DNA of 64,000 nucleotides from Tubiluchus corallicola. Lineage: Eukaryota; Priapulida; Priapulimorpha; Priapulimorphida; Tubiluchidae. The position numbers and the translations under genes were made by a program. Under the pieces are notes generated by a model that did not search any database, was not told the origin of the DNA, and saw only the letters and a program-made list of their open reading frames with translations. The stretch spans positions 78,948 through 142,947 of the forward strand of contig JAQGDQ010000555.1 of NCBI GenBank assembly GCA_030141605.1, in the 5' to 3' direction. Positions 1 to 64,000 of this stretch are shown here, one piece after another (the first letter of the stretch is position 1; the number at the start of each line of letters is the position of its first letter).

Positions 1-1300
1 CACAGAAACGAAAGAGAATTCTCTAGTGTGAAAGCGTCATTAGTCACCAAATGTTGTCAAATATAGGAAACTTGAACATTTAGGTGGGCAGATTAGAAGC
101 AATGACTAGCACATGGATTCATGCCGACCTTCCCAGAGTTTCTAAACGCAAACCCAAATTCACAACTATTTCCGGAACTAAATCTAAAGAGGCTGTCTGC
201 GGTGCATAGCATAGGCCTATACTTTTATTTTTCAAAAAATTACACTAATAGCATGCAGTTATTACAAAATTAATAGAACATACATAAAAAACACAAAAAT
301 AAATTAACAAAAATAATAAATCTGAATAATGTAAATAATTGCTATGGAATCATACTGACAAAAATGAAGCATAGATATTTGTTTCATTTGTACTACAATT
401 TAACATGCTTATTACATAAAAATGTGGCCCAACTTTGAATGACAAACTTATCTTTAAATTCAAGAAGAGCTCAGCATTATTAGGTACAAATATAAGAAAG
501 CATTGCAGTAATTAAGAGACTAATTATTAAAATACGATAAAAATTGTCTTTTACAGATAAAAAAAATTCAAGTTTTCTTAAAGAATTTCCCAAGCACTAC
601 ATAAGACAGCCATGTCTAGAACCGACAAAAACGTCCGTGTTAAAATGAAAGTTATTTAAGCTCCCAAATACTGTGAAAAGGGCGGATAAACTAGCCAGTA
701 GCCAAACTTTGATTCAGACAACAAATTGGAGGATTGTGAATAGCTAGTTCAAAGACTCTTATTAGATAGTTGTGAAAATGATTAGTATATGAATAAGTAT
801 AGGTAACCTAGTTGTTAAAATAGTTTGAAAGAAGTAATATAGAAATTTTTTGCTAATGCTGCAAATGGAATTGCATTAGTTAATAATGGGATCTAATAAG
901 TTTCATACCTTTTCGCCTTGAAATTTGAGTATGTTAATATCATATGTTCAGTCATACCTTTGGGGTAAGGTAATTTGGTTCTTGCTTGCCCACCTAGTGG
1001 AATATTGGTGAATTTCAGCAAGTGGACTAAAGTACATGTAAACATATTAAAATGTTTCAAAGTTTCAAATTTTTTTAAATATCTCGGGTAAAGTATTTTT
1101 TCACATTGATACATTGATTTTCCAGGATAGTGTACTGGCAATGTGTAGCCCAAGGTATTTGAAGTTGTCTGTTGCAGGGATACGATCAGTTCCCATGCAA
1201 ATGAAAAGTTGTCAGGAATAGTGCACAAACGGACTGAGATTTACGTATATCTTGCTTTATTATAATTAATTGCGAGCTTATTTGCTTGTATGTAGGAAAT
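1..1300. other. AT-rich sequence without a recognisable gene
   Basis: Only short open frames occur here and none shows a family signature or convincing splice sites. The stretch is strongly AT-rich with poly-A and poly-T runs. Confidence 0.5.
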
Positions 1301-1309
1301 GATTTGAGT

Positions 1310-1387
1310 AGTGTGAGGTGGGTGTACGACCATATTTAAGTAAGGTGAGTGTGTTAATGACCGTATGGTCATACACCCACCTCACTT
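1310..1387. repeat. Inverted repeat able to form a long hairpin
   Basis: Arms at 1310-1334 and 1364-1387 are reverse complements over about 24 bases with one or two mismatches. The core is GTGAGGTGGGTGTA and its complement. They are separated by about 29 bases. This may be a small foldback element or a transposon end. No flanking duplication was identified. Confidence 0.7.
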
Positions 1388-1654
1388 AAATGAAAAAATT
1401 ATTAAAGTTATGCGTGCTTTTGTAGACGACTTAATGAAATTGATGTGATAAAGTAAATGATGTAATAATAGCAAGGAAACACAAGGAAAACATAATATGT
1501 AATTACGATTTTGATATAGGCTGCGATGAATGAATAATTTCATTTAAATTGATTTATACCTTTTACTAATAAAGTAACAAAGGTCGTAATGGTAAAAGAA
1601 AAACATTAGTGCAAAAAGACACACGTCCACAAAAAAGAGAAAAAACCTCTGGTT

Positions 1655-2232
1655 TTCTACGCCAATGAATATTTACTAAGTAAAAATATCTTATATTGTT
1701 TGGTAGCTATTTTTAAAGGAGAGGAAATGATTGTATTGGGTACACTATTCCACAAAATAACTCCACTGTGCTGTAAGGTATTTAAGCTATATGCTGTGTT
1801 AAATTGTGTTTGAAAATAGTGTCCCATACTGGAAGACCTAGTATAATGAGAGTGAACATCTTTGATTAAGGTAAAGTAGTTAGTATATATTTCAGGCAAC
1901 TGCCGGTTATTATACTTATACATGGATTTAAACAATTTCAAGATTATAAATATCTTTTATTTTCAATAAACTAAGGTGTATGTACGATAGTGTTGTATGG
2001 TCTCTGTAATTGGCGAAAGTCATGTATTTAACTATTTTATTCTGAACTGTTAATAGTGGTTGTAATAAGTATCTTTTTGTTTGCCACCATGACAACACAC
2101 AGTATTGGAGGTACGGATAGACTAAGGCATGGTAGATCATTTTCAAAACAGGCAAATTAATAAAATGTCTTAACTTTGCAAAAATACCAGCTGTTTTGTT
2201 TAATTTTGTTGCTGTAGAGGATAATTTTGACT
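1655..2232 (-). mobile_element. LINE fragment, C-terminal reverse-transcriptase region (decayed)
   Basis: Two minus-strand frames (2155-1928 and 1941-1657) together read as the end of a non-LTR RT protein. The first has the thumb-type signature KMIYHALVYPYLQYC followed by a region ending in RDHTTLSYIHL. The second continues with MYKYNNRQLP and a GVILWNSVP motif typical of LINE ORF2 C-termini. The two frames are out of phase, so the copy is frameshifted. It resembles the fragment at 7.6-8.2 kb and belongs to the same or a sister family. The 5' truncation point coincides with the 3' end of the next LINE near 2233, so that element may have inserted here. Confidence 0.75.
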
Positions 2233-3920
2233 TTCAAGATTCAAGATTCAAGAGTTTTATTCATTTTCCACATTGCATCATTACAATTAGCATTAAAATA
2301 CAGATAATTTTCCATTTGAGTAAATATAAATATAAATATGAATAAATGCAATATTATTAAGAAATTTCATAATGCGGGATATACATGTGCAAATTTCATT
2401 ACAGAATAATTTTTTGATGCATACAGTTTGAGCCTAAAAGCATAGCTTGACAGGCCAAACTGTATGTGGAAATCTTAAAAAAAATGGGGGGGGAGTAGTG
2501 AATGAAAGATGAAATGGAGCGAGAAACTAAGAAAAACTGTGATCATGGTTACAAAGTGTTCAGTATCCTGTTAAACATAGTCACGTTATATTAAGATTAC
2601 TGTAGCAAAAAATGCAGGTTATTACCATTATCAAATTGTGTTACTCTTCAATACTTTTGAAATATTTCTTTTCTGACGGTTTTTTTAAAAGTTAAAAGGG
2701 AGTGACTACATTTCGAATTGCGGCTTAGTCTGTTCCATAGGACTGGCCCCATATAGCTGATGAAGTGTTTCGCCATATTTGTTCTACAACGTCTTGGTAT
2801 ATATTCATTATGTCTGGTATTGTATTTTTTTACATTTATCTTGACTGGATTTTCAAAAAAAGTTGGAAATAAGTTGTTGTTGGTTCTATACATGTATATA
2901 CATCCATTAAAATTAATAACATCATCCAGAAGTAATATTTGACATTGCTTAAAATGTGTAGTAGTAATTGTGCTCCTTTTGTCTAGTTTGAAGATGACAC
3001 GTAAAAATTTTCGTTGTAAAACTCTTAAGCATTCTAAATTTGTAGTATAAGTAAAGCCCCATAATGTTGTGCAGTAATTTAAATATGATAATATTAAACT
3101 GTTGTATAATGTTAGAAGATGTTCGGTGTTCAGAAAGTTTTTAATATATGAGATGATACCTATATTTTTTGATATTTTTAATCTGATCATGAATATATGT
3201 GGTCGCCAGTCTAAATGCTCATTCAGTATTAATCCCAGAAATTTCAGTTCTTTTACACGTGTAATTCTTTTATGGTCTATTATTAAATCGTGGTTCGCCT
3301 GAATTGGTTTATTTCGGGATCTAAACAGAATGTATTTTGTTTTTGATGAATTTAGTGAAAGTTTATTTGTTTTGAACCATATTGCTAGATCATGTAGAAC
3401 TGTATTTATGTAGTCAATATTGGTTTCTATTTTATGAAAGCTAAAAAAAATGCTTGTATCATCAGCAAACTGAAATAAATTGTGATTTTTAACACAACAT
3501 TTGATGTCATTAATATAAATTAGAAAAAGTAGTGGCCCGAGGACTGAGCCTTGGGGCATGCCACATTTGATTGTTGTTACATCTGAAAAAGCGTTATTAT
3601 ATTTTACTGTCTGAGTGCGCCCTGTTAAATAATTCTTTAGCCACATATGAGGCAAACCTCTGATACCGTAATAGTACAACTTATTTAGCAGAATGTCATG
3701 ATTTACTGCATCAAATGCTTTTGATAGGTCGCAAAATACTCCGTAGGATGTGCCATTTTTTTCAACAGTATTAATGATATTTTCTATAATTTTTCTTAAG
3801 GCCATTTCAGTGGAGCTACCTTTTCTGAAACCAAATTGTTTATTACTCAGAATTCTTTTTTTTATTAAATAATGAGATAACTGATTGTAAAAAACTTTTT
3901 CTAATATTTTTGATATAAAA
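2233..3920 (-). mobile_element. 5'-truncated PHD-type LINE copy with intact RT C-terminal ORF
   Basis: The element reads on the minus strand from about 3920 to 2233 and is closely similar to the RT half of the near full-length LINE at 46.7-50.5 kb. The 385-codon ORF (3805-2648) contains RT motif A (DLSKAFDAVNH), motif B (GMPQGSVLGP) and motif C with FADD in place of YADD. Unlike the longer copy, it keeps the complete C-terminus (FKKTVRKEIFQKY). The open frame continues upstream of the first ATG to the truncation point, so that ATG is not the element's real start. The 3' end carries a tandem CTTGAAT-type tail, which matches the CTTGAAA repeats ending the other copy. The domains before RT motif A (PHD finger, endonuclease) are missing, so this is a dead insertion. 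Confidence 0.9.
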
Positions 3921-3930
3921 GTACTTCTAT

Positions 3931-4340
3931 ATGTAACCTGGGTGTGAGTCTCTTCTAGAAGGACATATCTCCTATTTGCTAGTGCTTTCCTTCTAGATAA
4001 TTTTCAGAAGGCGTCGGTGCGACATGGTATGGTAAACGGACATTTTATTATTATTATTATTTACTAATTTCTAACGAGTGGCTTCGCTTGTAAGTGCAAC
4101 AGTTTGAAATTATTTTACAACGCACATATAACTTACATAACTTTCCCTTAATGTAAACAATCTAGATATAACGCTTACCCACGAAGCTGGAAATGAAAAG
4201 AATATATGATGTTAGATATCAAATCCATTTCCTGGTGGCAACAATGCGAGAATTAATCCGCAATCTTATCAGTTATGGTTGCTTGCTTTCAGAAATACAG
4301 ATCCGTACAATTCCTACTTTTTAATGTAAAGGCGGATACT
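3931..4340. other. Possible short insertion flanked by 9 bp direct repeats
   Basis: The nonamer TACTTCTAT occurs at 3922-3930 and again at 4341-4349, directly bracketing this segment. The segment starts with TTCTAGAAGG/CCTTCTAGA-type inverted motifs (about 3955-4000). No terminal inverted repeats are clear. It could be a small transposon or a chance repeat. Confidence 0.3.
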
Positions 4341-4349
4341 TACTTCTAT

Positions 4350-4990
4350 GCGATGCTTTCACACAATATCAGAGCAGTGTTACGCACTTTAGTTAGTTCC
4401 ATACTAGTTGGTGATTAAATCCATTTTTGGTACTTCAGGTAATAGCAAGACGGGAAATCATAAAAAGTATTACGAACGGAAAAATACAGAAAGCAATATG
4501 GCTTTCAAGACTGTTTCACGACTTCGAAGAGTGAAACTATGCGAACCTTATCGTATGTTGATGAAAATTATTATTATCATAACTTAAAGGAAACAGGCAA
4601 TCATACAACATCGTACCAATTACCGCTGTATCACCTGTCAGCCAATTGTAAATCATGTTTGAGAAGGAACCACAACCCAGTTTAACAGGTTGCAGAGTAT
4701 TCATCTAGATTGACGGGAATTTGTGTCACACACTCTCTCTCTCCCTTTGTTTTTAATAAATGCAATATTATGCATGCTGTTTTTACAAAGATATTATTAA
4801 TTTTTACTATGCAAATAAATCTAGTCTAATGTTAATGACTTTTGCCTGTGTTTTGGCTAACTGTAATAATTACAAAGGTTTTGTTTCAGTTATGTGTTAT
4901 TTCAAACATTCTGCTTTGTTTGCTAAAATATTGAAGAATATAGCACATGCGTATTATCATAATGATTTGTGAGCCTCCTATAATATTGTA
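4350..4990. other. No gene recognised
   Basis: AT-rich sequence with a CT-rich stretch near 4730-4745. No open frame with family features. Confidence 0.5.
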
Positions 4991-4997
4991 ACGGATC

Positions 4998-5700
4998 CAA
5001 TTACAATTACAATTGTACAATTACAATTACAATTACAATTACAATTACAATTACAATTGTACAATTACAATTACAATTACAATTACAATTACAATTACAA
5101 TTGTACAATTACAATTACAATTACAATTACAATTACAATTACAAATTACAATTACAATTACAATTACAATTACAATTACAATTACAATTACAATTGTACA
5201 ATTACAATTACAATTACAATTACAATTGTACAATTACAATTACAATTACAATTACAATTACAATTACAATTACAATTACAATTACAATTACAATTACAAT
5301 TACAATTACAATTACAATTACAATTACAATTACAATTACAATTACAATTACAATTACAATTACAATTACAATTACAATTACAATTACAATTACAATTACA
5401 ATTACAATTACAATTACAATTACAATTACAATTACAATTACAATTACAATTACAATTACAATTACAATTACAATTACAATTACAATTACAATTACAATTA
5501 CAATTATAATTGTACAATTACAATTACAATTATAATTATACAATTATAATTATACAATTACAATTACAATTGTACAAGTACAATTACATTTACAATTACA
5601 ATTATAATTATACAATTACAATTACAATTGTACAAGTACAATTACATTTACAATTACAATTATACAATTGCTACAATTCTACAATTACAATTACAATTAC
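4998..5700. repeat. (ACAATT)n hexanucleotide microsatellite, about 700 bp
   Basis: This is a near-perfect run of the hexamer ACAATT, interrupted by GT insertions that create TTGTACAA palindromes. It becomes degenerate after about 5500 (TATAATTATACAATT variants). All six frames stay open over long distances only because of the repeat. The apparent YNYN, QLQL and TITI peptides are not genes. Confidence 0.97.
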
Positions 5701-5809
5701 AATCTGTTTTATACAGGTACATTTGCAACATTTGCATTACTGGGCTTCTCAACCATACCCATTACTAACATTAGGGGTTGGTCATAATCTGCCTTCGTAA
5801 CAATATGTT

Positions 5810-6950
5810 AGTGTTAACATTTGCCTGTAATACTGTGAGGTCACAGTAATTACATCCATATTAAAATTATTCTGTACTATGTTAAATTTTTGTACACTAT
5901 TTTAATTTCAGCATAATGAAAAGTTCACTTTTGTTCTGGGATGGGGTTGCATCCTTGTCCATCTCTCATCTTCTTACCTCTGTTCTTCCCACTTTTGGTA
6001 GAGATCTTCTGCTACGCTTTACTTCAAGGGTTATGCGTAAGTGAATTTCCGCACCCCTTGCAATCACTGTGCCGTAATTTCGTTGTTATTGACATCATAT
6101 GTTATGCTATTATAAAGAAAAGACGTTTTTGCGGCAGATTTGGGGTCCTATAATGCACGGGCTGTGAATCAGTTTGATATTTTACTGCCACTTCAAGCAA
6201 AGTGACTTTTGGTTTATCATTATCTATTCTTTTGAAAGGAGACCAGATGGTACCTTTGCTGTGTTTCAGGAGTAGTTGTGAAACATCATCACGTACGTCA
6301 ATTCGTTCCAAAGTTCAACCGATTTGTTCAGTTTTGTCACTAGTTGTTAGTGGAGCTCCTGAAGTATGGGCGTTCAGGTTCTGAGAATTTACCTAATTTA
6401 ATATTGTTGCTGCCAAATGTAAAAACAAGAATCTTTCCCCTACTTCCTCGGTTTTTTAGCTGCTAGTGAAGTATCATAATTATGGTGACATATTTGGAGT
6501 TTCTGGAATTCTGATAGCCAACCTGCTAGACTGGTCAAGCTTATGATGCATGAACACTACAGATGGCTATAGATAACACACTGCAGTTATTTGTTTCGAT
6601 GCATGTTCCTGAGTGGCGCCTAGGTATGACAATGTCCGCGGCTATACAACTGCATTGTCAGTGGTATTTTCGACTGGTATTTCTTTCCTCTCCTTCAATT
6701 AAACCTGAGTTGGGGTTAATTGGAATTTTTGATATTTACAGCACTTATTTTCAAACACACATGTACATGTAATTAAGTTTCGTAAGCGGTTAATTTAAAG
6801 AGAATTAGTAGACTAGTGGCAAAAGTAAATCACAAACATTAAACATTACATGAAATAATGCCAGAGGCAAAAGTTTGTGAAATCACCCTGTATCGTAAAG
6901 AGCTATTGCCTAGAATTTACCATATATTTTAAAAATTTCTCATGTTCTTT
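5810..6950. other. No supported gene; weak minus-strand open frame at 6311-6102
   Basis: A 69-codon minus-strand frame (6311-6102, beginning MERIDVRDD) has ordinary-looking amino-acid composition and could be a relic exon. It shows no recognisable domain. The rest of the stretch shows nothing identifiable. Confidence 0.25.
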
Positions 6951-6954
6951 TTTG

Positions 6955-8165
6955 TAGAAAAAGATACAGATACAGAATAATTTATTTGTCTCAATAACGT
7001 AATAAACATAGCATTAACAAATGATGTGACTACTAATAGAGACAGGGTGGCGAAAAGACAGAAAAGTCATCAAGTCTACCACCCTTCTACTAATTTAATA
7101 ACAAAAATCTTAGTACTGTGAGCTATGTAAGTTAAACTATAACATAAATGTAAATTAAATTATTATATCTTATCTAGAGCATTATTCTTGTATAGCAGCA
7201 GTTGTTAGTTAGTAGCACATGCATATGGTATACTTGCATAGCTGGATTAGTCAATAATATGTGAAAACAATTTTAATTTACAATTAAAATTGATCAATAC
7301 TTTGTCATATAGCATAACTGTTAACTGATACTGACCACATGCAGCCGTAAGCATAGCGATGGCATGCACCACTTTCCATGTGTTGGACTATAGGTATTTC
7401 ACTAAATTCACATCTGCAAACTGAATAATCCAGCCAAAAACAACGTAATTCCATAAGGTCATTTTCATTTTATTTCAAACCTTAAGCATCTGGAAATATT
7501 AACAAACACAATTATCAGGACGTAGAATAATTAATGAGCATAGAATTATAAATCAAATTATAGCTCAAGATGATTATTAATAAATATAACAAAAATCAAT
7601 TTAAAAAAGAATTAATGTTCACTAATATTTGGAGATTATTTTAGTACGACATTTTTTACTGCTGTTTTAAAGATGGAGAAGATTTAATAGAAGATTCAAG
7701 GCCATTCCAGAACTTTACACTCAAAAATTGCAAGAAATTTAAACCATAAGATGTTAGAAATCATTACTGGAAATAGTGTCCCCTAGTAGCTGCTCTAGTA
7801 GTATACGAGTGTGAATCTCTAATTAGTTTAAAGTAGCTAGGATACAAGGACGGCAACATCTTGTTTTCATACTTGTACATAAACTTAAACAGCTTTACAG
7901 AGTAAATATCTTTTAATTTAAGGACACCAAGGGAAATATATGAGAGTGTGGCATGATCACGCATTTTTGCAAACTTCATTAGTTTAACAATTTTATTATG
8001 TACAGTATTTAGCGGATACAGATAAGTAATTTTGGCTTTTCCCCAGGATAGAATGCAATATTTCAGGTAGGAATAGACAAGTGCATGGTATATGAGTTTT
8101 AATGTGTCTCTGTCAATATGGTGTCTGAGTTTAGCAATAATAAAAGAAAACATTTATTTCTCATA
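6955..8165 (-). mobile_element. 5'-truncated LINE with (CTGTAT)n-type 3' tail
   Basis: On the minus strand the frame at 8153-7764 encodes a LINE RT C-terminal segment (LKLIYHALVYSYLKYC, then RDHATLSYISLGVLKLKDIY). It is clearly related to the fragment at 1.7-2.2 kb. The untranslated 3' part runs to about 6957, where a short hexanucleotide tail (complement of AGATACAGATACAG) ends the element. The RT catalytic half is absent. The copy is inactive. Confidence 0.75.
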
Positions 8166-8399
8166 CCAGACAAATAAATTTATCCTGTAATATTACACAT
8201 AACCAAAACCATCACAAATGGGCTCTGAAGTTGTCACAATTGGTTTATTACTGACAAATCAGTTTATTGACTGATATACATTGACAGAATATCAAAAATA
8301 CTATGAAGCATCTTAATGTTCGTTTATTGTACAAATTTCCAGTGGAAAGAGAAACAAGAATCGAAATTTACTGAGGGAAGCAGTGTTAGCAGCGTTTAT

Positions 8400-8560
8400 T
8401 AATTTCGTCTCAATAATTGACGCGCTTACGGCGGTGCGTTTTTCTGCGCGCGTGTGCTCGTTGAATGCAAGAAAGCTAACGCGAAAAGAAGTTTAGCGTG
8501 TGCATGCTCAGGACGCTCGTTTTTGCCACTTTTGCGGCCGTCGATGTATGTGGGTTTGGA
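8400..8560. promoter_or_regulatory. Local GC/CpG-rich island
   Basis: A short patch with many CG dinucleotides (GACGCGCTTACGGCGG, TCTGCGCGCGTG, GCGGCCGTCG) stands out from the AT-rich surroundings. Such patches often mark promoters, but no gene start is identifiable next to it. Confidence 0.3.
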
Positions 8561-9359
8561 ATGAAATTTTCGATTTTAATCTGATTTACGAGTAAGCGTT
8601 TTCGTCTACTGTTTGATTTGTAAACATTATACGCCAGCCTAAATTTTCAGTAAGTCTGAACTATGACTTTTCGTCAGTCAAATCTTAAGTTTCTTAAGCT
8701 GAAGGTCATGTGGCCGTCCGGTAACTTCCTCATCATGTGATTAATGTTTGTAAAATGCGTACTTACATAGCATAATCGTCCATGAGTCGGCGATTAAGCT
8801 TTTCTAGGTGTTCACATATCCTGAATCTCCATTTCATGAGAATTATTTTGATACTAAGCTCGTCACTCTATGTTATTTCCAAACTGAGATAATCCACATT
8901 GCAGTTGAGGTGCATGTTATGCACCTGGAAAACGTAGTCATGAGAAAATCGCTGTTAAAGTTAGCTGTTGTTTTTGGTCGCGTTTCCACAAAATACAAAA
9001 CAATCGTGCAAATGTTATTTGCTATGGACTTTGCAAAAACATATTGATGTTATGTTTAAATCCAGTAGATGGTTCTTTCTGACGAAGATCTAGGCTTGGC
9101 TACAGAAAAAAACCTGAAGGCTGAAGCAAAATGACTGCTTTCGTGAGCTATTACCGGAGCTTGAAAGTACAAGTTTTTCTCAATTGCATTACTACTTTCT
9201 AGACAGAAAAGCGGGTACGGGGTTATAAATATGCATTTTTTGATAATTTGATGCTAGAATATGAGAGTCCAATATACTTAGTGTTTGTTTTTACAAAATA
9301 CGAAAAATTGGCATTAGAACAGATTTTGGTGCATTCTACTTTGAAGCATCATAACGTAG

Positions 9360-9720
9360 TGTTTGACTCGGGGATGAGAATTTTCTGCGGATACGTGGAA
9401 ATCCGAGTTTTTGGAAGACCAGTAGTGCCATTTCTGTAAATCGCGTAAATTCGTTGAGAAAATTTTACGGATCCAATATATTATTTCACAAGCAGACCGC
9501 TAGTTGGCAGGCTGTCACTTTGCTTACATCACGTACATCAGTGTAACCATGTGTATATCTGTATGTATAAAAATATAGAATCAATTGTGCGGAGTTATTT
9601 GAGTCAATTCCAGACAGTTTTTATATACTTTTGCATAGGAGCAGCCAGTACTTAGGCATTTTTGAGACAATTAGGTATTTTAAATTATGCATGAATCAAG
9701 GTAATTGATGTTTTAAGTGC
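9360..9720 (+). repeat. Interspersed repeat copy 1 (inverted partner at 17.2-17.5 kb)
   Basis: This segment matches the reverse complement of 17220-17535. Shared landmarks in order are TTTACATTACGTACATCAGTG-like sequence, AAAAATATAGAATCAATT, TTTTGCATAGG and TTTTTGAG(A/G)CAATTAGGT. The two copies are moderately diverged, which indicates a dispersed non-coding repeat family such as a MITE or SINE. No coding capacity is seen. Confidence 0.7.
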
Positions 9721-10084
9721 ACTTAGAGGCTCTCTGTGGTCACAAAATTGCAATTTGTTGCTGACTCCAAGGGGGCTTTGTCCCTCAACCCCATTGGAGG
9801 CCTTGGCGGCCCCAAAACCCCCGGCCTCTTTCAGAGTTTTTTGCAATTTGTCATTCTCATCCCTGATTTGACTATGCCGACATGTGGATGGTTTTGGTTT
9901 GCAAGCACCAAATTATCTGATAGAAATTTCAATTAATTTCTAGCTGTGCTTCTGTATGTTGATCTTATAGTTTGGCAGTTGTGATTGTGTAAGAGTTTTG
10001 ACCCGTCTCTAATTTGTTAATATAATTTACTGACTGTAATTTCATATTTTTGTAACCTATTGAGAGGCAAATAAAATTTTTAAA

Positions 10085-10294
10085 TTGAATTGAATAATCA
10101 CAGGCCCATTCATCATTGGCTGGTTGAGAAGCAGACAATGGACGTTGAATGCTAGCCACTCCGTTTTTCAACATCCTTCCCGAAATATTTGGATTCGTGT
10201 AGTCAGTGACAAGCTGTTTTTCGTTTCTAGACTTTGGACACTTTGGTGTATCAAAGGCATTAGATTTTAAAACAAGAACCATTCCATAGATCAA
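10085..10294 (-). other. Unassigned minus-strand open frame upstream of Arl2
   Basis: A minus-strand frame starting at 10294 (MIYGMVLVLK...) stays open for about 70 codons of normal composition, ending WACDY. It then runs into AT-rich sequence that looks non-coding. It lies head-to-head with the Arl2 gene about 150 bp away, so it could be the first exon of a divergently transcribed gene or a relic. I do not recognise the protein. Confidence 0.25.
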
Positions 10295-10440
10295 AATATA
10301 GAATATTTTGTCTAACCTTGTCTGTGCTGCATTTGTTTCTGTGCTAAAATGTAAACACGGCTCTTGCGGCCCTATCTCAGAGTTTTATTTCGTAACTGTG
10401 TTTTCATAACATTTTCAGCTGTCTAACCTGATCTGGCATA

Positions 10441-13400
10441 ATGGGTCTTCTCACAATATTGAAGAAAATGAAAGAAAAGGAGAAAGAAGTGAGAATTTTG
10501 ATGTTGTATCCTTTTTTGAAGTTGTTTTTTCCTTGAAAATTGTAAATGGGTCGTTCTCCACAGAATGTATAATTTTTGTCCCAGGATAATTTTTTTTAAA
10601 TAACAAAGTTTCTGGTGCAATACTGTCTCATGACTGGTAGACACCAAAGAAAGAGACTTATTCCAGTTGTATTTGTAGACAGAAAAGTGATTTGGACATT
10701 TCTACTGAAGCTGAAATCAATTCCTCTGAAAGTTTTTCCCATTTTCAACTTTTCCATTACATTAGATTTGGCAGAAAGTTTCCGTTTAAAAATTAATTTG
10801 CAGTATTTTATTCTACGCAGCACACATTGAAGTAAAAATCCTCTTCCCAAATACTTTCAGAACTAGCAAATATTCGTGTTGCTTAATTTCATGTGTCTCC
10901 GTGTTCATGTGTCATTCCTGTTACTTTGGCAGAAAAGCTGAGGCATGTACCACTGATTGACTCAATTGGTTTAAATATTTGTTAGCAGAGAGCACCACCT
11001 ATTGTGATTTGGCAAACTTTTTAACGGTGGCTTCTCCGATGTTTTTTTAAGTTTCCTGACAAAAGTTTTGGTTCATTGTTATTGGTAGATCCATCTATAG
11101 GTAATTGAAAAATGCTTCCATAATTTGGTAATGATATAAAATAAGTTTAGTTAAAAAAGAAGTGTTGTTTTTTCAGATGTGAAATTGACGAAAAATTTGC
11201 ATGATTTTTGCTTGATTGGCTTTAGTAGGTATAATAATGGCAGCTGTCACAACGTAAGCTGAACAGTCCAATGTATTTCTAATAAATTTGAGTTAATATG
11301 GAGTTCTCACTGAAATACTAAAGTTGGAAAGGTATCTCAGAAAATCTGCTTGATGACTCGAAATTTTACTTGCAGCTTGGCAACAGTTAGTAAAGAAGGA
11401 GTGACAAAGTTTTTATATCTATTCATAATTTTACATCAATTTTATCAGTTTTAAATAGTTTACTTTTATAGTATTTTTGAGCTTTAGTCTTAAAACAAGT
11501 TAAGCACTAAAAATTTTATTCGCTATGATTCACATTATAATAAGAGCACGGTTAGTACAAACTCAAATTTACATTAAAATTGAAATGGATTAGTTTATTT
11601 GTGTCATTCCATATGGATACGTACCGTTTAATGACACACAATCCATTACTGTGCAAATATTTGTATTACCTAATTATAATAGATTGTGATATTCTGGGCC
11701 ATGTCAGTGTGATGATTTATCGGTAGAGAGTAAACTTGGGACATTTGGAAGTTGTTAACCTTCCATTTAGTGGTTATCAGTTGCTGTCGGCTAACCGGTA
11801 AAGCGTTACCGATGACGTCATACATATAAGAAAATGTACACATGACTTGCACGATTTAGCATGCTTCAGCGAAGGTGTCCAACATGCCGGCATCCTTGTA
11901 GCATACGCGTGTGAAAACTTTTTGCAATTTGCTGTTTGGATGCGTCTTGGGCTACCAGATTCATTGAAACAATGTTTTATATTATAGTACAATTTTATGT
12001 AGTACGCTAAGTGCGTACGCCAACTCAGAAAAGATATAAGGTTTCATTAATACGGATACACAGAAAACTTAGCTAAGTAACGGTTAAATGATTAGTGATT
12101 TTCTAAAGGGTTTCACCGGTTAGCGGTCGGTTAAGCAGTTAAGCGTATCAGCCCTAGTAGAGAATATACTGTCAGGTGTTACGTGTACATGTAGGACAAT
12201 AGAGGGGGAGTAGACGTATTAGCTTGGTCCACCAGCCATTTCGTTTGCAACAGACATTTGTGTATGGCCTCGTGTATAACATTGAATAAGCCTTTTCACA
12301 GTTTTACAATTGATGATGATCGTTAAAAGTTCAAAGGTTAAGTGTACCAGACAATTCATTTGTGTGTGCTTGACAACGCCTCACAGCCCATTCTGTTGTC
12401 ATAGTAACAAAAGTTGGCAAGAACTTTACCTACTTTTCATTTTTTCTTACGCACAAAGAAACTGTGAAAACGCTTATAGCATCACATACAAGCTTCCTAT
12501 GTAGCATTAGACGTTTTAGCTTTACATGTTCAAATTCAATGATATTGTCACGTGTCGACATTGCTTCACTTAACCGATTGACATCAGAGGTTTAGATAAT
12601 GCCGGCAAGACGACGATAGTGAAGAAGTTCAATGGTGAAGACGTTTCTACTATATCACCAACTCTTGGTTTTAATATCAAAACTTTAGAACATAAAGGGT
12701 AATGTTTTTATGCAAATTATTTTCAAAGTAAAACTTTGGAGAACCAAAAATCTAGCAAACATAAAGCTAGAGATTTAGTCATTCTTGCGTAAATGCAGTT
12801 GTTAAAATTTCCTGTGTCTTACTTCATGAACTCAAAAGATTTCAGTAGGGAGGGGAAAAATGTCATATTTCAAAATGCTTTGTGAAAGTTTGAAGCTGAA
12901 TAACGGAATATTTAAAACCAGTCGAAACAAAGTTTGTGTATTTTTCTCTGGTTAGCAGTAATGTTTTAAATTTTTTCAATGCACATTTTTTAGCCTTGCT
13001 TTTTAATTTTTTATTTAGCTTACAAAATTGTCTTAAAATTATGGGTTATCGTTTCTCTTCTACGCTTGAACTTATCTTTTGATAATTGTGGTATAAGCGG
13101 CAACACTGCCTAGCCGTTGGTTCACCTGATTTGGTGGAAAGTGCGACATTTTTAGCCTTCAGTACGATAATCAGCATCATATAAAGTGACAACCACGGCC
13201 GAGAGTTAGCCGTAAAAAACATGGCTGCATTTTTGCCGAATAACCTTGTTATAATAATTATTGCATTTGTGTTTTCAGTTAAAAAGACTGTACTTTTATA
13301 TGACTGCATTAGGCAAGTATATTGCATTGGTGGTCGCCATGAAAAATATTAGCTGCCTGTTTTGCAATTGGATGGTAATAGAAGTATTTTTATTGTCAGC

Positions 13401-16400
13401 CTAAATTTGTGGAATCATAATGCCCTGTTCGTAATGGTTTAAATGTAGTTGAAAAAGTGGGGTAAAAATTCAGAGACCTCAAAGGTTAGACTTGTAACTG
13501 TCCAAATCAAATTGCTGTTGAGGCTGAAAAGTGTAGAGAGAGTTAGGTGAGGTGTCCCATGTTACAGAGTTTGAGCTGTAGAGAGAGTTAGGTGAGAAGG
13601 TTTGCCATCTTGCAGAGTTTGAGCTGTAGAGGGAGTTAGGTGAGAAGGTTTGCCATGTTGCAGAGTTTGAGCTGTAAAGAGAGGTAGGTGAGAAGGTTTG
13701 CCATCTTGCAGAGTTTGAGCTGTAGAGAGAGTTAGGTGAGAAGGTTTGCCATGTTGCAGAGTTTGAGCTGTAGAGAGAGTTAGGTGAGAAGGTCTGCCAT
13801 GTTGCAGAGTTTGAGCAAGCCACACGTCAATTATCACTGCATAAAAAATTGTTGCCACCCCAGCAAAAATGTAACAACAGCTTAGTGACTTTTCAGCTTG
13901 CTATGGTCACTTTAAAAGTATACATTTTAATGCATTTAATACTGTAAAAGCATTTATGATAATTAAATAATTGATGGCAACTATTGTGTAATAATTCTCA
14001 ACAGCAAAAATATTTGGAATATTGGAAATTGGAATACAAAGAATCATGTTCTTTGCACTTGACACAAAAACTGTGTGTTTGGAAATTGGAATACAAAGAA
14101 TTATGTTCGTTGCACTTGACACAAAAACTGTGTGTTTGGAAATTGAAATACAAAACTGTGTGTTTGGAAATTGAAATACAAAGAATCATGTTCGTTGCAC
14201 TTGACACAGAAACTGTGTGTTTGGAAATTGGAATACAAAGAATTATATTTGTTGCACTAGACACAAAAACTGTGTGTTTGGAAATTGGAATACAAAGAAT
14301 TATGTTCATTGCACTAGACACAAAAACTGTGTGTTTGGAAATTGGAATGCAAAGAGTTATGTTCGTTGCACTTGACACAAAAACTGTGTGTTTGGAAATT
14401 GGAATGCAAAGAGTTATGTTCGTTGCACTTGACACAAAAACTGTGTGTTTGGAAATTGGAATACAAAGAATTATGTTCGCTGCACTTGACACAAAAACTG
14501 TGTGTTTGGAAATTGGAATACAAAGAATCATGTTCGTTGCACTTGACACAGAAACTGTGTGTTTGGAAATTGGAATACAAAGAATTATGTTCGTTGCACT
14601 TGACCCAGAAACTGTGTGTTTGGAAATTGGAATGCAAAGAGTTATGTTCGTTGCACTTGACCCAGAAACTGTGTGTTTGGAAATTGGAATACAAAGAATC
14701 ATGTTCGCTGCACTTGACACAGAAACTGTGTGTTTGGAAATTGGAATACAAAGAATTATATTCGTTGCACTAGACACAAAAACTGTGTGTTTGGAAATTG
14801 GAATACAAAGAATTATGTTCATTGCACTAGACACAAAAACTGTGTGTTTGGAAATTGGAATACAAAGAGATATGTGCTGATGTTTTTTTTAATTTTGTAA
14901 ACTGACATTACTACCTGTGTAGAACTTTTCAAGTAGAATGTGCGGGGGGTGTCGACTGACTAAAGTCACAAAGTCACCAAATTCATACTGGTGCAATTAA
15001 TTTGAGAGAACCAATGAGTTGGTATTGGCTGTTGATGCACTGATCTCTTGTTTAATCAATTTCAGGTTTAAGTTGAATGTCTGGGACGTCGGTGGACAAA
15101 AGTCTCTGAGGTCTTACTGGCGTAATTATTTTGAGAGCACCGACGGGTTGATATGGGTTGTTGACAGTGCCGATCGACGTCGACTTGGCGATTGTAAGAA
15201 AGAACTGCATTCATTACTTGTAGAAGAGGTGAGTTATCCTAGCAATGGCCTATTTGCTTGGAAAGGGTCTTTAGAAGCTCGTGTTCAATACTGTAATTGT
15301 CTGTGCTCACTTATTTAGGATTTCTGTTAGTTTGTACTATTCATGTATCTTTAAATGTTTGGTTGTTTTACGTTCAAAATGGATTATCAAATAATCCCTT
15401 AGTAGAACAGTGAAAATGCAGGGTGCTCCAAGCCAGTGGCAGCTTGTGTATAGGTACTGTGGAACTACAGCTTTCCCTATTCTCTCTTGACATTATCAGT
15501 AATATTCAATATGATAAGATCTACTCTTCTTTAATTCCTTCTTTCTGCTTCTATGGAACCAGAGCACGTAATGGAACTGTGTTGTTCACTGGTCCAGCAC
15601 TGTGCATTTCATAGGTCCAGCAACATCATAATGGAACTGTGCTGTTCACAGGTCCAGCACTGTGCATTTCATAGGTCCAGCAACATCGTAATGGAACTGT
15701 GTTGTTCACAGGTCCAGCACTGTGCATGTCATAGGTCCAGCAACATCATAATGGAACTGTGCTGTTCACAGGTCCAGCACTGTGCATTTCATAGGTCCAG
15801 CAACATCATAATGGAACTGTGTTGTTCACAGGTCCAGCACTGTGCATTTCATAGGTCCAGCAACATCGTAATGGAACTGTGTTGTTCACAGGTCCAGCAC
15901 CGTGCACTTCATAGGTCCAGCAACATCGTAATGGAACTGTGTTGTTCACAGGTCCAGCATTGTGCACTTCATAGGTCCAGCAACATCGTAATGGAACTGT
16001 GTTGTTCACAGGTCCAGCACTGTGCATTTCATAGGTCCAGCAACATCATAATGGAACTGTGTTGTTCACAGGTCCAGCACTGTGCATTTCATAGGTCCAG
16101 CAACGTCATAATGGAACTGTGTTGTTCGTAGGTCCAGCACTGTGCACTTTATAGTTTCAGCAACATCATAATGGAACTGTGTTGTTCACAGGTCCAGCAC
16201 TGTGCATTTCATAGGTCCAGCACTGTGCCCTTCGTAGGTCCAAAATGTACCCTTCATGGGTTCAGCAATGTTGTGTTTGGCTGCTAGTAGCATCTGCTAC
16301 TAGGTAGAGAAAGTACTTTCCCTCACGCAGTGAGGTCAGTTGTCATGTGCTCAAACCCCGTGTACTGGAAATATTCTTGAACTACATCAGTTTAGGCTAT

Positions 16401-19400
16401 TCGTAAGCAAAATGTATTTTTATTTAGGATTTTATCAAATTATATACAAATTTTTTGTTTGCTTGAAATTCCAATTACAAATTACAACAATAAAATTACA
16501 TGTTTGTCTCATTTTACACTGTATTAAAACAGTGGTTAAACATTGTCTGAAGCAACAACCCCACTAATTTTAGCTACTAAATGCCACCATTACAAACTGC
16601 AGGTTATTATTAGGCAACAAAAGGGAAAAACGCTTGATACTAATACTGATGCTCTGTTTTGGAGCACAGGAATAATAATCCCAGATCTCTGGTTCAAATC
16701 CCGACTAGTCTACAATTTTTCAGCATTTTTTTTCTTTCTCCAATTTTTAACCCTCAATGGGAAATAATTGTTAAAAACGATCATCAGTGGTTTGTAATCA
16801 CTCCGCTAATCACAGTCATAATCTTGCTAATTAATTATGTTGTCAGCTGCCAGCTCATTTGAGAAAAGTGTTGACACCTGATACTAAAATTATTTCAGTT
16901 TCGGTAATATCCCTGTGCACAATACGTACTAGTAAACGTATACAATGTGCACATAGAAAACAACATATGTTTGCTAGACAGAAGTGGGGAGACTTTGAAT
17001 TTCAGTCTCGGTAATATCCCTGTGCACAATACGTACTAGTAAACGTATACAATGTGCACATATAAAACAACATATGTTTGCCAGACAGAAGTGGGGAGAC
17101 TTTGAATTTCAGTCTCGATAATATCCCTGTGCACAATACGTACTAGTAAACGTATACAATGTGCACATAGAAAACAACATATGTTTGCCAGACAGAAGCG
17201 GGGAGACTCTGAATTTGCCGATTCTCCATATTTTCCGATGCTAAACTAATACAGTAGACGCCATGTGTTAGAATCACGGTAATGTAGAATCAATCACCTA
17301 ATTGCCTCAAAAACGTCTAGTATGGGCCGCCCTATGCAAAATTGTAGAAAAGCTGTTGGCAATTAACTCTGCATAATTGATTCTATATTTTTACACATAG
17401 AGATATGCATGTGGTCACACTGATGTACGTAATGTAAACCCGATCGGCTCGCGAAATAACAGACTGTGTCCGTATTACATGAGAATTTTAACTGACCAAA
17501 TTTTGTCCGAATTTTCCGATATCCGCAAAAGTCTGGCAAACCACAACAATAAGCTTACAAGCATGTAATGAGAACATCCTAAGCACTGATGGATCACAGT
17601 AATAAGCTTACAAGCATGTAATGAGAACATCCTAAGTACTGATGGGCCACAATAATAAGCTTACAAGCATGTAATGAGAACATCCTAAGTACTGATGGGT
17701 CACAGTAATAAGCTTACAAGCATGTAATGAGAACATCCTAAGCACTGATGGATCACAGTGATAAGCTTACAAGCATGTAATGAGAACATCCTAAGTACTG
17801 ATGGGTCACAGTAATAAGCTTACAAGCATGTAATGAGAACATCCTAAGTACTGATGGGCCACAGTAATAAGCTTACAAGCATGTAATGAGAACATCCTAA
17901 GTACTGATGGGCCACAGTAATAAGCTTACAAGCATGTAATGAGAACATCCTAAGTACTGATGGGCCACAGTAATAAGCTTACAAGCATGTAATGAGAACA
18001 TCCTAAGTACTGATGGGCCACAGTAATAAGCTTGCAAGCATGTAATGAGAACATCCTAAGTACTGATGGACCACAATAATAAGCTTACAAGCATGTAATG
18101 AGAACATCCTAAGTACCATCCGACACTTAGGACACTAAGTTCAACTTTTTCTTTAGTTTTCTTTTTATTTATTTTTTTTCCTTTGAAACAGATTTTAATA
18201 TTTTATTTTAATGTGTTTGTTTGTTTGTTTCTAGAGACTAGCTGGAGCTACTCTCTTAGTATTTGCAAATAAACAGGATTTACCTGGTGCATTGACTGGT
18301 GATAATCTCAGACAGGTGAGTAAAGTTTTTCTCCGTGTTTGCATACCTGTTGAATAACTTTTGTAATTAAGTTGTTCTTTCTTAACTTACAATATTTTCT
18401 CATTAGATTGCTGTAGCACAAAATTTTAAATTTGCTTCGCTAGACCCGTTGTAATTTCATGCAAATCTTTATAATGTGTTTTATGGCAAAATGGTTTCTA
18501 GGGTGAGGACAAATGATTTCAAATTTTTTTCGATGTTCGATTTTAGCTGACAGTGTTCGATTTGATACAATTCAACTTCGATTTTTGGTGAAGAAGAGTT
18601 TTTCAACCTATGCAAGTGTATTTCTTGATTTGATTGTCAGTACGTTTATCCCTAACTCCAGTGCACTGCTAAATTACTTGCATTACAAGTATTAGCACAC
18701 TCAGTGAAAATTTTCAGCACAAAACTTCTTGAACTTGCGCCATCTTGTGCCGTCAGGTTTAATAAACGCTTAGTGCACATGGCTGTAGATGTTCTTGCAT
18801 TAAGGAAACCGAAGATTTTTTTGCCATTAAGCAGCGGTCCAACGTTGAGGATGGAAAAATTGAATTTTTAATCGTAGCAGCAAGCTGTTTTTCGATGTTG
18901 AAGAATTAAATGTTGATTTGATAGTTGCGCAATATTTGTTAGTACTCCAATTTCCTGTCCCTTTATCTAGACAAAACTTTGTTTATTATGAGATTATTTA
19001 CCCTGACTATGCTTGAAGGCAGTCAGAGTCAAGAAGTAGTCCAGTCACATTGTTTCTAATGCTAATTATTTGGTACCATGATTAAGTTCTTTGGAAAGTG
19101 TGTATGAAGAGTAGTAAAAACAATGGCAAAATATTTGATTTCTTAGCATTTGGCAGTCAGTAACTGCATTTTTTCTATGATTATGACATGAAACTTGATA
19201 ACTTTTTTCTCTAGTTCTTGGATTTGGATAGCATAGTAACACATCATTGGAACATTGTTACATGGAGTGTTGTTACTAATGATTCAATCACTTCGTGTTT
19301 TATTCTCTAGTTGCTGGATTTGGATAGCATAGTAACACATCACTGGAACATTGTTACATGCAGTGCTGTTACTAATGATTCAATCACTTCGTGTTTTATT

Positions 19401-19829
19401 CTCTAGTTGCTGGATTTGGATAGCATAGTAACACATCACTGGAACATTGTTACATGTAGTGTTGTTACCAATGATTCAATCACTTCGTGTTTTATTCTCT
19501 AGTTGTTGGATTTGGATAGCATAGTAACTCATCACTGGAACATTGTTACATGCAGTGCTGTTACTAATGATTCAATCACTTCGTGTTTTATTCTCTAGTT
19601 GTTGGATTTGGATAGCATAGTAACTCATCACTGGAACATTGTTACATGCAGTGCTGTTACTAATGATTCAATCACTTCGTGTTTTATTCTCTAGTTGTTG
19701 GATTTGGATAGCATAGTAACACATCACTGGAACATTGTTACATGCAGTGCTGTTACTGGAGATAATCTACTTCATGGTGTTAACTGGATTATTGATGACA
19801 TTTCTTCAAGGATATTTACCATGGACTGA
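10441..19829 (+). CDS. ARL2: ADP-ribosylation-factor-like protein 2 (Arl2), five coding exons
   Basis: Coding exons are 10441-10505, 12588-12698, 15066-15228, 18235-18315 and 19695-19829. All introns are GT..AG and the phases fit. The total is 555 nt, 184 residues plus TGA, exactly the Arl2 length. The start is [11 protein letters not shown]. Visible GTPase motifs are the P-loop GLDNAGKT (23-30), switch I Thr47, DVGGQ with Gln70, NKQD (125-128) and CSAVTG (157-162). In animals Arl2 is a cytosolic and mitochondrial small GTPase. It binds tubulin cofactor D and prenyl-cargo carriers such as PDE6D and BART, and so acts in tubulin folding and cargo release. Oddities are the minisatellite-filled introns and a decoy copy array directly before the last exon. 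A GTGAGT at 19835 just after the stop suggests a further 3' UTR intron. A possible UTR acceptor (TTTTCAG) lies just upstream of the ATG. Confidence 0.96.
13545..13815. repeat. 48 bp minisatellite in Arl2 intron 2
   Basis: About 5.5 tandem copies of a 48 bp unit containing GAGTTAGGTGAGAAGG and TTGCAGAGTTTGAGCTGTAG. Copies differ by a few substitutions. The unit is a multiple of three, so both strands show spurious open frames. Confidence 0.95.
14020..14878. repeat. 57 bp minisatellite in Arl2 intron 2
   Basis: About 15 copies of a 57 bp unit (landmarks GTGTGTTTGGAAATTGGAAT and TTGCACTTGACACAAAAACT). One early copy is shortened. Because 57 is divisible by three, long frames are open on both strands (298 codons plus, 278 codons minus). 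The array lies in an intron and shows no codon-like substitution pattern, so I treat these frames as non-coding. Confidence 0.95.
15552..16235. repeat. 60 bp minisatellite in Arl2 intron 3
   Basis: About 11 copies of a 60 bp unit (landmarks ATGGAACTGTGTTGTTCACA and CATAGGTCCAGCAACATC). AGGTCCAGCA occurs twice within each unit, so the unit itself may have arisen from a shorter repeat of about 30 bp. Confidence 0.96.
16284..16303. repeat. Perfect 9 bp stem palindrome
   Basis: CTAGTAGCA and TGCTACTAG are perfect complements separated by two bases. They are followed at 16321-16334 by a second small stem (CCTCAC/GTGAGG). This could be a foldback relic at the end of the 60 bp array. Confidence 0.6.
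16894..17214. repeat. 107 bp tandem repeat, three copies, Arl2 intron 3
   Basis: Three copies at an exact 107 bp period, nearly identical. Each contains GTGCACAATACGT followed after a short spacer by ACGTATACAATGTGCAC, an imperfect inverted repeat that could fold into a hairpin. Confidence 0.95.
17220..17535 (-). repeat. Interspersed repeat copy 2 (inverted relative to 9.4 kb)
   Basis: Reverse-complement homologue of the repeat at 9360-9720, sharing AATTGATTCTATATTTTTAC and CCTAATTGCCTCAAAAACG landmarks. It lies between two tandem arrays inside Arl2 intron 3. Confidence 0.7.
17543..18117. repeat. 53 bp minisatellite in Arl2 intron 3
   Basis: About 11 copies of a 53 bp unit (landmarks AATAAGCTTACAAGCATGTA and GAACATCCTAAGTACTGATG). 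Copies are almost identical, which implies recent expansion. It ends about 120 bp before the acceptor of Arl2 exon 4. Confidence 0.96.
19215..19694 (+). repeat. 96 bp tandem array of duplicated Arl2 exon-5 acceptor and exon start
   Basis: Five complete 96 bp units begin at 19215, 19311, 19407, 19503 and 19599, each directly after a CTCTAG acceptor. Each unit carries the first 63 bases of exon 5 (codons for [12 protein letters not shown] through AVT). About 33 bases of intron tail then end in the next CTCTAG. Read in the Arl2 frame, every unit diverges after the AVT-equivalent codon and stops at the TAG formed by the following acceptor. Use of any upstream acceptor would therefore give a 171-residue protein with an aberrant C-terminus. 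Only the sixth acceptor, before 19695, leads into the full exon. Confidence 0.95.
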
Positions 19830-20240
19830 ATGAGGTGAGTGTTGAATCTTCATTTTCATGTTCTTATGTATTATTGCTTTTACATTATTCCATGATTTAT
19901 GTCATTTGGCAGGCACTTATGAAGATGTGAACTGATTTATGATCTGCCACCATATGACACATGTGCTGCCATCTATAGTATATTTATTTATAAAACAGGA
20001 AATAAGATGTTGATATTTTGATGGTATATTACTCTTGTGACTGTTAGTCTGTGACTACTGTTTGTTAGTGAATTATAGGAAAACAACAACTACATCCTTT
20101 GTGTTTATTTAGTTGGTTATTAAGCAGAAGGAAAGGCATTTCCAATTAATATTTGAGTTTTCCTCGAAACAGCTACTGTAACAGCGAAATCCTTGTTCTT
20201 TGATCAATTCCGCCCTTGTAAACTAAGGTATTTTGTTAAG
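19830..20240 (+). other. Arl2 3' region, no other gene seen
   Basis: Sequence after the Arl2 stop. The strong donor-like GTGAGT a few bases after the stop suggests a spliced 3' UTR. No clear AATAAA was pinned down. Confidence 0.4.
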
Positions 20241-20243
20241 TTT

Positions 20244-20731
20244 TTACGCATAAATCTTAAGCTGGTGAATTAACACCAGCTGGAATGCAATGCTTTGTGC
20301 TTTCAGTGCATGTTCATTTTCATCATAACTCTCTGTGCACTGGTCTCTTCTCTTGTCTACTGCAGTAGTGAGCAAATCAACAGATCTCTGTTTTTCCGTT
20401 TTCCGACTTTCTATACGATTAATTCCCGATTCAGTGCTAGCTTGTAGATTCAATCAGTTTTTGTTAGATGAGTCTTGACAGTCTGCACCACTGGTTACAT
20501 TTGCAGACCAGGGAGCAGTCAGGTCATCTGACTCAGATGTGTACTGGCTTGAATAAGTACACAGCTATGTCGTTTAGTTTCTACTGAAACCTGATCTGTT
20601 GTTTCTACTGTAACAAGATCTGTTGTTTCTATTGTAACATGATCTGTTGTTTCTACTGTAACCTGATCTGTTGGGGGAGTTTCAGAAGCTGGTAACAAAG
20701 TTAGTGTTTCGGTCTTCAGTTGACGCAGGTC
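20244..20731 (-). pseudogene. Degenerate minus-strand coding sequence with TDxVTVET octapeptide repeats
   Basis: Read from an acceptor-like CTCTCCTAG just above 20731, the frame opens with DLRQLKTETLTLLPA and then four tandem octapeptides of the type TDQVTVET. These are encoded by a 24 bp repeat at about 20578-20671. The open frame shifts by one base near 20565, continues as SESDDLTAPWSANV, meets a TGA, and goes on in the same frame as a charged helical segment (20453-20244, SRKTEKQRSVDLLTTAVDKR). The C-terminal part is reminiscent of the helical tail of Myb/SANT- or MADF-type regulators, but this is a guess. One frameshift and one stop argue for a pseudogene or a misjudged splice pattern. 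It is convergent with Arl2. Confidence 0.45.
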
Positions 20732-20759
20732 CTAGGAGAGAAGCTAACAAAAACAAGGG

Positions 20760-22320
20760 CATTACACACATAATGTAAATATAACAAAAATGAGAGCAAT
20801 ATATGCAAGTATACGCCCATAGTAGAGAAAATCTTACAATAAATGAGGACATTACAAGATTAAAACAAGAATATTTCGAATAAAAGCAGTTATTAATTTA
20901 AAAAATTAAAAATGCTTCATGAAAACGAAAGACAATTGTAGAAACAAGTTTGCATCATCATGTGTACTTGCAAATAATTCTTCAGGGTTCTTGTAAGTAA
21001 AATTTTACTACTATGTAAAAAAGTAATAACTGTATGGATAACATCTCTTTTTAGTGATCATGATTCTACTGGAGGTTTTATTATCTTCATCTCTTAAACA
21101 CTATGCTTTTATATAAAAAAATTACATAACGTCAAGATAAAAGACAAAGTGAAAACTGTTGTTTAATTCTTTTTTTATTTACATACCATGTTTAGATTCG
21201 AAATACAAATTAGCATTGTCAGTCATTGTTGATATCAAAGTTTAATACTGTAGACTTGTACAGTAATGTTTGCACTTTGACAAAGATGACCAAAACAAGA
21301 CTCATAATGCAGGCTAGCATCACAAAAATTGATATGTTCAAGCTATTTAATCAAACAAATTATAAAAAACATTTACTGTAAATGATTAACGTTCTTGAGC
21401 GTTTTTAAGAATAAAACACCCATAAGTTATTATTTCCCAAATTTGTTATTTAATGCTAACAATGCCGATAATAATTATCCGTTTCAATAAAGAACAAAAG
21501 TTCCAATCAGATCTTATTCAAACTCATCTATCTTATTAGTCTGTTCGCCAATTTCGACTAGATAATAATACACGTTTTGGTTTCAGATTATAATGAAATC
21601 ATATGTCGCATTTTATCAACTTCAAACTTGCTTAGTTTTAAGAAACATTTAGCAATTATTAGAAACAGTTTAGCAGTTATATTAAACAGATAATTAAATC
21701 AACAATTAACGAAAATAGCAGTTTTAAACTGAAATAATAGTAACAGTACTTTACATTGAATTAAAAAATCATTACAATATATACAATATATACAAAAATG
21801 TTTACCAAGCTTTACCTTAAAAAGAAAGTAATACAAATTTCAATTTAAGTGCTGTATGACAGTAATGAATACATACCTATTTAGCGACATACAACTCATG
21901 TGAAAAACTGCAACCTGCGCATGCGTAGATTCAGTCAAAATGTCAAACTAAACGTGTAAATCTAGAACAATCAAATTCATTACAAAACCGAATAAACAGC
22001 AAATGAAATAAACGAGACATTGAACTATTATGTTGTATAATTAACACTTGCAAAGGTTGTCAAATTTCAATCTCACAGACTGCTTTGCATATTTAACTTA
22101 GGATCTCATCAAAAGAAAAACAACACAAAAATGTTCCACCCTAAGATATGTAAAAACAGCTGGCACTTTTGCTAATTTAGAAAAGCGCCCCATGCAAAAT
22201 TAAACATAAATGTTTAAGTTTATCGGTTCATATACTACAATTTTAAATTTGTAACTAGGTATTGTTAATGATCTAGTTATCAATGGAATCAATGTTCAAA
22301 CGTCAGTTACATACATCGAT
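20760..22320. other. AT-rich intergenic sequence
   Basis: No open frame or repeat of note was recognised, only poly-A/T-rich unique sequence. Confidence 0.5.
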
Positions 22321-22326
22321 AACGAT

Positions 22327-22833
22327 CAGTAGCGGCTCGTAGCTAAAATTAGTGGGGGTGCTGCAAAATTAAAATTTTTAGCCATTGTGTTAATACACTG
22401 TAAAACAAAACAAACATGTGTAATTATAATGTTGTAATTGTAATTTTAAACAAACGGACTAATTTGAAGATAACTTTGATAAACTCTTAAACAAAAAAAT
22501 GTTTTCTTACTAATAGGCTAAATTGCCTCAGCTTATTTAATGTTGTAATTGTATTTTTAAACAAACGAACTAATTTAAACATAATCTTAATTAAACTCTT
22601 AAACAAGAAATACTATTTTCTGACTACACGGTTCTAAAGCAGGTGACAATTGACAACACGTACTGCAATGAGCGACAGTACTCTTTCTACCTAAAGTACA
22701 GCGTCTTATCTCAGACATTCGCATGACCGCATGCGCACAGGAGCCATACAGCACATTGCTTTAGCTGTGAAGCAATAATCAAAAGTAATGAGTGAAAATG
22801 AGGTACAGCAGTACCTATATACGAGCCGTACTA
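22327..22833. mobile_element. Possible non-autonomous DNA transposon with short terminal inverted repeats
   Basis: The left end CAGTAGCGGCTCGTA at 22327 is matched by TACGAGCCGTACT at 22820-22832, the reverse complement with one base missing. Ends of the type CAGTGGCGGCTCG are common in hAT-like elements. No 8 bp target duplication was found. Inside are two copies of a segment with a 111 bp period (AATGTTGTAATTGTA at 22428 and 22539). Confidence 0.35.
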
Positions 22834-22839
22834 ATATGG

Positions 22840-23880
22840 ACATGAAAAACAGATCAAATAATAATTACAATATGATACATTCCAATTTTCCAATTCTTTT
22901 CCCCGTTTCCTTCATCGTTTTTTCTTTAGACGATTCTACTTTATCGCTACAATGAACAGAGGACAATCAAACCAAGATACTTCAAGCATCGAACAATATT
23001 TACATAGCATATTTTTATAGTCAAAAGCACACAATTTGAAAATAAAAGTCCTAAAACCCTTTCTTACCATTACAACATTTACAATTCAAAGTGCTTTACA
23101 AATACAAGATCAAAAACCAAGTTTATAAAAAGGCAGCTTAATCACAACTTAGTGACTTGTATTGACCAACAAGAGGACAAATACAGAGTGAGCCACGTAA
23201 AATGGCAACAAAAAATCCCCTAGCCATATTGCATTTGACTTACACTTGCTAGTGTTTCTCGCGCAATACGTTATTACATAATGCAACGTATTTCTCACAT
23301 TGTTTGTTAAACTAAGGTAAACATAGAAATAAACTAACTAGCAAAAACTAACATTGTAACACACCACGTAAAGTATTAATTACTCTAACGTGTACATTAA
23401 TGGTGCAAATAGGTATAGCAATTTTCAAAAATTAATGACATTTTTTACAAAACTACACGATAGTGTTGCCACACATTCATTCGTGTCATAGATTCTGACA
23501 CTTCATAGATCATAAGAATCTCTGCATTAAAGGCAAGCGGTAACCAGTTATTACCATACGTCATTGGGTTTCGGAACTTAACTGGACCATTCATATAGCA
23601 CCCCCATAGCCTAGTTGTTAGTTGGCTATTTCGTTATTTTGCTAGTCATAATCCAACAGTTTTGTTACATTTCTGTTAAGCTGCAAACAGAAAGAAGCAT
23701 ATTCCAATAGACAATATTTACATAGCGTATTTACGTTCGTGTGACTAATAAGCTTTTATGACATTTATATCATCTTAGTTCGCTTTTGTCACATAATATA
23801 CATAGAAACAATAATGTTAAGTACCGTTTTGCATGTAAGCAGGAACGTTTGTCATACGCTAATACGCTAGCCTAATGGTT
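22840..23880. other. AT-rich intergenic sequence
   Basis: No supported gene or repeat family was seen. Confidence 0.5.
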
Positions 23881-23884
23881 TGCT

Positions 23885-24475
23885 TTAGTAGAAGTTCTGG
23901 CTCACTTTTCCAGGAAGTTTAATCAGTTGCTTGCTTGCTGTTATGCCAGGGATGCAGGTACAGTACAGCAAGTACGTCACGATAGCAAGCGAGAGTTTGC
24001 AGACGAAACCACATGCCGGGAGTACGGTCACCACTAACAGTTCAAGCACATTGTATGAACAACACTGTATGCCCACACTGTATCTCTACACTAGGCAGAA
24101 GAGCTACACAAGCAGCCAACAGCTAGAGGGCAGAGGTCAAGTGACCCAACGGCCATGTGTAGAGGAGTAAATCTTCCAAATCAGGAGTGGAGCCCCGAAG
24201 GCGAACCAGTGCAGCATGCTCAATGACTCCAGCAGCTCCTGCAGCCAACCTGGTGCCAAACGTATCGCTCGGCTTTCCTTTGGACTACACCAGGGAGTAA
24301 GAGAGGGGGTTCCTGTTGTCTGGGCAACTCAGGATCTCCATACACCTTGCCCAGGCGTGCGCCCCGGAGACGTACTGCTCAGCCACAGTCGATGCTGCAA
24401 CTCCATCAATGTGATCAGTAACTGACTCTCTTGGTGCGAGAGAGAGAGAGAGGGGGGGGGGGGGAGGGGAGAGAT
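23885..24475. other. GC-richer block ending in a (GA)n/(G)n run
   Basis: This roughly 550 bp block is much richer in G and C than its surroundings and has short open frames on both strands without family features. It ends at about 24438-24470 with GAGAGAGAGAG followed by a G run. It may be a fragment of a mobile element or transferred sequence. I cannot assign it. Confidence 0.35.
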
Positions 24476-24479
24476 CACT

Positions 24480-25790
24480 TTAGTATAAGCTCCTTACCTA
24501 TATTGTCCCTTTGCGTTATAAGGAAAAGCAAATCCTATTTGCTTTGTTCAGCGATTTCTGCAAGTCCAATTTGGAACCACTTCAAAAAATGAGCCATTCT
24601 TCATCTTTCTCCAGGTAACTTAAAGCATGTCACAAGCTAGACTTGTGCAGAAAATCTGTGAATCCTCAAGCAAGCTCTCGGATCTTTCCACAACAATTTT
24701 ATTTGTCCGTTGTTGACTATTATTTCACTACCTCGTGCATCCAGCGATTTAATGTAATTAAAATAAATAGTGAAGAGTAAGAATCACCAACTGTCTAAAT
24801 GGCTAGTCTACTTAAGCCCAGGAAAGTAATTAGTTTCTGTTAGATCATTAAATTTTGCAGCACCTTAAGCTGGTCCGTCTAATAAGTAATTACTAAACAG
24901 GTCAGCAACTGAAGAATGAAAAGGTCAGCAAGTCGAAAATTAGATGATTGTAGCAGCAAAAAACAGCAGAGGAAACAATTAGAAAATTAAAGGTTTGACA
25001 GTTTAAGATACTTCCTTGATTTTCTAGGCATACATTGAAATTCTTGATTAGCGATCTTTAAGGTATAGTAGATGCAAACTATGACGAAGTGTTTCACAAG
25101 GTAGCGCACACCGTCAAGCAGAATCTTATATTTTGACATGTGGCATTTGATATTTTATTTTCCTTAATAATGTGAGCGACAGTACTCTGTGCAGCACAGT
25201 ATTGGTCAAATGTAGCTCTAACGTGATTTTCCGCCTGACTAGACCACGTTATGGAGTGGTTGTTGGCACACACAATCGCGTGTCATCATTGTGAAAAGAT
25301 TTCAATGAGATGTATAAATTTTCATTTTCATGAATCTTGGACTCAATTGCAGCAGTAAATAGTTTATCAAATTTAATATTTACAAGATGGATATTTTACA
25401 GTTTAATGTATAATCGTCAGAAAAACACTTACTTATTTCTTGCCTTCTTCATAAAGACTGCTGTCCTCTCTGGCGTTATTGCAAAAGATGTTGCCTTATT
25501 GGAGGAAAATGCTGTTGCCATATACGATGTGGCTCATGATGCTCTTGTTGTCTGGGTCACTTATGTTGTTGTTTATGTTTATGTCTTTGTCGTTGCTGTT
25601 GTACATTTATTATTCCTCCTATTTGTATTTTTACACGTAAACAAGCCGCATTTAATGAACATTTATTTTGACCTAAGCCTAACTGCATCATAAAAAATTG
25701 GGCTAAATGCAAGTGACGTCTGCACATGATATATAAGACTAATGTATGATTATATGGCGATATAATTGATATAATTATAATATTTGTATG
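24480..25790. other. No gene recognised
   Basis: The longest frame here (plus strand, 25337-25693) is hydrophobic and valine-rich through a GTTGTT-rich tract. It has no family signature and I do not accept it as a gene. Confidence 0.45.
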
Positions 25791-25794
25791 TCAG

Positions 25795-26848
25795 AATAGC
25801 TACCTCCTATATTTTTGTTCTTCTAAACCATGAGGTTGTATGTCAGAATGGCTGTCTTCTACATTTTAGTTCTTCTAAACCACGAGGTTGTATGTCAGAA
25901 TGGCTACCTTCTACATTTTAGTTCTTCTAAACCATGAGGTTGTATGTCAGAATGGCTGTCTTCTACATTTAGTTCTTCTAAACCACGAGGTTGTATGTCA
26001 GAATGGCTACCTTCTACATTTTAGTTCTTCTAAACCATGAGGTTGTATGTCAGAATGGCTACCTCCTATATTTTTGTTCTTCTAAACCACGAGGTTGTAT
26101 GTCAGAATGGCTGTCTTCTACATTTTAGTTCTTCTAAACCACGAGGTTGTATGTCAGAATGGCTACCTTCTACATTTTAGTTCTTCTGAACCATGAGGTT
26201 GTATGTCAGAATGGCTGTCTTCTACATTTTAGTTCTTCTAAACCACGAGGCTGTATGTCAGAATGGCTACCTTCTACATTTTAGTTCTTCTAAACCACGA
26301 GGTTGTATGTCAGAATGGCTGTCTTCTACATTTTAGTTCTTCTAAACCATGAGGTTGTATGTCAGAATGGCTGTCTTCTACATTTTAGTTCTTCTAAACC
26401 ACGAGGTTGTATGTCAGAATGGCTACCTTCTACATTTTAGTTCTTCAAAACCACGAGGTTGTATGTCAGAATGGCTATCTTCTACATTTTAGTTCTTCTA
26501 AACCACGAGGTTGTGTGTCAGAATGGCTGTCTTCTACATTTTAGTTCTGCTAAACCACGAGGTTGTGTGTCAGAATGGCTACCTTCTACACTTTAGTTCT
26601 TCAAAACCACGAGGTTGTATGTCAGAATGGCTGTCTTCTACATTTTAGTTCTTCTAAACCACGAGGTTGTATGTCAGAATGGCTACCTTCTACATTTTAG
26701 TTCTTCAAAACCACGAGGTTGTATGTCAGAATGGCTATCTTCTACATTTTAGTTCTTCTAAACCACGAGGTTGTGTGTCAGAATGGCTGTCTTCTACATT
26801 TTAGTTCTGCTAAACCACGAGGTTGTGTGTCAGAATGGCTACCTTCTA
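25795..26848. repeat. 52 bp minisatellite, first block (about 20 units)
   Basis: Tandem 52 bp units with landmarks CACGAGGTTGTATGTCAGAA and CTTCTACATTTTAGTTCTTC. The array ends exactly after CTTCTA (26843-26848), where the fusion-protein/RT insert begins. Confidence 0.97.
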
Positions 26849-26987
26849 TTTTATTATTATTTATTTATTGACCATGGTCAAAGATATATACAAAAAGTCA
26901 TAAGAATCGTTTCGAGATAGTTGCAACATTTAAGAAATTTGGGCTGATCATAGTCCATAGATCACTCAATGTATGGTGTAGTAACAA

Positions 26988-28487
26988 TTAGAGACCAAAA
27001 ATGGCTAGAGCATCGTGTACAAAATTACAAATATCAGCGGGATTTCCGCTGAAGAAAGTCACTAAATCATCAAATATTAAATCGGAATTGTTTCTTAAGA
27101 TACGTGTTTCAGGGCATTCACATATTACGTGCAGTTCTGTTTGGATTTGTCCACATGAACAGAGTCTTCGCTCTCTTTCAATACGGGACCAACGACCAGT
27201 TTCTATGGCAAGGTTGTGTGAGGAAAGTCTGAGCCTTGACGTTTTTATCCGTTTCAGTTCATTAACATTGTCACAGTAAATTCGATGGATAGAGAGTTCA
27301 GGGTTTAGTTGTAAGTATGTGACAAATTTCGTACGGTCAGAAGCGCGGGTCCTATCTTTGATTCTATTCAGGTCATCATCGATAAAATCACCACGGTATC
27401 CAGTTATATTACGCAAATATCGAGCACATGGGGTGTTTGACTCGCGACACAAATTGTAAACAATCATAAACGGATCATCAGGAATATTCACTCTTGAGCG
27501 AACACTCTTATTGAAAAAGCGAGATTGGGTGTCCTTCACAAAACCATTCAGGGAGGGAAGGCCCAACTCTATGAGACACAAATCATTAGCAGTTGTACGT
27601 CGCACACCGAGTAAACATTTGATAACACTAATATACATCCCTTGAATAGGATTAAGGTCATTGAATAGCCAAGACTCACATCCGTAAGTAATTGCAGCAA
27701 GTAGCGCGGCATTTAAAACTAACTTCTTAACTGCGAAAGGATAAGCTGAATTCTTAGAAATAAATGACACGAACTTCAGTACGTGACAATATTTGTCTTC
27801 GCAGTGTTTTTCCAGAGCGGGTTTAAATTTTCCTGTTGAGCTAAAGACAGCACCGAGGTAAACGTAATAGTCACAGTGATTAACAGTAAGGGGGTTCACT
27901 ACGAGGTCCAGACGATCAACAGCATCGCCATTAATAACCATAAATTTAGTCTTTTTTAAGTTCACCTTCATACCGGATTGATCACAGAACTCAATAAGGA
28001 TACTGAGTTTTTGAATAATACCTTCTCTAGATGTTGACAATAAGATTGTATCATCCATCAACATCAAACAGTGTAAATTTCCTAGGAAACCATCGAGACC
28101 ACATCGAGACTTTAATTCACGAATAAGAGGGTTAATATACAGTGTGAAGAGGAAACAGGATGACGGAGAACCCTGCTTCACACCTAATGTAACACCAATA
28201 ACGGCAGCACCAAGGACCAGCTGCGTATTCACATACATGGCAGCAAGAGCAGAAAGCATCACAAGACGACAGCCAAGAGCTCTCAAGGCCCTAATCAAAC
28301 CAGAACGTGGAACTCTATCGTAAGCTTTCGAGAAGTCTACGAAAACGATATATAATTTCCTCTTTTTAAACAGTGCATAGTCCATTAATAGTCTTAGAGT
28401 CACAATCCACTCAATGCAGGATCTACCCTTTTGGGCGCCAGCCTGCTCCCTATCGGGTTTGAACCACATCTCTAAACGAAAAAACAA
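26988..28487 (-). CDS. Non-LTR reverse transcriptase, N-terminally truncated (copy 1)
   Basis: The open frame is about 499 codons with RT motif A (FVDFSKAYD, 49-57), motif B (GVKQGSPSS, about 102-110) and motif C as LMDD (143-146) rather than YADD. A C-terminal zinc-knuckle-like CSCGQ...HVICEC cluster lies at 443-458. The endonuclease and the RT finger motifs before QAGAQKGRS are absent. The frame has no ATG at its start: it is open from just after a stop that overlaps the preceding fusion-protein ORF, and the first ATG falls inside LEMW. It therefore looks like the 3' part of a LINE fused behind another gene. Copy 1 differs from copies 2 and 3 by Ser instead of Ile in FNKSVRS. Confidence 0.85.
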   Translation of the reverse strand: MFFRLEMWFKPDREQAGAQKGRSCIEWIVTLRLLMDYALFKKRKLYIVFVDFSKAYDRVPRSGLIRALRALGCRLVMLSALAAMYVNTQLVLGAAVIGVTLGVKQGSPSSCFLFTLYINPLIRELKSRCGLDGFLGNLHCLMLMDDTILLSTSREGIIQKLSILIEFCDQSGMKVNLKKTKFMVINGDAVDRLDLVVNPLTVNHCDYYVYLGAVFSSTGKFKPALEKHCEDKYCHVLKFVSFISKNSAYPFAVKKLVLNAALLAAITYGCESWLFNDLNPIQGMYISVIKCLLGVRRTTANDLCLIELGLPSLNGFVKDTQSRFFNKSVRSRVNIPDDPFMIVYNLCRESNTPCARYLRNITGYRGDFIDDDLNRIKDRTRASDRTKFVTYLQLNPELSIHRIYCDNVNELKRIKTSRLRLSSHNLAIETGRWSRIERERRLCSCGQIQTELHVICECPETRILRNNSDLIFDDLVTFFSGNPADICNFVHDALAIFGL

Positions 28488-28507
28488 GTTATAGTGTTTT
28501 GATATAA

Positions 28508-30019
28508 TTATAGTTCATCTTCTGATCTTTTGGCACATTCTTTCATTTCTATACTTTCTCCTTGAACTGCGTTTTTGTTTTTAATCTTGAATCTGATCAA
28601 CTTGTACCCAATCCAAATGAGCAAAGAATTCACCTCAATACACGTGATTACCGTCATTAGCCATAGCCAATCTTTCGCAGAAGAGTAATCTTCATACCAG
28701 GCTAATGGTTCCATTTCGTGGTGAGAAATAAGTAGTGCATGAGTTTTGTTAATTAAAGCATTTATCTCGTCGGTATAAGTAGTTAGATTATGGCTCTCCA
28801 ATTTAGGTATCCAACTTTTCACCCGGTGGAGAGAATCACTACATTTGAGAAAATATCCAGGGAGATGATACTCATTAGCTTTCTTGCATGTTAGCACAAG
28901 ACTAGTGTTCTTGGGAATAATCTTTTCTGATGCTCCTGTATATCTTGATACTGTTCTTAATGAATAACTAGCCTGTCTTTGAACTAGCCACCCACCCATT
29001 AATGTAACTACTCCCCAACTTTCTGGCGACCTTTCATATTTGATAGATTGGTCAAACGGTTGGGTTTCCAAATAAGTTGGGCATACAATTACATTAAGAT
29101 CTTGGCAAGATCCAGGAGGAATAATTTTAATTTCATTTATTCCCAAAATCATGTTGAATGCGTTTCCGTGGACAACCCAAGTTCCTCCTTTGACGATTGG
29201 CACATTCTGTGTCTTTACATGTACTTTGCCAGGCACTTGGATGATTTCTCTGACATTGATTAACATCCACAGTCTTCGTGGCTCAGATTTAATGACTATA
29301 GCCCGGCTAGCTCCATAGGATAGCGGGATGCTGTTCTTTTGGTCAGACATGAGAGAATGAAACTGGGTGGGACTGATCAGTAGGGGGTCTATTTTTGAAG
29401 AGGTGATAGATTGTAGGCCATGTCCATATCGGATAGAATTTAAATAGTCGTGAAGTTTCTTCATGTCGTTAGCGTGTGCCATCATCAGGTTATGTACATT
29501 AGCATCTAACTTGCCAACAATTCTCTCTAACTCTTCTAGATCGTGGCCTAGGATACCTATTTCTTTATTAGCTATTTCCAGTTCATGTGCTATTATCCCT
29601 TGATTGTTTCTTAATTCCCCCATTTTCTTATTTAATGAATTTATTTCTGCCCTGTTTGTAGCGCCTAAGGCTAAAGCAGCAGTCGCCTCTGCCATAGCTG
29701 CGCTGGACATAATTAATCCGAGAAATCGTTTTTTCCTGTTATTATGGGTTGAAGAATTATCTTTTTCTCGAAACTGAAAGAGATCGTAATGAATATTCCA
29801 GGCCCGGGACATATCGACTCTAACAACTTTGAAAGATTGTGCCACTTGATACCCAATGGGTTTTGGTTCTGTAATTATAATGCCATAAGACGCCAAGGCA
29901 TCTTGATGTTTGTAGATTATATCTTGCGATAATTGTGGAATAATACTATTTACACTTATTATGGTTCCATAAGTAACAGCTGAAAGAACAAGAAGGATTG
30001 AAAGAGTATAATGACCCAT
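28508..30019 (-). CDS. Class I viral fusion-glycoprotein-like ORF (copy 1)
   Basis: An intact 503-residue membrane protein. It has a signal peptide (about 1-18) and a furin-type site RKKR (95-98). An Ala/Gly-rich hydrophobic fusion-peptide-like segment follows (99-121), then a long heptad-type helix (about 122-190), a second short helix before the membrane (about 405-432), a transmembrane segment (about 450-472) and a basic cytoplasmic tail. Four N-glycosylation sequons (N88, N371, N410, N424) and few cysteines (305, 313, 378, 393) are present. This layout is that of class I fusion proteins such as paramyxovirus F or retroviral/errantiviral envelope proteins. The family is not settled. The ATG lies five bases from the insert end. 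No stop or frameshift is present, so the copy is recent or conserved. Confidence 0.7.
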   Translation of the reverse strand: MGHYTLSILLVLSAVTYGTIISVNSIIPQLSQDIIYKHQDALASYGIIITEPKPIGYQVAQSFKVVRVDMSRAWNIHYDLFQFREKDNSSTHNNRKKRFLGLIMSSAAMAEATAALALGATNRAEINSLNKKMGELRNNQGIIAHELEIANKEIGILGHDLEELERIVGKLDANVHNLMMAHANDMKKLHDYLNSIRYGHGLQSITSSKIDPLLISPTQFHSLMSDQKNSIPLSYGASRAIVIKSEPRRLWMLINVREIIQVPGKVHVKTQNVPIVKGGTWVVHGNAFNMILGINEIKIIPPGSCQDLNVIVCPTYLETQPFDQSIKYERSPESWGVVTLMGGWLVQRQASYSLRTVSRYTGASEKIIPKNTSLVLTCKKANEYHLPGYFLKCSDSLHRVKSWIPKLESHNLTTYTDEINALINKTHALLISHHEMEPLAWYEDYSSAKDWLWLMTVITCIEVNSLLIWIGYKLIRFKIKNKNAVQGESIEMKECAKRSEDEL

Positions 30020-30024
30020 TTTGA

Positions 30025-30548
30025 CTTCTACATTTTAGTTCTTCAAAACCACGAGGTTGTATGTCAGAATGGCTATCTTCTACATTTTAGTTCTTCTAAA
30101 CCACGAGGTTGTATGTCAGAATGGCTACCTCCTATATTTTTGTTCTTCAAAACCATGAGGTTGTATGTCAGAATGGCTACCTTCTACATTTTAGTTCTTC
30201 TAAACCACGAGGTTGTATGTCAGAATGGCTATCTTCTACATTTTAGTTCTTCTAAACCACGAGGTTGTATGTCAGAATGGCTATCTTCTACATTTTAGTT
30301 CTTCTAAACCACGAGGTTGTATGTCAGAATGGCTCTTCTACATTTTAGTTCTGCTAAACCACGAGGTTGTATGTCAGAATGGCTATCTTCTACATTTTAG
30401 TTCTTCAAAACCACGAGGTTGTATGTCAGAATGGCTATCTTCTACATTTTAGTTCTTCTAAACCACGAGGTTGTGTGTCAGAATGGCTGTCTTCTACATT
30501 TTAGTTCTGCTAAACCACGAGGTTGTGTGTCAGAATGGCTACCTTCTA
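30025..30548. repeat. 52 bp minisatellite, second block
   Basis: About ten 52 bp units, including one shortened unit (GGCTCTTCTACAT). Identical in layout to the block at 33725-34248. Confidence 0.97.
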
Positions 30549-30687
30549 TTTTATTATTATTTATTTATTGACCATGGTCAAAGATATATACAAAAAGTCA
30601 TAAGAATCGTTTCGAGATAGTTGCAACATTTAAGAAATTTGGGCTGATCATAGTCCATAGATCACTCAATGTATGGTGTAGTAACAA

Positions 30688-32187
30688 TTAGAGACCAAAA
30701 ATGGCTAGAGCATCGTGTACAAAATTACAAATATCAGCGGGATTTCCGCTGAAGAAAGTCACTAAATCATCAAATATTAAATCGGAATTGTTTCTTAAGA
30801 TACGTGTTTCAGGGCATTCACATATTACGTGCAGTTCTGTTTGGATTTGTCCACATGAACAGAGTCTTCGCTCTCTTTCAATACGGGACCAACGACCGGT
30901 TTCTATGGCAAGGTTGTGTGAGGAAAGTCTGAGCCTTGACGTTTTTATCCGTTTCAGTTCATTAACATTGTCACAGTAAATTCGATGGATAGAGAGTTCA
31001 GGGTTTAGTTGTAAGTATGTGACAAATTTCGTACGGTCAGAAGCGCGGGTCCTATCTTTGATTCTATTCAGGTCATCATCGATAAAATCACCACGGTATC
31101 CAGTTATATTACGCAAATATCGAGCACATGGGGTGTTTGACTCGCGACACAAATTGTAAACAATCATAAACGGATCATCAGGAATATTCACTCTTGAGCG
31201 AACAATCTTATTGAAAAAGCGAGATTGGGTGTCCTTCACAAAACCATTCAGGGAGGAAAGGCCCAACTCTATGAGACACAAATCATTAGCAGTTGTACGT
31301 CGCACACCGAGTAAACATTTGATAACACTAATATACATCCCTTGAATAGGATTAAGGTCATTGAATAGCCAAGACTCACATCCGTAAGTAATTGCAGCAA
31401 GTAGCGCGGCATTTAAAACTAACTTCTTAACTGCGAAAGGATAAGCTGAATTCTTAGAAATAAATGACACGAACTTCAGTACGTGACAATATTTGTCTTC
31501 GCAGTGTTTTTCCAGAGCGGGTTTAAATTTTCCTGTTGAGCTAAAGACAGCACCGAGGTAAACGTAATAGTCACAGTGATTAACAGTAAGGGGGTTCACT
31601 ACGAGGTCCAGACGATCAACAGCATCGCCATTAATAACCATAAATTTAGTCTTTTTTAAGTTCACCTTCATACCGGATTGATCACAGAACTCAATAAGGA
31701 TACTGAGTTTTTGAATAATACCTTCTCTAGATGTTGACAATAAGATTGTATCATCCATCAACATCAAACAGTGTAAATTTCCTAGGAAACCATCGAGACC
31801 ACATCTAGACTTTAATTCACGAATAAGAGGGTTAATATACAGTGTGAAGAGGAAACAGGATGACGGAGAACCCTGCTTCACACCTAATGTAACACCAATA
31901 ACGGCAGCACCAAGGACCAGCTGCGTATTCACATACATGGCAGCAAGAGCAGAAAGCATCACAAGACGACAGCCAAGAGCTCTCAAGGCCCTAATCAAAC
32001 CAGAACGTGGAACTCTATCGTAAGCTTTCGAGAAGTCTACGAAAACGATATATAATTTCCTCTTTTTAAACAGTGCATAGTCCATTAATAGTCTTAGAGT
32101 CACAATCCACTCAATGCAGGATCTACCCTTTTGGGCGCCAGCCTGCTCCCTATCGGGTTTGAACCACATCTCTAAACGAAAAAACAA
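30688..32187 (-). CDS. Non-LTR reverse transcriptase, N-terminally truncated (copy 2)
   Basis: Nearly identical to copy 1. It has Ile in FNKIVRS and a private Pro-to-Ser change giving ELGLSSLNG. RT motifs A, B, LMDD and the C-terminal Cys/His cluster are all kept. Confidence 0.85.
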   Translation of the reverse strand: MFFRLEMWFKPDREQAGAQKGRSCIEWIVTLRLLMDYALFKKRKLYIVFVDFSKAYDRVPRSGLIRALRALGCRLVMLSALAAMYVNTQLVLGAAVIGVTLGVKQGSPSSCFLFTLYINPLIRELKSRCGLDGFLGNLHCLMLMDDTILLSTSREGIIQKLSILIEFCDQSGMKVNLKKTKFMVINGDAVDRLDLVVNPLTVNHCDYYVYLGAVFSSTGKFKPALEKHCEDKYCHVLKFVSFISKNSAYPFAVKKLVLNAALLAAITYGCESWLFNDLNPIQGMYISVIKCLLGVRRTTANDLCLIELGLSSLNGFVKDTQSRFFNKIVRSRVNIPDDPFMIVYNLCRESNTPCARYLRNITGYRGDFIDDDLNRIKDRTRASDRTKFVTYLQLNPELSIHRIYCDNVNELKRIKTSRLRLSSHNLAIETGRWSRIERERRLCSCGQIQTELHVICECPETRILRNNSDLIFDDLVTFFSGNPADICNFVHDALAIFGL

Positions 32188-32207
32188 GTTATAGTGTTTT
32201 GATATAA

Positions 32208-33719
32208 TTATAGTTCATCTTCTGATCTTTTGGCACATTCTTTCATTTCTATACTTTCTCCTTGAACTGCGTTTTTGTTTTTAATCTTGAATCTGATCAA
32301 CTTGTACCCAATCCAAATGAGCAAAGAATTCACCTCAATACACGTGATTACCGTCATTAGCCATAGCCAATCTTTCGCAGAAGAGTAATCTTCATACCAG
32401 GCTAATGGTTCCATTTCGTGGTGAGAAATAAGTAGTGCATGAGTTTTGTTAATTAAAGCATTTATCTCGTCGGTATAAGTAGTTAGATTATGGCTCTCCA
32501 ATTTAGGTATCCAACTTTTCACCCGGTGGAGAGAATCACTACATTTGAGAAAATATCCAGGGAGATGATACTCATTAGCTTTCTTGCATGTTAGCACAAG
32601 ACTAGTGTTCTTGGGAATAATCTTTTCTGATGCTCCTGTATATCTTGATACTGTTCTTAATGAATAACTAGCCTGTCTTTGAACTAGCCACCCACCCATT
32701 AATGTAACTACTCCCCAACTTTCTGGCGACCTTTCATATTTGATAGATTGGTCAAACGGTTGGGTTTCCAAATAAGTTGGGCATACAATTACATTAAGAT
32801 CTTGGCAAGATCCAGGAGGAATAATTTTAATTTCATTTATTCCCAAAATCATGTTGAATGCGTTTCCGTGGACAACCCAAGTTCCTCCTTTGACGATTGG
32901 CACATTCTGTGTCTTTACATGTACTTTGCCAGGCACTTGGATGATTTCTCTGACATTGATTAACATCCACAGTCTTCGTGGCTCAGATTTAATGACTATA
33001 GCCCGGCTAGCTCCATAGGATAGCGGGATGCTGTTCTTTTGGTCAGACATGAGAGAATGAAACTGGGTGGGACTGATCAGTAGGGGGTCTATTTTTGAAG
33101 AGGTGATAGATTGTAGGCCATGTCCATATCGGATAGAATTTAAATAGTCGTGAAGTTTCTTCATGTCGTTAGCGTGTGCCATCATCAGGTTATGTACATT
33201 AGCATCTAACTTGCCAACAATTCTCTCTAACTCTTCTAGATCGTGGCCTAGGATACCTATTTCTTTATTAGCTATTTCCAGTTCATGTGCTATTATCCCT
33301 TGATTGTTTCTTAATTCCCCCATTTTCTTATTTAATGAATTTATTTCTGCCCTGTTTGTAGCGCCTAAGGCTAAAGCAGCAGTCGCCTCTGCCATAGCTG
33401 CGCTGGACATAATTAATCCGAGAAATCGTTTTTTCCTGTTATTATGGGTTGAAGAATTATCTTTTTCTCGAAACTGAAAGAGATCGTAATGAATATTCCA
33501 GGCCCGGGACATATCGACTCTAACAACTTTGAAAGATTGTGCCACTTGATACCCAATGGGTTTTGGTTCTGTAATTATAATGCCATAAGACGCCAAGGCA
33601 TCTTGATGTTTGTAGATTATATCTTGCGATAATTGTGGAATAATACTATTTACACTTATTATGGTTCCATAAGTAACAGCTGAAAGAACAAGAAGGATTG
33701 AAAGAGTATAATGACCCAT
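32208..33719 (-). CDS. Class I viral fusion-glycoprotein-like ORF (copy 2)
   Basis: 503 residues, the same protein as copy 1. All features (signal peptide, RKKR site, hydrophobic segment, coiled coil, membrane anchor) are intact. Confidence 0.7.
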   Translation of the reverse strand: MGHYTLSILLVLSAVTYGTIISVNSIIPQLSQDIIYKHQDALASYGIIITEPKPIGYQVAQSFKVVRVDMSRAWNIHYDLFQFREKDNSSTHNNRKKRFLGLIMSSAAMAEATAALALGATNRAEINSLNKKMGELRNNQGIIAHELEIANKEIGILGHDLEELERIVGKLDANVHNLMMAHANDMKKLHDYLNSIRYGHGLQSITSSKIDPLLISPTQFHSLMSDQKNSIPLSYGASRAIVIKSEPRRLWMLINVREIIQVPGKVHVKTQNVPIVKGGTWVVHGNAFNMILGINEIKIIPPGSCQDLNVIVCPTYLETQPFDQSIKYERSPESWGVVTLMGGWLVQRQASYSLRTVSRYTGASEKIIPKNTSLVLTCKKANEYHLPGYFLKCSDSLHRVKSWIPKLESHNLTTYTDEINALINKTHALLISHHEMEPLAWYEDYSSAKDWLWLMTVITCIEVNSLLIWIGYKLIRFKIKNKNAVQGESIEMKECAKRSEDEL

Positions 33720-33724
33720 TTTGA

Positions 33725-34248
33725 CTTCTACATTTTAGTTCTTCAAAACCACGAGGTTGTATGTCAGAATGGCTATCTTCTACATTTTAGTTCTTCTAAA
33801 CCACGAGGTTGTATGTCAGAATGGCTACCTCCTATATTTTTGTTCTTCAAAACCATGAGGTTGTATGTCAGAATGGCTACCTTCTACATTTTAGTTCTTC
33901 TAAACCACGAGGTTGTATGTCAGAATGGCTATCTTCTACATTTTAGTTCTTCTAAACCACGAGGTTGTATGTCAGAATGGCTATCTTCTACATTTTAGTT
34001 CTTCTAAACCACGAGGTTGTATGTCAGAATGGCTCTTCTACATTTTAGTTCTGCTAAACCACGAGGTTGTATGTCAGAATGGCTATCTTCTACATTTTAG
34101 TTCTTCAAAACCACGAGGTTGTATGTCAGAATGGCTATCTTCTACATTTTAGTTCTTCTAAACCACGAGGTTGTGTGTCAGAATGGCTGTCTTCTACATT
34201 TTAGTTCTGCTAAACCACGAGGTTGTGTGTCAGAATGGCTACCTTCTA
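33725..34248. repeat. 52 bp minisatellite, third block
   Basis: Same unit order as the block at 30025-30548. The shortened unit recurs at the same relative position, which shows that the spacer was amplified together with the insert. Confidence 0.97.
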
Positions 34249-34387
34249 TTTTATTATTATTTATTTATTGACCATGGTCAAAGATATATACAAAAAGTCA
34301 TAAGAATCGTTTCGAGATAGCTGCAACATTTAAGAAATTTGGGCTGATCATAGTCCATAGATCACTCAATGTATGGTGTAGTAACAA

Positions 34388-35887
34388 TTAGAGACCAAAA
34401 ATGGCTAGAGCATCGTGTACAAAATTACAAATATCAGCGGGATTTCCGCTGAAGAAAGTCACTAAATCATCAAATATTAAATCGGAATTGTTTCTTAAGA
34501 TACGTGTTTCAGGGCATTCACATATTACGTGCAGTTCTGTTTGGATTTGTCCACATGAACAGAGTCTTCGCTCTCTTTCAATACGGGACCAACGACCGGT
34601 TTCTATGGCAAGGTTGTGTGAGGAAAGTCTGAGCCTTGACGTTTTTATCCGTTTCAGTTCATTAACATTGTCACAGTAAATTCGATGGATAGAGAGTTCA
34701 GGGTTTAGTTGTAAGTATGTGACAAATTTCGTACGGTCAGAAGCGCGGGTCCTATCTTTGATTCTATTCAGGTCATCATCGATAAAATCACCACGGTATC
34801 CAGTTATATTACGCAAATATCGAGCACATGGGGTGTTTGACTCGCGACACAAATTGTAAACAATCATAAACGGATCATCAGGAATATTCACTCTTGAGCG
34901 AACAATCTTATTGAAAAAGCGAGATTGGGTGTCCTTCACAAAACCATTCAGGGAGGGAAGGCCCAACTCTATGAGACACAAATCATTAGCAGTTGTACGT
35001 CGCACACCGAGTAAACATTTGATAACACTAATATACATCCCTTGAATAGGATTAAGGTCATTGAATAGCCAAGACTCACATCCGTAAGTAATTGCAGCAA
35101 GTAGCGCGGCATTTAAAACTAACTTCTTAACTGCGAAAGGATAAGCTGAATTCTTAGAAATAAATGACACGAACTTCAGTACGTGACAATATTTGTCTTC
35201 GCAGTGTTTTTCCAGAGCGGGTTTAAATTTTCCTGTTGAGCTAAAGACAGCACCGAGGTAAACGTAATAGTCACAGTGATTAACAGTAAGGGGGTTCACT
35301 ACGAGGTCCAGACGATCAACAGCATCGCCATTAATAACCATAAATTTAGTCTTTTTTAAGTTCACCTTCATACCGGATTGATCACAGAACTCAATAAGGA
35401 TACTGAGTTTTTGAATAATACCTTCTCTAGATGTTGACAATAAGATTGTATCATCCATCAACATCAAACAGTGTAAATTTCCTAGGAAACCATCGAGACC
35501 ACATCTAGACTTTAATTCACGAATAAGAGGGTTAATATACAGTGTGAAGAGGAAACAGGATGACGGAGAACCCTGCTTCACACCTAATGTAACACCAATA
35601 ACGGCAGCACCAAGGACCAGCTGCGTATTCACATACATGGCAGCAAGAGCAGAAAGCATCACAAGACGACAGCCAAGAGCTCTCAAGGCCCTAATCAAAC
35701 CAGAACGTGGAACTCTATCGTAAGCTTTCGAGAAGTCTACGAAAACGATATATAATTTCCTCTTTTTAAACAGTGCATAGTCCATTAATAGTCTTAGAGT
35801 CACAATCCACTCAATGCAGGATCTACCCTTTTGGGCGCCAGCCTGCTCCCTATCGGGTTTGAACCACATCTCTAAACGAAAAAACAA
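34388..35887 (-). CDS. Non-LTR reverse transcriptase, N-terminally truncated (copy 3)
   Basis: Same ORF as copies 1 and 2, with Ile in FNKIVRS and Pro in ELGLPSLNG. This is the likely ancestral combination, since each other copy differs from it at one site. Confidence 0.85.
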   Translation of the reverse strand: MFFRLEMWFKPDREQAGAQKGRSCIEWIVTLRLLMDYALFKKRKLYIVFVDFSKAYDRVPRSGLIRALRALGCRLVMLSALAAMYVNTQLVLGAAVIGVTLGVKQGSPSSCFLFTLYINPLIRELKSRCGLDGFLGNLHCLMLMDDTILLSTSREGIIQKLSILIEFCDQSGMKVNLKKTKFMVINGDAVDRLDLVVNPLTVNHCDYYVYLGAVFSSTGKFKPALEKHCEDKYCHVLKFVSFISKNSAYPFAVKKLVLNAALLAAITYGCESWLFNDLNPIQGMYISVIKCLLGVRRTTANDLCLIELGLPSLNGFVKDTQSRFFNKIVRSRVNIPDDPFMIVYNLCRESNTPCARYLRNITGYRGDFIDDDLNRIKDRTRASDRTKFVTYLQLNPELSIHRIYCDNVNELKRIKTSRLRLSSHNLAIETGRWSRIERERRLCSCGQIQTELHVICECPETRILRNNSDLIFDDLVTFFSGNPADICNFVHDALAIFGL

Positions 35888-35907
35888 GTTATAGTGTTTT
35901 GATATAA

Positions 35908-37419
35908 TTATAGTTCATCTTCTGATCTTTTGGCACATTCTTTCATTTCTATACTTTCTCCTTGAACTGCGTTTTTGTTTTTAATCTTGAATCTGATCAA
36001 CTTGTACCCAATCCAAATGAGCAAAGAATTCACCTCAATACACGTGATTACCGTCATTAGCCATAGCCAATCTTTCGCAGAAGAGTAATCTTCATACCAG
36101 GCTAATGGTTCCATTTCGTGGTGAGAAATAAGTAGTGCATGAGTTTTGTTAATTAAAGCATTTATCTCGTCGGTATAAGTAGTTAGATTATGGCTCTCCA
36201 ATTTAGGTATCCAACTTTTCACCCGGTGGAGAGAATCACTACATTTGAGAAAATATCCAGGGAGATGATACTCATTAGCTTTCTTGCATGTTAGCACAAG
36301 ACTAGTGTTCTTGGGAATAATCTTTTCTGATGCTCCTGTATATCTTGATACTGTTCTTAATGAATAACTAGCCTGTCTTTGAACTAGCCACCCACCCATT
36401 AATGTAACTACTCCCCAACTTTCTGGCGACCTTTCATATTTGATAGATTGGTCAAACGGTTGGGTTTCCAAATAAGTTGGGCATACAATTACATTAAGAT
36501 CTTGGCAAGATCCAGGAGGAATAATTTTAATTTCATTTATTCCCAAAATCATGTTGAATGCGTTTCCGTGGACAACCCAAGTTCCTCCTTTGACGATTGG
36601 CACATTCTGTGTCTTTACATGTACTTTGCCAGGCACTTGGATGATTTCTCTGACATTGATTAACATCCACAGTCTTCGTGGCTCAGATTTAATGACTATA
36701 GCCCGGCTAGCTCCATAGGATAGCGGGATGCTGTTCTTTTGGTCAGACATGAGAGAATGAAACTGGGTGGGACTGATCAGTAGGGGGTCTATTTTTGAAG
36801 AGGTGATAGATTGTAGGCCATGTCCATATCGGATAGAATTTAAATAGTCGTGAAGTTTCTTCATGTCGTTAGCGTGTGCCATCATCAGGTTATGTACATT
36901 AGCATCTAACTTGCCAACAATTCTCTCTAACTCTTCTAGATCGTGGCCTAGGATACCTATTTCTTTATTAGCTATTTCCAGTTCATGTGCTATTATCCCT
37001 TGATTGTTTCTTAAGTCCCCCATTTTCTTATTTAATGAATTTATTTCTGCCCTGTTTGTAGCGCCTAAGGCTAAAGCAGCAGTCGCCTCTGCCATAGCTG
37101 CGCTGGACATAATTAATCCGAGAAATCGTTTTTTCCTGTTATTATGGGTTGAAGAATTATCTTTTTCTCGAAACTGAATGAGATCGTAATGAATATTCCA
37201 GGCCCGGGACATATCGACTCTAACAACTTTGAAAGATTGTGCCACTTGATACCCAATGGGTTTTGGTTCTGTAATTATAATGCCATAAGACGCCAAGGCA
37301 TCTTGATGTTTGTAGATTATATCTTGCGATAATTGTGGAATAATACTATTTACACTTATTATGGTTCCATAAGTAACAGCTGAAAGAACAAGAAGGATTG
37401 AAAGAGTATAATGACCCAT
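35908..37419 (-). CDS. Class I viral fusion-glycoprotein-like ORF (copy 3)
   Basis: 503 residues, intact. It differs from copies 1 and 2 by Phe-to-Ile at position 81 (before QFREK) and Glu-to-Asp in KKMGDLRNN. Both changes leave the cleavage site and the hydrophobic segment untouched. Confidence 0.7.
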   Translation of the reverse strand: MGHYTLSILLVLSAVTYGTIISVNSIIPQLSQDIIYKHQDALASYGIIITEPKPIGYQVAQSFKVVRVDMSRAWNIHYDLIQFREKDNSSTHNNRKKRFLGLIMSSAAMAEATAALALGATNRAEINSLNKKMGDLRNNQGIIAHELEIANKEIGILGHDLEELERIVGKLDANVHNLMMAHANDMKKLHDYLNSIRYGHGLQSITSSKIDPLLISPTQFHSLMSDQKNSIPLSYGASRAIVIKSEPRRLWMLINVREIIQVPGKVHVKTQNVPIVKGGTWVVHGNAFNMILGINEIKIIPPGSCQDLNVIVCPTYLETQPFDQSIKYERSPESWGVVTLMGGWLVQRQASYSLRTVSRYTGASEKIIPKNTSLVLTCKKANEYHLPGYFLKCSDSLHRVKSWIPKLESHNLTTYTDEINALINKTHALLISHHEMEPLAWYEDYSSAKDWLWLMTVITCIEVNSLLIWIGYKLIRFKIKNKNAVQGESIEMKECAKRSEDEL

Positions 37420-37424
37420 TTTGA

Positions 37425-37792
37425 CTTCTACATTTTAGTTCTTCAAAACCACGAGGTTGTATGTCAGAATGGCTATCTTCTACATTTTAGTTCTTCTAAA
37501 CCACGAGGTTGTATGTCAGAATGGCTACCTCCTATATTTTTGTTCTTCAAAACCATGAGGTTGTATGTCAGAATGGCTACCTTCTACATTTTAGTTCTTC
37601 TAAACCACGAGGTTGTATGTCAGAATGGCTATCTTCTACATTTTAGTTCTTCTAAACCACGAGGTTGTATGTCAGAATGGCTATCTTCTACATTTTAGTT
37701 CTTCTAAACCACGAGGTTGTATGTCAGAATGGCTCTTCTACATTTTAGTTCTGCTAAACCACGAGGTTGTATGTCAGAATGGCTACCTTCTA
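37425..37792. repeat. 52 bp minisatellite, fourth block
   Basis: Seven units. The array stops after CTTCTA (37787-37792), the same unit position at which the composite inserts start, and is followed at once by the nucleoprotein-like gene. Confidence 0.95.
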
Positions 37793-37798
37793 TGCAAT

Positions 37799-38866
37799 TT
37801 ATGCAATTTTGAAATTGGTCGTGGTTGTTTGGAATTCATCATCACTGTCTTCGATATACTTGTTTCCTACTGTGTGTCTGGTTACTTGATCCCTTTGAAA
37901 GTTTGCTCTTTCTATGGAGAGGTTTTCCATTGCCTGTCTTACATCTTCAGAGCCCTCATTTCTCGCCGCTGTAGCGGCTTCTCTTCTGATGATTTTTCCT
38001 AGCTGTTTCGCGAATTCGTCGATTGTTGGGGAAACATCAGGCTTTTTATATTGCCAAACACTGTATCGAGGGTCGTTTGTGTTATCCTTATCGGAAATGA
38101 TGTGCAATAATACTGTTGTGAGTACTCTGTTATTGTTAGTACTTATGTTGGTGAATGCATTTTGGTTAAAGTTTTTGGCGTACAAATAGGATTTGTCGGG
38201 TCTCCCAACACAAGTTTGCCAGAACCTTTGGAGCCGGAGCAACTCTTTTATAGTCCATGAGCACCCTATTTTCTTTAACAACTCATTTCTGTCCAGTTTT
38301 GTAGACTCTGTGGCTTGTGCTAACAATTGGGGAAGTGTAAGTGAGGCCCACGTTAGGTGTCTCATTACAGCAAAGTTTACATACCGATAGAGTTCTTCTC
38401 CCCGACCAGTTATCCTTCCGCTCCTTACACAAAGCCCAAACGTCATAAGCGCTGTTGCGCAGACCTCCGGACGTGAAAACACTGTATAGTAAGCATTCCA
38501 TAGTGACTCGTTGACTTTGAGTCCTAGTGGCCTATAATTCCACATCATTGAATTCTCAGTTTCTTCACTCAGTACTTTGTTTCTTACTTGTTTCGATTTG
38601 CCTGCCGCTCGAGTGAGAACCATTACAAGAAAACATATTGAGTCTAATTCCCATTCGTAGATGTCGGTAGCTGCCGTTTCAAAATAACTGTCGACTTTTT
38701 CCCACACCTCAATGATGTCGTTGGTCATGACATCTGGTGATCGTTGAGGAAGTTTAGATAGTTCATGGAGTAATTTGCCTGTGTCACCATCTGATCCGGA
38801 GGTTCCAGGCTCTAGATCTTCTCCCTTTGATCCAGCATTCAATTTGGCATAGCTGCCCAAAGTCAT
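37799..38866 (-). CDS. Nucleoprotein-like helical protein of possible negative-strand-virus origin
   Basis: The frame is open from 39136. The part upstream of Met 38866 is hydrophobic and repeat-like, so I take MTLGSYAKLN at 38866 as the likely start (355 residues). The protein is predominantly helical, with aromatic-rich segments (DIYEWELDSICFLV, RLQRFWQTCVGRPDKSYLY). A flexible acidic N-terminal stretch precedes the core and an acidic tail (YIEDSDDEFQ) ends it. Size, fold impression and tail suggest an RNA-virus nucleoprotein of mononegavirus type captured in the genome. I see no diagnostic motif, so this is inference. The stop codon lies six bases from the minisatellite. The frame is intact, pointing to recent capture or retained function. 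It is collinear with the fusion-protein ORFs. Confidence 0.4.
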   Translation of the reverse strand: MTLGSYAKLNAGSKGEDLEPGTSGSDGDTGKLLHELSKLPQRSPDVMTNDIIEVWEKVDSYFETAATDIYEWELDSICFLVMVLTRAAGKSKQVRNKVLSEETENSMMWNYRPLGLKVNESLWNAYYTVFSRPEVCATALMTFGLCVRSGRITGRGEELYRYVNFAVMRHLTWASLTLPQLLAQATESTKLDRNELLKKIGCSWTIKELLRLQRFWQTCVGRPDKSYLYAKNFNQNAFTNISTNNNRVLTTVLLHIISDKDNTNDPRYSVWQYKKPDVSPTIDEFAKQLGKIIRREAATAARNEGSEDVRQAMENLSIERANFQRDQVTRHTVGNKYIEDSDDEFQTTTTNFKIA

Positions 38867-39120
38867 AGTTTTGTGTTGGAGCGGAAAGTCTTGCGAGAAC
38901 TCATCACACAAATTATTACCAGGTGTTACACATTTTGGATCACGTACAGTATTACCAGATGTTACACATTTTTTGCAAAAGACAAATTTACAATTATATG
39001 TAATAGTAAAACATATGTAACGAGCTACAAATTGGATTAGTACTATACAAGGAGAATGCATTACAGGATAAGATACATATTCACAATTATACGATAATAA
39101 AAATATATAAGGTAAGATTA

Positions 39121-39385
39121 GGTAGACATCAAACATTCGAGTTCGCCATTCTACTGGTGTTTGCTAAAAGAAATTATTGAGTTTACTAAGAGGTTACTTT
39201 TTTATCTCACTAGTACACATTAGGGGTAAACATCAAACATTCCAGTTCGCCATTCTACTGGTCTTTGCTAAAAGAAATTATTGAGTTTACTAAGGGGTTA
39301 CTTTTTTATCTCATTAGTACACACTAGGGGTAAACATCAAACATTCGAGTTCGCCATTCTACTGGTGTTTGCTAAAAGAAATTAT
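39121..39385. repeat. 104 bp tandem repeat, about 2.5 copies
   Basis: Units start at about 39121, 39225 and 39329 (landmark AAACATCAAACATTCGAGTT, then GTTTGCTAAAAGAAATTATT). The third unit is continuous with the segmental duplication that recurs at 42.1 kb. Confidence 0.9.
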
Positions 39386-39842
39386 TGAATTATTAATGAT
39401 TAGTTTTTATCAGCCGTGCTTTTGCTTAAGTCTCAACCTGGTGGAGTGACTCAAATCAAGCACAGTGTTCATGTTTACTGTCTAAAATATCGAAAATGAA
39501 TTGAAAAACATGATTATTTTTCATATACACTTTTATACATAATTGTCAGATATATTTAAAATAAAATGGGGAAATGATGTTCAAAAACTTGCGCAACAGC
39601 TTGTTTTAAAATGCTGAAATTAATAAATAAAAACAATTTTTAATGACTGTTAGCTATGAGCTTATAGACTTTTGCGTCTAATTGTTTTAATCGCTCAATT
39701 AGCTTATCTATTAGATAAGCAGTTAACTCATTGTTGTGTATCAAATAAGAAATCAAATCTTCGATAAACTGCACTTGTTCTTCCGTTAGTTAAATTTTCC
39801 GTGTAACTGCACACACATTAAAGATATTAAAATTTAGCTTAC

Positions 39843-39970
39843 TTCGTTCGTAGAACGTTTTTCTCCTCCATTTTGTGGTTTAACATTGTACTTGAATTTT
39901 GGAGGAGAATATGCAGGTGGCGGTACTATATTAATTCGCCGTGGTATCATTATACGTTTCTTTCCTCTCT
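39843..39970 (-). CDS. PPxY-motif exon, copy A (likely first coding exon)
   Basis: On the minus strand an acceptor-like TTTATTTAG precedes 39970 and a GTAAGC donor follows 39843. Within it, ATG at 39950 opens a 36-codon reading MIPRRINIVPPPAYSPPKF... and ends in phase 0. PPAY is a PPxY motif, the ligand of WW domains in Nedd4-type ubiquitin ligases, used by host adaptors and by viral matrix or capsid proteins as a late domain. A CRE/CCAAT/X-box module lies about 85-185 bp upstream, so transcription may start here. If spliced from an upstream exon instead, it would enter in phase 1. The partner exons are unknown. Confidence 0.5.
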
Positions 39971-40036
39971 CTAAATAAAAAAATCGCACTTTTCTTTACT
40001 TGTGTCGCATGAAAACTAATTGAATGTCGCGTAGGG

Positions 40037-40134
40037 TGACGTCATAGAACCCTCGGCTGTTGCTCAGGACCAATCAGAGTTCGTAGCGTCACTCCCAACT
40101 TTTGCGTTATTATGCTTCCGGTTGCTATAGTAAC
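40037..40134 (-). promoter_or_regulatory. CRE + CCAAT + ETS/X-box module A
   Basis: A perfect CRE (TGACGTCA, 40037-40044), a CCAATCAG box (40070-40077), CTTCCGG (40115-40121) and the RFX-type X-box palindrome GTTGCTATAGTAAC (40121-40134) are clustered within 100 bp. The cluster sits directly upstream, on the minus strand, of the PPxY exon at 39970-39843. This is the combination of a compact TATA-less or bidirectional promoter. Confidence 0.6.
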
Positions 40135-40857
40135 CATTGTAGGTAAATTTGCCCTCCTGGTAAATCCTGTGAAATAAGACGAACAAAAAATCAAGTTTAT
40201 TTTTGGTTACTTTGATTGAGTTTTAACGAACTTAATGCTGTGGAAATATAGTTCAAAAGCTGAATCTGACAGTGATAGTTTTTATTAAAATTCGATAAGC
40301 TTTCACACTATTAATATATAACCTTTGCACATTAATTCAACCGCTAACAGATTTTTTCCCACCTCTCATGGTATTTTTCAGCCATTAAATGGGACGTATA
40401 CGTCACCAAATCCCACAAACAGTATTTCTAACATGAACTAGCCTAATTTATACATTGTAAATATTGTTACTGATATGATGTGATCGGAGCAGTAGATCTG
40501 ACGGAAACAGTGAGAGATGCGAAAGACGTTCCCCGATGCACCATGTCAAAAGTTGTCAAGAATTTATCGAAAAAACTGTCGTGGACAGACCTTAGGATTC
40601 TTAGGATTTAATCCCAATTGAAAACTCATTAAATTCAAGCTACAAGCTGGATGAGTTCCATATTCAAATTATATGAATTTCCTTAACAAAATCAGGGAGG
40701 AGCGAGTTTATCATCTTAATCTGATTCATCTGATAAACTCAATTAATATCTACTGAAATTCATATTCCGAAATTTATTCATAACATAATGCACATGGGGA
40801 ACAAACAAGTATTTAGGCCAGCACATTGCAAACTGGTATATTTGCTAAGCTTCAGCA

Positions 40858-41151
40858 ATATGAGTCTAACATGCTTAACACTAAAATACAAATTGTACTT
40901 TAATTCTAATGCAAAACAGATTATTAACTGTGAACACTTGCAAAACGATAGTTAGTTAATTATGGCTAGTAAGCATACTTACTCGTTCAACAACCTGGTT
41001 ACAGCTGTAAAACGTTCTCCCACCATACACAGGGGGTAGGAGGGCCTCCCTCGGTCTTTTCCTCATTGGGAAGTTTGGCAAAAGCCCAGTAGACCTGCGA
41101 TTGTCATACTGCAAAATAGGGTGAACATTGAGTTTGAATGCTATCCGGTGT
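40858..41151 (-). repeat. Tandem exon cassette, unit 1
   Basis: This unit and the one at 41168-41464 are a tandem duplication offset by 310 bp. The intron flank at 40858-40982 differs from 41168-41292 at only three of 125 positions. The 43 bp flank on the other side differs at three positions. The exon between them is strongly diverged. Confidence 0.9.
40983..41108 (-). CDS. PPxY cassette exon 1 (PPVY)
   Basis: A 42-codon exon in phase 0-0 with acceptor TTTTGCAG and donor GTAAGT. The sequence contains PNFPMRKRPREALLPPVYGG, including a PPVY motif. It aligns with the neighbouring cassette exon at about 50% amino-acid identity (shared PNFP, RP.EA, LPP.YGGR, FY). Symmetric phases allow inclusion or skipping without frame change. 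Function unknown. Confidence 0.55.
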
Positions 41152-41167
41152 CCGGAAGCAAGTACAT

Positions 41168-41464
41168 ATATGAGTCTAACATGCTTAACACTAAAATACA
41201 AATTGTACTTTAATTCTAATGCAAAACGGATTATTAACTGCGAACATTTGCAAAACGATAGTTAGTTAATTATGGCTAGTAAGCATACTTACTTTGTCGA
41301 ATGCCTTTTTCGATGGATAAAACGGTCTGCCACCGTATAGTGGTGGCAGAACCGCTTCTTTAGGTCTTGGTAATGGCGGAAAGTTGGGTACTGGGCCCGT
41401 ACGCCCGCGGCAATTGTCACACTGCAAAATAGGGTGAACATTGAGTTAGAATCCTATCAGGTGT
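41168..41464 (-). repeat. Tandem exon cassette, unit 2
   Basis: Second unit of the duplication described at 40858-41151. Intron parts are almost identical to unit 1, while the exon is different. Confidence 0.9.
41293..41421 (-). CDS. PPxY cassette exon 2 (PPLY)
   Basis: A 43-codon exon in phase 0-0 with acceptor TTTTGCAG and donor GTAAGT. It starts CDNCRGRTGP and contains a PNFPPLPRP segment and a PPLY motif. Third codon positions differ from the sister exon about as much as first and second positions, so the two are old by coding divergence although their introns look young. It lies upstream of cassette exon 1 in transcription order. Confidence 0.55.
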
Positions 41465-41660
41465 GAAATATAATAAATATGTTTGGCAGAAATAAAGGCA
41501 TCTGTAATTTCCTTCAGTGAGAAATGCGGATTGGTTTTAAGATCCGTATTTGTAGAGGGTTGTATATACACTGCAGGTGTCTCTATGCGTAATTCTCAAC
41601 ATCATTTTCAAGATTTGTAGAGAAAACACTTTATCAGCTGCTTCGCTTTTAACCTAAATA

Positions 41661-41716
41661 ATGACGTAGTTATGCGACCTTACGTCATAGAAACCTGCCA
41701 GGCACAGAGGACCAAT
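41661..41716 (-). promoter_or_regulatory. CRE/CCAAT-like module, degenerate third copy
   Basis: TGACGTAG and TACGTCAT (41662-41688) are followed by GGACCAATAAG (41710-41720). The wording parallels modules A and B, though the X-box is missing. It lies about 250 bp upstream, on the minus strand, of the PPLY cassette exon. Confidence 0.45.
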
Positions 41717-42704
41717 AAGAACCCTGACAGCTCGCATTAGCAAAAATTATTTATATATTTAATTATGTATTTACTTATATTTTTTTATTTATTCAGTCAA
41801 CAAGGAGTATTTAAATTTTACAAGGTGCGATACAAAAGTATAGTGTCGTGACATTAAATAGGGGAGACCCGGGTAAAGTGGACATTTACGGGTTTTCGCT
41901 CATAAAGTTCAAGACGTTTGATCTGTAACAATCAATTACATGCCCTATTCTTCCGTAGGAAACTCTGCTATATTCATGTGGTAAAAACTTATAATTACTA
42001 TTACTCGTTTAACCGATAATTCCGAAATACGAAACCAAAATTTCTAGCGCAAAGTGGATCTTTTACGACCATTATGGATCATACGTATGGGCATTAGTAC
42101 ACGTTAGGAGTAAACATCAGACATTCGAGTTCGCCATTCTACTGGTGTTTGCTAAAAGAAATTATTGAATTATTAATGATTAGTATTTATCAGCCGTGCT
42201 TTTGCTTAAGTCTGTACCTGGTGAAGTGACTCAAATCAAGCACAGTGTTCATGTTTACGGTCTAAAACATCGAAAATGAATTGAAAAACATAATTATTTT
42301 TCATATACACTTTTATACATAATTGTCAGATATATTTAAAATAAAATGGGGAAATGATGTTCAAAAAGTTGCGCAACAGTTTGTTTTAAAATGCTGAAAT
42401 TAATAAGTAAAAACAATTTTTAATGACTGTTATAGACTTTTGCGTCTAACTGTTTTAATTGCTCCATTAGCTTATCTATTAGATAAGCAGTTAACTCATT
42501 GTTTTTTATCTAGATTTCTGCTGGATTTCTACTGTGTTTACCTATCTTGAGGGCAGGCTGCTTTCTATAGTATGTCTACAATAGACGTAATAGCCATATG
42601 ATGGCGATAATTTTTCTCATTACTAACCTAACACTGCATGAGCTGAAATTTTCCATGTAACTGCACACACGTTAAAGATATTAAAATTTAGCTTAGTTCG
42701 TTCG

Positions 42705-42830
42705 TAGAATGTTTTGCTCCTGCATTTTGTGGTTTAACGTTGTACTTGAATTTTGGAGAAGAATATGCAGGTGGCGGTACTATATTAATTCGCCATGGTA
42801 TCTTTTTATATCTCTCTAAAAAACGTAGTT
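42705..42830 (-). pseudogene. PPxY-motif exon, copy B (donor lost)
   Basis: Counterpart of the exon at 39843-39970, reading INIVPPPAYSSPKFKYNVKP. The donor GTAAGC of copy A is CTAAGC here, and the in-frame ATG of copy A is lost, although an out-of-frame ATG arises nearby. As it stands the frame ends four codons later in a stop. This copy is probably dead, or has become a terminal exon. Confidence 0.5.
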
Positions 42831-42877
42831 TTCGTTTTGCTTGTATCGCATGAAAAGTAATTGAATGTCGTGTAGGG

Positions 42878-42975
42878 TGACGTCATAGAGCCCTCGGCTC
42901 TTGCTCAGGACCAATCAGAATTCGTAGCGTCACTCCCAACTTTTGCGTTATTATGCTTCCGGTTGCTATAGTAAC
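42878..42975 (-). promoter_or_regulatory. CRE + CCAAT + ETS/X-box module B
   Basis: TGACGTCA (42878-42885), CCAATCAG (42911-42918), CTTCCGG and GTTGCTATAGTAAC (42962-42975) are kept intact in the duplicated block. Conservation of all four motifs while the neighbouring exon decays hints at selection or a very recent duplication. Confidence 0.55.
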
Positions 42976-43336
42976 CATTGTAGGTAAAATTGCCCTCCTG
43001 GTAAATCCTGTGAAATAAGACGAACAGAAAATCAAGTTTATTTTTGGTTACTTTGATTGAGTTTTAACGAACTTAATCCTGTGGAAATATAGTTTGAAAG
43101 CTGAATCTGACAGAGATAGTTTTTATTAGAATTCGATAAATTTTCACACTAGGCTATGCTAAATGACTAACAAAATTCCTTTAAGATATAGGTGTTTAAA
43201 ACATGAATCTAACATACCATTTGGCTTTGTCCTTTTCTCCTTTGCTCCACTTTTAAATAGTTTTAAATAGTTCTTTTTGATTTGTTGTATTTTGTCAATT
43301 TTTTGTGTTTTTTTCTTTTTTTTCTTCCTCCGTCCA

Positions 43337-43954
43337 CTAGTCGCTCTCCACATCAATTAAATGTGGCAGTACCTCGAAAGAAGTAAGCCACATTTCTTCC
43401 GCCCCGTCATACCAGCTCCGCTTGGCTTCCCGTAATATGGAGGCCAGTTCGAAAATATTAAAAATTTCACAGGGGTCCATAGCCACACAATATTGTTCTC
43501 TATTTATTAAACGCACCCTCCCTGGAGCGAAATGGTTTAATAACCTTGCCATGACTGGCATCCCATAGATCCTACTCACTTGGAAGAGTACTATTTCCTC
43601 CTGTAAAATGAATATAAATCCTTATTAATATTTCTTTAGGCAAACCTCTTTTTTTTCTGTAAATTTATTAACGTGATTTTAGCTCCAAAGCTCCAAAATC
43701 ATCAATACAGTGATTTTATTGATACTGGTATTATAATTGTGATTATTACTAAAATTATTACTTACGCCATTAACAACCGATTTCCCATACAAATGCCGGA
43801 AGGTCCCCGGAAAATTTATGCCTAGTTGCCTAATCCGGCGTGATATCTGTTGTAGAAGGTACTCTGCTTCACATAACACGTCATAAATGCTGTCGTCGTT
43901 AGGACTGGGCAACACACCCAATAGATATGCATTCGTAGAAATCTGTGCTGCCAT
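43337..43954 (-). CDS. Two-exon gene of unknown function (about 150 residues)
   Basis: Exon 1 (43954-43766, 63 codons, starts MAAQISTNAYLLGV) ends at a strong GTAAGT donor. Exon 2 (43600-43337) follows a TTTTACAG acceptor in the same phase and ends DVESD plus TAG. The product is small and mixed helical, without a signal peptide or membrane segment. I do not recognise the family. In another frame, exon 2 runs into a lysine-rich stretch (RRKKKKKKTQK) ending at a GTATGT donor near 43213. That exit would be in phase 1, which would fit the PPxY exon next downstream, so the real C-terminus is uncertain. A second donor-like GTGAGT lies early in exon 2. It lies upstream of module B and the PPxY exons on the same strand and may belong to the same gene. 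Confidence 0.55.
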
Positions 43955-44490
43955 TGTATGCTAGGTTTTAAGAAACAAATTGATGGATAAACCGCTAACA
44001 ACAATCTACAAACTTCACCAAGCACGGGCTAAATCCAAAAGAGGCTACTTAAAAGCCTAGGAGTCTCTTTTATGCTTAAGAGGCCTGGGAACTTTCGTAT
44101 ACTGTGTATAGAATTTGACTCCGTTTCGGTCCCAATGCTCATTACTACGCAATAAAAGTCCTAATAGTCAAAACCCTTTTTCCCACCTCTCATGGTATTT
44201 TTCAGCCATTAAATGGGATGTATACATCACAAAATCCCATAAACAGTATTTCTAGACATAAGGTCCAGACATCAATTTAACTCCATTAGTCTTCTTTGTT
44301 TTCTTTGATGTTTCACTCTGAAAGTCTGTTGTCTACATTCACTTCGCTTGACTGGAATTCAGGCAGATTGAGTTTCAGTTCCATAAACCAAATCGTGGGC
44401 TAGGTCATCTTGTGTATTGCACACAACGGGTTCAGAATCTATTACTCTCACAAGCTTCTTACAATGTTCAGCTGTGTTGCCGACTCCCAC

Positions 44491-45130
44491 TTAAATATCA
44501 CTAAGCTCACCAAAAAAATCAAGTTTAGGGCCCTGACCTTCGATCCACTGGGCCACCTGATCTACATTCTGTCCATATACTACTATACGCTTTGCAGGTT
44601 TAAATGACAACTTTCCATAAATCCGAGCTTCAATTGCCTCATCACTCTTGTACCTTTCGTCAACATCTAAAAGACCATATCTGTTTGTACCCAGATCAAT
44701 CTTACAATCAGTTTTCTCATGGTTAGCCAGATTTGGTTTTCCTAAACCGACCTTATACCAAGTCTGCTCCTCAAGTTGTTTGCTTAACACTCTAACTACA
44801 CCTCTAAGCCTGTTTATTAAAGCATTAATCTTGTTTCGTTGCACCTTTTCAATCTTTTCAATTAACCTCTTCGCTGATCCAAGTAACTTGTTCATAATTA
44901 GCTCTTTGGCACTTTTCCTCTTCTAATTTTTCTACAAAGCGACATCTTCGGGCACAGGCTTTCTTGATTTTCTTGACTCTCGCTTCGTACATTTGCATTT
45001 GTTCTTCTGCATGCATAGCTTGCCTGGATCTCACTTTCTTTTGAGCAATGATCCGGTTGAGCATTTTACTGCTCTTATTTACTAATTTTACGCTAAAGTT
45101 TTGCTCATCTTTAGCGTGAAAATTGGTCAA
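44491..45130 (-). pseudogene. Basic coiled-coil protein, frameshifted
   Basis: Two overlapping minus-strand frames, 45130-44858 (starts MTNFHAKDEQNF) and 44895-44491 (ends PKLDFFGELSDI), appear to be one coding sequence split by a frameshift near 44885. The N-terminal part is very rich in Lys, Arg and Glu with heptad character (EARVKKIKKACARRCRFVEK). The C-terminal part is more globular. The family is not recognised. It could be another virus-like gene of the same block, a mobile-element ORF1 product or a host pseudogene. Confidence 0.4.
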
Positions 45131-45139
45131 GGTTTGCAG

Positions 45140-46690
45140 TCTTCCGTGTTCCTCATCTAACCAATTTTAATATCCTATCCCAACAATCTCCTGTCTGACC
45201 GGGATAGAATCGAACGTGCGCTGAAATTCTTCTAGTTCATCTTTTTTCAAAGGAATTTATCCCTGACTCTATCAAAGGAATTTGAAAAAGCGAAAACTCG
45301 ACTTTTAACCGTTTCTACATCACAAGTCACGCAACATTGTGAATCTCAAGTATTGATACTCTGCAAAACGGGCACTTACACTCCAAGTTTGCAAGCTTGT
45401 TTTTAGTGCAAGTTTGCAAGCATTGTTCAAAAAGTGCGTTGATTACAAAAAACAACGAGGCTAAAATTTGTATGGACAAATCAAGGAAGAATCTTTATGA
45501 GAGCTAATGAAAAAATGGAATCCTTCGAAATAAAATGTGAAGAGGACTTAACCTAATTTGAACTGTTTCAGATTCTGATTATACTTATGCTCGTCTTTAA
45601 CGCTAATCAAGTAAACAGGTATCTTTCTTATTTTAAGTTTCTTTGCCGTTTGTCAGATTGCCCGTTCGCCTAATACAGTTCACGTGTGTACTAATTGTGT
45701 GTGCATGCCTGCGGGTGTATGTATTATTCATAATTGTATGTATTATTCAAGTTTATATTGTATAAGTGAGCAAAAAATAGCTCACATTTTTTTGTATGAT
45801 AACTAGAAACAGTTATCGGTACAGTCGTAATGCCTATGCAGGTTGGTACTGTAAGTGATTACAAAACTAAGGATACCACCGAGTAATAATTACAAACAGC
45901 TTAGTGTGGTTGAATGAAACCAGTTTTTTTTTGTCCGTATGTTAATTGATAACCTTGACTACATGGGTAAATGGTCCAATGAATAAGCGATTCGTAAATG
46001 GTTGCGGACGAGATTTTGTCACGTATCAAGTATTTAATATATTAACCTGTTTACAGAAACCGATTAACAGATTACCTTGAAGTGAAAACTTTAACGTACC
46101 TGGGCATAACCTATGACATTCACAGGTACGCTGCCTTGATTGCGAAATTGTATTTTTTTACCAATGAATACACGAAGGGATTTTTTTGAACAAGCACTGT
46201 TAGACACTAAATGAAACGTGAGCGTGTAATATTTTTAATACAGAAGTGACTCCATTTTTTATATGGCGAGACAGCTTAACGTAAATTTATGCTTAAATTC
46301 ATGCTTAACTCCATATTAAATTTACCCCTTTTTAGAAAGATATGCATAAAAAATAGTAACTTTGTTTCAATTTTCACTTATTAGCAACATGGATATATAA
46401 TTAAACTGTATTAATCCTACGTACCGTGATTAGTTAATATCTGGCAAGTTATTTTCTGTCTATATATCATTAACAGTCAAATTTAAGTGGAACCATATTT
46501 CTAAATATGAGACTATTTTTGTGTACTTTAATGTATAATCAAAGAATTCATACTACATCAGTAATCCAAAATACATGTGCAAATTATATGCTCCAGGATA
46601 TATTAATTTGATAATTTGAAGCAATTATTTTATTTATCTTTTTTTAAATCAAAGTGGAAGATAGAGGCAAATAAGTCGGCCCTAATTACT
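45140..46690. other. AT-rich intergenic sequence
   Basis: No gene or repeat family recognised. A small inverted repeat (GTACCTG...CAGGTAC) occurs at about 46096-46130. Confidence 0.45.
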
Positions 46691-46757
46691 ACCTCAGTTT
46701 TTTTGTATTTTCTTTCTTTTTTAACAATTACTCACCCTCTTTAACTACATCATTCAT

Positions 46758-47840
46758 ATGTTAACATTCTCATGTCCCGCTTGCGAGAAACCTGTTAAAC
46801 ATAACCAAAAGGCTCTAGGATGTGACAACTGTTATAGGTGGATTCACCTAAGATGCTCACCGTTATCAGTTGACGATTATAATGACCTGGCTACAGATGA
46901 TAATGAATGGTTTTGCCATCTTTGTCTACAGTCTATTTTTCCATTCAATAATATACCAGATGATGAAGAATTTAAACATATTGCACGTTTTTCAAATATT
47001 GGTTCTATCTTGTGCGATTATAACTTAAATCTCTTTTGCGCTGAATCAGATGATAGCAATAATATCACGAATATGGCAGATCCTGATTTAAATTTTTTTA
47101 ATACACCAAACTTAATACCAAAAAGCAATTACTATGATGAAGATCAGTTCACATCTTTGTACAGTAACACTGATTTCAATACACCACTGTCTATGATCCA
47201 TGTTAATATTCGTAGCCTAAAAGCTAATTATGATTATTTAAATGTATATTTAGAATCATTAACTATAAGTTTTTCAATTATTGCCTTATCAGAAACATGG
47301 CTCCAAGATGATTCAGGAGTAACCATTTCCCTGCCTGGATATGAATTTGAATGTATAAATCGTAAACACAAATCTGGTGGTGGAGTCGGCTTGCTTATAA
47401 GGAAAGACATACCTTATACAGTGAGAAAAGACCTGTGCCACATCAATGATCCAGACATAGAATCACTTTTCATTGAATTACGCAGCAAGAATAAAAATAC
47501 AATAATGGGAGTAATATATAGACCACCTGGTGAAAATCCTAACCATTTTACAGACAAAATACAGAACACTATGGCAATTGTTAATAGACAAAACAAACAT
47601 ATTTTCTTACTAGGGGACTATAATATAAATTTAATAAACCATGCTTCTCACAACGAAACCGGACACTTTTTAGACACAATGCTGACCAATTATCTGTTTC
47701 CTACTGTTACAAGACCAACAAGAATTACGCCTTATTCAGCAACACTAATTGGTAATATATTTACTAATGCACTAGATTATAAGTACAAATCAGGTATTTT
47801 TCTAACAGATATAACAGATCACCTCCCAGTTTTTTTTTAA
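46758..47840 (+). pseudogene. LINE ORF2 part 1: PHD finger and endonuclease
   Basis: The N-terminus has a complete C4HC3 PHD finger (C6, C9, C22, C25, H30, C33, C53, C56). The APE-like endonuclease follows from about residue 148 (MIHVNIRSLK), with SETW, GVIYRPPG, LLGDYNIN and TDHLP motifs. The usual Asp in the LIDNIFTN-type motif is Gly here (LIGNIFTN), which would weaken catalysis. The frame ends at a T run (47830-47838), consistent with an indel in a homopolymer. Confidence 0.85.
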
Positions 47841-47878
47841 TTATTGATCTCAAAATTGAAACATACAGTAAGGAATAC

Positions 47879-48424
47879 GTGCGCAAACTTATTTATAATG
47901 TTCATATAAAAAACAAAATTATCCAAGATTTAAATCAATGTGACTGGTCAGATGTATATTCTGCAACTAATACTAAAGACGCATACAATTTATTTCATAC
48001 TAAGCTTTCTGATATCTATAACAAACATATTAAACTACAGAAAAACAATAACAATCATAAAGCAGCAAAAAAAACTTGGATCACTACAGCAATTTTAGAA
48101 AGTGTTAAACGGAAAAATAAAATGTATCGTTCTCTGGTGAACAAGACAAATAATAACGTATCTGAATTAGAATACAAACGATATAGAAATGAACTTAATA
48201 CAGTTATAAATCCATCAAAATGTCAGTATTATAGGGATAGATTGATGACAGTTAAAGATAACATAAAAAAGACATGGGATACAATGAAAGAAATTATGCA
48301 TAAAGAAAGACAAAATCGACCCATTACGTTGTTCATAAACAGTAAATTAATTAAAAATAATGTAGAGGTGGCAAATGCTTTTAACGATTACTTTGCCAAT
48401 ATTGGACCAATATTATCAGAATAA
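47879..48424 (+). pseudogene. LINE ORF2 part 2: linker region
   Basis: A 181-codon frame between endonuclease and RT. It is helical and basic, with the TAILESVKRKNKMYRSL and YYRDRLMTVKDNIKKTW segments usual for LINE linkers, ending FNDYFANIGP before a stop. Its first ATG is internal to the original protein. Confidence 0.85.
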
Positions 48425-48565
48425 ATTGAAAACACAAACATAAATCCATGTATATATCTTAAATGTGCCTACCGACAAAGCTTTTTTATTAGTGCAGTAA
48501 CAGAAAATGATATAATAAATACTTGCAAATCCTTTAATCGGAATAAAGGTCCTGGTAAGGACAAA

Positions 48566-49993
48566 ATGTTACCTAAAGTCGTAATAGACACCATTGACTA
48601 CATCTCTAAACCTTTGCAATATTTAATTAATTTATCTTTTCTTACAGGTGAAATACCAGTGAAATTAAAAGAATCAATTATTGTTCCTTTGTTTAAATCA
48701 GATGATCCCATGTCTCTGAACAATTATAGACCAGTGTCCTTATTGCCTTTGATATCAAAAATATTAGAAAAAGTTTTTTACTATCAGTTATCTCATTATT
48801 TAATAAATAAAAGAATTCTGAGTAATAAACAATTTGGTTTCAGAAAAGGTAGCTCCACTGAAATAGCCTTAACAAAAATTATAGAAAATATCATTAATAC
48901 TGTTGAAAAAAATGGCACATCCTACGGAGTATTTTGCGACCTATCAAAAGCATTTGATACAGTAAACCATGACATTCTGCTAAATAAGTTATCAGAGGTT
49001 AATTACGGTATCAGAGGTTTGCCTCATATGTGGCTAAAGAATTATTTGACAGGGCGCACTCAGACAGTAAAATATAATAATGCTTTTTCAGATGTAGCAC
49101 CAATCAAATGTGGCGTGCCCCAAGGCTCAGTCCTTGGGCCACTACTTTTTCTAATTTATATTAATGACATCAAATTTTGTGTTAAAAATCACAATTTATT
49201 TCAGTTTGCTGATGATACAAGCATTTTTTTTAGCTTTCATAAAATAGAAATCAATATTGACTACATAAATACAGTTCTACATGATCTAGCTATATGGTTC
49301 AAAACAAATAAACTGTCACTAAATTCATCAAAAACAAAATACATTCTGTTTAGATCCCGAAATAAACCAATTCAGGCGAACCACGATTTAATAATAGACC
49401 ATAAAAGAATTACACGTGTAAAAGAACTGAAATTTCTGGGATTAATACTGAATGAGCATCTAGACTGGCGACCACATATATTCATGATCAGATTGAAAAT
49501 ATCAAAAAATATAGGTATTATTTCATATATTAAAAACTTTCTGAAAACCGAACATCTTCTAACATTATACAACAGTTTAATATTATCATATTTAAATTAC
49601 TGCACAACATTATGGGGCTTTACTTGTACTACAAATTTAGAATGCTTAAGAGTTTTACAACGAAAATTTTTACGTGTCATCTTTAAACTAGACAAAAGAT
49701 GCTCAATTACTACTACACATTTTAAGCAATGTCGAATATTACTTCTGGATGATGTTATTAATTTTAATGGATGTATATACATGTATAGAACCAACAACAA
49801 CTTATTTCCAACTTTTTTTGAAAATCCAGTCAAGATAAATGTAAAAAAATACAATACCAGACATAATGAATATATACCAAGACGTTGTAGAACAATTATG
49901 GCGAAACACTTCATTAGCTATATGGGACCAGTCCTATGGAACAAACTAAGCTGCAATTCGAAATGTAGTCACTTTTCAAACTTTCTACTTTGA
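48566..49993 (+). pseudogene. LINE ORF2 part 3: reverse transcriptase
   Basis: A 475-codon frame with NYRPVSLLP, GFRKGSST, motif A (DLSKAFDTVNH), motif B (GVPQGSVLGPLLF) and motif C (FADD). It ends early after SHFSNFLL because of a small duplication or indel near 49970-50010. The truncated copy at 2.2-3.9 kb keeps the longer ending. The catalytic aspartates are intact, but the protein cannot be made as one piece. Confidence 0.9.
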
Positions 49994-50503
49994 AATACCT
50001 TTCAACTTTTAAAAAAACCGTCAGAAAAGAAATATTTCAAAAGTATTAAGAGTAACACAATTTGATAATGGTAATAACCTGCATTCTTTTTCCACAGTAA
50101 TCTTAATATAACGTGACTATGCTCAACAGGTTACTGAACACTTTATAATCATGATCACAGTTTTTCTTAGTTCTCGCTCCATTTCATCTTTCATTCACTA
50201 CTCCCCCCCCACACTTTTATGTATATATATTATCATTATTCATTATTTCAATTATTAATCATTTTTTTAAGATCTCCACGTACAGTTTGGCTTGTCAAGC
50301 TATGCTTCTAGGCTCAAACTGTATGTATCAAAATTATTCTGTAAGGTAATTTGCACATGTATATGCTCCATTTTGTAATTTCTCCATAATACTGCATTTA
50401 TTTATATTTATATTTATATTAACTTAAATGGATAATTATGCGTATATTAACAATTGTAAGATGCAATGTGGAAAATGAATAAACTCTTGAAACTCTTGAA
50501 ACC

Positions 50504-50993
50504 CCGAAGTGTCATTAGTAGCTATTTCATCACACGTGTGTTTATCATGCTGCCCTCTATCATCACTGTCATCTTGCCATAACTATAGCGTTTTTGATAT
50601 AATATCATTAAAATGATATTAGGTCATGTTTTTCTGTTTTCCCACAAATCTGGCACTCTGCTGCCTTTGATATAGAAGTAAAACTCTGTGGTGCAGCAGT
50701 TTTGGTTGGTGGATAATATTCTTTAGGAAGGGCAAATGAAGGTGAATAGAAAACTATGACATCTTGGTGTCCCAGTGGCCTTTGCAAACACACTTTCTGT
50801 ACTTTTTGTCTTTCATGGGACAGAATTTTATACAGTATTGTTAATATTAATAATTTGGTAAGGTTAAGCTGCATATACTGTGTGAATATCGAAATAGCAG
50901 GTTCGAGTAAGTACAGCAGTACACCATTAGTTGTTACCTGTGTAATTATCAAAAATGTTTTTATACTTTGTAATTTTTTCCCTGTCTTTGCAG
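50504..50993 (+). other. Upstream region/intron of the zinc-finger gene
   Basis: No coding exon was found. The stretch ends in a good pyrimidine tract and CAG acceptor (50991-50993) that leads into the zinc-finger exon. Confidence 0.4.
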
Positions 50994-51002
50994 CTAATGA
51001 TA

Positions 51003-52295
51003 ATGGACGATGCTAAGCTTATGCAGTATGCCAGCCTGAAGACTGAACAAGTGGAAAAAACTTGTAGTGTTACTGGAACAATGGACACGGGCATGCAAAC
51101 TGACAACATGTCTATCAAAACTGAACCAAATGAGCCACCATCAGCTGCTGACGAAGGCGGAAAGATAGAAGATATTCCGTCTAAGTCAGCTTCTTGTGAA
51201 GATGAAACAAACGTTGATTCTTTGAGTAATTTAAATTATCAAAAAGCAGATGAAACTGTAAAAGAACAGTTATTCGAATGCAGCGAGTGTGGACAGACGT
51301 TCACTTGTTCTTTGCTTTTGAAACAACATCTGACCATTCATTTGGATCAGTCAACACTGATGAACAAGAGAAAGATTTTCACAAATTCGGAGAAGGTTGT
51401 TGATTGTCGTCAATCGGAGACAGCTTACAGCTATTCAAGAAGTTTGAAAAAACATGAACTTAGTGCTGGAAAAAGCTGTTCGAAAAGAAAGCAAAATACT
51501 GAAAAGTGTGTGACATGTGATGAGTGTGGAGTTTCTTTCAAAGACTCACAGTGTTTAAAATCTCACAGCAAAACTCATACAGGCAAAAAACCCTTTAAGT
51601 GTAGTCAGTGCAGTGCTAGCTTCGCTTCTGCCAGTTACATAAAAATCCATTTAAGAACACATTCTGGAGAAAAACCCTTTAAGTGTCAGCAATGTGATGC
51701 TGCTTTCAATCAATTGAGCCATTTGAATCGACATGTTAAAGGTCATTCAGGAGAAAAGCCTTTTAAGTGTGAATACTGTGACTCGGCTTTTACACGACCA
51801 AGCAAATTGAAAGCACATACAAGAATCCACACAGGGGAGACACCTTTTAAGTGTGAATATTGTGATCTTGCCTTTAGTCAGTTAATAAATTTGAAGCAAC
51901 ATGTTAAATCTCACATTGGAGAAAAGCCAGCTAAGTCAGAAGAAAAACCCTTTGTGTGTACGGAGTGTGCAGCTGCATTTCCTCGCTTAGCGAATTTGCA
52001 AATTCATATCAGAATTCACACTGGAGAAAAACCATTTAAGTGTGATCATTGTGCTGCTGCTTTTGCTCATTCTAGCCACTTAAAAACGCATCTAAGAATT
52101 CACACTGGAGAAAAGCCTTTCATATGCGAAAAGTGTGGTGCTACTTTTACTCGATTAGACCATCTAAAGAAACATTTAAGAACTCATACAGGGGAAAAAC
52201 CTTATCAGTGTTGTCAGTGTAGTATTAGTTTTGCTGAATCAAGTAATTTAAAACAACATTTAAAAACTCACAGTCATAAAAAGTGTTGTAAGTGA
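51003..52295 (+). CDS. C2H2 zinc-finger protein, ten fingers
   Basis: The exon follows an acceptor at 50993, and ATG 51003 is the first in the exon, giving 430 residues. The N-terminal about 90 residues are acidic, with two SUMO-type motifs (LKTE, IKTE) and no KRAB, ZAD or BTB domain visible. Ten C2H2 fingers follow, with classical TGEKPFKC linkers in the last eight. A degenerate finger-like stretch (VVDCRQSETAYSYSRSLKKH) lies between fingers 1 and 2. The linker between fingers 6 and 7 is extended (GEKPAKSEEKPF). This is probably a nuclear DNA-binding regulator; the target cannot be told. AATAAA at 52318-52323, 23 bases past the stop, is a likely poly(A) signal. A decayed relative lies at 57.6-58.5 kb. 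Confidence 0.9.
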   Translation: MDDAKLMQYASLKTEQVEKTCSVTGTMDTGMQTDNMSIKTEPNEPPSAADEGGKIEDIPSKSASCEDETNVDSLSNLNYQKADETVKEQLFECSECGQTFTCSLLLKQHLTIHLDQSTLMNKRKIFTNSEKVVDCRQSETAYSYSRSLKKHELSAGKSCSKRKQNTEKCVTCDECGVSFKDSQCLKSHSKTHTGKKPFKCSQCSASFASASYIKIHLRTHSGEKPFKCQQCDAAFNQLSHLNRHVKGHSGEKPFKCEYCDSAFTRPSKLKAHTRIHTGETPFKCEYCDLAFSQLINLKQHVKSHIGEKPAKSEEKPFVCTECAAAFPRLANLQIHIRIHTGEKPFKCDHCAAAFAHSSHLKTHLRIHTGEKPFICEKCGATFTRLDHLKKHLRTHTGEKPYQCCQCSISFAESSNLKQHLKTHSHKKCCK

Positions 52296-52317
52296 CATGA
52301 ATTTAATGCAGCTGTCA

Positions 52318-52323
52318 AATAAA
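52318..52323 (+). terminator. Polyadenylation signal AATAAA
   Basis: A canonical hexamer shortly after the zinc-finger stop codon. Placement fits a very short 3' UTR. Confidence 0.55.
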
Positions 52324-52595
52324 AAACAATGTGTAGAGCAATCATTTAATTGTTTTTGTAGAAACCGTAGCTCGTGTGTGTGATGCTTTAAGCGACATGT
52401 TGAAAATGATAGTAAATAATGAAAATATGGTAACATCCTGTGACAATAAAACACGTTTGCAAATTATTTTTGCTTTTATCCTTGACACAGGTAAGTGTCA
52501 GGATTATTATTTTAATTTTTACAGAGTGAACATTGTACAGGACATTATAAAAAAACAGTCTTTCAGCAAACAACATTAACAAAATAGTAGTTTAC

Positions 52596-52905
52596 CAAGG
52601 CGAGGTCTTCTCCAGTACTTGGGTAGAACCGGTCCTTCCTCACGCACGTTAGTAATGCAGCAGAATTCGGTCTCCAGTGGAAGTTGGCTAAGTTAGCGTC
52701 TCTCTCAGTCTACTTCGTGGGCAGCAGGTAGCCTTTTCCAGGAAGTCTCCACAGCTTTCCATCAAACTGGCAGGACAGGATCTCTTGAGATCGGATTATA
52801 AGAAGATCATCTCCTCCTAGTTCCCACGCAGAACGGGAGCGATTTAGATCACCGAACGTGAAGTCACAGGTGACTGTATCTTCATCCAACGTAAAGGTAA
52901 TTAGG
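52596..52905 (-). pseudogene. Exon-like coding stretch with one in-frame TAG
   Basis: On the minus strand an ACACAG acceptor precedes 52905 and a GTAAAC donor follows 52596. One frame reads FTLDEDTVTCDFTFGDLNRS, continues as CQFDGKLWRLPGKGYLLPTK, meets TAG (52712-52710), and stays open as ERDANLANFHWRPNSAALLT up to the donor. Base composition is richer in GC than the surroundings, as expected of coding sequence. Either the TAG is the true stop of a last exon, or this is a pseudogene exon. Family unknown. Confidence 0.45.
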
Positions 52906-53879
52906 CTGTGTAATGAATGCCTAATTTAACAAATGTCTCTCAGTAATTGTGTAACTGACGAGGTTTCACCAGCAAAGGAAGAACATCGTCCACCAACGAA
53001 TAAGAAGAACATAATAATGAACCAACCATCCATTTCTCGTTCAGTCATCGTATGAAAGAAACCATGATATAGTTATATCTGACCATTTCTCAACACGGCC
53101 ATTCTACTCTCCCTGCCACATAGGCCAATACGTCTAATATCCAGGCCTCGAAAGCTAGCCGACCAATCAGAAACGAGTTCCGGGTGAAGTGACCTCAGTA
53201 GTACAGCGACGAAGCTTTCACATTTGTTCAAACACGGGCATAATATTATCATGGAAAAGATTGTTGCTAAACGTATTTTCGCTTGAAAAATACAAGTCAT
53301 GTTGAAACGAAACGAATTTCATCTTCTTCTGCCTAATTACATATTTAAGGTAGCTTAACAGAAAAATGGCTTCATTTAATGGTAACTTCATCGAAAATAA
53401 TGCTAATCTTGACTAAAGATGGCAGCACAAGATTGGAACATTAAATCAATACATCAATATTATCAGTCGTTAGGTAAATAATTCGTGATACCATTTAGGT
53501 TAATACTTTAAGTGAAAAATAATTAGTAGCAGTAATCTGCTACATGGGGGACCATCACAGACTAATAGCTGTTTTTTCTTGCAAGGACTTGGCATTGTTG
53601 CATATCTGTTTTACTTGCAATATTATTTTAATTACATAATAAAAAATGGTTTGACAGTAGGTTTATTTGGGGTTTTGCAAAATGACCACTGGCCATTTTC
53701 AAAGCTTACAAAAGCTCTACAACAACATCTGAAGACCTAAAGTTAAACTAATTTGTACGACTAAATGCACAGTTGATATATTGCATTGACATGAATGGTT
53801 GGAAGGAAAAGTGATGTAATATTCTGTCCCTGTTTGCTCGTTACTGGAACTGTGAGGCTCTGGAGTCATCAATGCTGAA

Positions 53880-54670
53880 ATTATTAAAATTATTTATTTA
53901 TTCAATGAGTTAAAACAATAAGACATATAAGACCATAAAACGATCATAAAAGCACTCGAGAAAAGGGGAGGATGAAGTTAAAACATATTTTCCTTTTCCT
54001 ATTAGTTGTCATTATTCCATACAAATCTAATTGTTTTGATCTTGTTATTATATTATATTACACATTACATCACACAAACACACTCATGAAATAGTATAAA
54101 TATAAACTAGATTATATCACATGTGTTACACTAAATGATACATATTGAATTAGATTTTACTTCTAAAATTGTTTTCGTACATAAAATTACAAATTACATA
54201 ACATACTATACTAAATGGTTATCACAGTATTTTTTAAATTTTTCACTAATGCAATCATAGCTTTAGCAGCTGCCGATTTAAACCTTTTTTAAACATACTG
54301 AAAATTCTACTTTCTTTGGTTTCTTATCCAGGTCATTCCGTAGCTGAATATCAAAAACTGATACACCGATTTCTTGTCCTTAGAGATATTTTTAGTAATC
54401 ATTCTGGCATGTTCCAACAATTTTTGCTCATTTTCTGGAAACTCATTTTTTTCACCTTTGTACACTACCAAATGCAGTTTTGAGATTTTACAAATGCTTT
54501 AACTTTAGAGCTTTCTATTTACAAAACAAGTGACATAATCACCAACTTTGTATCGAAATGACTGACAAAGAAGTTGACTAAATGCTGGATTCTTTTTGAA
54601 GCATTAGTGGATGATCTATGTAATCACACTGCCAATAAGCGGTATTTTAATATTATGAGTAAAAAAATGC
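53880..54670 (-). mobile_element. Decayed LINE 3' fragment
   Basis: On the minus strand a LINE RT C-terminal signature is readable at about 54410-54280 (LRNDLDKKPKKVEFSVCLKK). An AT-rich 3' untranslated region follows, down to a TTATTTATTC run near 53900. No catalytic part is left. Confidence 0.5.
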
Positions 54671-54924
54671 AATTTGAGTAGATGAGTTCTGTGTTACGAT
54701 ATAAATTTCTATCCAACGTAGTACAAATTTTTCAAACCAATACACGGGGATCACCACATCAGGAGAAGCCTGACCAGGACATGGGTTATTGTTTCTTGAC
54801 CATGAAACCCAGCCAGGCGTTGTTAGATGCACGGCATCGCATGAATAACCATATCACAAGAAAGCTGAATATATCTCCAAATACTTTCAGGACTCGAAAC
54901 ATACATTTTCTAACCCTTAATGTT

Positions 54925-55075
54925 TTAAGTTTAAGTTTGTTTATTTCCACACTGCATCTTACAATTATAATAAAAATACAGATGATTTTCCACTGCAGTA
55001 AATGTAAATAAAAATGCAATATAATCCAGAAATTACAAAACAGATTCTTATGCACCATATACATTTGGTATCCTT
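54925..55075 (-). mobile_element. LINE 3' UTR fragment
   Basis: Matches the 3' UTR of the PHD-type LINE at 2250-2400 (shared CACA(C/T)TGCATC, AAAATACAGAT and AAATGCAATAT landmarks). Only the last about 150 bp of the element is present. Confidence 0.6.
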
Positions 55076-55645
55076 ATCCCTTAAATGCTGCCTAGTTGAG
55101 CCATTCATTATACATGTATTTCTACTAAAGCGCTTATGGTGGCTATTTTCAATAAATCATTTTGAATAACCCTGAAACACCATTTTTGATAAATTACACT
55201 TTTTATGCACTTTTATATCAATTGTTAATATATTGTTATTGTCAATTGAAACACCGTTTTGCTGGTAGATTATATTCACTTTTATGTCAACCGGTAATAC
55301 GCTGTTTTCTGGTAAATTTATTGTCAAAAGCACTTATTACCAGCTGATTTAAAAGTGTGTTTTATATCAGTGTTTCAAAGTCTTTCAGGCATTTGGTTTC
55401 AAATAGGCCGCCAGTGCTGCTTTAAAGTCAGAATAACTCAAGGTGGAATTTAAGAGAGCACAAATGCAGTACCAGCTGATATAAAAGTGAATGATTGTCA
55501 AAGTAAAAAATAGGCAATCATTTTCCCCTTCCCATGACTTCTATACCACTCTGTCGTGTTAGAGTAATAGTTACAGTAATTTTTTCTTCGCTTCATAAAC
55601 TTAATACAGTAGTTTTGATATTTATACACATTATACAGATAAATA

Positions 55646-55764
55646 TGAGCAAAGATGACAAAAGACCATACGGTCGTCGAGTCAGTCACCTCCAGTTAGA
55701 TGCTAGTAACATTAACATTGTGCTAGGAGCAATTAGCGAAAGTCATAAGTACATTAATTCATAA
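55646..55764 (+). other. Short open frame with possible acceptor, unassigned
   Basis: After an ATTATACAG acceptor-like site, ATG opens a 39-codon frame (MSKDDKRPYGRR...) of normal composition ending in TAA. It could be a last exon or chance. No family recognised. Confidence 0.2.
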
Positions 55765-56069
55765 AAATAAAAATGCAAATATGTATATAAACATACATTA
55801 CCGAAATGCATCCTTATAGATACATACACTGAGAATGAGATTAGAGAATTGAATGACAATAATAAGAAGAATGAGATCATTTAATACAGTCCTAACAAAC
55901 TTATTGAATTTACAGTAAATTGGAAAAGGAGTGCCTATTTTTTACTTTTGAAAGAACATATCAGCAGCTTGATTGACATTCACACAGGCTTTATTAAAGT
56001 CTTATTTCTTATTCAGCAGATTTAAAAACAATCTGAACTTAACAGTACATGCTACTTTGCTTCACTAGT

Positions 56070-56421
56070 TGTTGTGTTTTGTAGGTTCGTAGAGAAAACC
56101 AGAAAACATATCATCAAATTAAACTAGTTTATTAAGCGAGAATTCTACAACACAAAAGTGTGAAGGAACGCGAAATGATTACACTAAACGTGAAAATCTG
56201 GAAAACGTTTGAGTGTATCTGAAAATGCAAGTATACAAGAGAATGTGTAAGTGGTGGCGTCCGTGTGAATCCGTGTGCTCGTCACAGCTGCCTGCTTCGC
56301 CTTATATAGCTTACCCAAGAAGTTTTGTTCCAAAACATTCTCCACGGTAAGACGATTATTCTAACGGAACATTCTAAAATGTTCTATGTAATTCTAAAAG
56401 ATGCCAGCGATCTCCACAACA
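56070..56421 (-). mobile_element. Solo LTR, 352 bp, with perfect 5 bp target duplication
   Basis: On the minus strand the element starts TGTTGTG and ends CACAACA (7 bp terminal inverted repeats, TG..CA). It is flanked by CTAGT on both sides (56065-56069 and 56422-56426). Inside, in order, are heat-shock-element-like GAACATTC clusters (56359-56385), a TATA box (complement of 56301-56308) and a poly(A) signal AATAAA (complement of 56128-56133). This is the U3-R-U5 layout of an LTR retrotransposon, with a size usual for Ty3/gypsy or related groups. No internal region is left, so it is a solo LTR formed by recombination. Confidence 0.92.
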
Positions 56422-56429
56422 CTAGTTTT

Positions 56430-57620
56430 CTTCATTGCTAGCTATTTGATTAAAGTGAGTTTAGATACTGCCAGTGTACTCGTGCTCATTGAATATTGAT
56501 TAAGGTTTATTTTGCACTTTTGTATCATTTGCATGATATTTTGTACATATGATAGTGATCATTTGCGTGTGTTTTCTACAATTGCTTGCCATCCATCTTA
56601 TTTTAATTAATTCTTTGGCCTTTTATTATTTACTTTTACGCTCAATTTATTTTTAATAATTATGCTCATTCACCATGCAGAGATTGGCAGTTTCACTAGT
56701 TAGGAATGGCAGACTAGATGACCATTTTGGTCTTTCACCAGCCCACTCTTCTTTAAAATATTGTCGAATATTGCTATTGTTTATTTTTGTATTTTTTGGA
56801 AACAAACAAAAAATAAGTTAAATTATTCGAAATTCTAACTACAGAAGATAAAAAAAACATGTAATATGACAAAAAATGTCATCGATATGGACGAGTGAAA
56901 GTTTTCATCAATTACGCCTCGTTTTCCTCATAATCGTGGTGTTTTCACGGTCATGTTGATAAACAAACTACGTTGAATACCCCTATACCACAAGTACGTT
57001 ACCTCTAAAGATCTCTTGTCTTGTTTTATGCAATACAAAGCGAAGGAAAAACTTCACCTCAGATGATACGAATTAGACGATAACACTATTCTGTTGGCGC
57101 TTGCTGATCCTCAACCTCGGGGTTCGATACCACGAAGCGTACAACTTCGTGTGACACCCATATAGCAGCGTTTGTCTATAATAAATATAACGTAAGTGCG
57201 AGAGTCACTTTAATTATATATTTACAATATAATTTTTTAACCTCGTCATATACAATATGTATATTTGTTTAATAGTGTAATTGACGTCTGCCATAGTGAA
57301 AGCATTAAATATATTCTGATGTAAGACCTATGATTGTGCTAAACCATTCATTTATTCTCTTTGTATATTGTCATATTGTATTGTATTGTCTGTCACTTTT
57401 TTTCACATGCCTTCTTCAAATCCCATGCGTTGTCAATTAATACCATCCAATTTATAGCATAAGGTCTTGGGATTCGTAATGTGTGATGTATATTGGTTTT
57501 CAGAAGACGTTACCTGCTTTTGCTATTGGATCTAAATGTAACATAAGAACTAAGATCGTGTTGCTATAGTGGTACAGGCTGCGTTCTATAAGGATGGTTT
57601 ATTACAGCTATTTTTACTTT
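56430..57620. other. AT-rich sequence upstream of the decayed zinc-finger gene
   Basis: No gene seen. The last bases form an acceptor (TTTTTACTTTTACAG, ending 57625) for the following exon. Confidence 0.4.
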
Positions 57621-57640
57621 TACAGAATAACAATTTTGAA

Positions 57641-58535
57641 ATGGATGTTCCGGTAGTTCCTGTGCATAAAACTGGTGGGAAAAGTCACATGGTTGTGAAT
57701 CACGACTGTATAGCTGTTGAAGTTGAATATGATGGTTCTGATGTTAGACCTCAAGACTGTAATGTTATTGAAAGTGATGAAGCGATTAGTAGAAAGATTT
57801 TTCCAGAAAACGTTTTCGACAATCAGAGAAATCTTCAACAGTTTTCAAAAAACGAATTTGAGGAACAAATCTTTATGTGTGGGAAATGCGAGCACATATT
57901 CATGACATCTTTTGATTTGAAAGAACATCTGAAAGGTCATGAAAAGGAAAAGCCATTTAAGTGTGATAAGTGTTGTGCTGCATTTAGCATATAGTAAATC
58001 ATACTGGAGAAAAACCTTATAGGTGCAGTGAATGTGGACGTAAGTTTGTAACACCAAGCAAATTGAAAACCCATTGTAAGATTCATTTGGAAATAAAGCC
58101 ACATAAGTGCAACAAATGTGAAGCCAGGTTTCCTTACTCATCTAACTTAAAGTTGCATTTGTTGACTCATACAAAAGGAAGCCCTATATTTGCGTTCACT
58201 GCGGAGCTGTGTTTCCTTGATCGTGTTCTTTGACGTTTCATCTCAGAATCCACACATGAGAAAAACCTTATAAATGTAATCAGTGTGAAGCGGCATTTAT
58301 CCACAAAGCTTCTTTAAAAACGCTCCTCATAAATCATACTGGAATGAAACCTTTTAAATGTTCAGACTGTGACTCGTCTTTTTCTCAACTTCGCTATTTG
58401 AAACATCATCAATTTAGAATGCACACAAATGTCAAACCATTTAAATGTACCTATTGTCAGGCAGCTTTTCCTGAATCTGGTGATTTAATTCAACATTTAC
58501 GAGTTCATACAAAATTAACATTTATTTTTTCATAA
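57641..58535 (+). pseudogene. Decayed C2H2 zinc-finger gene
   Basis: After an acceptor at 57625, ATG 57641 opens a frame (MDVPVVPVHKTGGK) of 118 codons with one full finger. It then hits TAG at 57992 inside the second finger. Further finger sequences follow to 58520 in shifting frames (YRCSECGRKF, HKCNKCEARF, YKCNQCEAAF, FKCSDCDSSF, FKCTYCQAAF), with at least one more break near 58180-58220. About eight finger positions are recognisable. The exon layout, with an acceptor a few bases before the ATG and an acidic N-terminus, parallels the intact gene at 51-52.3 kb, so it is probably a decayed paralogue. Confidence 0.85.
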
Positions 58536-58539
58536 ATTA

Positions 58540-59200
58540 TTTCAATTATAAAATTAGAATTCACCCAATAGGATGCAAATCTATGCAAAAGTCGAAAAAT
58601 CGTAAAAGAACTTCATTCATTGACAAAACAGAAAACCAAGATACGCAGGCGAATATGAAATATAGCCGTCTTCACAGACATGCCACGTAGTGATTGGCTG
58701 CATTTCTTTAAAGGACAAGAAAAGAGATACCTTAAGTATGTTTCAGAAAAAATCGCCTTAAAAATTATATAACTTTATATAATTATTATATATGTACAGT
58801 ATGTCCTGCTATTTTTTAAACCTTGAAAATATATAATGATATATATATATATATAGATTGTATTGCTGTATGTATTTTTATTTATTTATTTCATTTTTGC
58901 TCACAAATTGGATAATGCTCTAAATTGCTCATATTATGTGTTGGATCAACATAGACAGTTTGTTATTTTGCCATTTTTATTGGACAATAAACTACTAATG
59001 CTACTATTAAAAGTCAAACGCATGAGAAAAGAGCAGCAAAGGGCACCCAGAACTGCTGAAACCCTACAACGTGAAGAATTACATCTCACGGTTAGCAGAA
59101 AAATAATTTCAAATAACAATTTACTACATTTAAAAGTTAATTACAGTTTGCCGTTAGTCAACGTAGGACAATGAAGTATTATAACAGCTATTCTTGCAAC
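58540..59200. other. No gene recognised; (TA)n run at about 58838-58855
   Basis: The plus-strand frame at 58863-59174 has no family features and lies in AT-rich sequence. Confidence 0.45.
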
Positions 59201-59212
59201 ATTGTAACTCAT

Positions 59213-60169
59213 TTAACTATTGTAGTACTCCAAGACACTGCCTAATCCCTTGTACAGTGAAAACATACATACTATCATTCTCACGTCACGAACTGGAGCT
59301 ACACCATTTACCAACCTATGCCATGTTGCATGTACATCACTTTCAGCTAATCTATTACCATAATACCTCACAGAATCGATCCAGTCCAAATAATAAGAAA
59401 TCTTTACAGCCACAGTCATTCTCACAACGCTGCTGTAACGACCAGACAATACACCAATTACCTCTCCTGTGCTTCTTAATACCATCGGTCCTCCAGAATC
59501 ACCTGGAGTAATAGTACGTCCTGTATAATATGCGCAAATAAGAACAGATGAGTTAACTGGACTACATCTGCCATCAGTATACACTATTAGTGATGCCTTT
59601 GTCTTTGAGCCTGGCAACCCTTCTATTCCCCATCCAACTATTGTAACTTCTTCATTGCGATAGTGACTTCTGTAGCAAGCAGGCAAAGTGGCGGGTTGTA
59701 GATCATCCGTAAACTGAACAGGTTCATTCATTCGAACTAGAGCAATATCATGCTCCCCCTCACGCCAAATCATTCCCCCAGTAAAATTTGGGTTGGTATT
59801 ATAACCGGGGTGCATCTTGTACCAAGACATCCAACGTTCTACCCTTGTCTCAAACAAGTTATTGCTTCCCATGTAAATTTTCGTCTGTTCTCCTACGCTT
59901 GCATCTAAAACACAGTGAGCTGCTGTCAATATCCACAAGTTATCTATTAGAAAGCCTGAACAAATAGTAAAACCCCAGTCAAAAAAGAATCCAACAAAGT
60001 ATGTAAATTCCCTCCCTGTTACTTTCTGTCCTCCTTCTATCTTTGGTTCAGCTGGCAATCCTGAAACATTGTCAGATGGAACTCTGGAAGATGGAGATGA
60101 TGTAGACAGAGTTTCACAAAACAAGAACCACGTGGCACACACAAACAAAACACCAGCAATTAAATTCAT
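59213..60169 (-). CDS. Secreted chymotrypsin-fold serine peptidase (S1), single exon
   Basis: 318 residues, with a signal peptide (about 1-22), a short Ser/Pro-rich propeptide and an activation site after Lys43 (K|IEGG). The triad is complete: His85 in LTAAHC, Asp141 in HDIALV, Ser225 in PGDSGGP. The C70-C86 and C202-C212 disulfide pairs fit. Two departures stand out. The residue at chymotrypsin position 189 is Thr219, so trypsin-like Arg/Lys specificity is not expected. The usual Cys191 is Thr221, so the conserved bond under the S1 pocket is missing. After the last helix (YYLDWIDSV) there is a tail of about 40 unusual residues, which may reflect a lost stop codon. No introns. A role in digestion or defence is likely but not shown. 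Confidence 0.88.
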   Translation of the reverse strand: MNLIAGVLFVCATWFLFCETLSTSSPSSRVPSDNVSGLPAEPKIEGGQKVTGREFTYFVGFFFDWGFTICSGFLIDNLWILTAAHCVLDASVGEQTKIYMGSNNLFETRVERWMSWYKMHPGYNTNPNFTGGMIWREGEHDIALVRMNEPVQFTDDLQPATLPACYRSHYRNEEVTIVGWGIEGLPGSKTKASLIVYTDGRCSPVNSSVLICAYYTGRTITPGDSGGPMVLRSTGEVIGVLSGRYSSVVRMTVAVKISYYLDWIDSVRYYGNRLAESDVHATWHRLVNGVAPVRDVRMIVCMFSLYKGLGSVLEYYNS

Positions 60170-60179
60170 TTAGGCTTTT

Positions 60180-60540
60180 TCAGTCCTCGAGACTAAGTAT
60201 TTTGATGGCACCATAACACACCCAGTTACTACCGAGAACTGTCAACATTCATTATTACATCATGTCTTAATCCTTCATTATAGGCTGGGCTTCTACACGT
60301 GAACTTTGAATAAAAAATCTCAATAACTTCAATCAATATTTGTCACTGATACTTTTTTTGTATGAACAAGGCAGAAATTAAACAAAATAAAAAAGCCGCC
60401 ATAATGGTTAATGGCTGGATTCATAAATTGCACAAGCTGCATAAGAAAGAACTCAAAAATACAGACAGATTCTATTTGACGTCATAATAGAGAAACGCAG
60501 AACATGAAAGAAGAAGTAGACGTCATTAATGAGATGACAT
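60180..60540. other. Upstream region of the peptidase gene
   Basis: No coding feature seen. It separates the peptidase ATG from the terminal minisatellite. Confidence 0.4.
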
Positions 60541-63500
60541 CAGAGCACGAGTGTAGAAGTGTTCAGATTTTATTCTTGCAAAGCACTAGCGAAAAAGTAT
60601 ACTGAATTTATTCTTTCAGAGCATGAGTGTAACAAGTATAACCAGTATAGAGAATTCACTATTGTAATTTGTAAAGCACGAGTGTATGACATGTGTGAGG
60701 AGAAAAATACAAATTTATTTTAACAAAGCACGAGTGTATGGCATGGGTGGGGAGAAAAATACAAATTTATTTTAACAAAGCACGAGTGTATGACGTGTGG
60801 GGAGAAGCGTACAGAATTTATTTTAGCAAAGCACGAGTGTATGGCATGGGTGGGGAGAAAAATACAAATTTATTTTAACAAAGCACGAGTGTATGACGTG
60901 TGGGGAGAAGCGTACAGAATTTATTTTAGCACAGTACTTGTGTATGACACGGTGGAGAGGAAAATACAAATTTATTTTAACAAAGCACGAGTGTATGACG
61001 TGTGGGGAGAAGCGTACAGAATTTATTTTAGCAAAGAACTTGTGTATGACACGGTGGAGAGGAAAATACAAATTTATTTTAGCAAAGCACGAGTGTATGA
61101 CATGGTGGGGAGAAAAATACAAATTTATTTTAACAAAGCATGAGTGTATGACATGTGTGGGGAGAAAAATACAAATTTATTTTAGCAAAGCACGAATGTA
61201 TGACATGGTGGGGAGAAAAATACAAATTTATTTTAACAAAACACGAGTGTATGACGTGTGGGGAGAAAAGTACAAATTTATTTTAACAAAGCACGAGTGT
61301 ATGACATGTGTGGGGAGAAAAATACAGAATTTGTTTTAGCAAAACACGAGTGTATGACATGTGGGGGGAGAAAAATACAAATTTATTTTAGCAAAGCATG
61401 AGTGTATGACGTGTGGGGAGAAGCGTACAGAATTTATTTTAGCAAAGTACTTGTGTATGACACGGTGGAGAGGAAAATACAAATTTATTTTAACAAAGCA
61501 CGAGTGTATGACGTGTGGGGAGAAAAGTACAAATTTATTTTAACAAAGCACGAGTGTATGACATGTGTGGGGAAAAAAATACAGAATTTATTTTAGCAAA
61601 ACACGAGTGTATGACATGTGGGGGGAGAAAAATGCAAATTTATTTTAACAAAGCACGAGTGTATGACGTGTGGGGAGAAGCGTACAGAATTTATTTTAGC
61701 AAAGAACTTGTGTATGACACGGTGGAGAGGAAAATACAAATTTATTTTAGCAAAGCACGAGTGTATGACATGGTGGGGAGAAAAATACAAATTTATTTTA
61801 ACAAAGCATGAGTGTATGACATGTGTGGGGAGAAAAATACAAATTTATTTTAGCAAAGCACGAGTGTATGACATGTGTGGGGAGAAAAATACAAATTTAT
61901 TTAAATAAAGCACGAGTGTATGATATGTGTGGGGAGAAAAATACAAATTTATTTTAACAAAACACGAGTGTATGACATGTGTGGGGAGAAAAATACAAAT
62001 TTATTTTAACAAAGCACGAGTGTATGACATGTGTGGGGAGAAGTGTACAGAATTTATTTTAGCAAAGCACGAGTGTATGATATGTTTGGGGAGAAAAATA
62101 CAAATTTATTTTAACAAAACACGAGTGTATGACACGGTGGAGAGGAAAATACAAATTTATTTTAACAAAGCACGAGTGTATGACGTGTGGGGAGAAAAGT
62201 ACAAATTTATTTTAACAAAGCACGAGTGTATGACATGTGTGGGGAAAAAAATACAGAATTTATTTTAGCAAAACACGAGTGTATGACATGTGGGGGGAGA
62301 AAAATGCAAATTTATTTTAACAAAGCACGAGTGTATGACGTGTGGGGAGAAGCGTACAGAATTTATTTTAGCAAAGTACTTGTGTATGACACGGTGGAGA
62401 GGAAAGTACAAATTTATTTTGGCAAAGCACGAGTGTATGCCATGTGTGTGAAGAAAAATACAAATTTATTTTAACAAAGCACGAGTGTATGACACGGTGG
62501 AGAGGAAAATACAAATTTATTTTAACAAAGCACGAGTGTATGACGTGTGTGGGGAGAAAAATACAGAATTTGTTTTAGCAAAACACGAGTGTATGACATG
62601 TGGGGGGAGAAAAATGCAAATTTATTTTAACAAAGCACGAGTGTATGACATGTGTGGGGAGGAAAATACAAATTTATTTTAACAAAGCACGAGTGTATGA
62701 CATGTGGGGGGAGAAAAATACAAATTTATTTTAACAAAGCACGAGTGTATGACATGTGGGGGGAGAAAAATACAAATTTATTTTAACAAAGCACGAGTGT
62801 ATGACATGTGGGGGGAGAAAAATACAAATTTATTTTAACAAAGCACGAGTGTATGACATGTGGGGGGAGAAAAATACAGAATTTATTTTAACAAAGCACG
62901 AGTGTATGACATGTGTGGGGAGAAAAATACAAATTTATTTTAACAAAGCACGAGTGTATGACATGTGGGGGGAGAAAAATACAAATTTATTTTAACAAAG
63001 CATGAGTGTATGATATGTGTGGGAGAAAAATACAGAATTTACTTTAACAAAACACGAGTGTATGGCATGTGTGGGGAGGAAAATACAAATTTATTTTAGC
63101 AAAGCACGAATGTATGACATGGTGGGGAGAAAAATACAAATTTATTTTAACAAAACACGAGTGTATGACGTGTGGGGAGAAAAATACAAATTTATTTAAA
63201 CAAAACACGAGTGTATGACATGTGTGGGGAGAAAAATGCAAATTTATTTTAGCAAAACACGAGTGTATGACATGCGGGGGGAGAAAAATACAAATTTATT
63301 TTAACAAAGCATGAGTGTATGACGTGTGGGGAGAAGCGTACAGAATTTATTTTAGCAAAGTACTTGTGTATGACACGGTGGAGAGGAAAATACAAATTTA
63401 TTTTAACAAAGCACGAGTGTATGACGTGTGGGGAGAAAAGTACAAATTTATTTTAACAAAGCACGAGTGTATGACATGTGTGGGGAAAAAAATACAGAAT

Positions 63501-64000
63501 TTATTTTAGCAAAACACGAGTGTATGACATGTGGGGGGAGAAAAATGCAAATTTATTTTAACAAAGCACGAGTGTATGACGTGTGGGGAGAAGCGTACAG
63601 AATTTATTTTAGCAAAGTACTTGTGTATGACACGGTGGAGAGGAAAGTACAAATTTATTTTGGCAAAGCACGAGTGTATGCCATGTGTGTGAAGAAAAAT
63701 ACAAATTTATTTTAACAAAGCACGAGTGTATGACACGGTGGAGAGGAAAATACAAATTTATTTTAACAAAGCACGAGTGTATGACGTGTGTGGGGAGAAA
63801 AATACAGAATTTGTTTTAGCAAAACACGAGTGTATGACATGTGGGGGGAGAAAAATGCAAATTTATTTTAACAAAGCACGAGTGTATGACATGTGTGGGG
63901 AGGAAAATACAAATTTACTTTAACAAAGCACGAGTGTATGACATGTGGGGGGAGAAAAATGCAAATTTATTTTAACAAAGCACGAGTGTATGACATGTGG
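60541..64000. repeat. 52 bp minisatellite with higher-order structure, runs past the window end
   Basis: Degenerate units begin at about 60541 and regular ones at about 60670. Unit landmarks are AAAGCACGAGTGTATGACAT, GTGTGGGGAGAAAAATACA and AATTTATTTTAACA, with 50-53 bp length variants. Two sub-types (AAGCGTACAGAATT and TACTTGTGTATGACACGGTG) are interspersed in fixed order. Blocks such as 62187-62682 recur at 63428-63923, a 1241 bp period. Numerous open frames on both strands are by-products of the repeat. Confidence 0.97.

Follow-up and report, generated by a model that had tools for sequence, protein, structure and literature searches.

How did an intact open reading frame (ORF) resembling a viral fusion glycoprotein (F) come to lie directly against a truncated LINE reverse transcriptase (RT) gene? 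The window, i.e. the whole stretch of 64,000 nt of contig C42 that was analysed, contains three 3176-bp inserts with this arrangement, located on the minus strand (the element sense) inside a 52-bp satellite. The original prediction left a choice between a new type of LINE carrying an envelope-like first ORF and an RT that had changed templates, leaving a LINE RNA for a viral or viral-derived mRNA.

Structure of the composite insert

The features of the inserts and of the surrounding satellite are as follows:

26849..30024, minus strand: composite insert copy 1, putative viral F half plus LINE half (sequence comparison, genome search, duplication)
30549..33724, minus strand: composite insert copy 2 (4 differences from copy 1)
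34249..37424, minus strand: composite insert copy 3 (6 differences from copy 1)
25784..26848, no strand: 52-bp satellite around the insert, resuming at 30025-30548, 33725-34248 and 37425-37792 (repeat comparison)
26843..26848, no strand: target duplication CTTCTA, left (in-register satellite, 6-base overlap)
30025..30030, no strand: target duplication CTTCTA, right (in-register satellite, 6-base overlap)
26849..28478, minus strand: 5′-truncated LINE, from inside the RT gene to the tail (RVT_1 match, sibling alignment)
26849..26870, minus strand: LINE 3′ tail of the AATAAATAAATAATAATAAAA type (similar tails in siblings)
28479..28483, minus strand: five T separating the two halves of the insert (sibling comparison)
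28484..28488, minus strand: CTTGT closing the 24-base 3′ UTR (gene-border comparison)
28508..30019, minus strand: 503-codon F-like glycoprotein ORF, copy 1 (ORF listing, sequence scan)
32208-33719 and 35908-37419, minus strand: the same F ORF in the further insert copies
30022..30028, minus strand: GAAGTCA, putative viral gene start and mRNA 5′ end (gene-border comparison)

The three nearly identical inserts, with the A-rich 3′ tail and CTTCTA duplication first described for them, were found again, the copies differing pairwise at only 4, 6 and 4 positions, and the ORF expected to start five bases inside the insert end is open in all three. The satellite spacers between the copies are 524 bp each and identical to one another; copies 2 and 3 also have identical left flanks, as judged from a 600-base comparison. 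Beyond copy 1 the satellite picks up in register, with CTTCTA at both ends. Since the register is kept with a 6-base overlap, a single duplication encloses the whole composite and nothing lies between its halves. A random join within a 52-bp array would rarely produce such in-register resumption. The composite insert is thus confirmed as read in the assembly.

Read in the element sense, the insert begins after the target TAGAAG with TCAAAATGGG and the 503-codon ORF, followed by a 24-base 3′ UTR that ends in CTTGT; five T come next, then the LINE from inside its RT gene to the tail, and finally TAGAAGG. The junction lies at 28478/28479. That is, the LINE half covers 26849-28478 and the viral half 28479-30024, or up to 30028 if the bases common with the target are counted. 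The ambiguity stems from GAAGTCA, whose GAAG coincides with the target duplication TAGAAG. The five T at the junction may have been added without a template or may belong to the 3′ UTR itself. At two other loci the putative viral gene end likewise has CTTGT before its A run; here no poly(A) comes after CTTGT, whose presence at the junction could be due to chance.

Elsewhere in the window, several unrelated minisatellites were observed at 13532-19757 and 60673-64000 (units of 48, 57, 60, 107, 53, 96 and 52 bp). Another LINE is present in two inverted copies, at 2701-3672 and 49002-49973, which are 97% complementary, the latter being part of frames in which PHD, endonuclease and RT domains occur.

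LINE siblings, F relatives and their viral setting

The RT frame of the insert matches RVT_1 at 1.3e-26. The match covers profile positions 40-194 only, so that the start of the RT domain is absent in addition to the endonuclease, whose absence had been pointed out before. The insert was compared with the 343,548,820 bases (343.5 Mb) of the assembly, in 2344 contigs, the best 40 of 53 candidates being scored and the counts therefore lower bounds. At least 43 matches were obtained: the three window copies, at least 26 further matches to the LINE half and at least 14 to the F half. At least 13 of the LINE-half matches stop at query position 1630, which is the junction, and none of the at least 26 extends past it among the matches listed for the 343.5-Mb assembly. 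The 3′ part of the insert is thus the 3′ terminus of a LINE family of which independent copies exist. Six of the seven siblings fetched run on upstream of the junction point as ordinary RT sequence; in sibling L010 the truncation falls just downstream of that point. Within the stretches fetched, five of the seven are truncated at differing points, whereas L004 and L009 agree with each other up to the edge. Sibling L004 has a 996-codon open frame, running off the fetched end, with matches to Exo_endo_phos (26.3 bits; cut-off 24.5) and RVT_1. Candidate 6-bp duplications were recognized by eye in two of five siblings (TAGTGC and TGCAAG). Because the siblings differ from the window copy by only 11-21 mismatches in 1568 shared positions, the insert appears to be recent, in keeping with the earlier suggestion.

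A search for the junction had been proposed as a check. The 50-base junction is present in only 6 of the 52 fetched loci, all six from the window's own contig, alongside a longer LINE family without the ORF. Among the fetched loci this LINE adjoins F in the window copies alone, and no family member with an F ORF upstream of RT was seen at an unlinked site among the matches listed and loci fetched. On contig C1996 a different, related-looking LINE RT end was noted further downstream of F (by eye; no Pfam match).

The F family is separate. Searching the genome at the protein level yielded 25 matches, spread over eight contigs: C42, i.e. the window (3), C1996 (1), C1349 (1), C464 (8), C43 (4), C2181 (2), C394 (5) and C2176 (1). 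At C1996 and C43, the only two other loci that keep the F stop, this stop is followed by CTTGTAAAAAAA-T-GAAGTCA, and at C43 the next ORF begins directly with GAAGTCAAAATG after the F border. Each of the five F pieces of C394 is preceded by an A run-T-GAAGTCA, and upstream of the first of them stands another ORF, itself starting with GAAGTCAACATG. In total, GAAGTCA occurs upstream of F in four of the eight contigs (C42, C1996, C394 and, for one copy out of three, C43). The first F copy of C464 has GAGGTCA instead, the motif is absent upstream of F at C2181 and in two C43 copies, and the C1349 and C2176 sequences are cut inside F. At C464, F residues 1-275 are joined to a polymerase (L) fragment matching Mononeg_RNA_pol (PF00946, 1.1e-10) and Mononeg_mRNAcap (PF14318, 9.1e-10), a frame found three times in locus L018. 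The best solved-structure match of this fragment is a 1711-residue polymerase (3.9e-7), which we take from its length to be a bornavirus L protein.

The window copy of F starts at the putative viral gene start GAAGTCA. Because of the gene borders at C1996, C43 and C394 and of the polymerase fragment at C464, the F half looks like the F-type fusion glycoprotein gene of a mononegavirus, the mononegaviral similarity coming from linked pieces (the L fragment and the neighbouring nucleoprotein-like ORF described below) and not from F itself. An origin of F as the Env of an LTR element is not favoured, as F adjoins viral gene borders and an L fragment.

A number of further arrangements were observed at these loci. 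At C1996 (L016 3577-5158, minus strand) the F unit interrupts a reading frame which, judged by eye, is similar to a C43 ORF, itself sharing a stretch with a Flavi_DEAD ORF. Both edges of the unit are marked by the 7-mer GAAGTCA, so that the unit would be either an insert nested in the frame or the outcome of switching out and returning at this shared 7-mer. Flavivirus-like pieces occur near F-like or N-like pieces in L020 and L021 (C43) and L024 (C2173), with Flavi_DEAD at 6.7e-8 in L021 8545-9114, and related frames recur across these three loci. C464 (L018, L019) has a tandem array of F pieces with the L fragment and C394 (L043) an array of F pieces after A runs, so that several loci show tandem amplification of viral inserts. 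At C1349 (L032 1261-3132) a 466-codon F copy lies between 241-bp direct repeats (99.6% alike) that contain an apparent host exon. At C2181 (L017 3667-5515) an F with an internal deletion continues into a frame of DUF5641, a domain presumably linked to BEL/Pao elements. No LTR pair was found around this F-DUF5641 frame, which is possibly a chimera with a BEL/Pao RNA.

Another viral piece lies next to the inserts:

37799..38869, minus strand, open frame to 39163: nucleoprotein-like (N-like) ORF, 5′-truncated relative to its relatives (PF03216, 27 bits; cut-off 25)

This ORF, on the same strand and 374 bases past insert copy 3, has relatives in three other contigs. It is a second viral insert, separate from the F-LINE insert. 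It meets the satellite at 37793-37799 after CTTCTA, which is the position used by the F-LINE insert in a different monomer, and the 52-bp satellite may therefore be a repeated insertion target. At the N loci no exact GAAGTCA border turned up, only look-alikes with GAAGTT, seen by eye.

The F-like protein and the constraint on it

The N-terminus of the F protein is hydrophobic. RKKR occupies residues 95-98; a hydrophobic stretch rich in alanine and a pattern of the coiled-coil kind come after it, and a transmembrane segment lies at about 452-471. In the sequence scan, then, a signal peptide, basic cleavage site, hydrophobic fusion peptide, coiled coil and C-terminal transmembrane segment are all in place, and the protein is most likely a viral membrane-fusion glycoprotein of the class I type. 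The earlier description as class I fusion-protein-like draws on this anatomy and on sub-threshold matches. In Pfam, YflT ranked first (0.0043) and Fusion_gly second (0.0054) for the window F, both below cut-off. Fusion_gly does align at the cleavage and fusion-peptide region in four F proteins, with E-values of 0.0054-0.0094, none significant alone, and scores of 15.5, 15.3, 14.7 and 15.3 bits against a cut-off of 29.8. A score of 31.0 bits was obtained for a frame holding a tandem pair of F pieces, solely by summing two domains.

Among solved structures neither F nor N had a significant match, whether a single sequence or a profile was used: 7 of the 14 matches of a five-row F profile were F proteins, aligned at the cleavage and fusion-peptide region (best E-value 0.25), and the two best for F alone were to an alphavirus E1 (1.4 and 2.2). 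The single-sequence structure model of F was poor (mean pLDDT 33.7, pTM 0.24), the Rfam search gave no useful match, and protein searches and viral contig scans returned no exogenous relative of F or N.

In its length of about 500 residues, the cleavage site near residue 98, the hydrophobic stretch and coiled coil past that site and the C-terminal transmembrane segment, the protein is similar to the F proteins of paramyxoviruses and pneumoviruses, with weak matches in the same region. In contrast to them, it has only four conserved ectodomain cysteines and no significant full-length match. These cysteines (305, 313, 378 and 393) are conserved in the three alignment rows that cover them. No cysteine occurs before residue 305, hence none N-terminal of the cleavage site, and the F2-F1 disulfide, a defining feature of paramyxovirus-type F, is therefore impossible.

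Selection on F was estimated by a crude Nei-Gojobori calculation, setting aside pairs that overlap over only 14-57 codons, in which non-homologous ends inflate pN. The closest F copies to the window are the two C2181 pieces. Against one of them the window F shows 31 synonymous and 3 nonsynonymous changes over 154 codons (dS 0.40, dN/dS 0.021), and against the other 46 and 6 over 182 codons (dS 0.56, dN/dS 0.025). For the remaining F loci the synonymous sites are saturated relative to the window, with pN of 0.11-0.18. The C2181 F now has an internal deletion and, in one piece, a stop; therefore the constraint predates capture. Strong constraint alone could also reflect selection in the host, but a virus that kept replicating and was captured several times seems to fit it better than decaying host copies. 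Among the window copies the F changes are 2 nonsynonymous and 0 synonymous, so that the window gives no sign of host selection. A host gene family is likewise not favoured as the identity of F, given these changes in the window and the strong constraint lying between loci.

Origin of the insert and its meaning

Very probably, the insert is an endogenous viral element that arose when a LINE RT, in the course of reverse transcription, changed its template once, from the LINE RNA to a viral F mRNA. The LINE endonuclease would have nicked a 52-bp satellite monomer after CTTCTA, and the LINE RT would have copied the 3′ 1.63 kb of the LINE RNA, left it within the RT-coding region and entered a mononegavirus F-type mRNA near its 3′ end. 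On reaching the mRNA 5′ end (GAAGTCAAAATG), the cDNA would have joined the target through the shared GAAG, giving the 6-bp duplication; the presence of GAAG in both the mRNA 5′ end and the target may have aided this final join. The insert together with 524 bp of satellite would then have been tripled, probably by unequal exchange. We infer the mRNA (and not antigenome) nature of the template, the timing of the switch during target priming and the route of the tripling. Template switching would explain why the viral half starts at a putative gene start and ends near a putative gene end, as well as the common sense of the halves, the LINE tail and the single duplication. It is the second of the two origins first proposed and is well supported by the existence of a LINE family without the ORF and of a separate F family. 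Among the points against a switch to viral mRNA are the absence of viral poly(A) and the five T at the junction; the former would follow if the mRNA had been entered just inside its tail, or if the template was without polyadenylation.

One duplication, one tail and a common sense of the halves would likewise result if the chimeric RNA came first, i.e. if an F insert upstream of a truncated LINE elsewhere had been transcribed through both and retrotransposed here. Such a source locus could have been missed with the best 40 of 53 candidates scored across 2344 contigs, but no locus with both LINE and F parts was found among the at least 43 DNA matches or the 25 F matches. Moreover, F spans the putative gene start to near the putative gene end, as an mRNA template predicts, and this origin is considered unlikely. 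Chance abutment of two separate insertions, a truncated LINE and an F insert, is less probable still: the genome is rich in viral inserts, some of them nested (C1996), so close neighbours do happen, but here the halves share one sense, with no satellite between them and one in-register duplication around both. Tandem copies within a satellite are hard to assemble, but an assembly error at the junction is highly improbable, as three SNP-distinct copies have the junction in common and the satellite register is kept. As for a new LINE lineage with an envelope-like first ORF, the F ORF does precede the RT frame in the same sense within the window, but the idea retains next to no credibility, since none of the at least 26 further LINE matches crosses the junction, the siblings have ordinary endonuclease and RT, and F has other partners elsewhere.

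LINE template switching and LINE-made viral inserts are known separately. The virus behind the HBx-L1 chimeric RNA has its own reverse transcriptase. This RNA of liver cancer resembles the insert in combining a viral mRNA and L1 sequence within one molecule, but, according to the available part of the source, which also deals with L1-made bornavirus elements, it is a somatic chimeric transcript and not a germ-line insert with a target duplication (PMC8554740). Template switching of LINEs to host RNAs is established in Magnaporthe and mammals (PMC2104539, available part). Like the chimeric retrogenes described there, the insert has two directly fused transcripts with the LINE 3′ part at the 3′ end, the full 5′ end of the second RNA and one flanking duplication. 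Unlike in the available parts of that paper and of one on mammalian L1 chimeras, in whose main text 'viral' and 'virus' have 0 occurrences (PMC13174262), the partner here would be a viral glycoprotein mRNA with an intact ORF. Viral inserts of single mRNAs made by LINEs are established in mammals, where bornavirus and filovirus elements likewise place a single mononegaviral transcript in the genome with a target duplication and a tail (PMC2987831, available part); in our case the tail is that of the LINE, without viral poly(A), and two RNAs are fused. Vertebrate viral inserts, including bornavirus glycoprotein-like ones, and class I relationships are treated, in the parts available, in PMC11521997 and PMC12583693, respectively. 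In the literature searched, with most subscription journals outside its scope, no germ-line chimera of a LINE and a viral mRNA with an intact glycoprotein ORF was found.

For RNA viruses without a reverse transcriptase, germ-line entry is usually deduced from duplications and tails. In this insert the probable route of the enzyme is legible base by base, from the LINE RNA and then through the viral mRNA to the putative transcription start. The insert thus offers a concrete, testable route for viral inserts, an early survey having seen, in its available part, no apparent LINE hallmarks in insects (PMC2987831). A virus lineage comes to light as well, with a glycoprotein and a nucleoprotein that are without relative in the collections searched. 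More tentatively, and with somewhat less than even confidence, we suggest that the genome archives a mononegavirus lineage not yet described, whose F-type class I glycoprotein is poor in cysteine, and that recurrent template switching by retroelement enzymes brought its mRNAs into the germ line, from the LINE RNA here and possibly from a BEL/Pao RNA at C2181. If this is true, intact entry-protein genes would have arrived already joined to the end of a mobile element.
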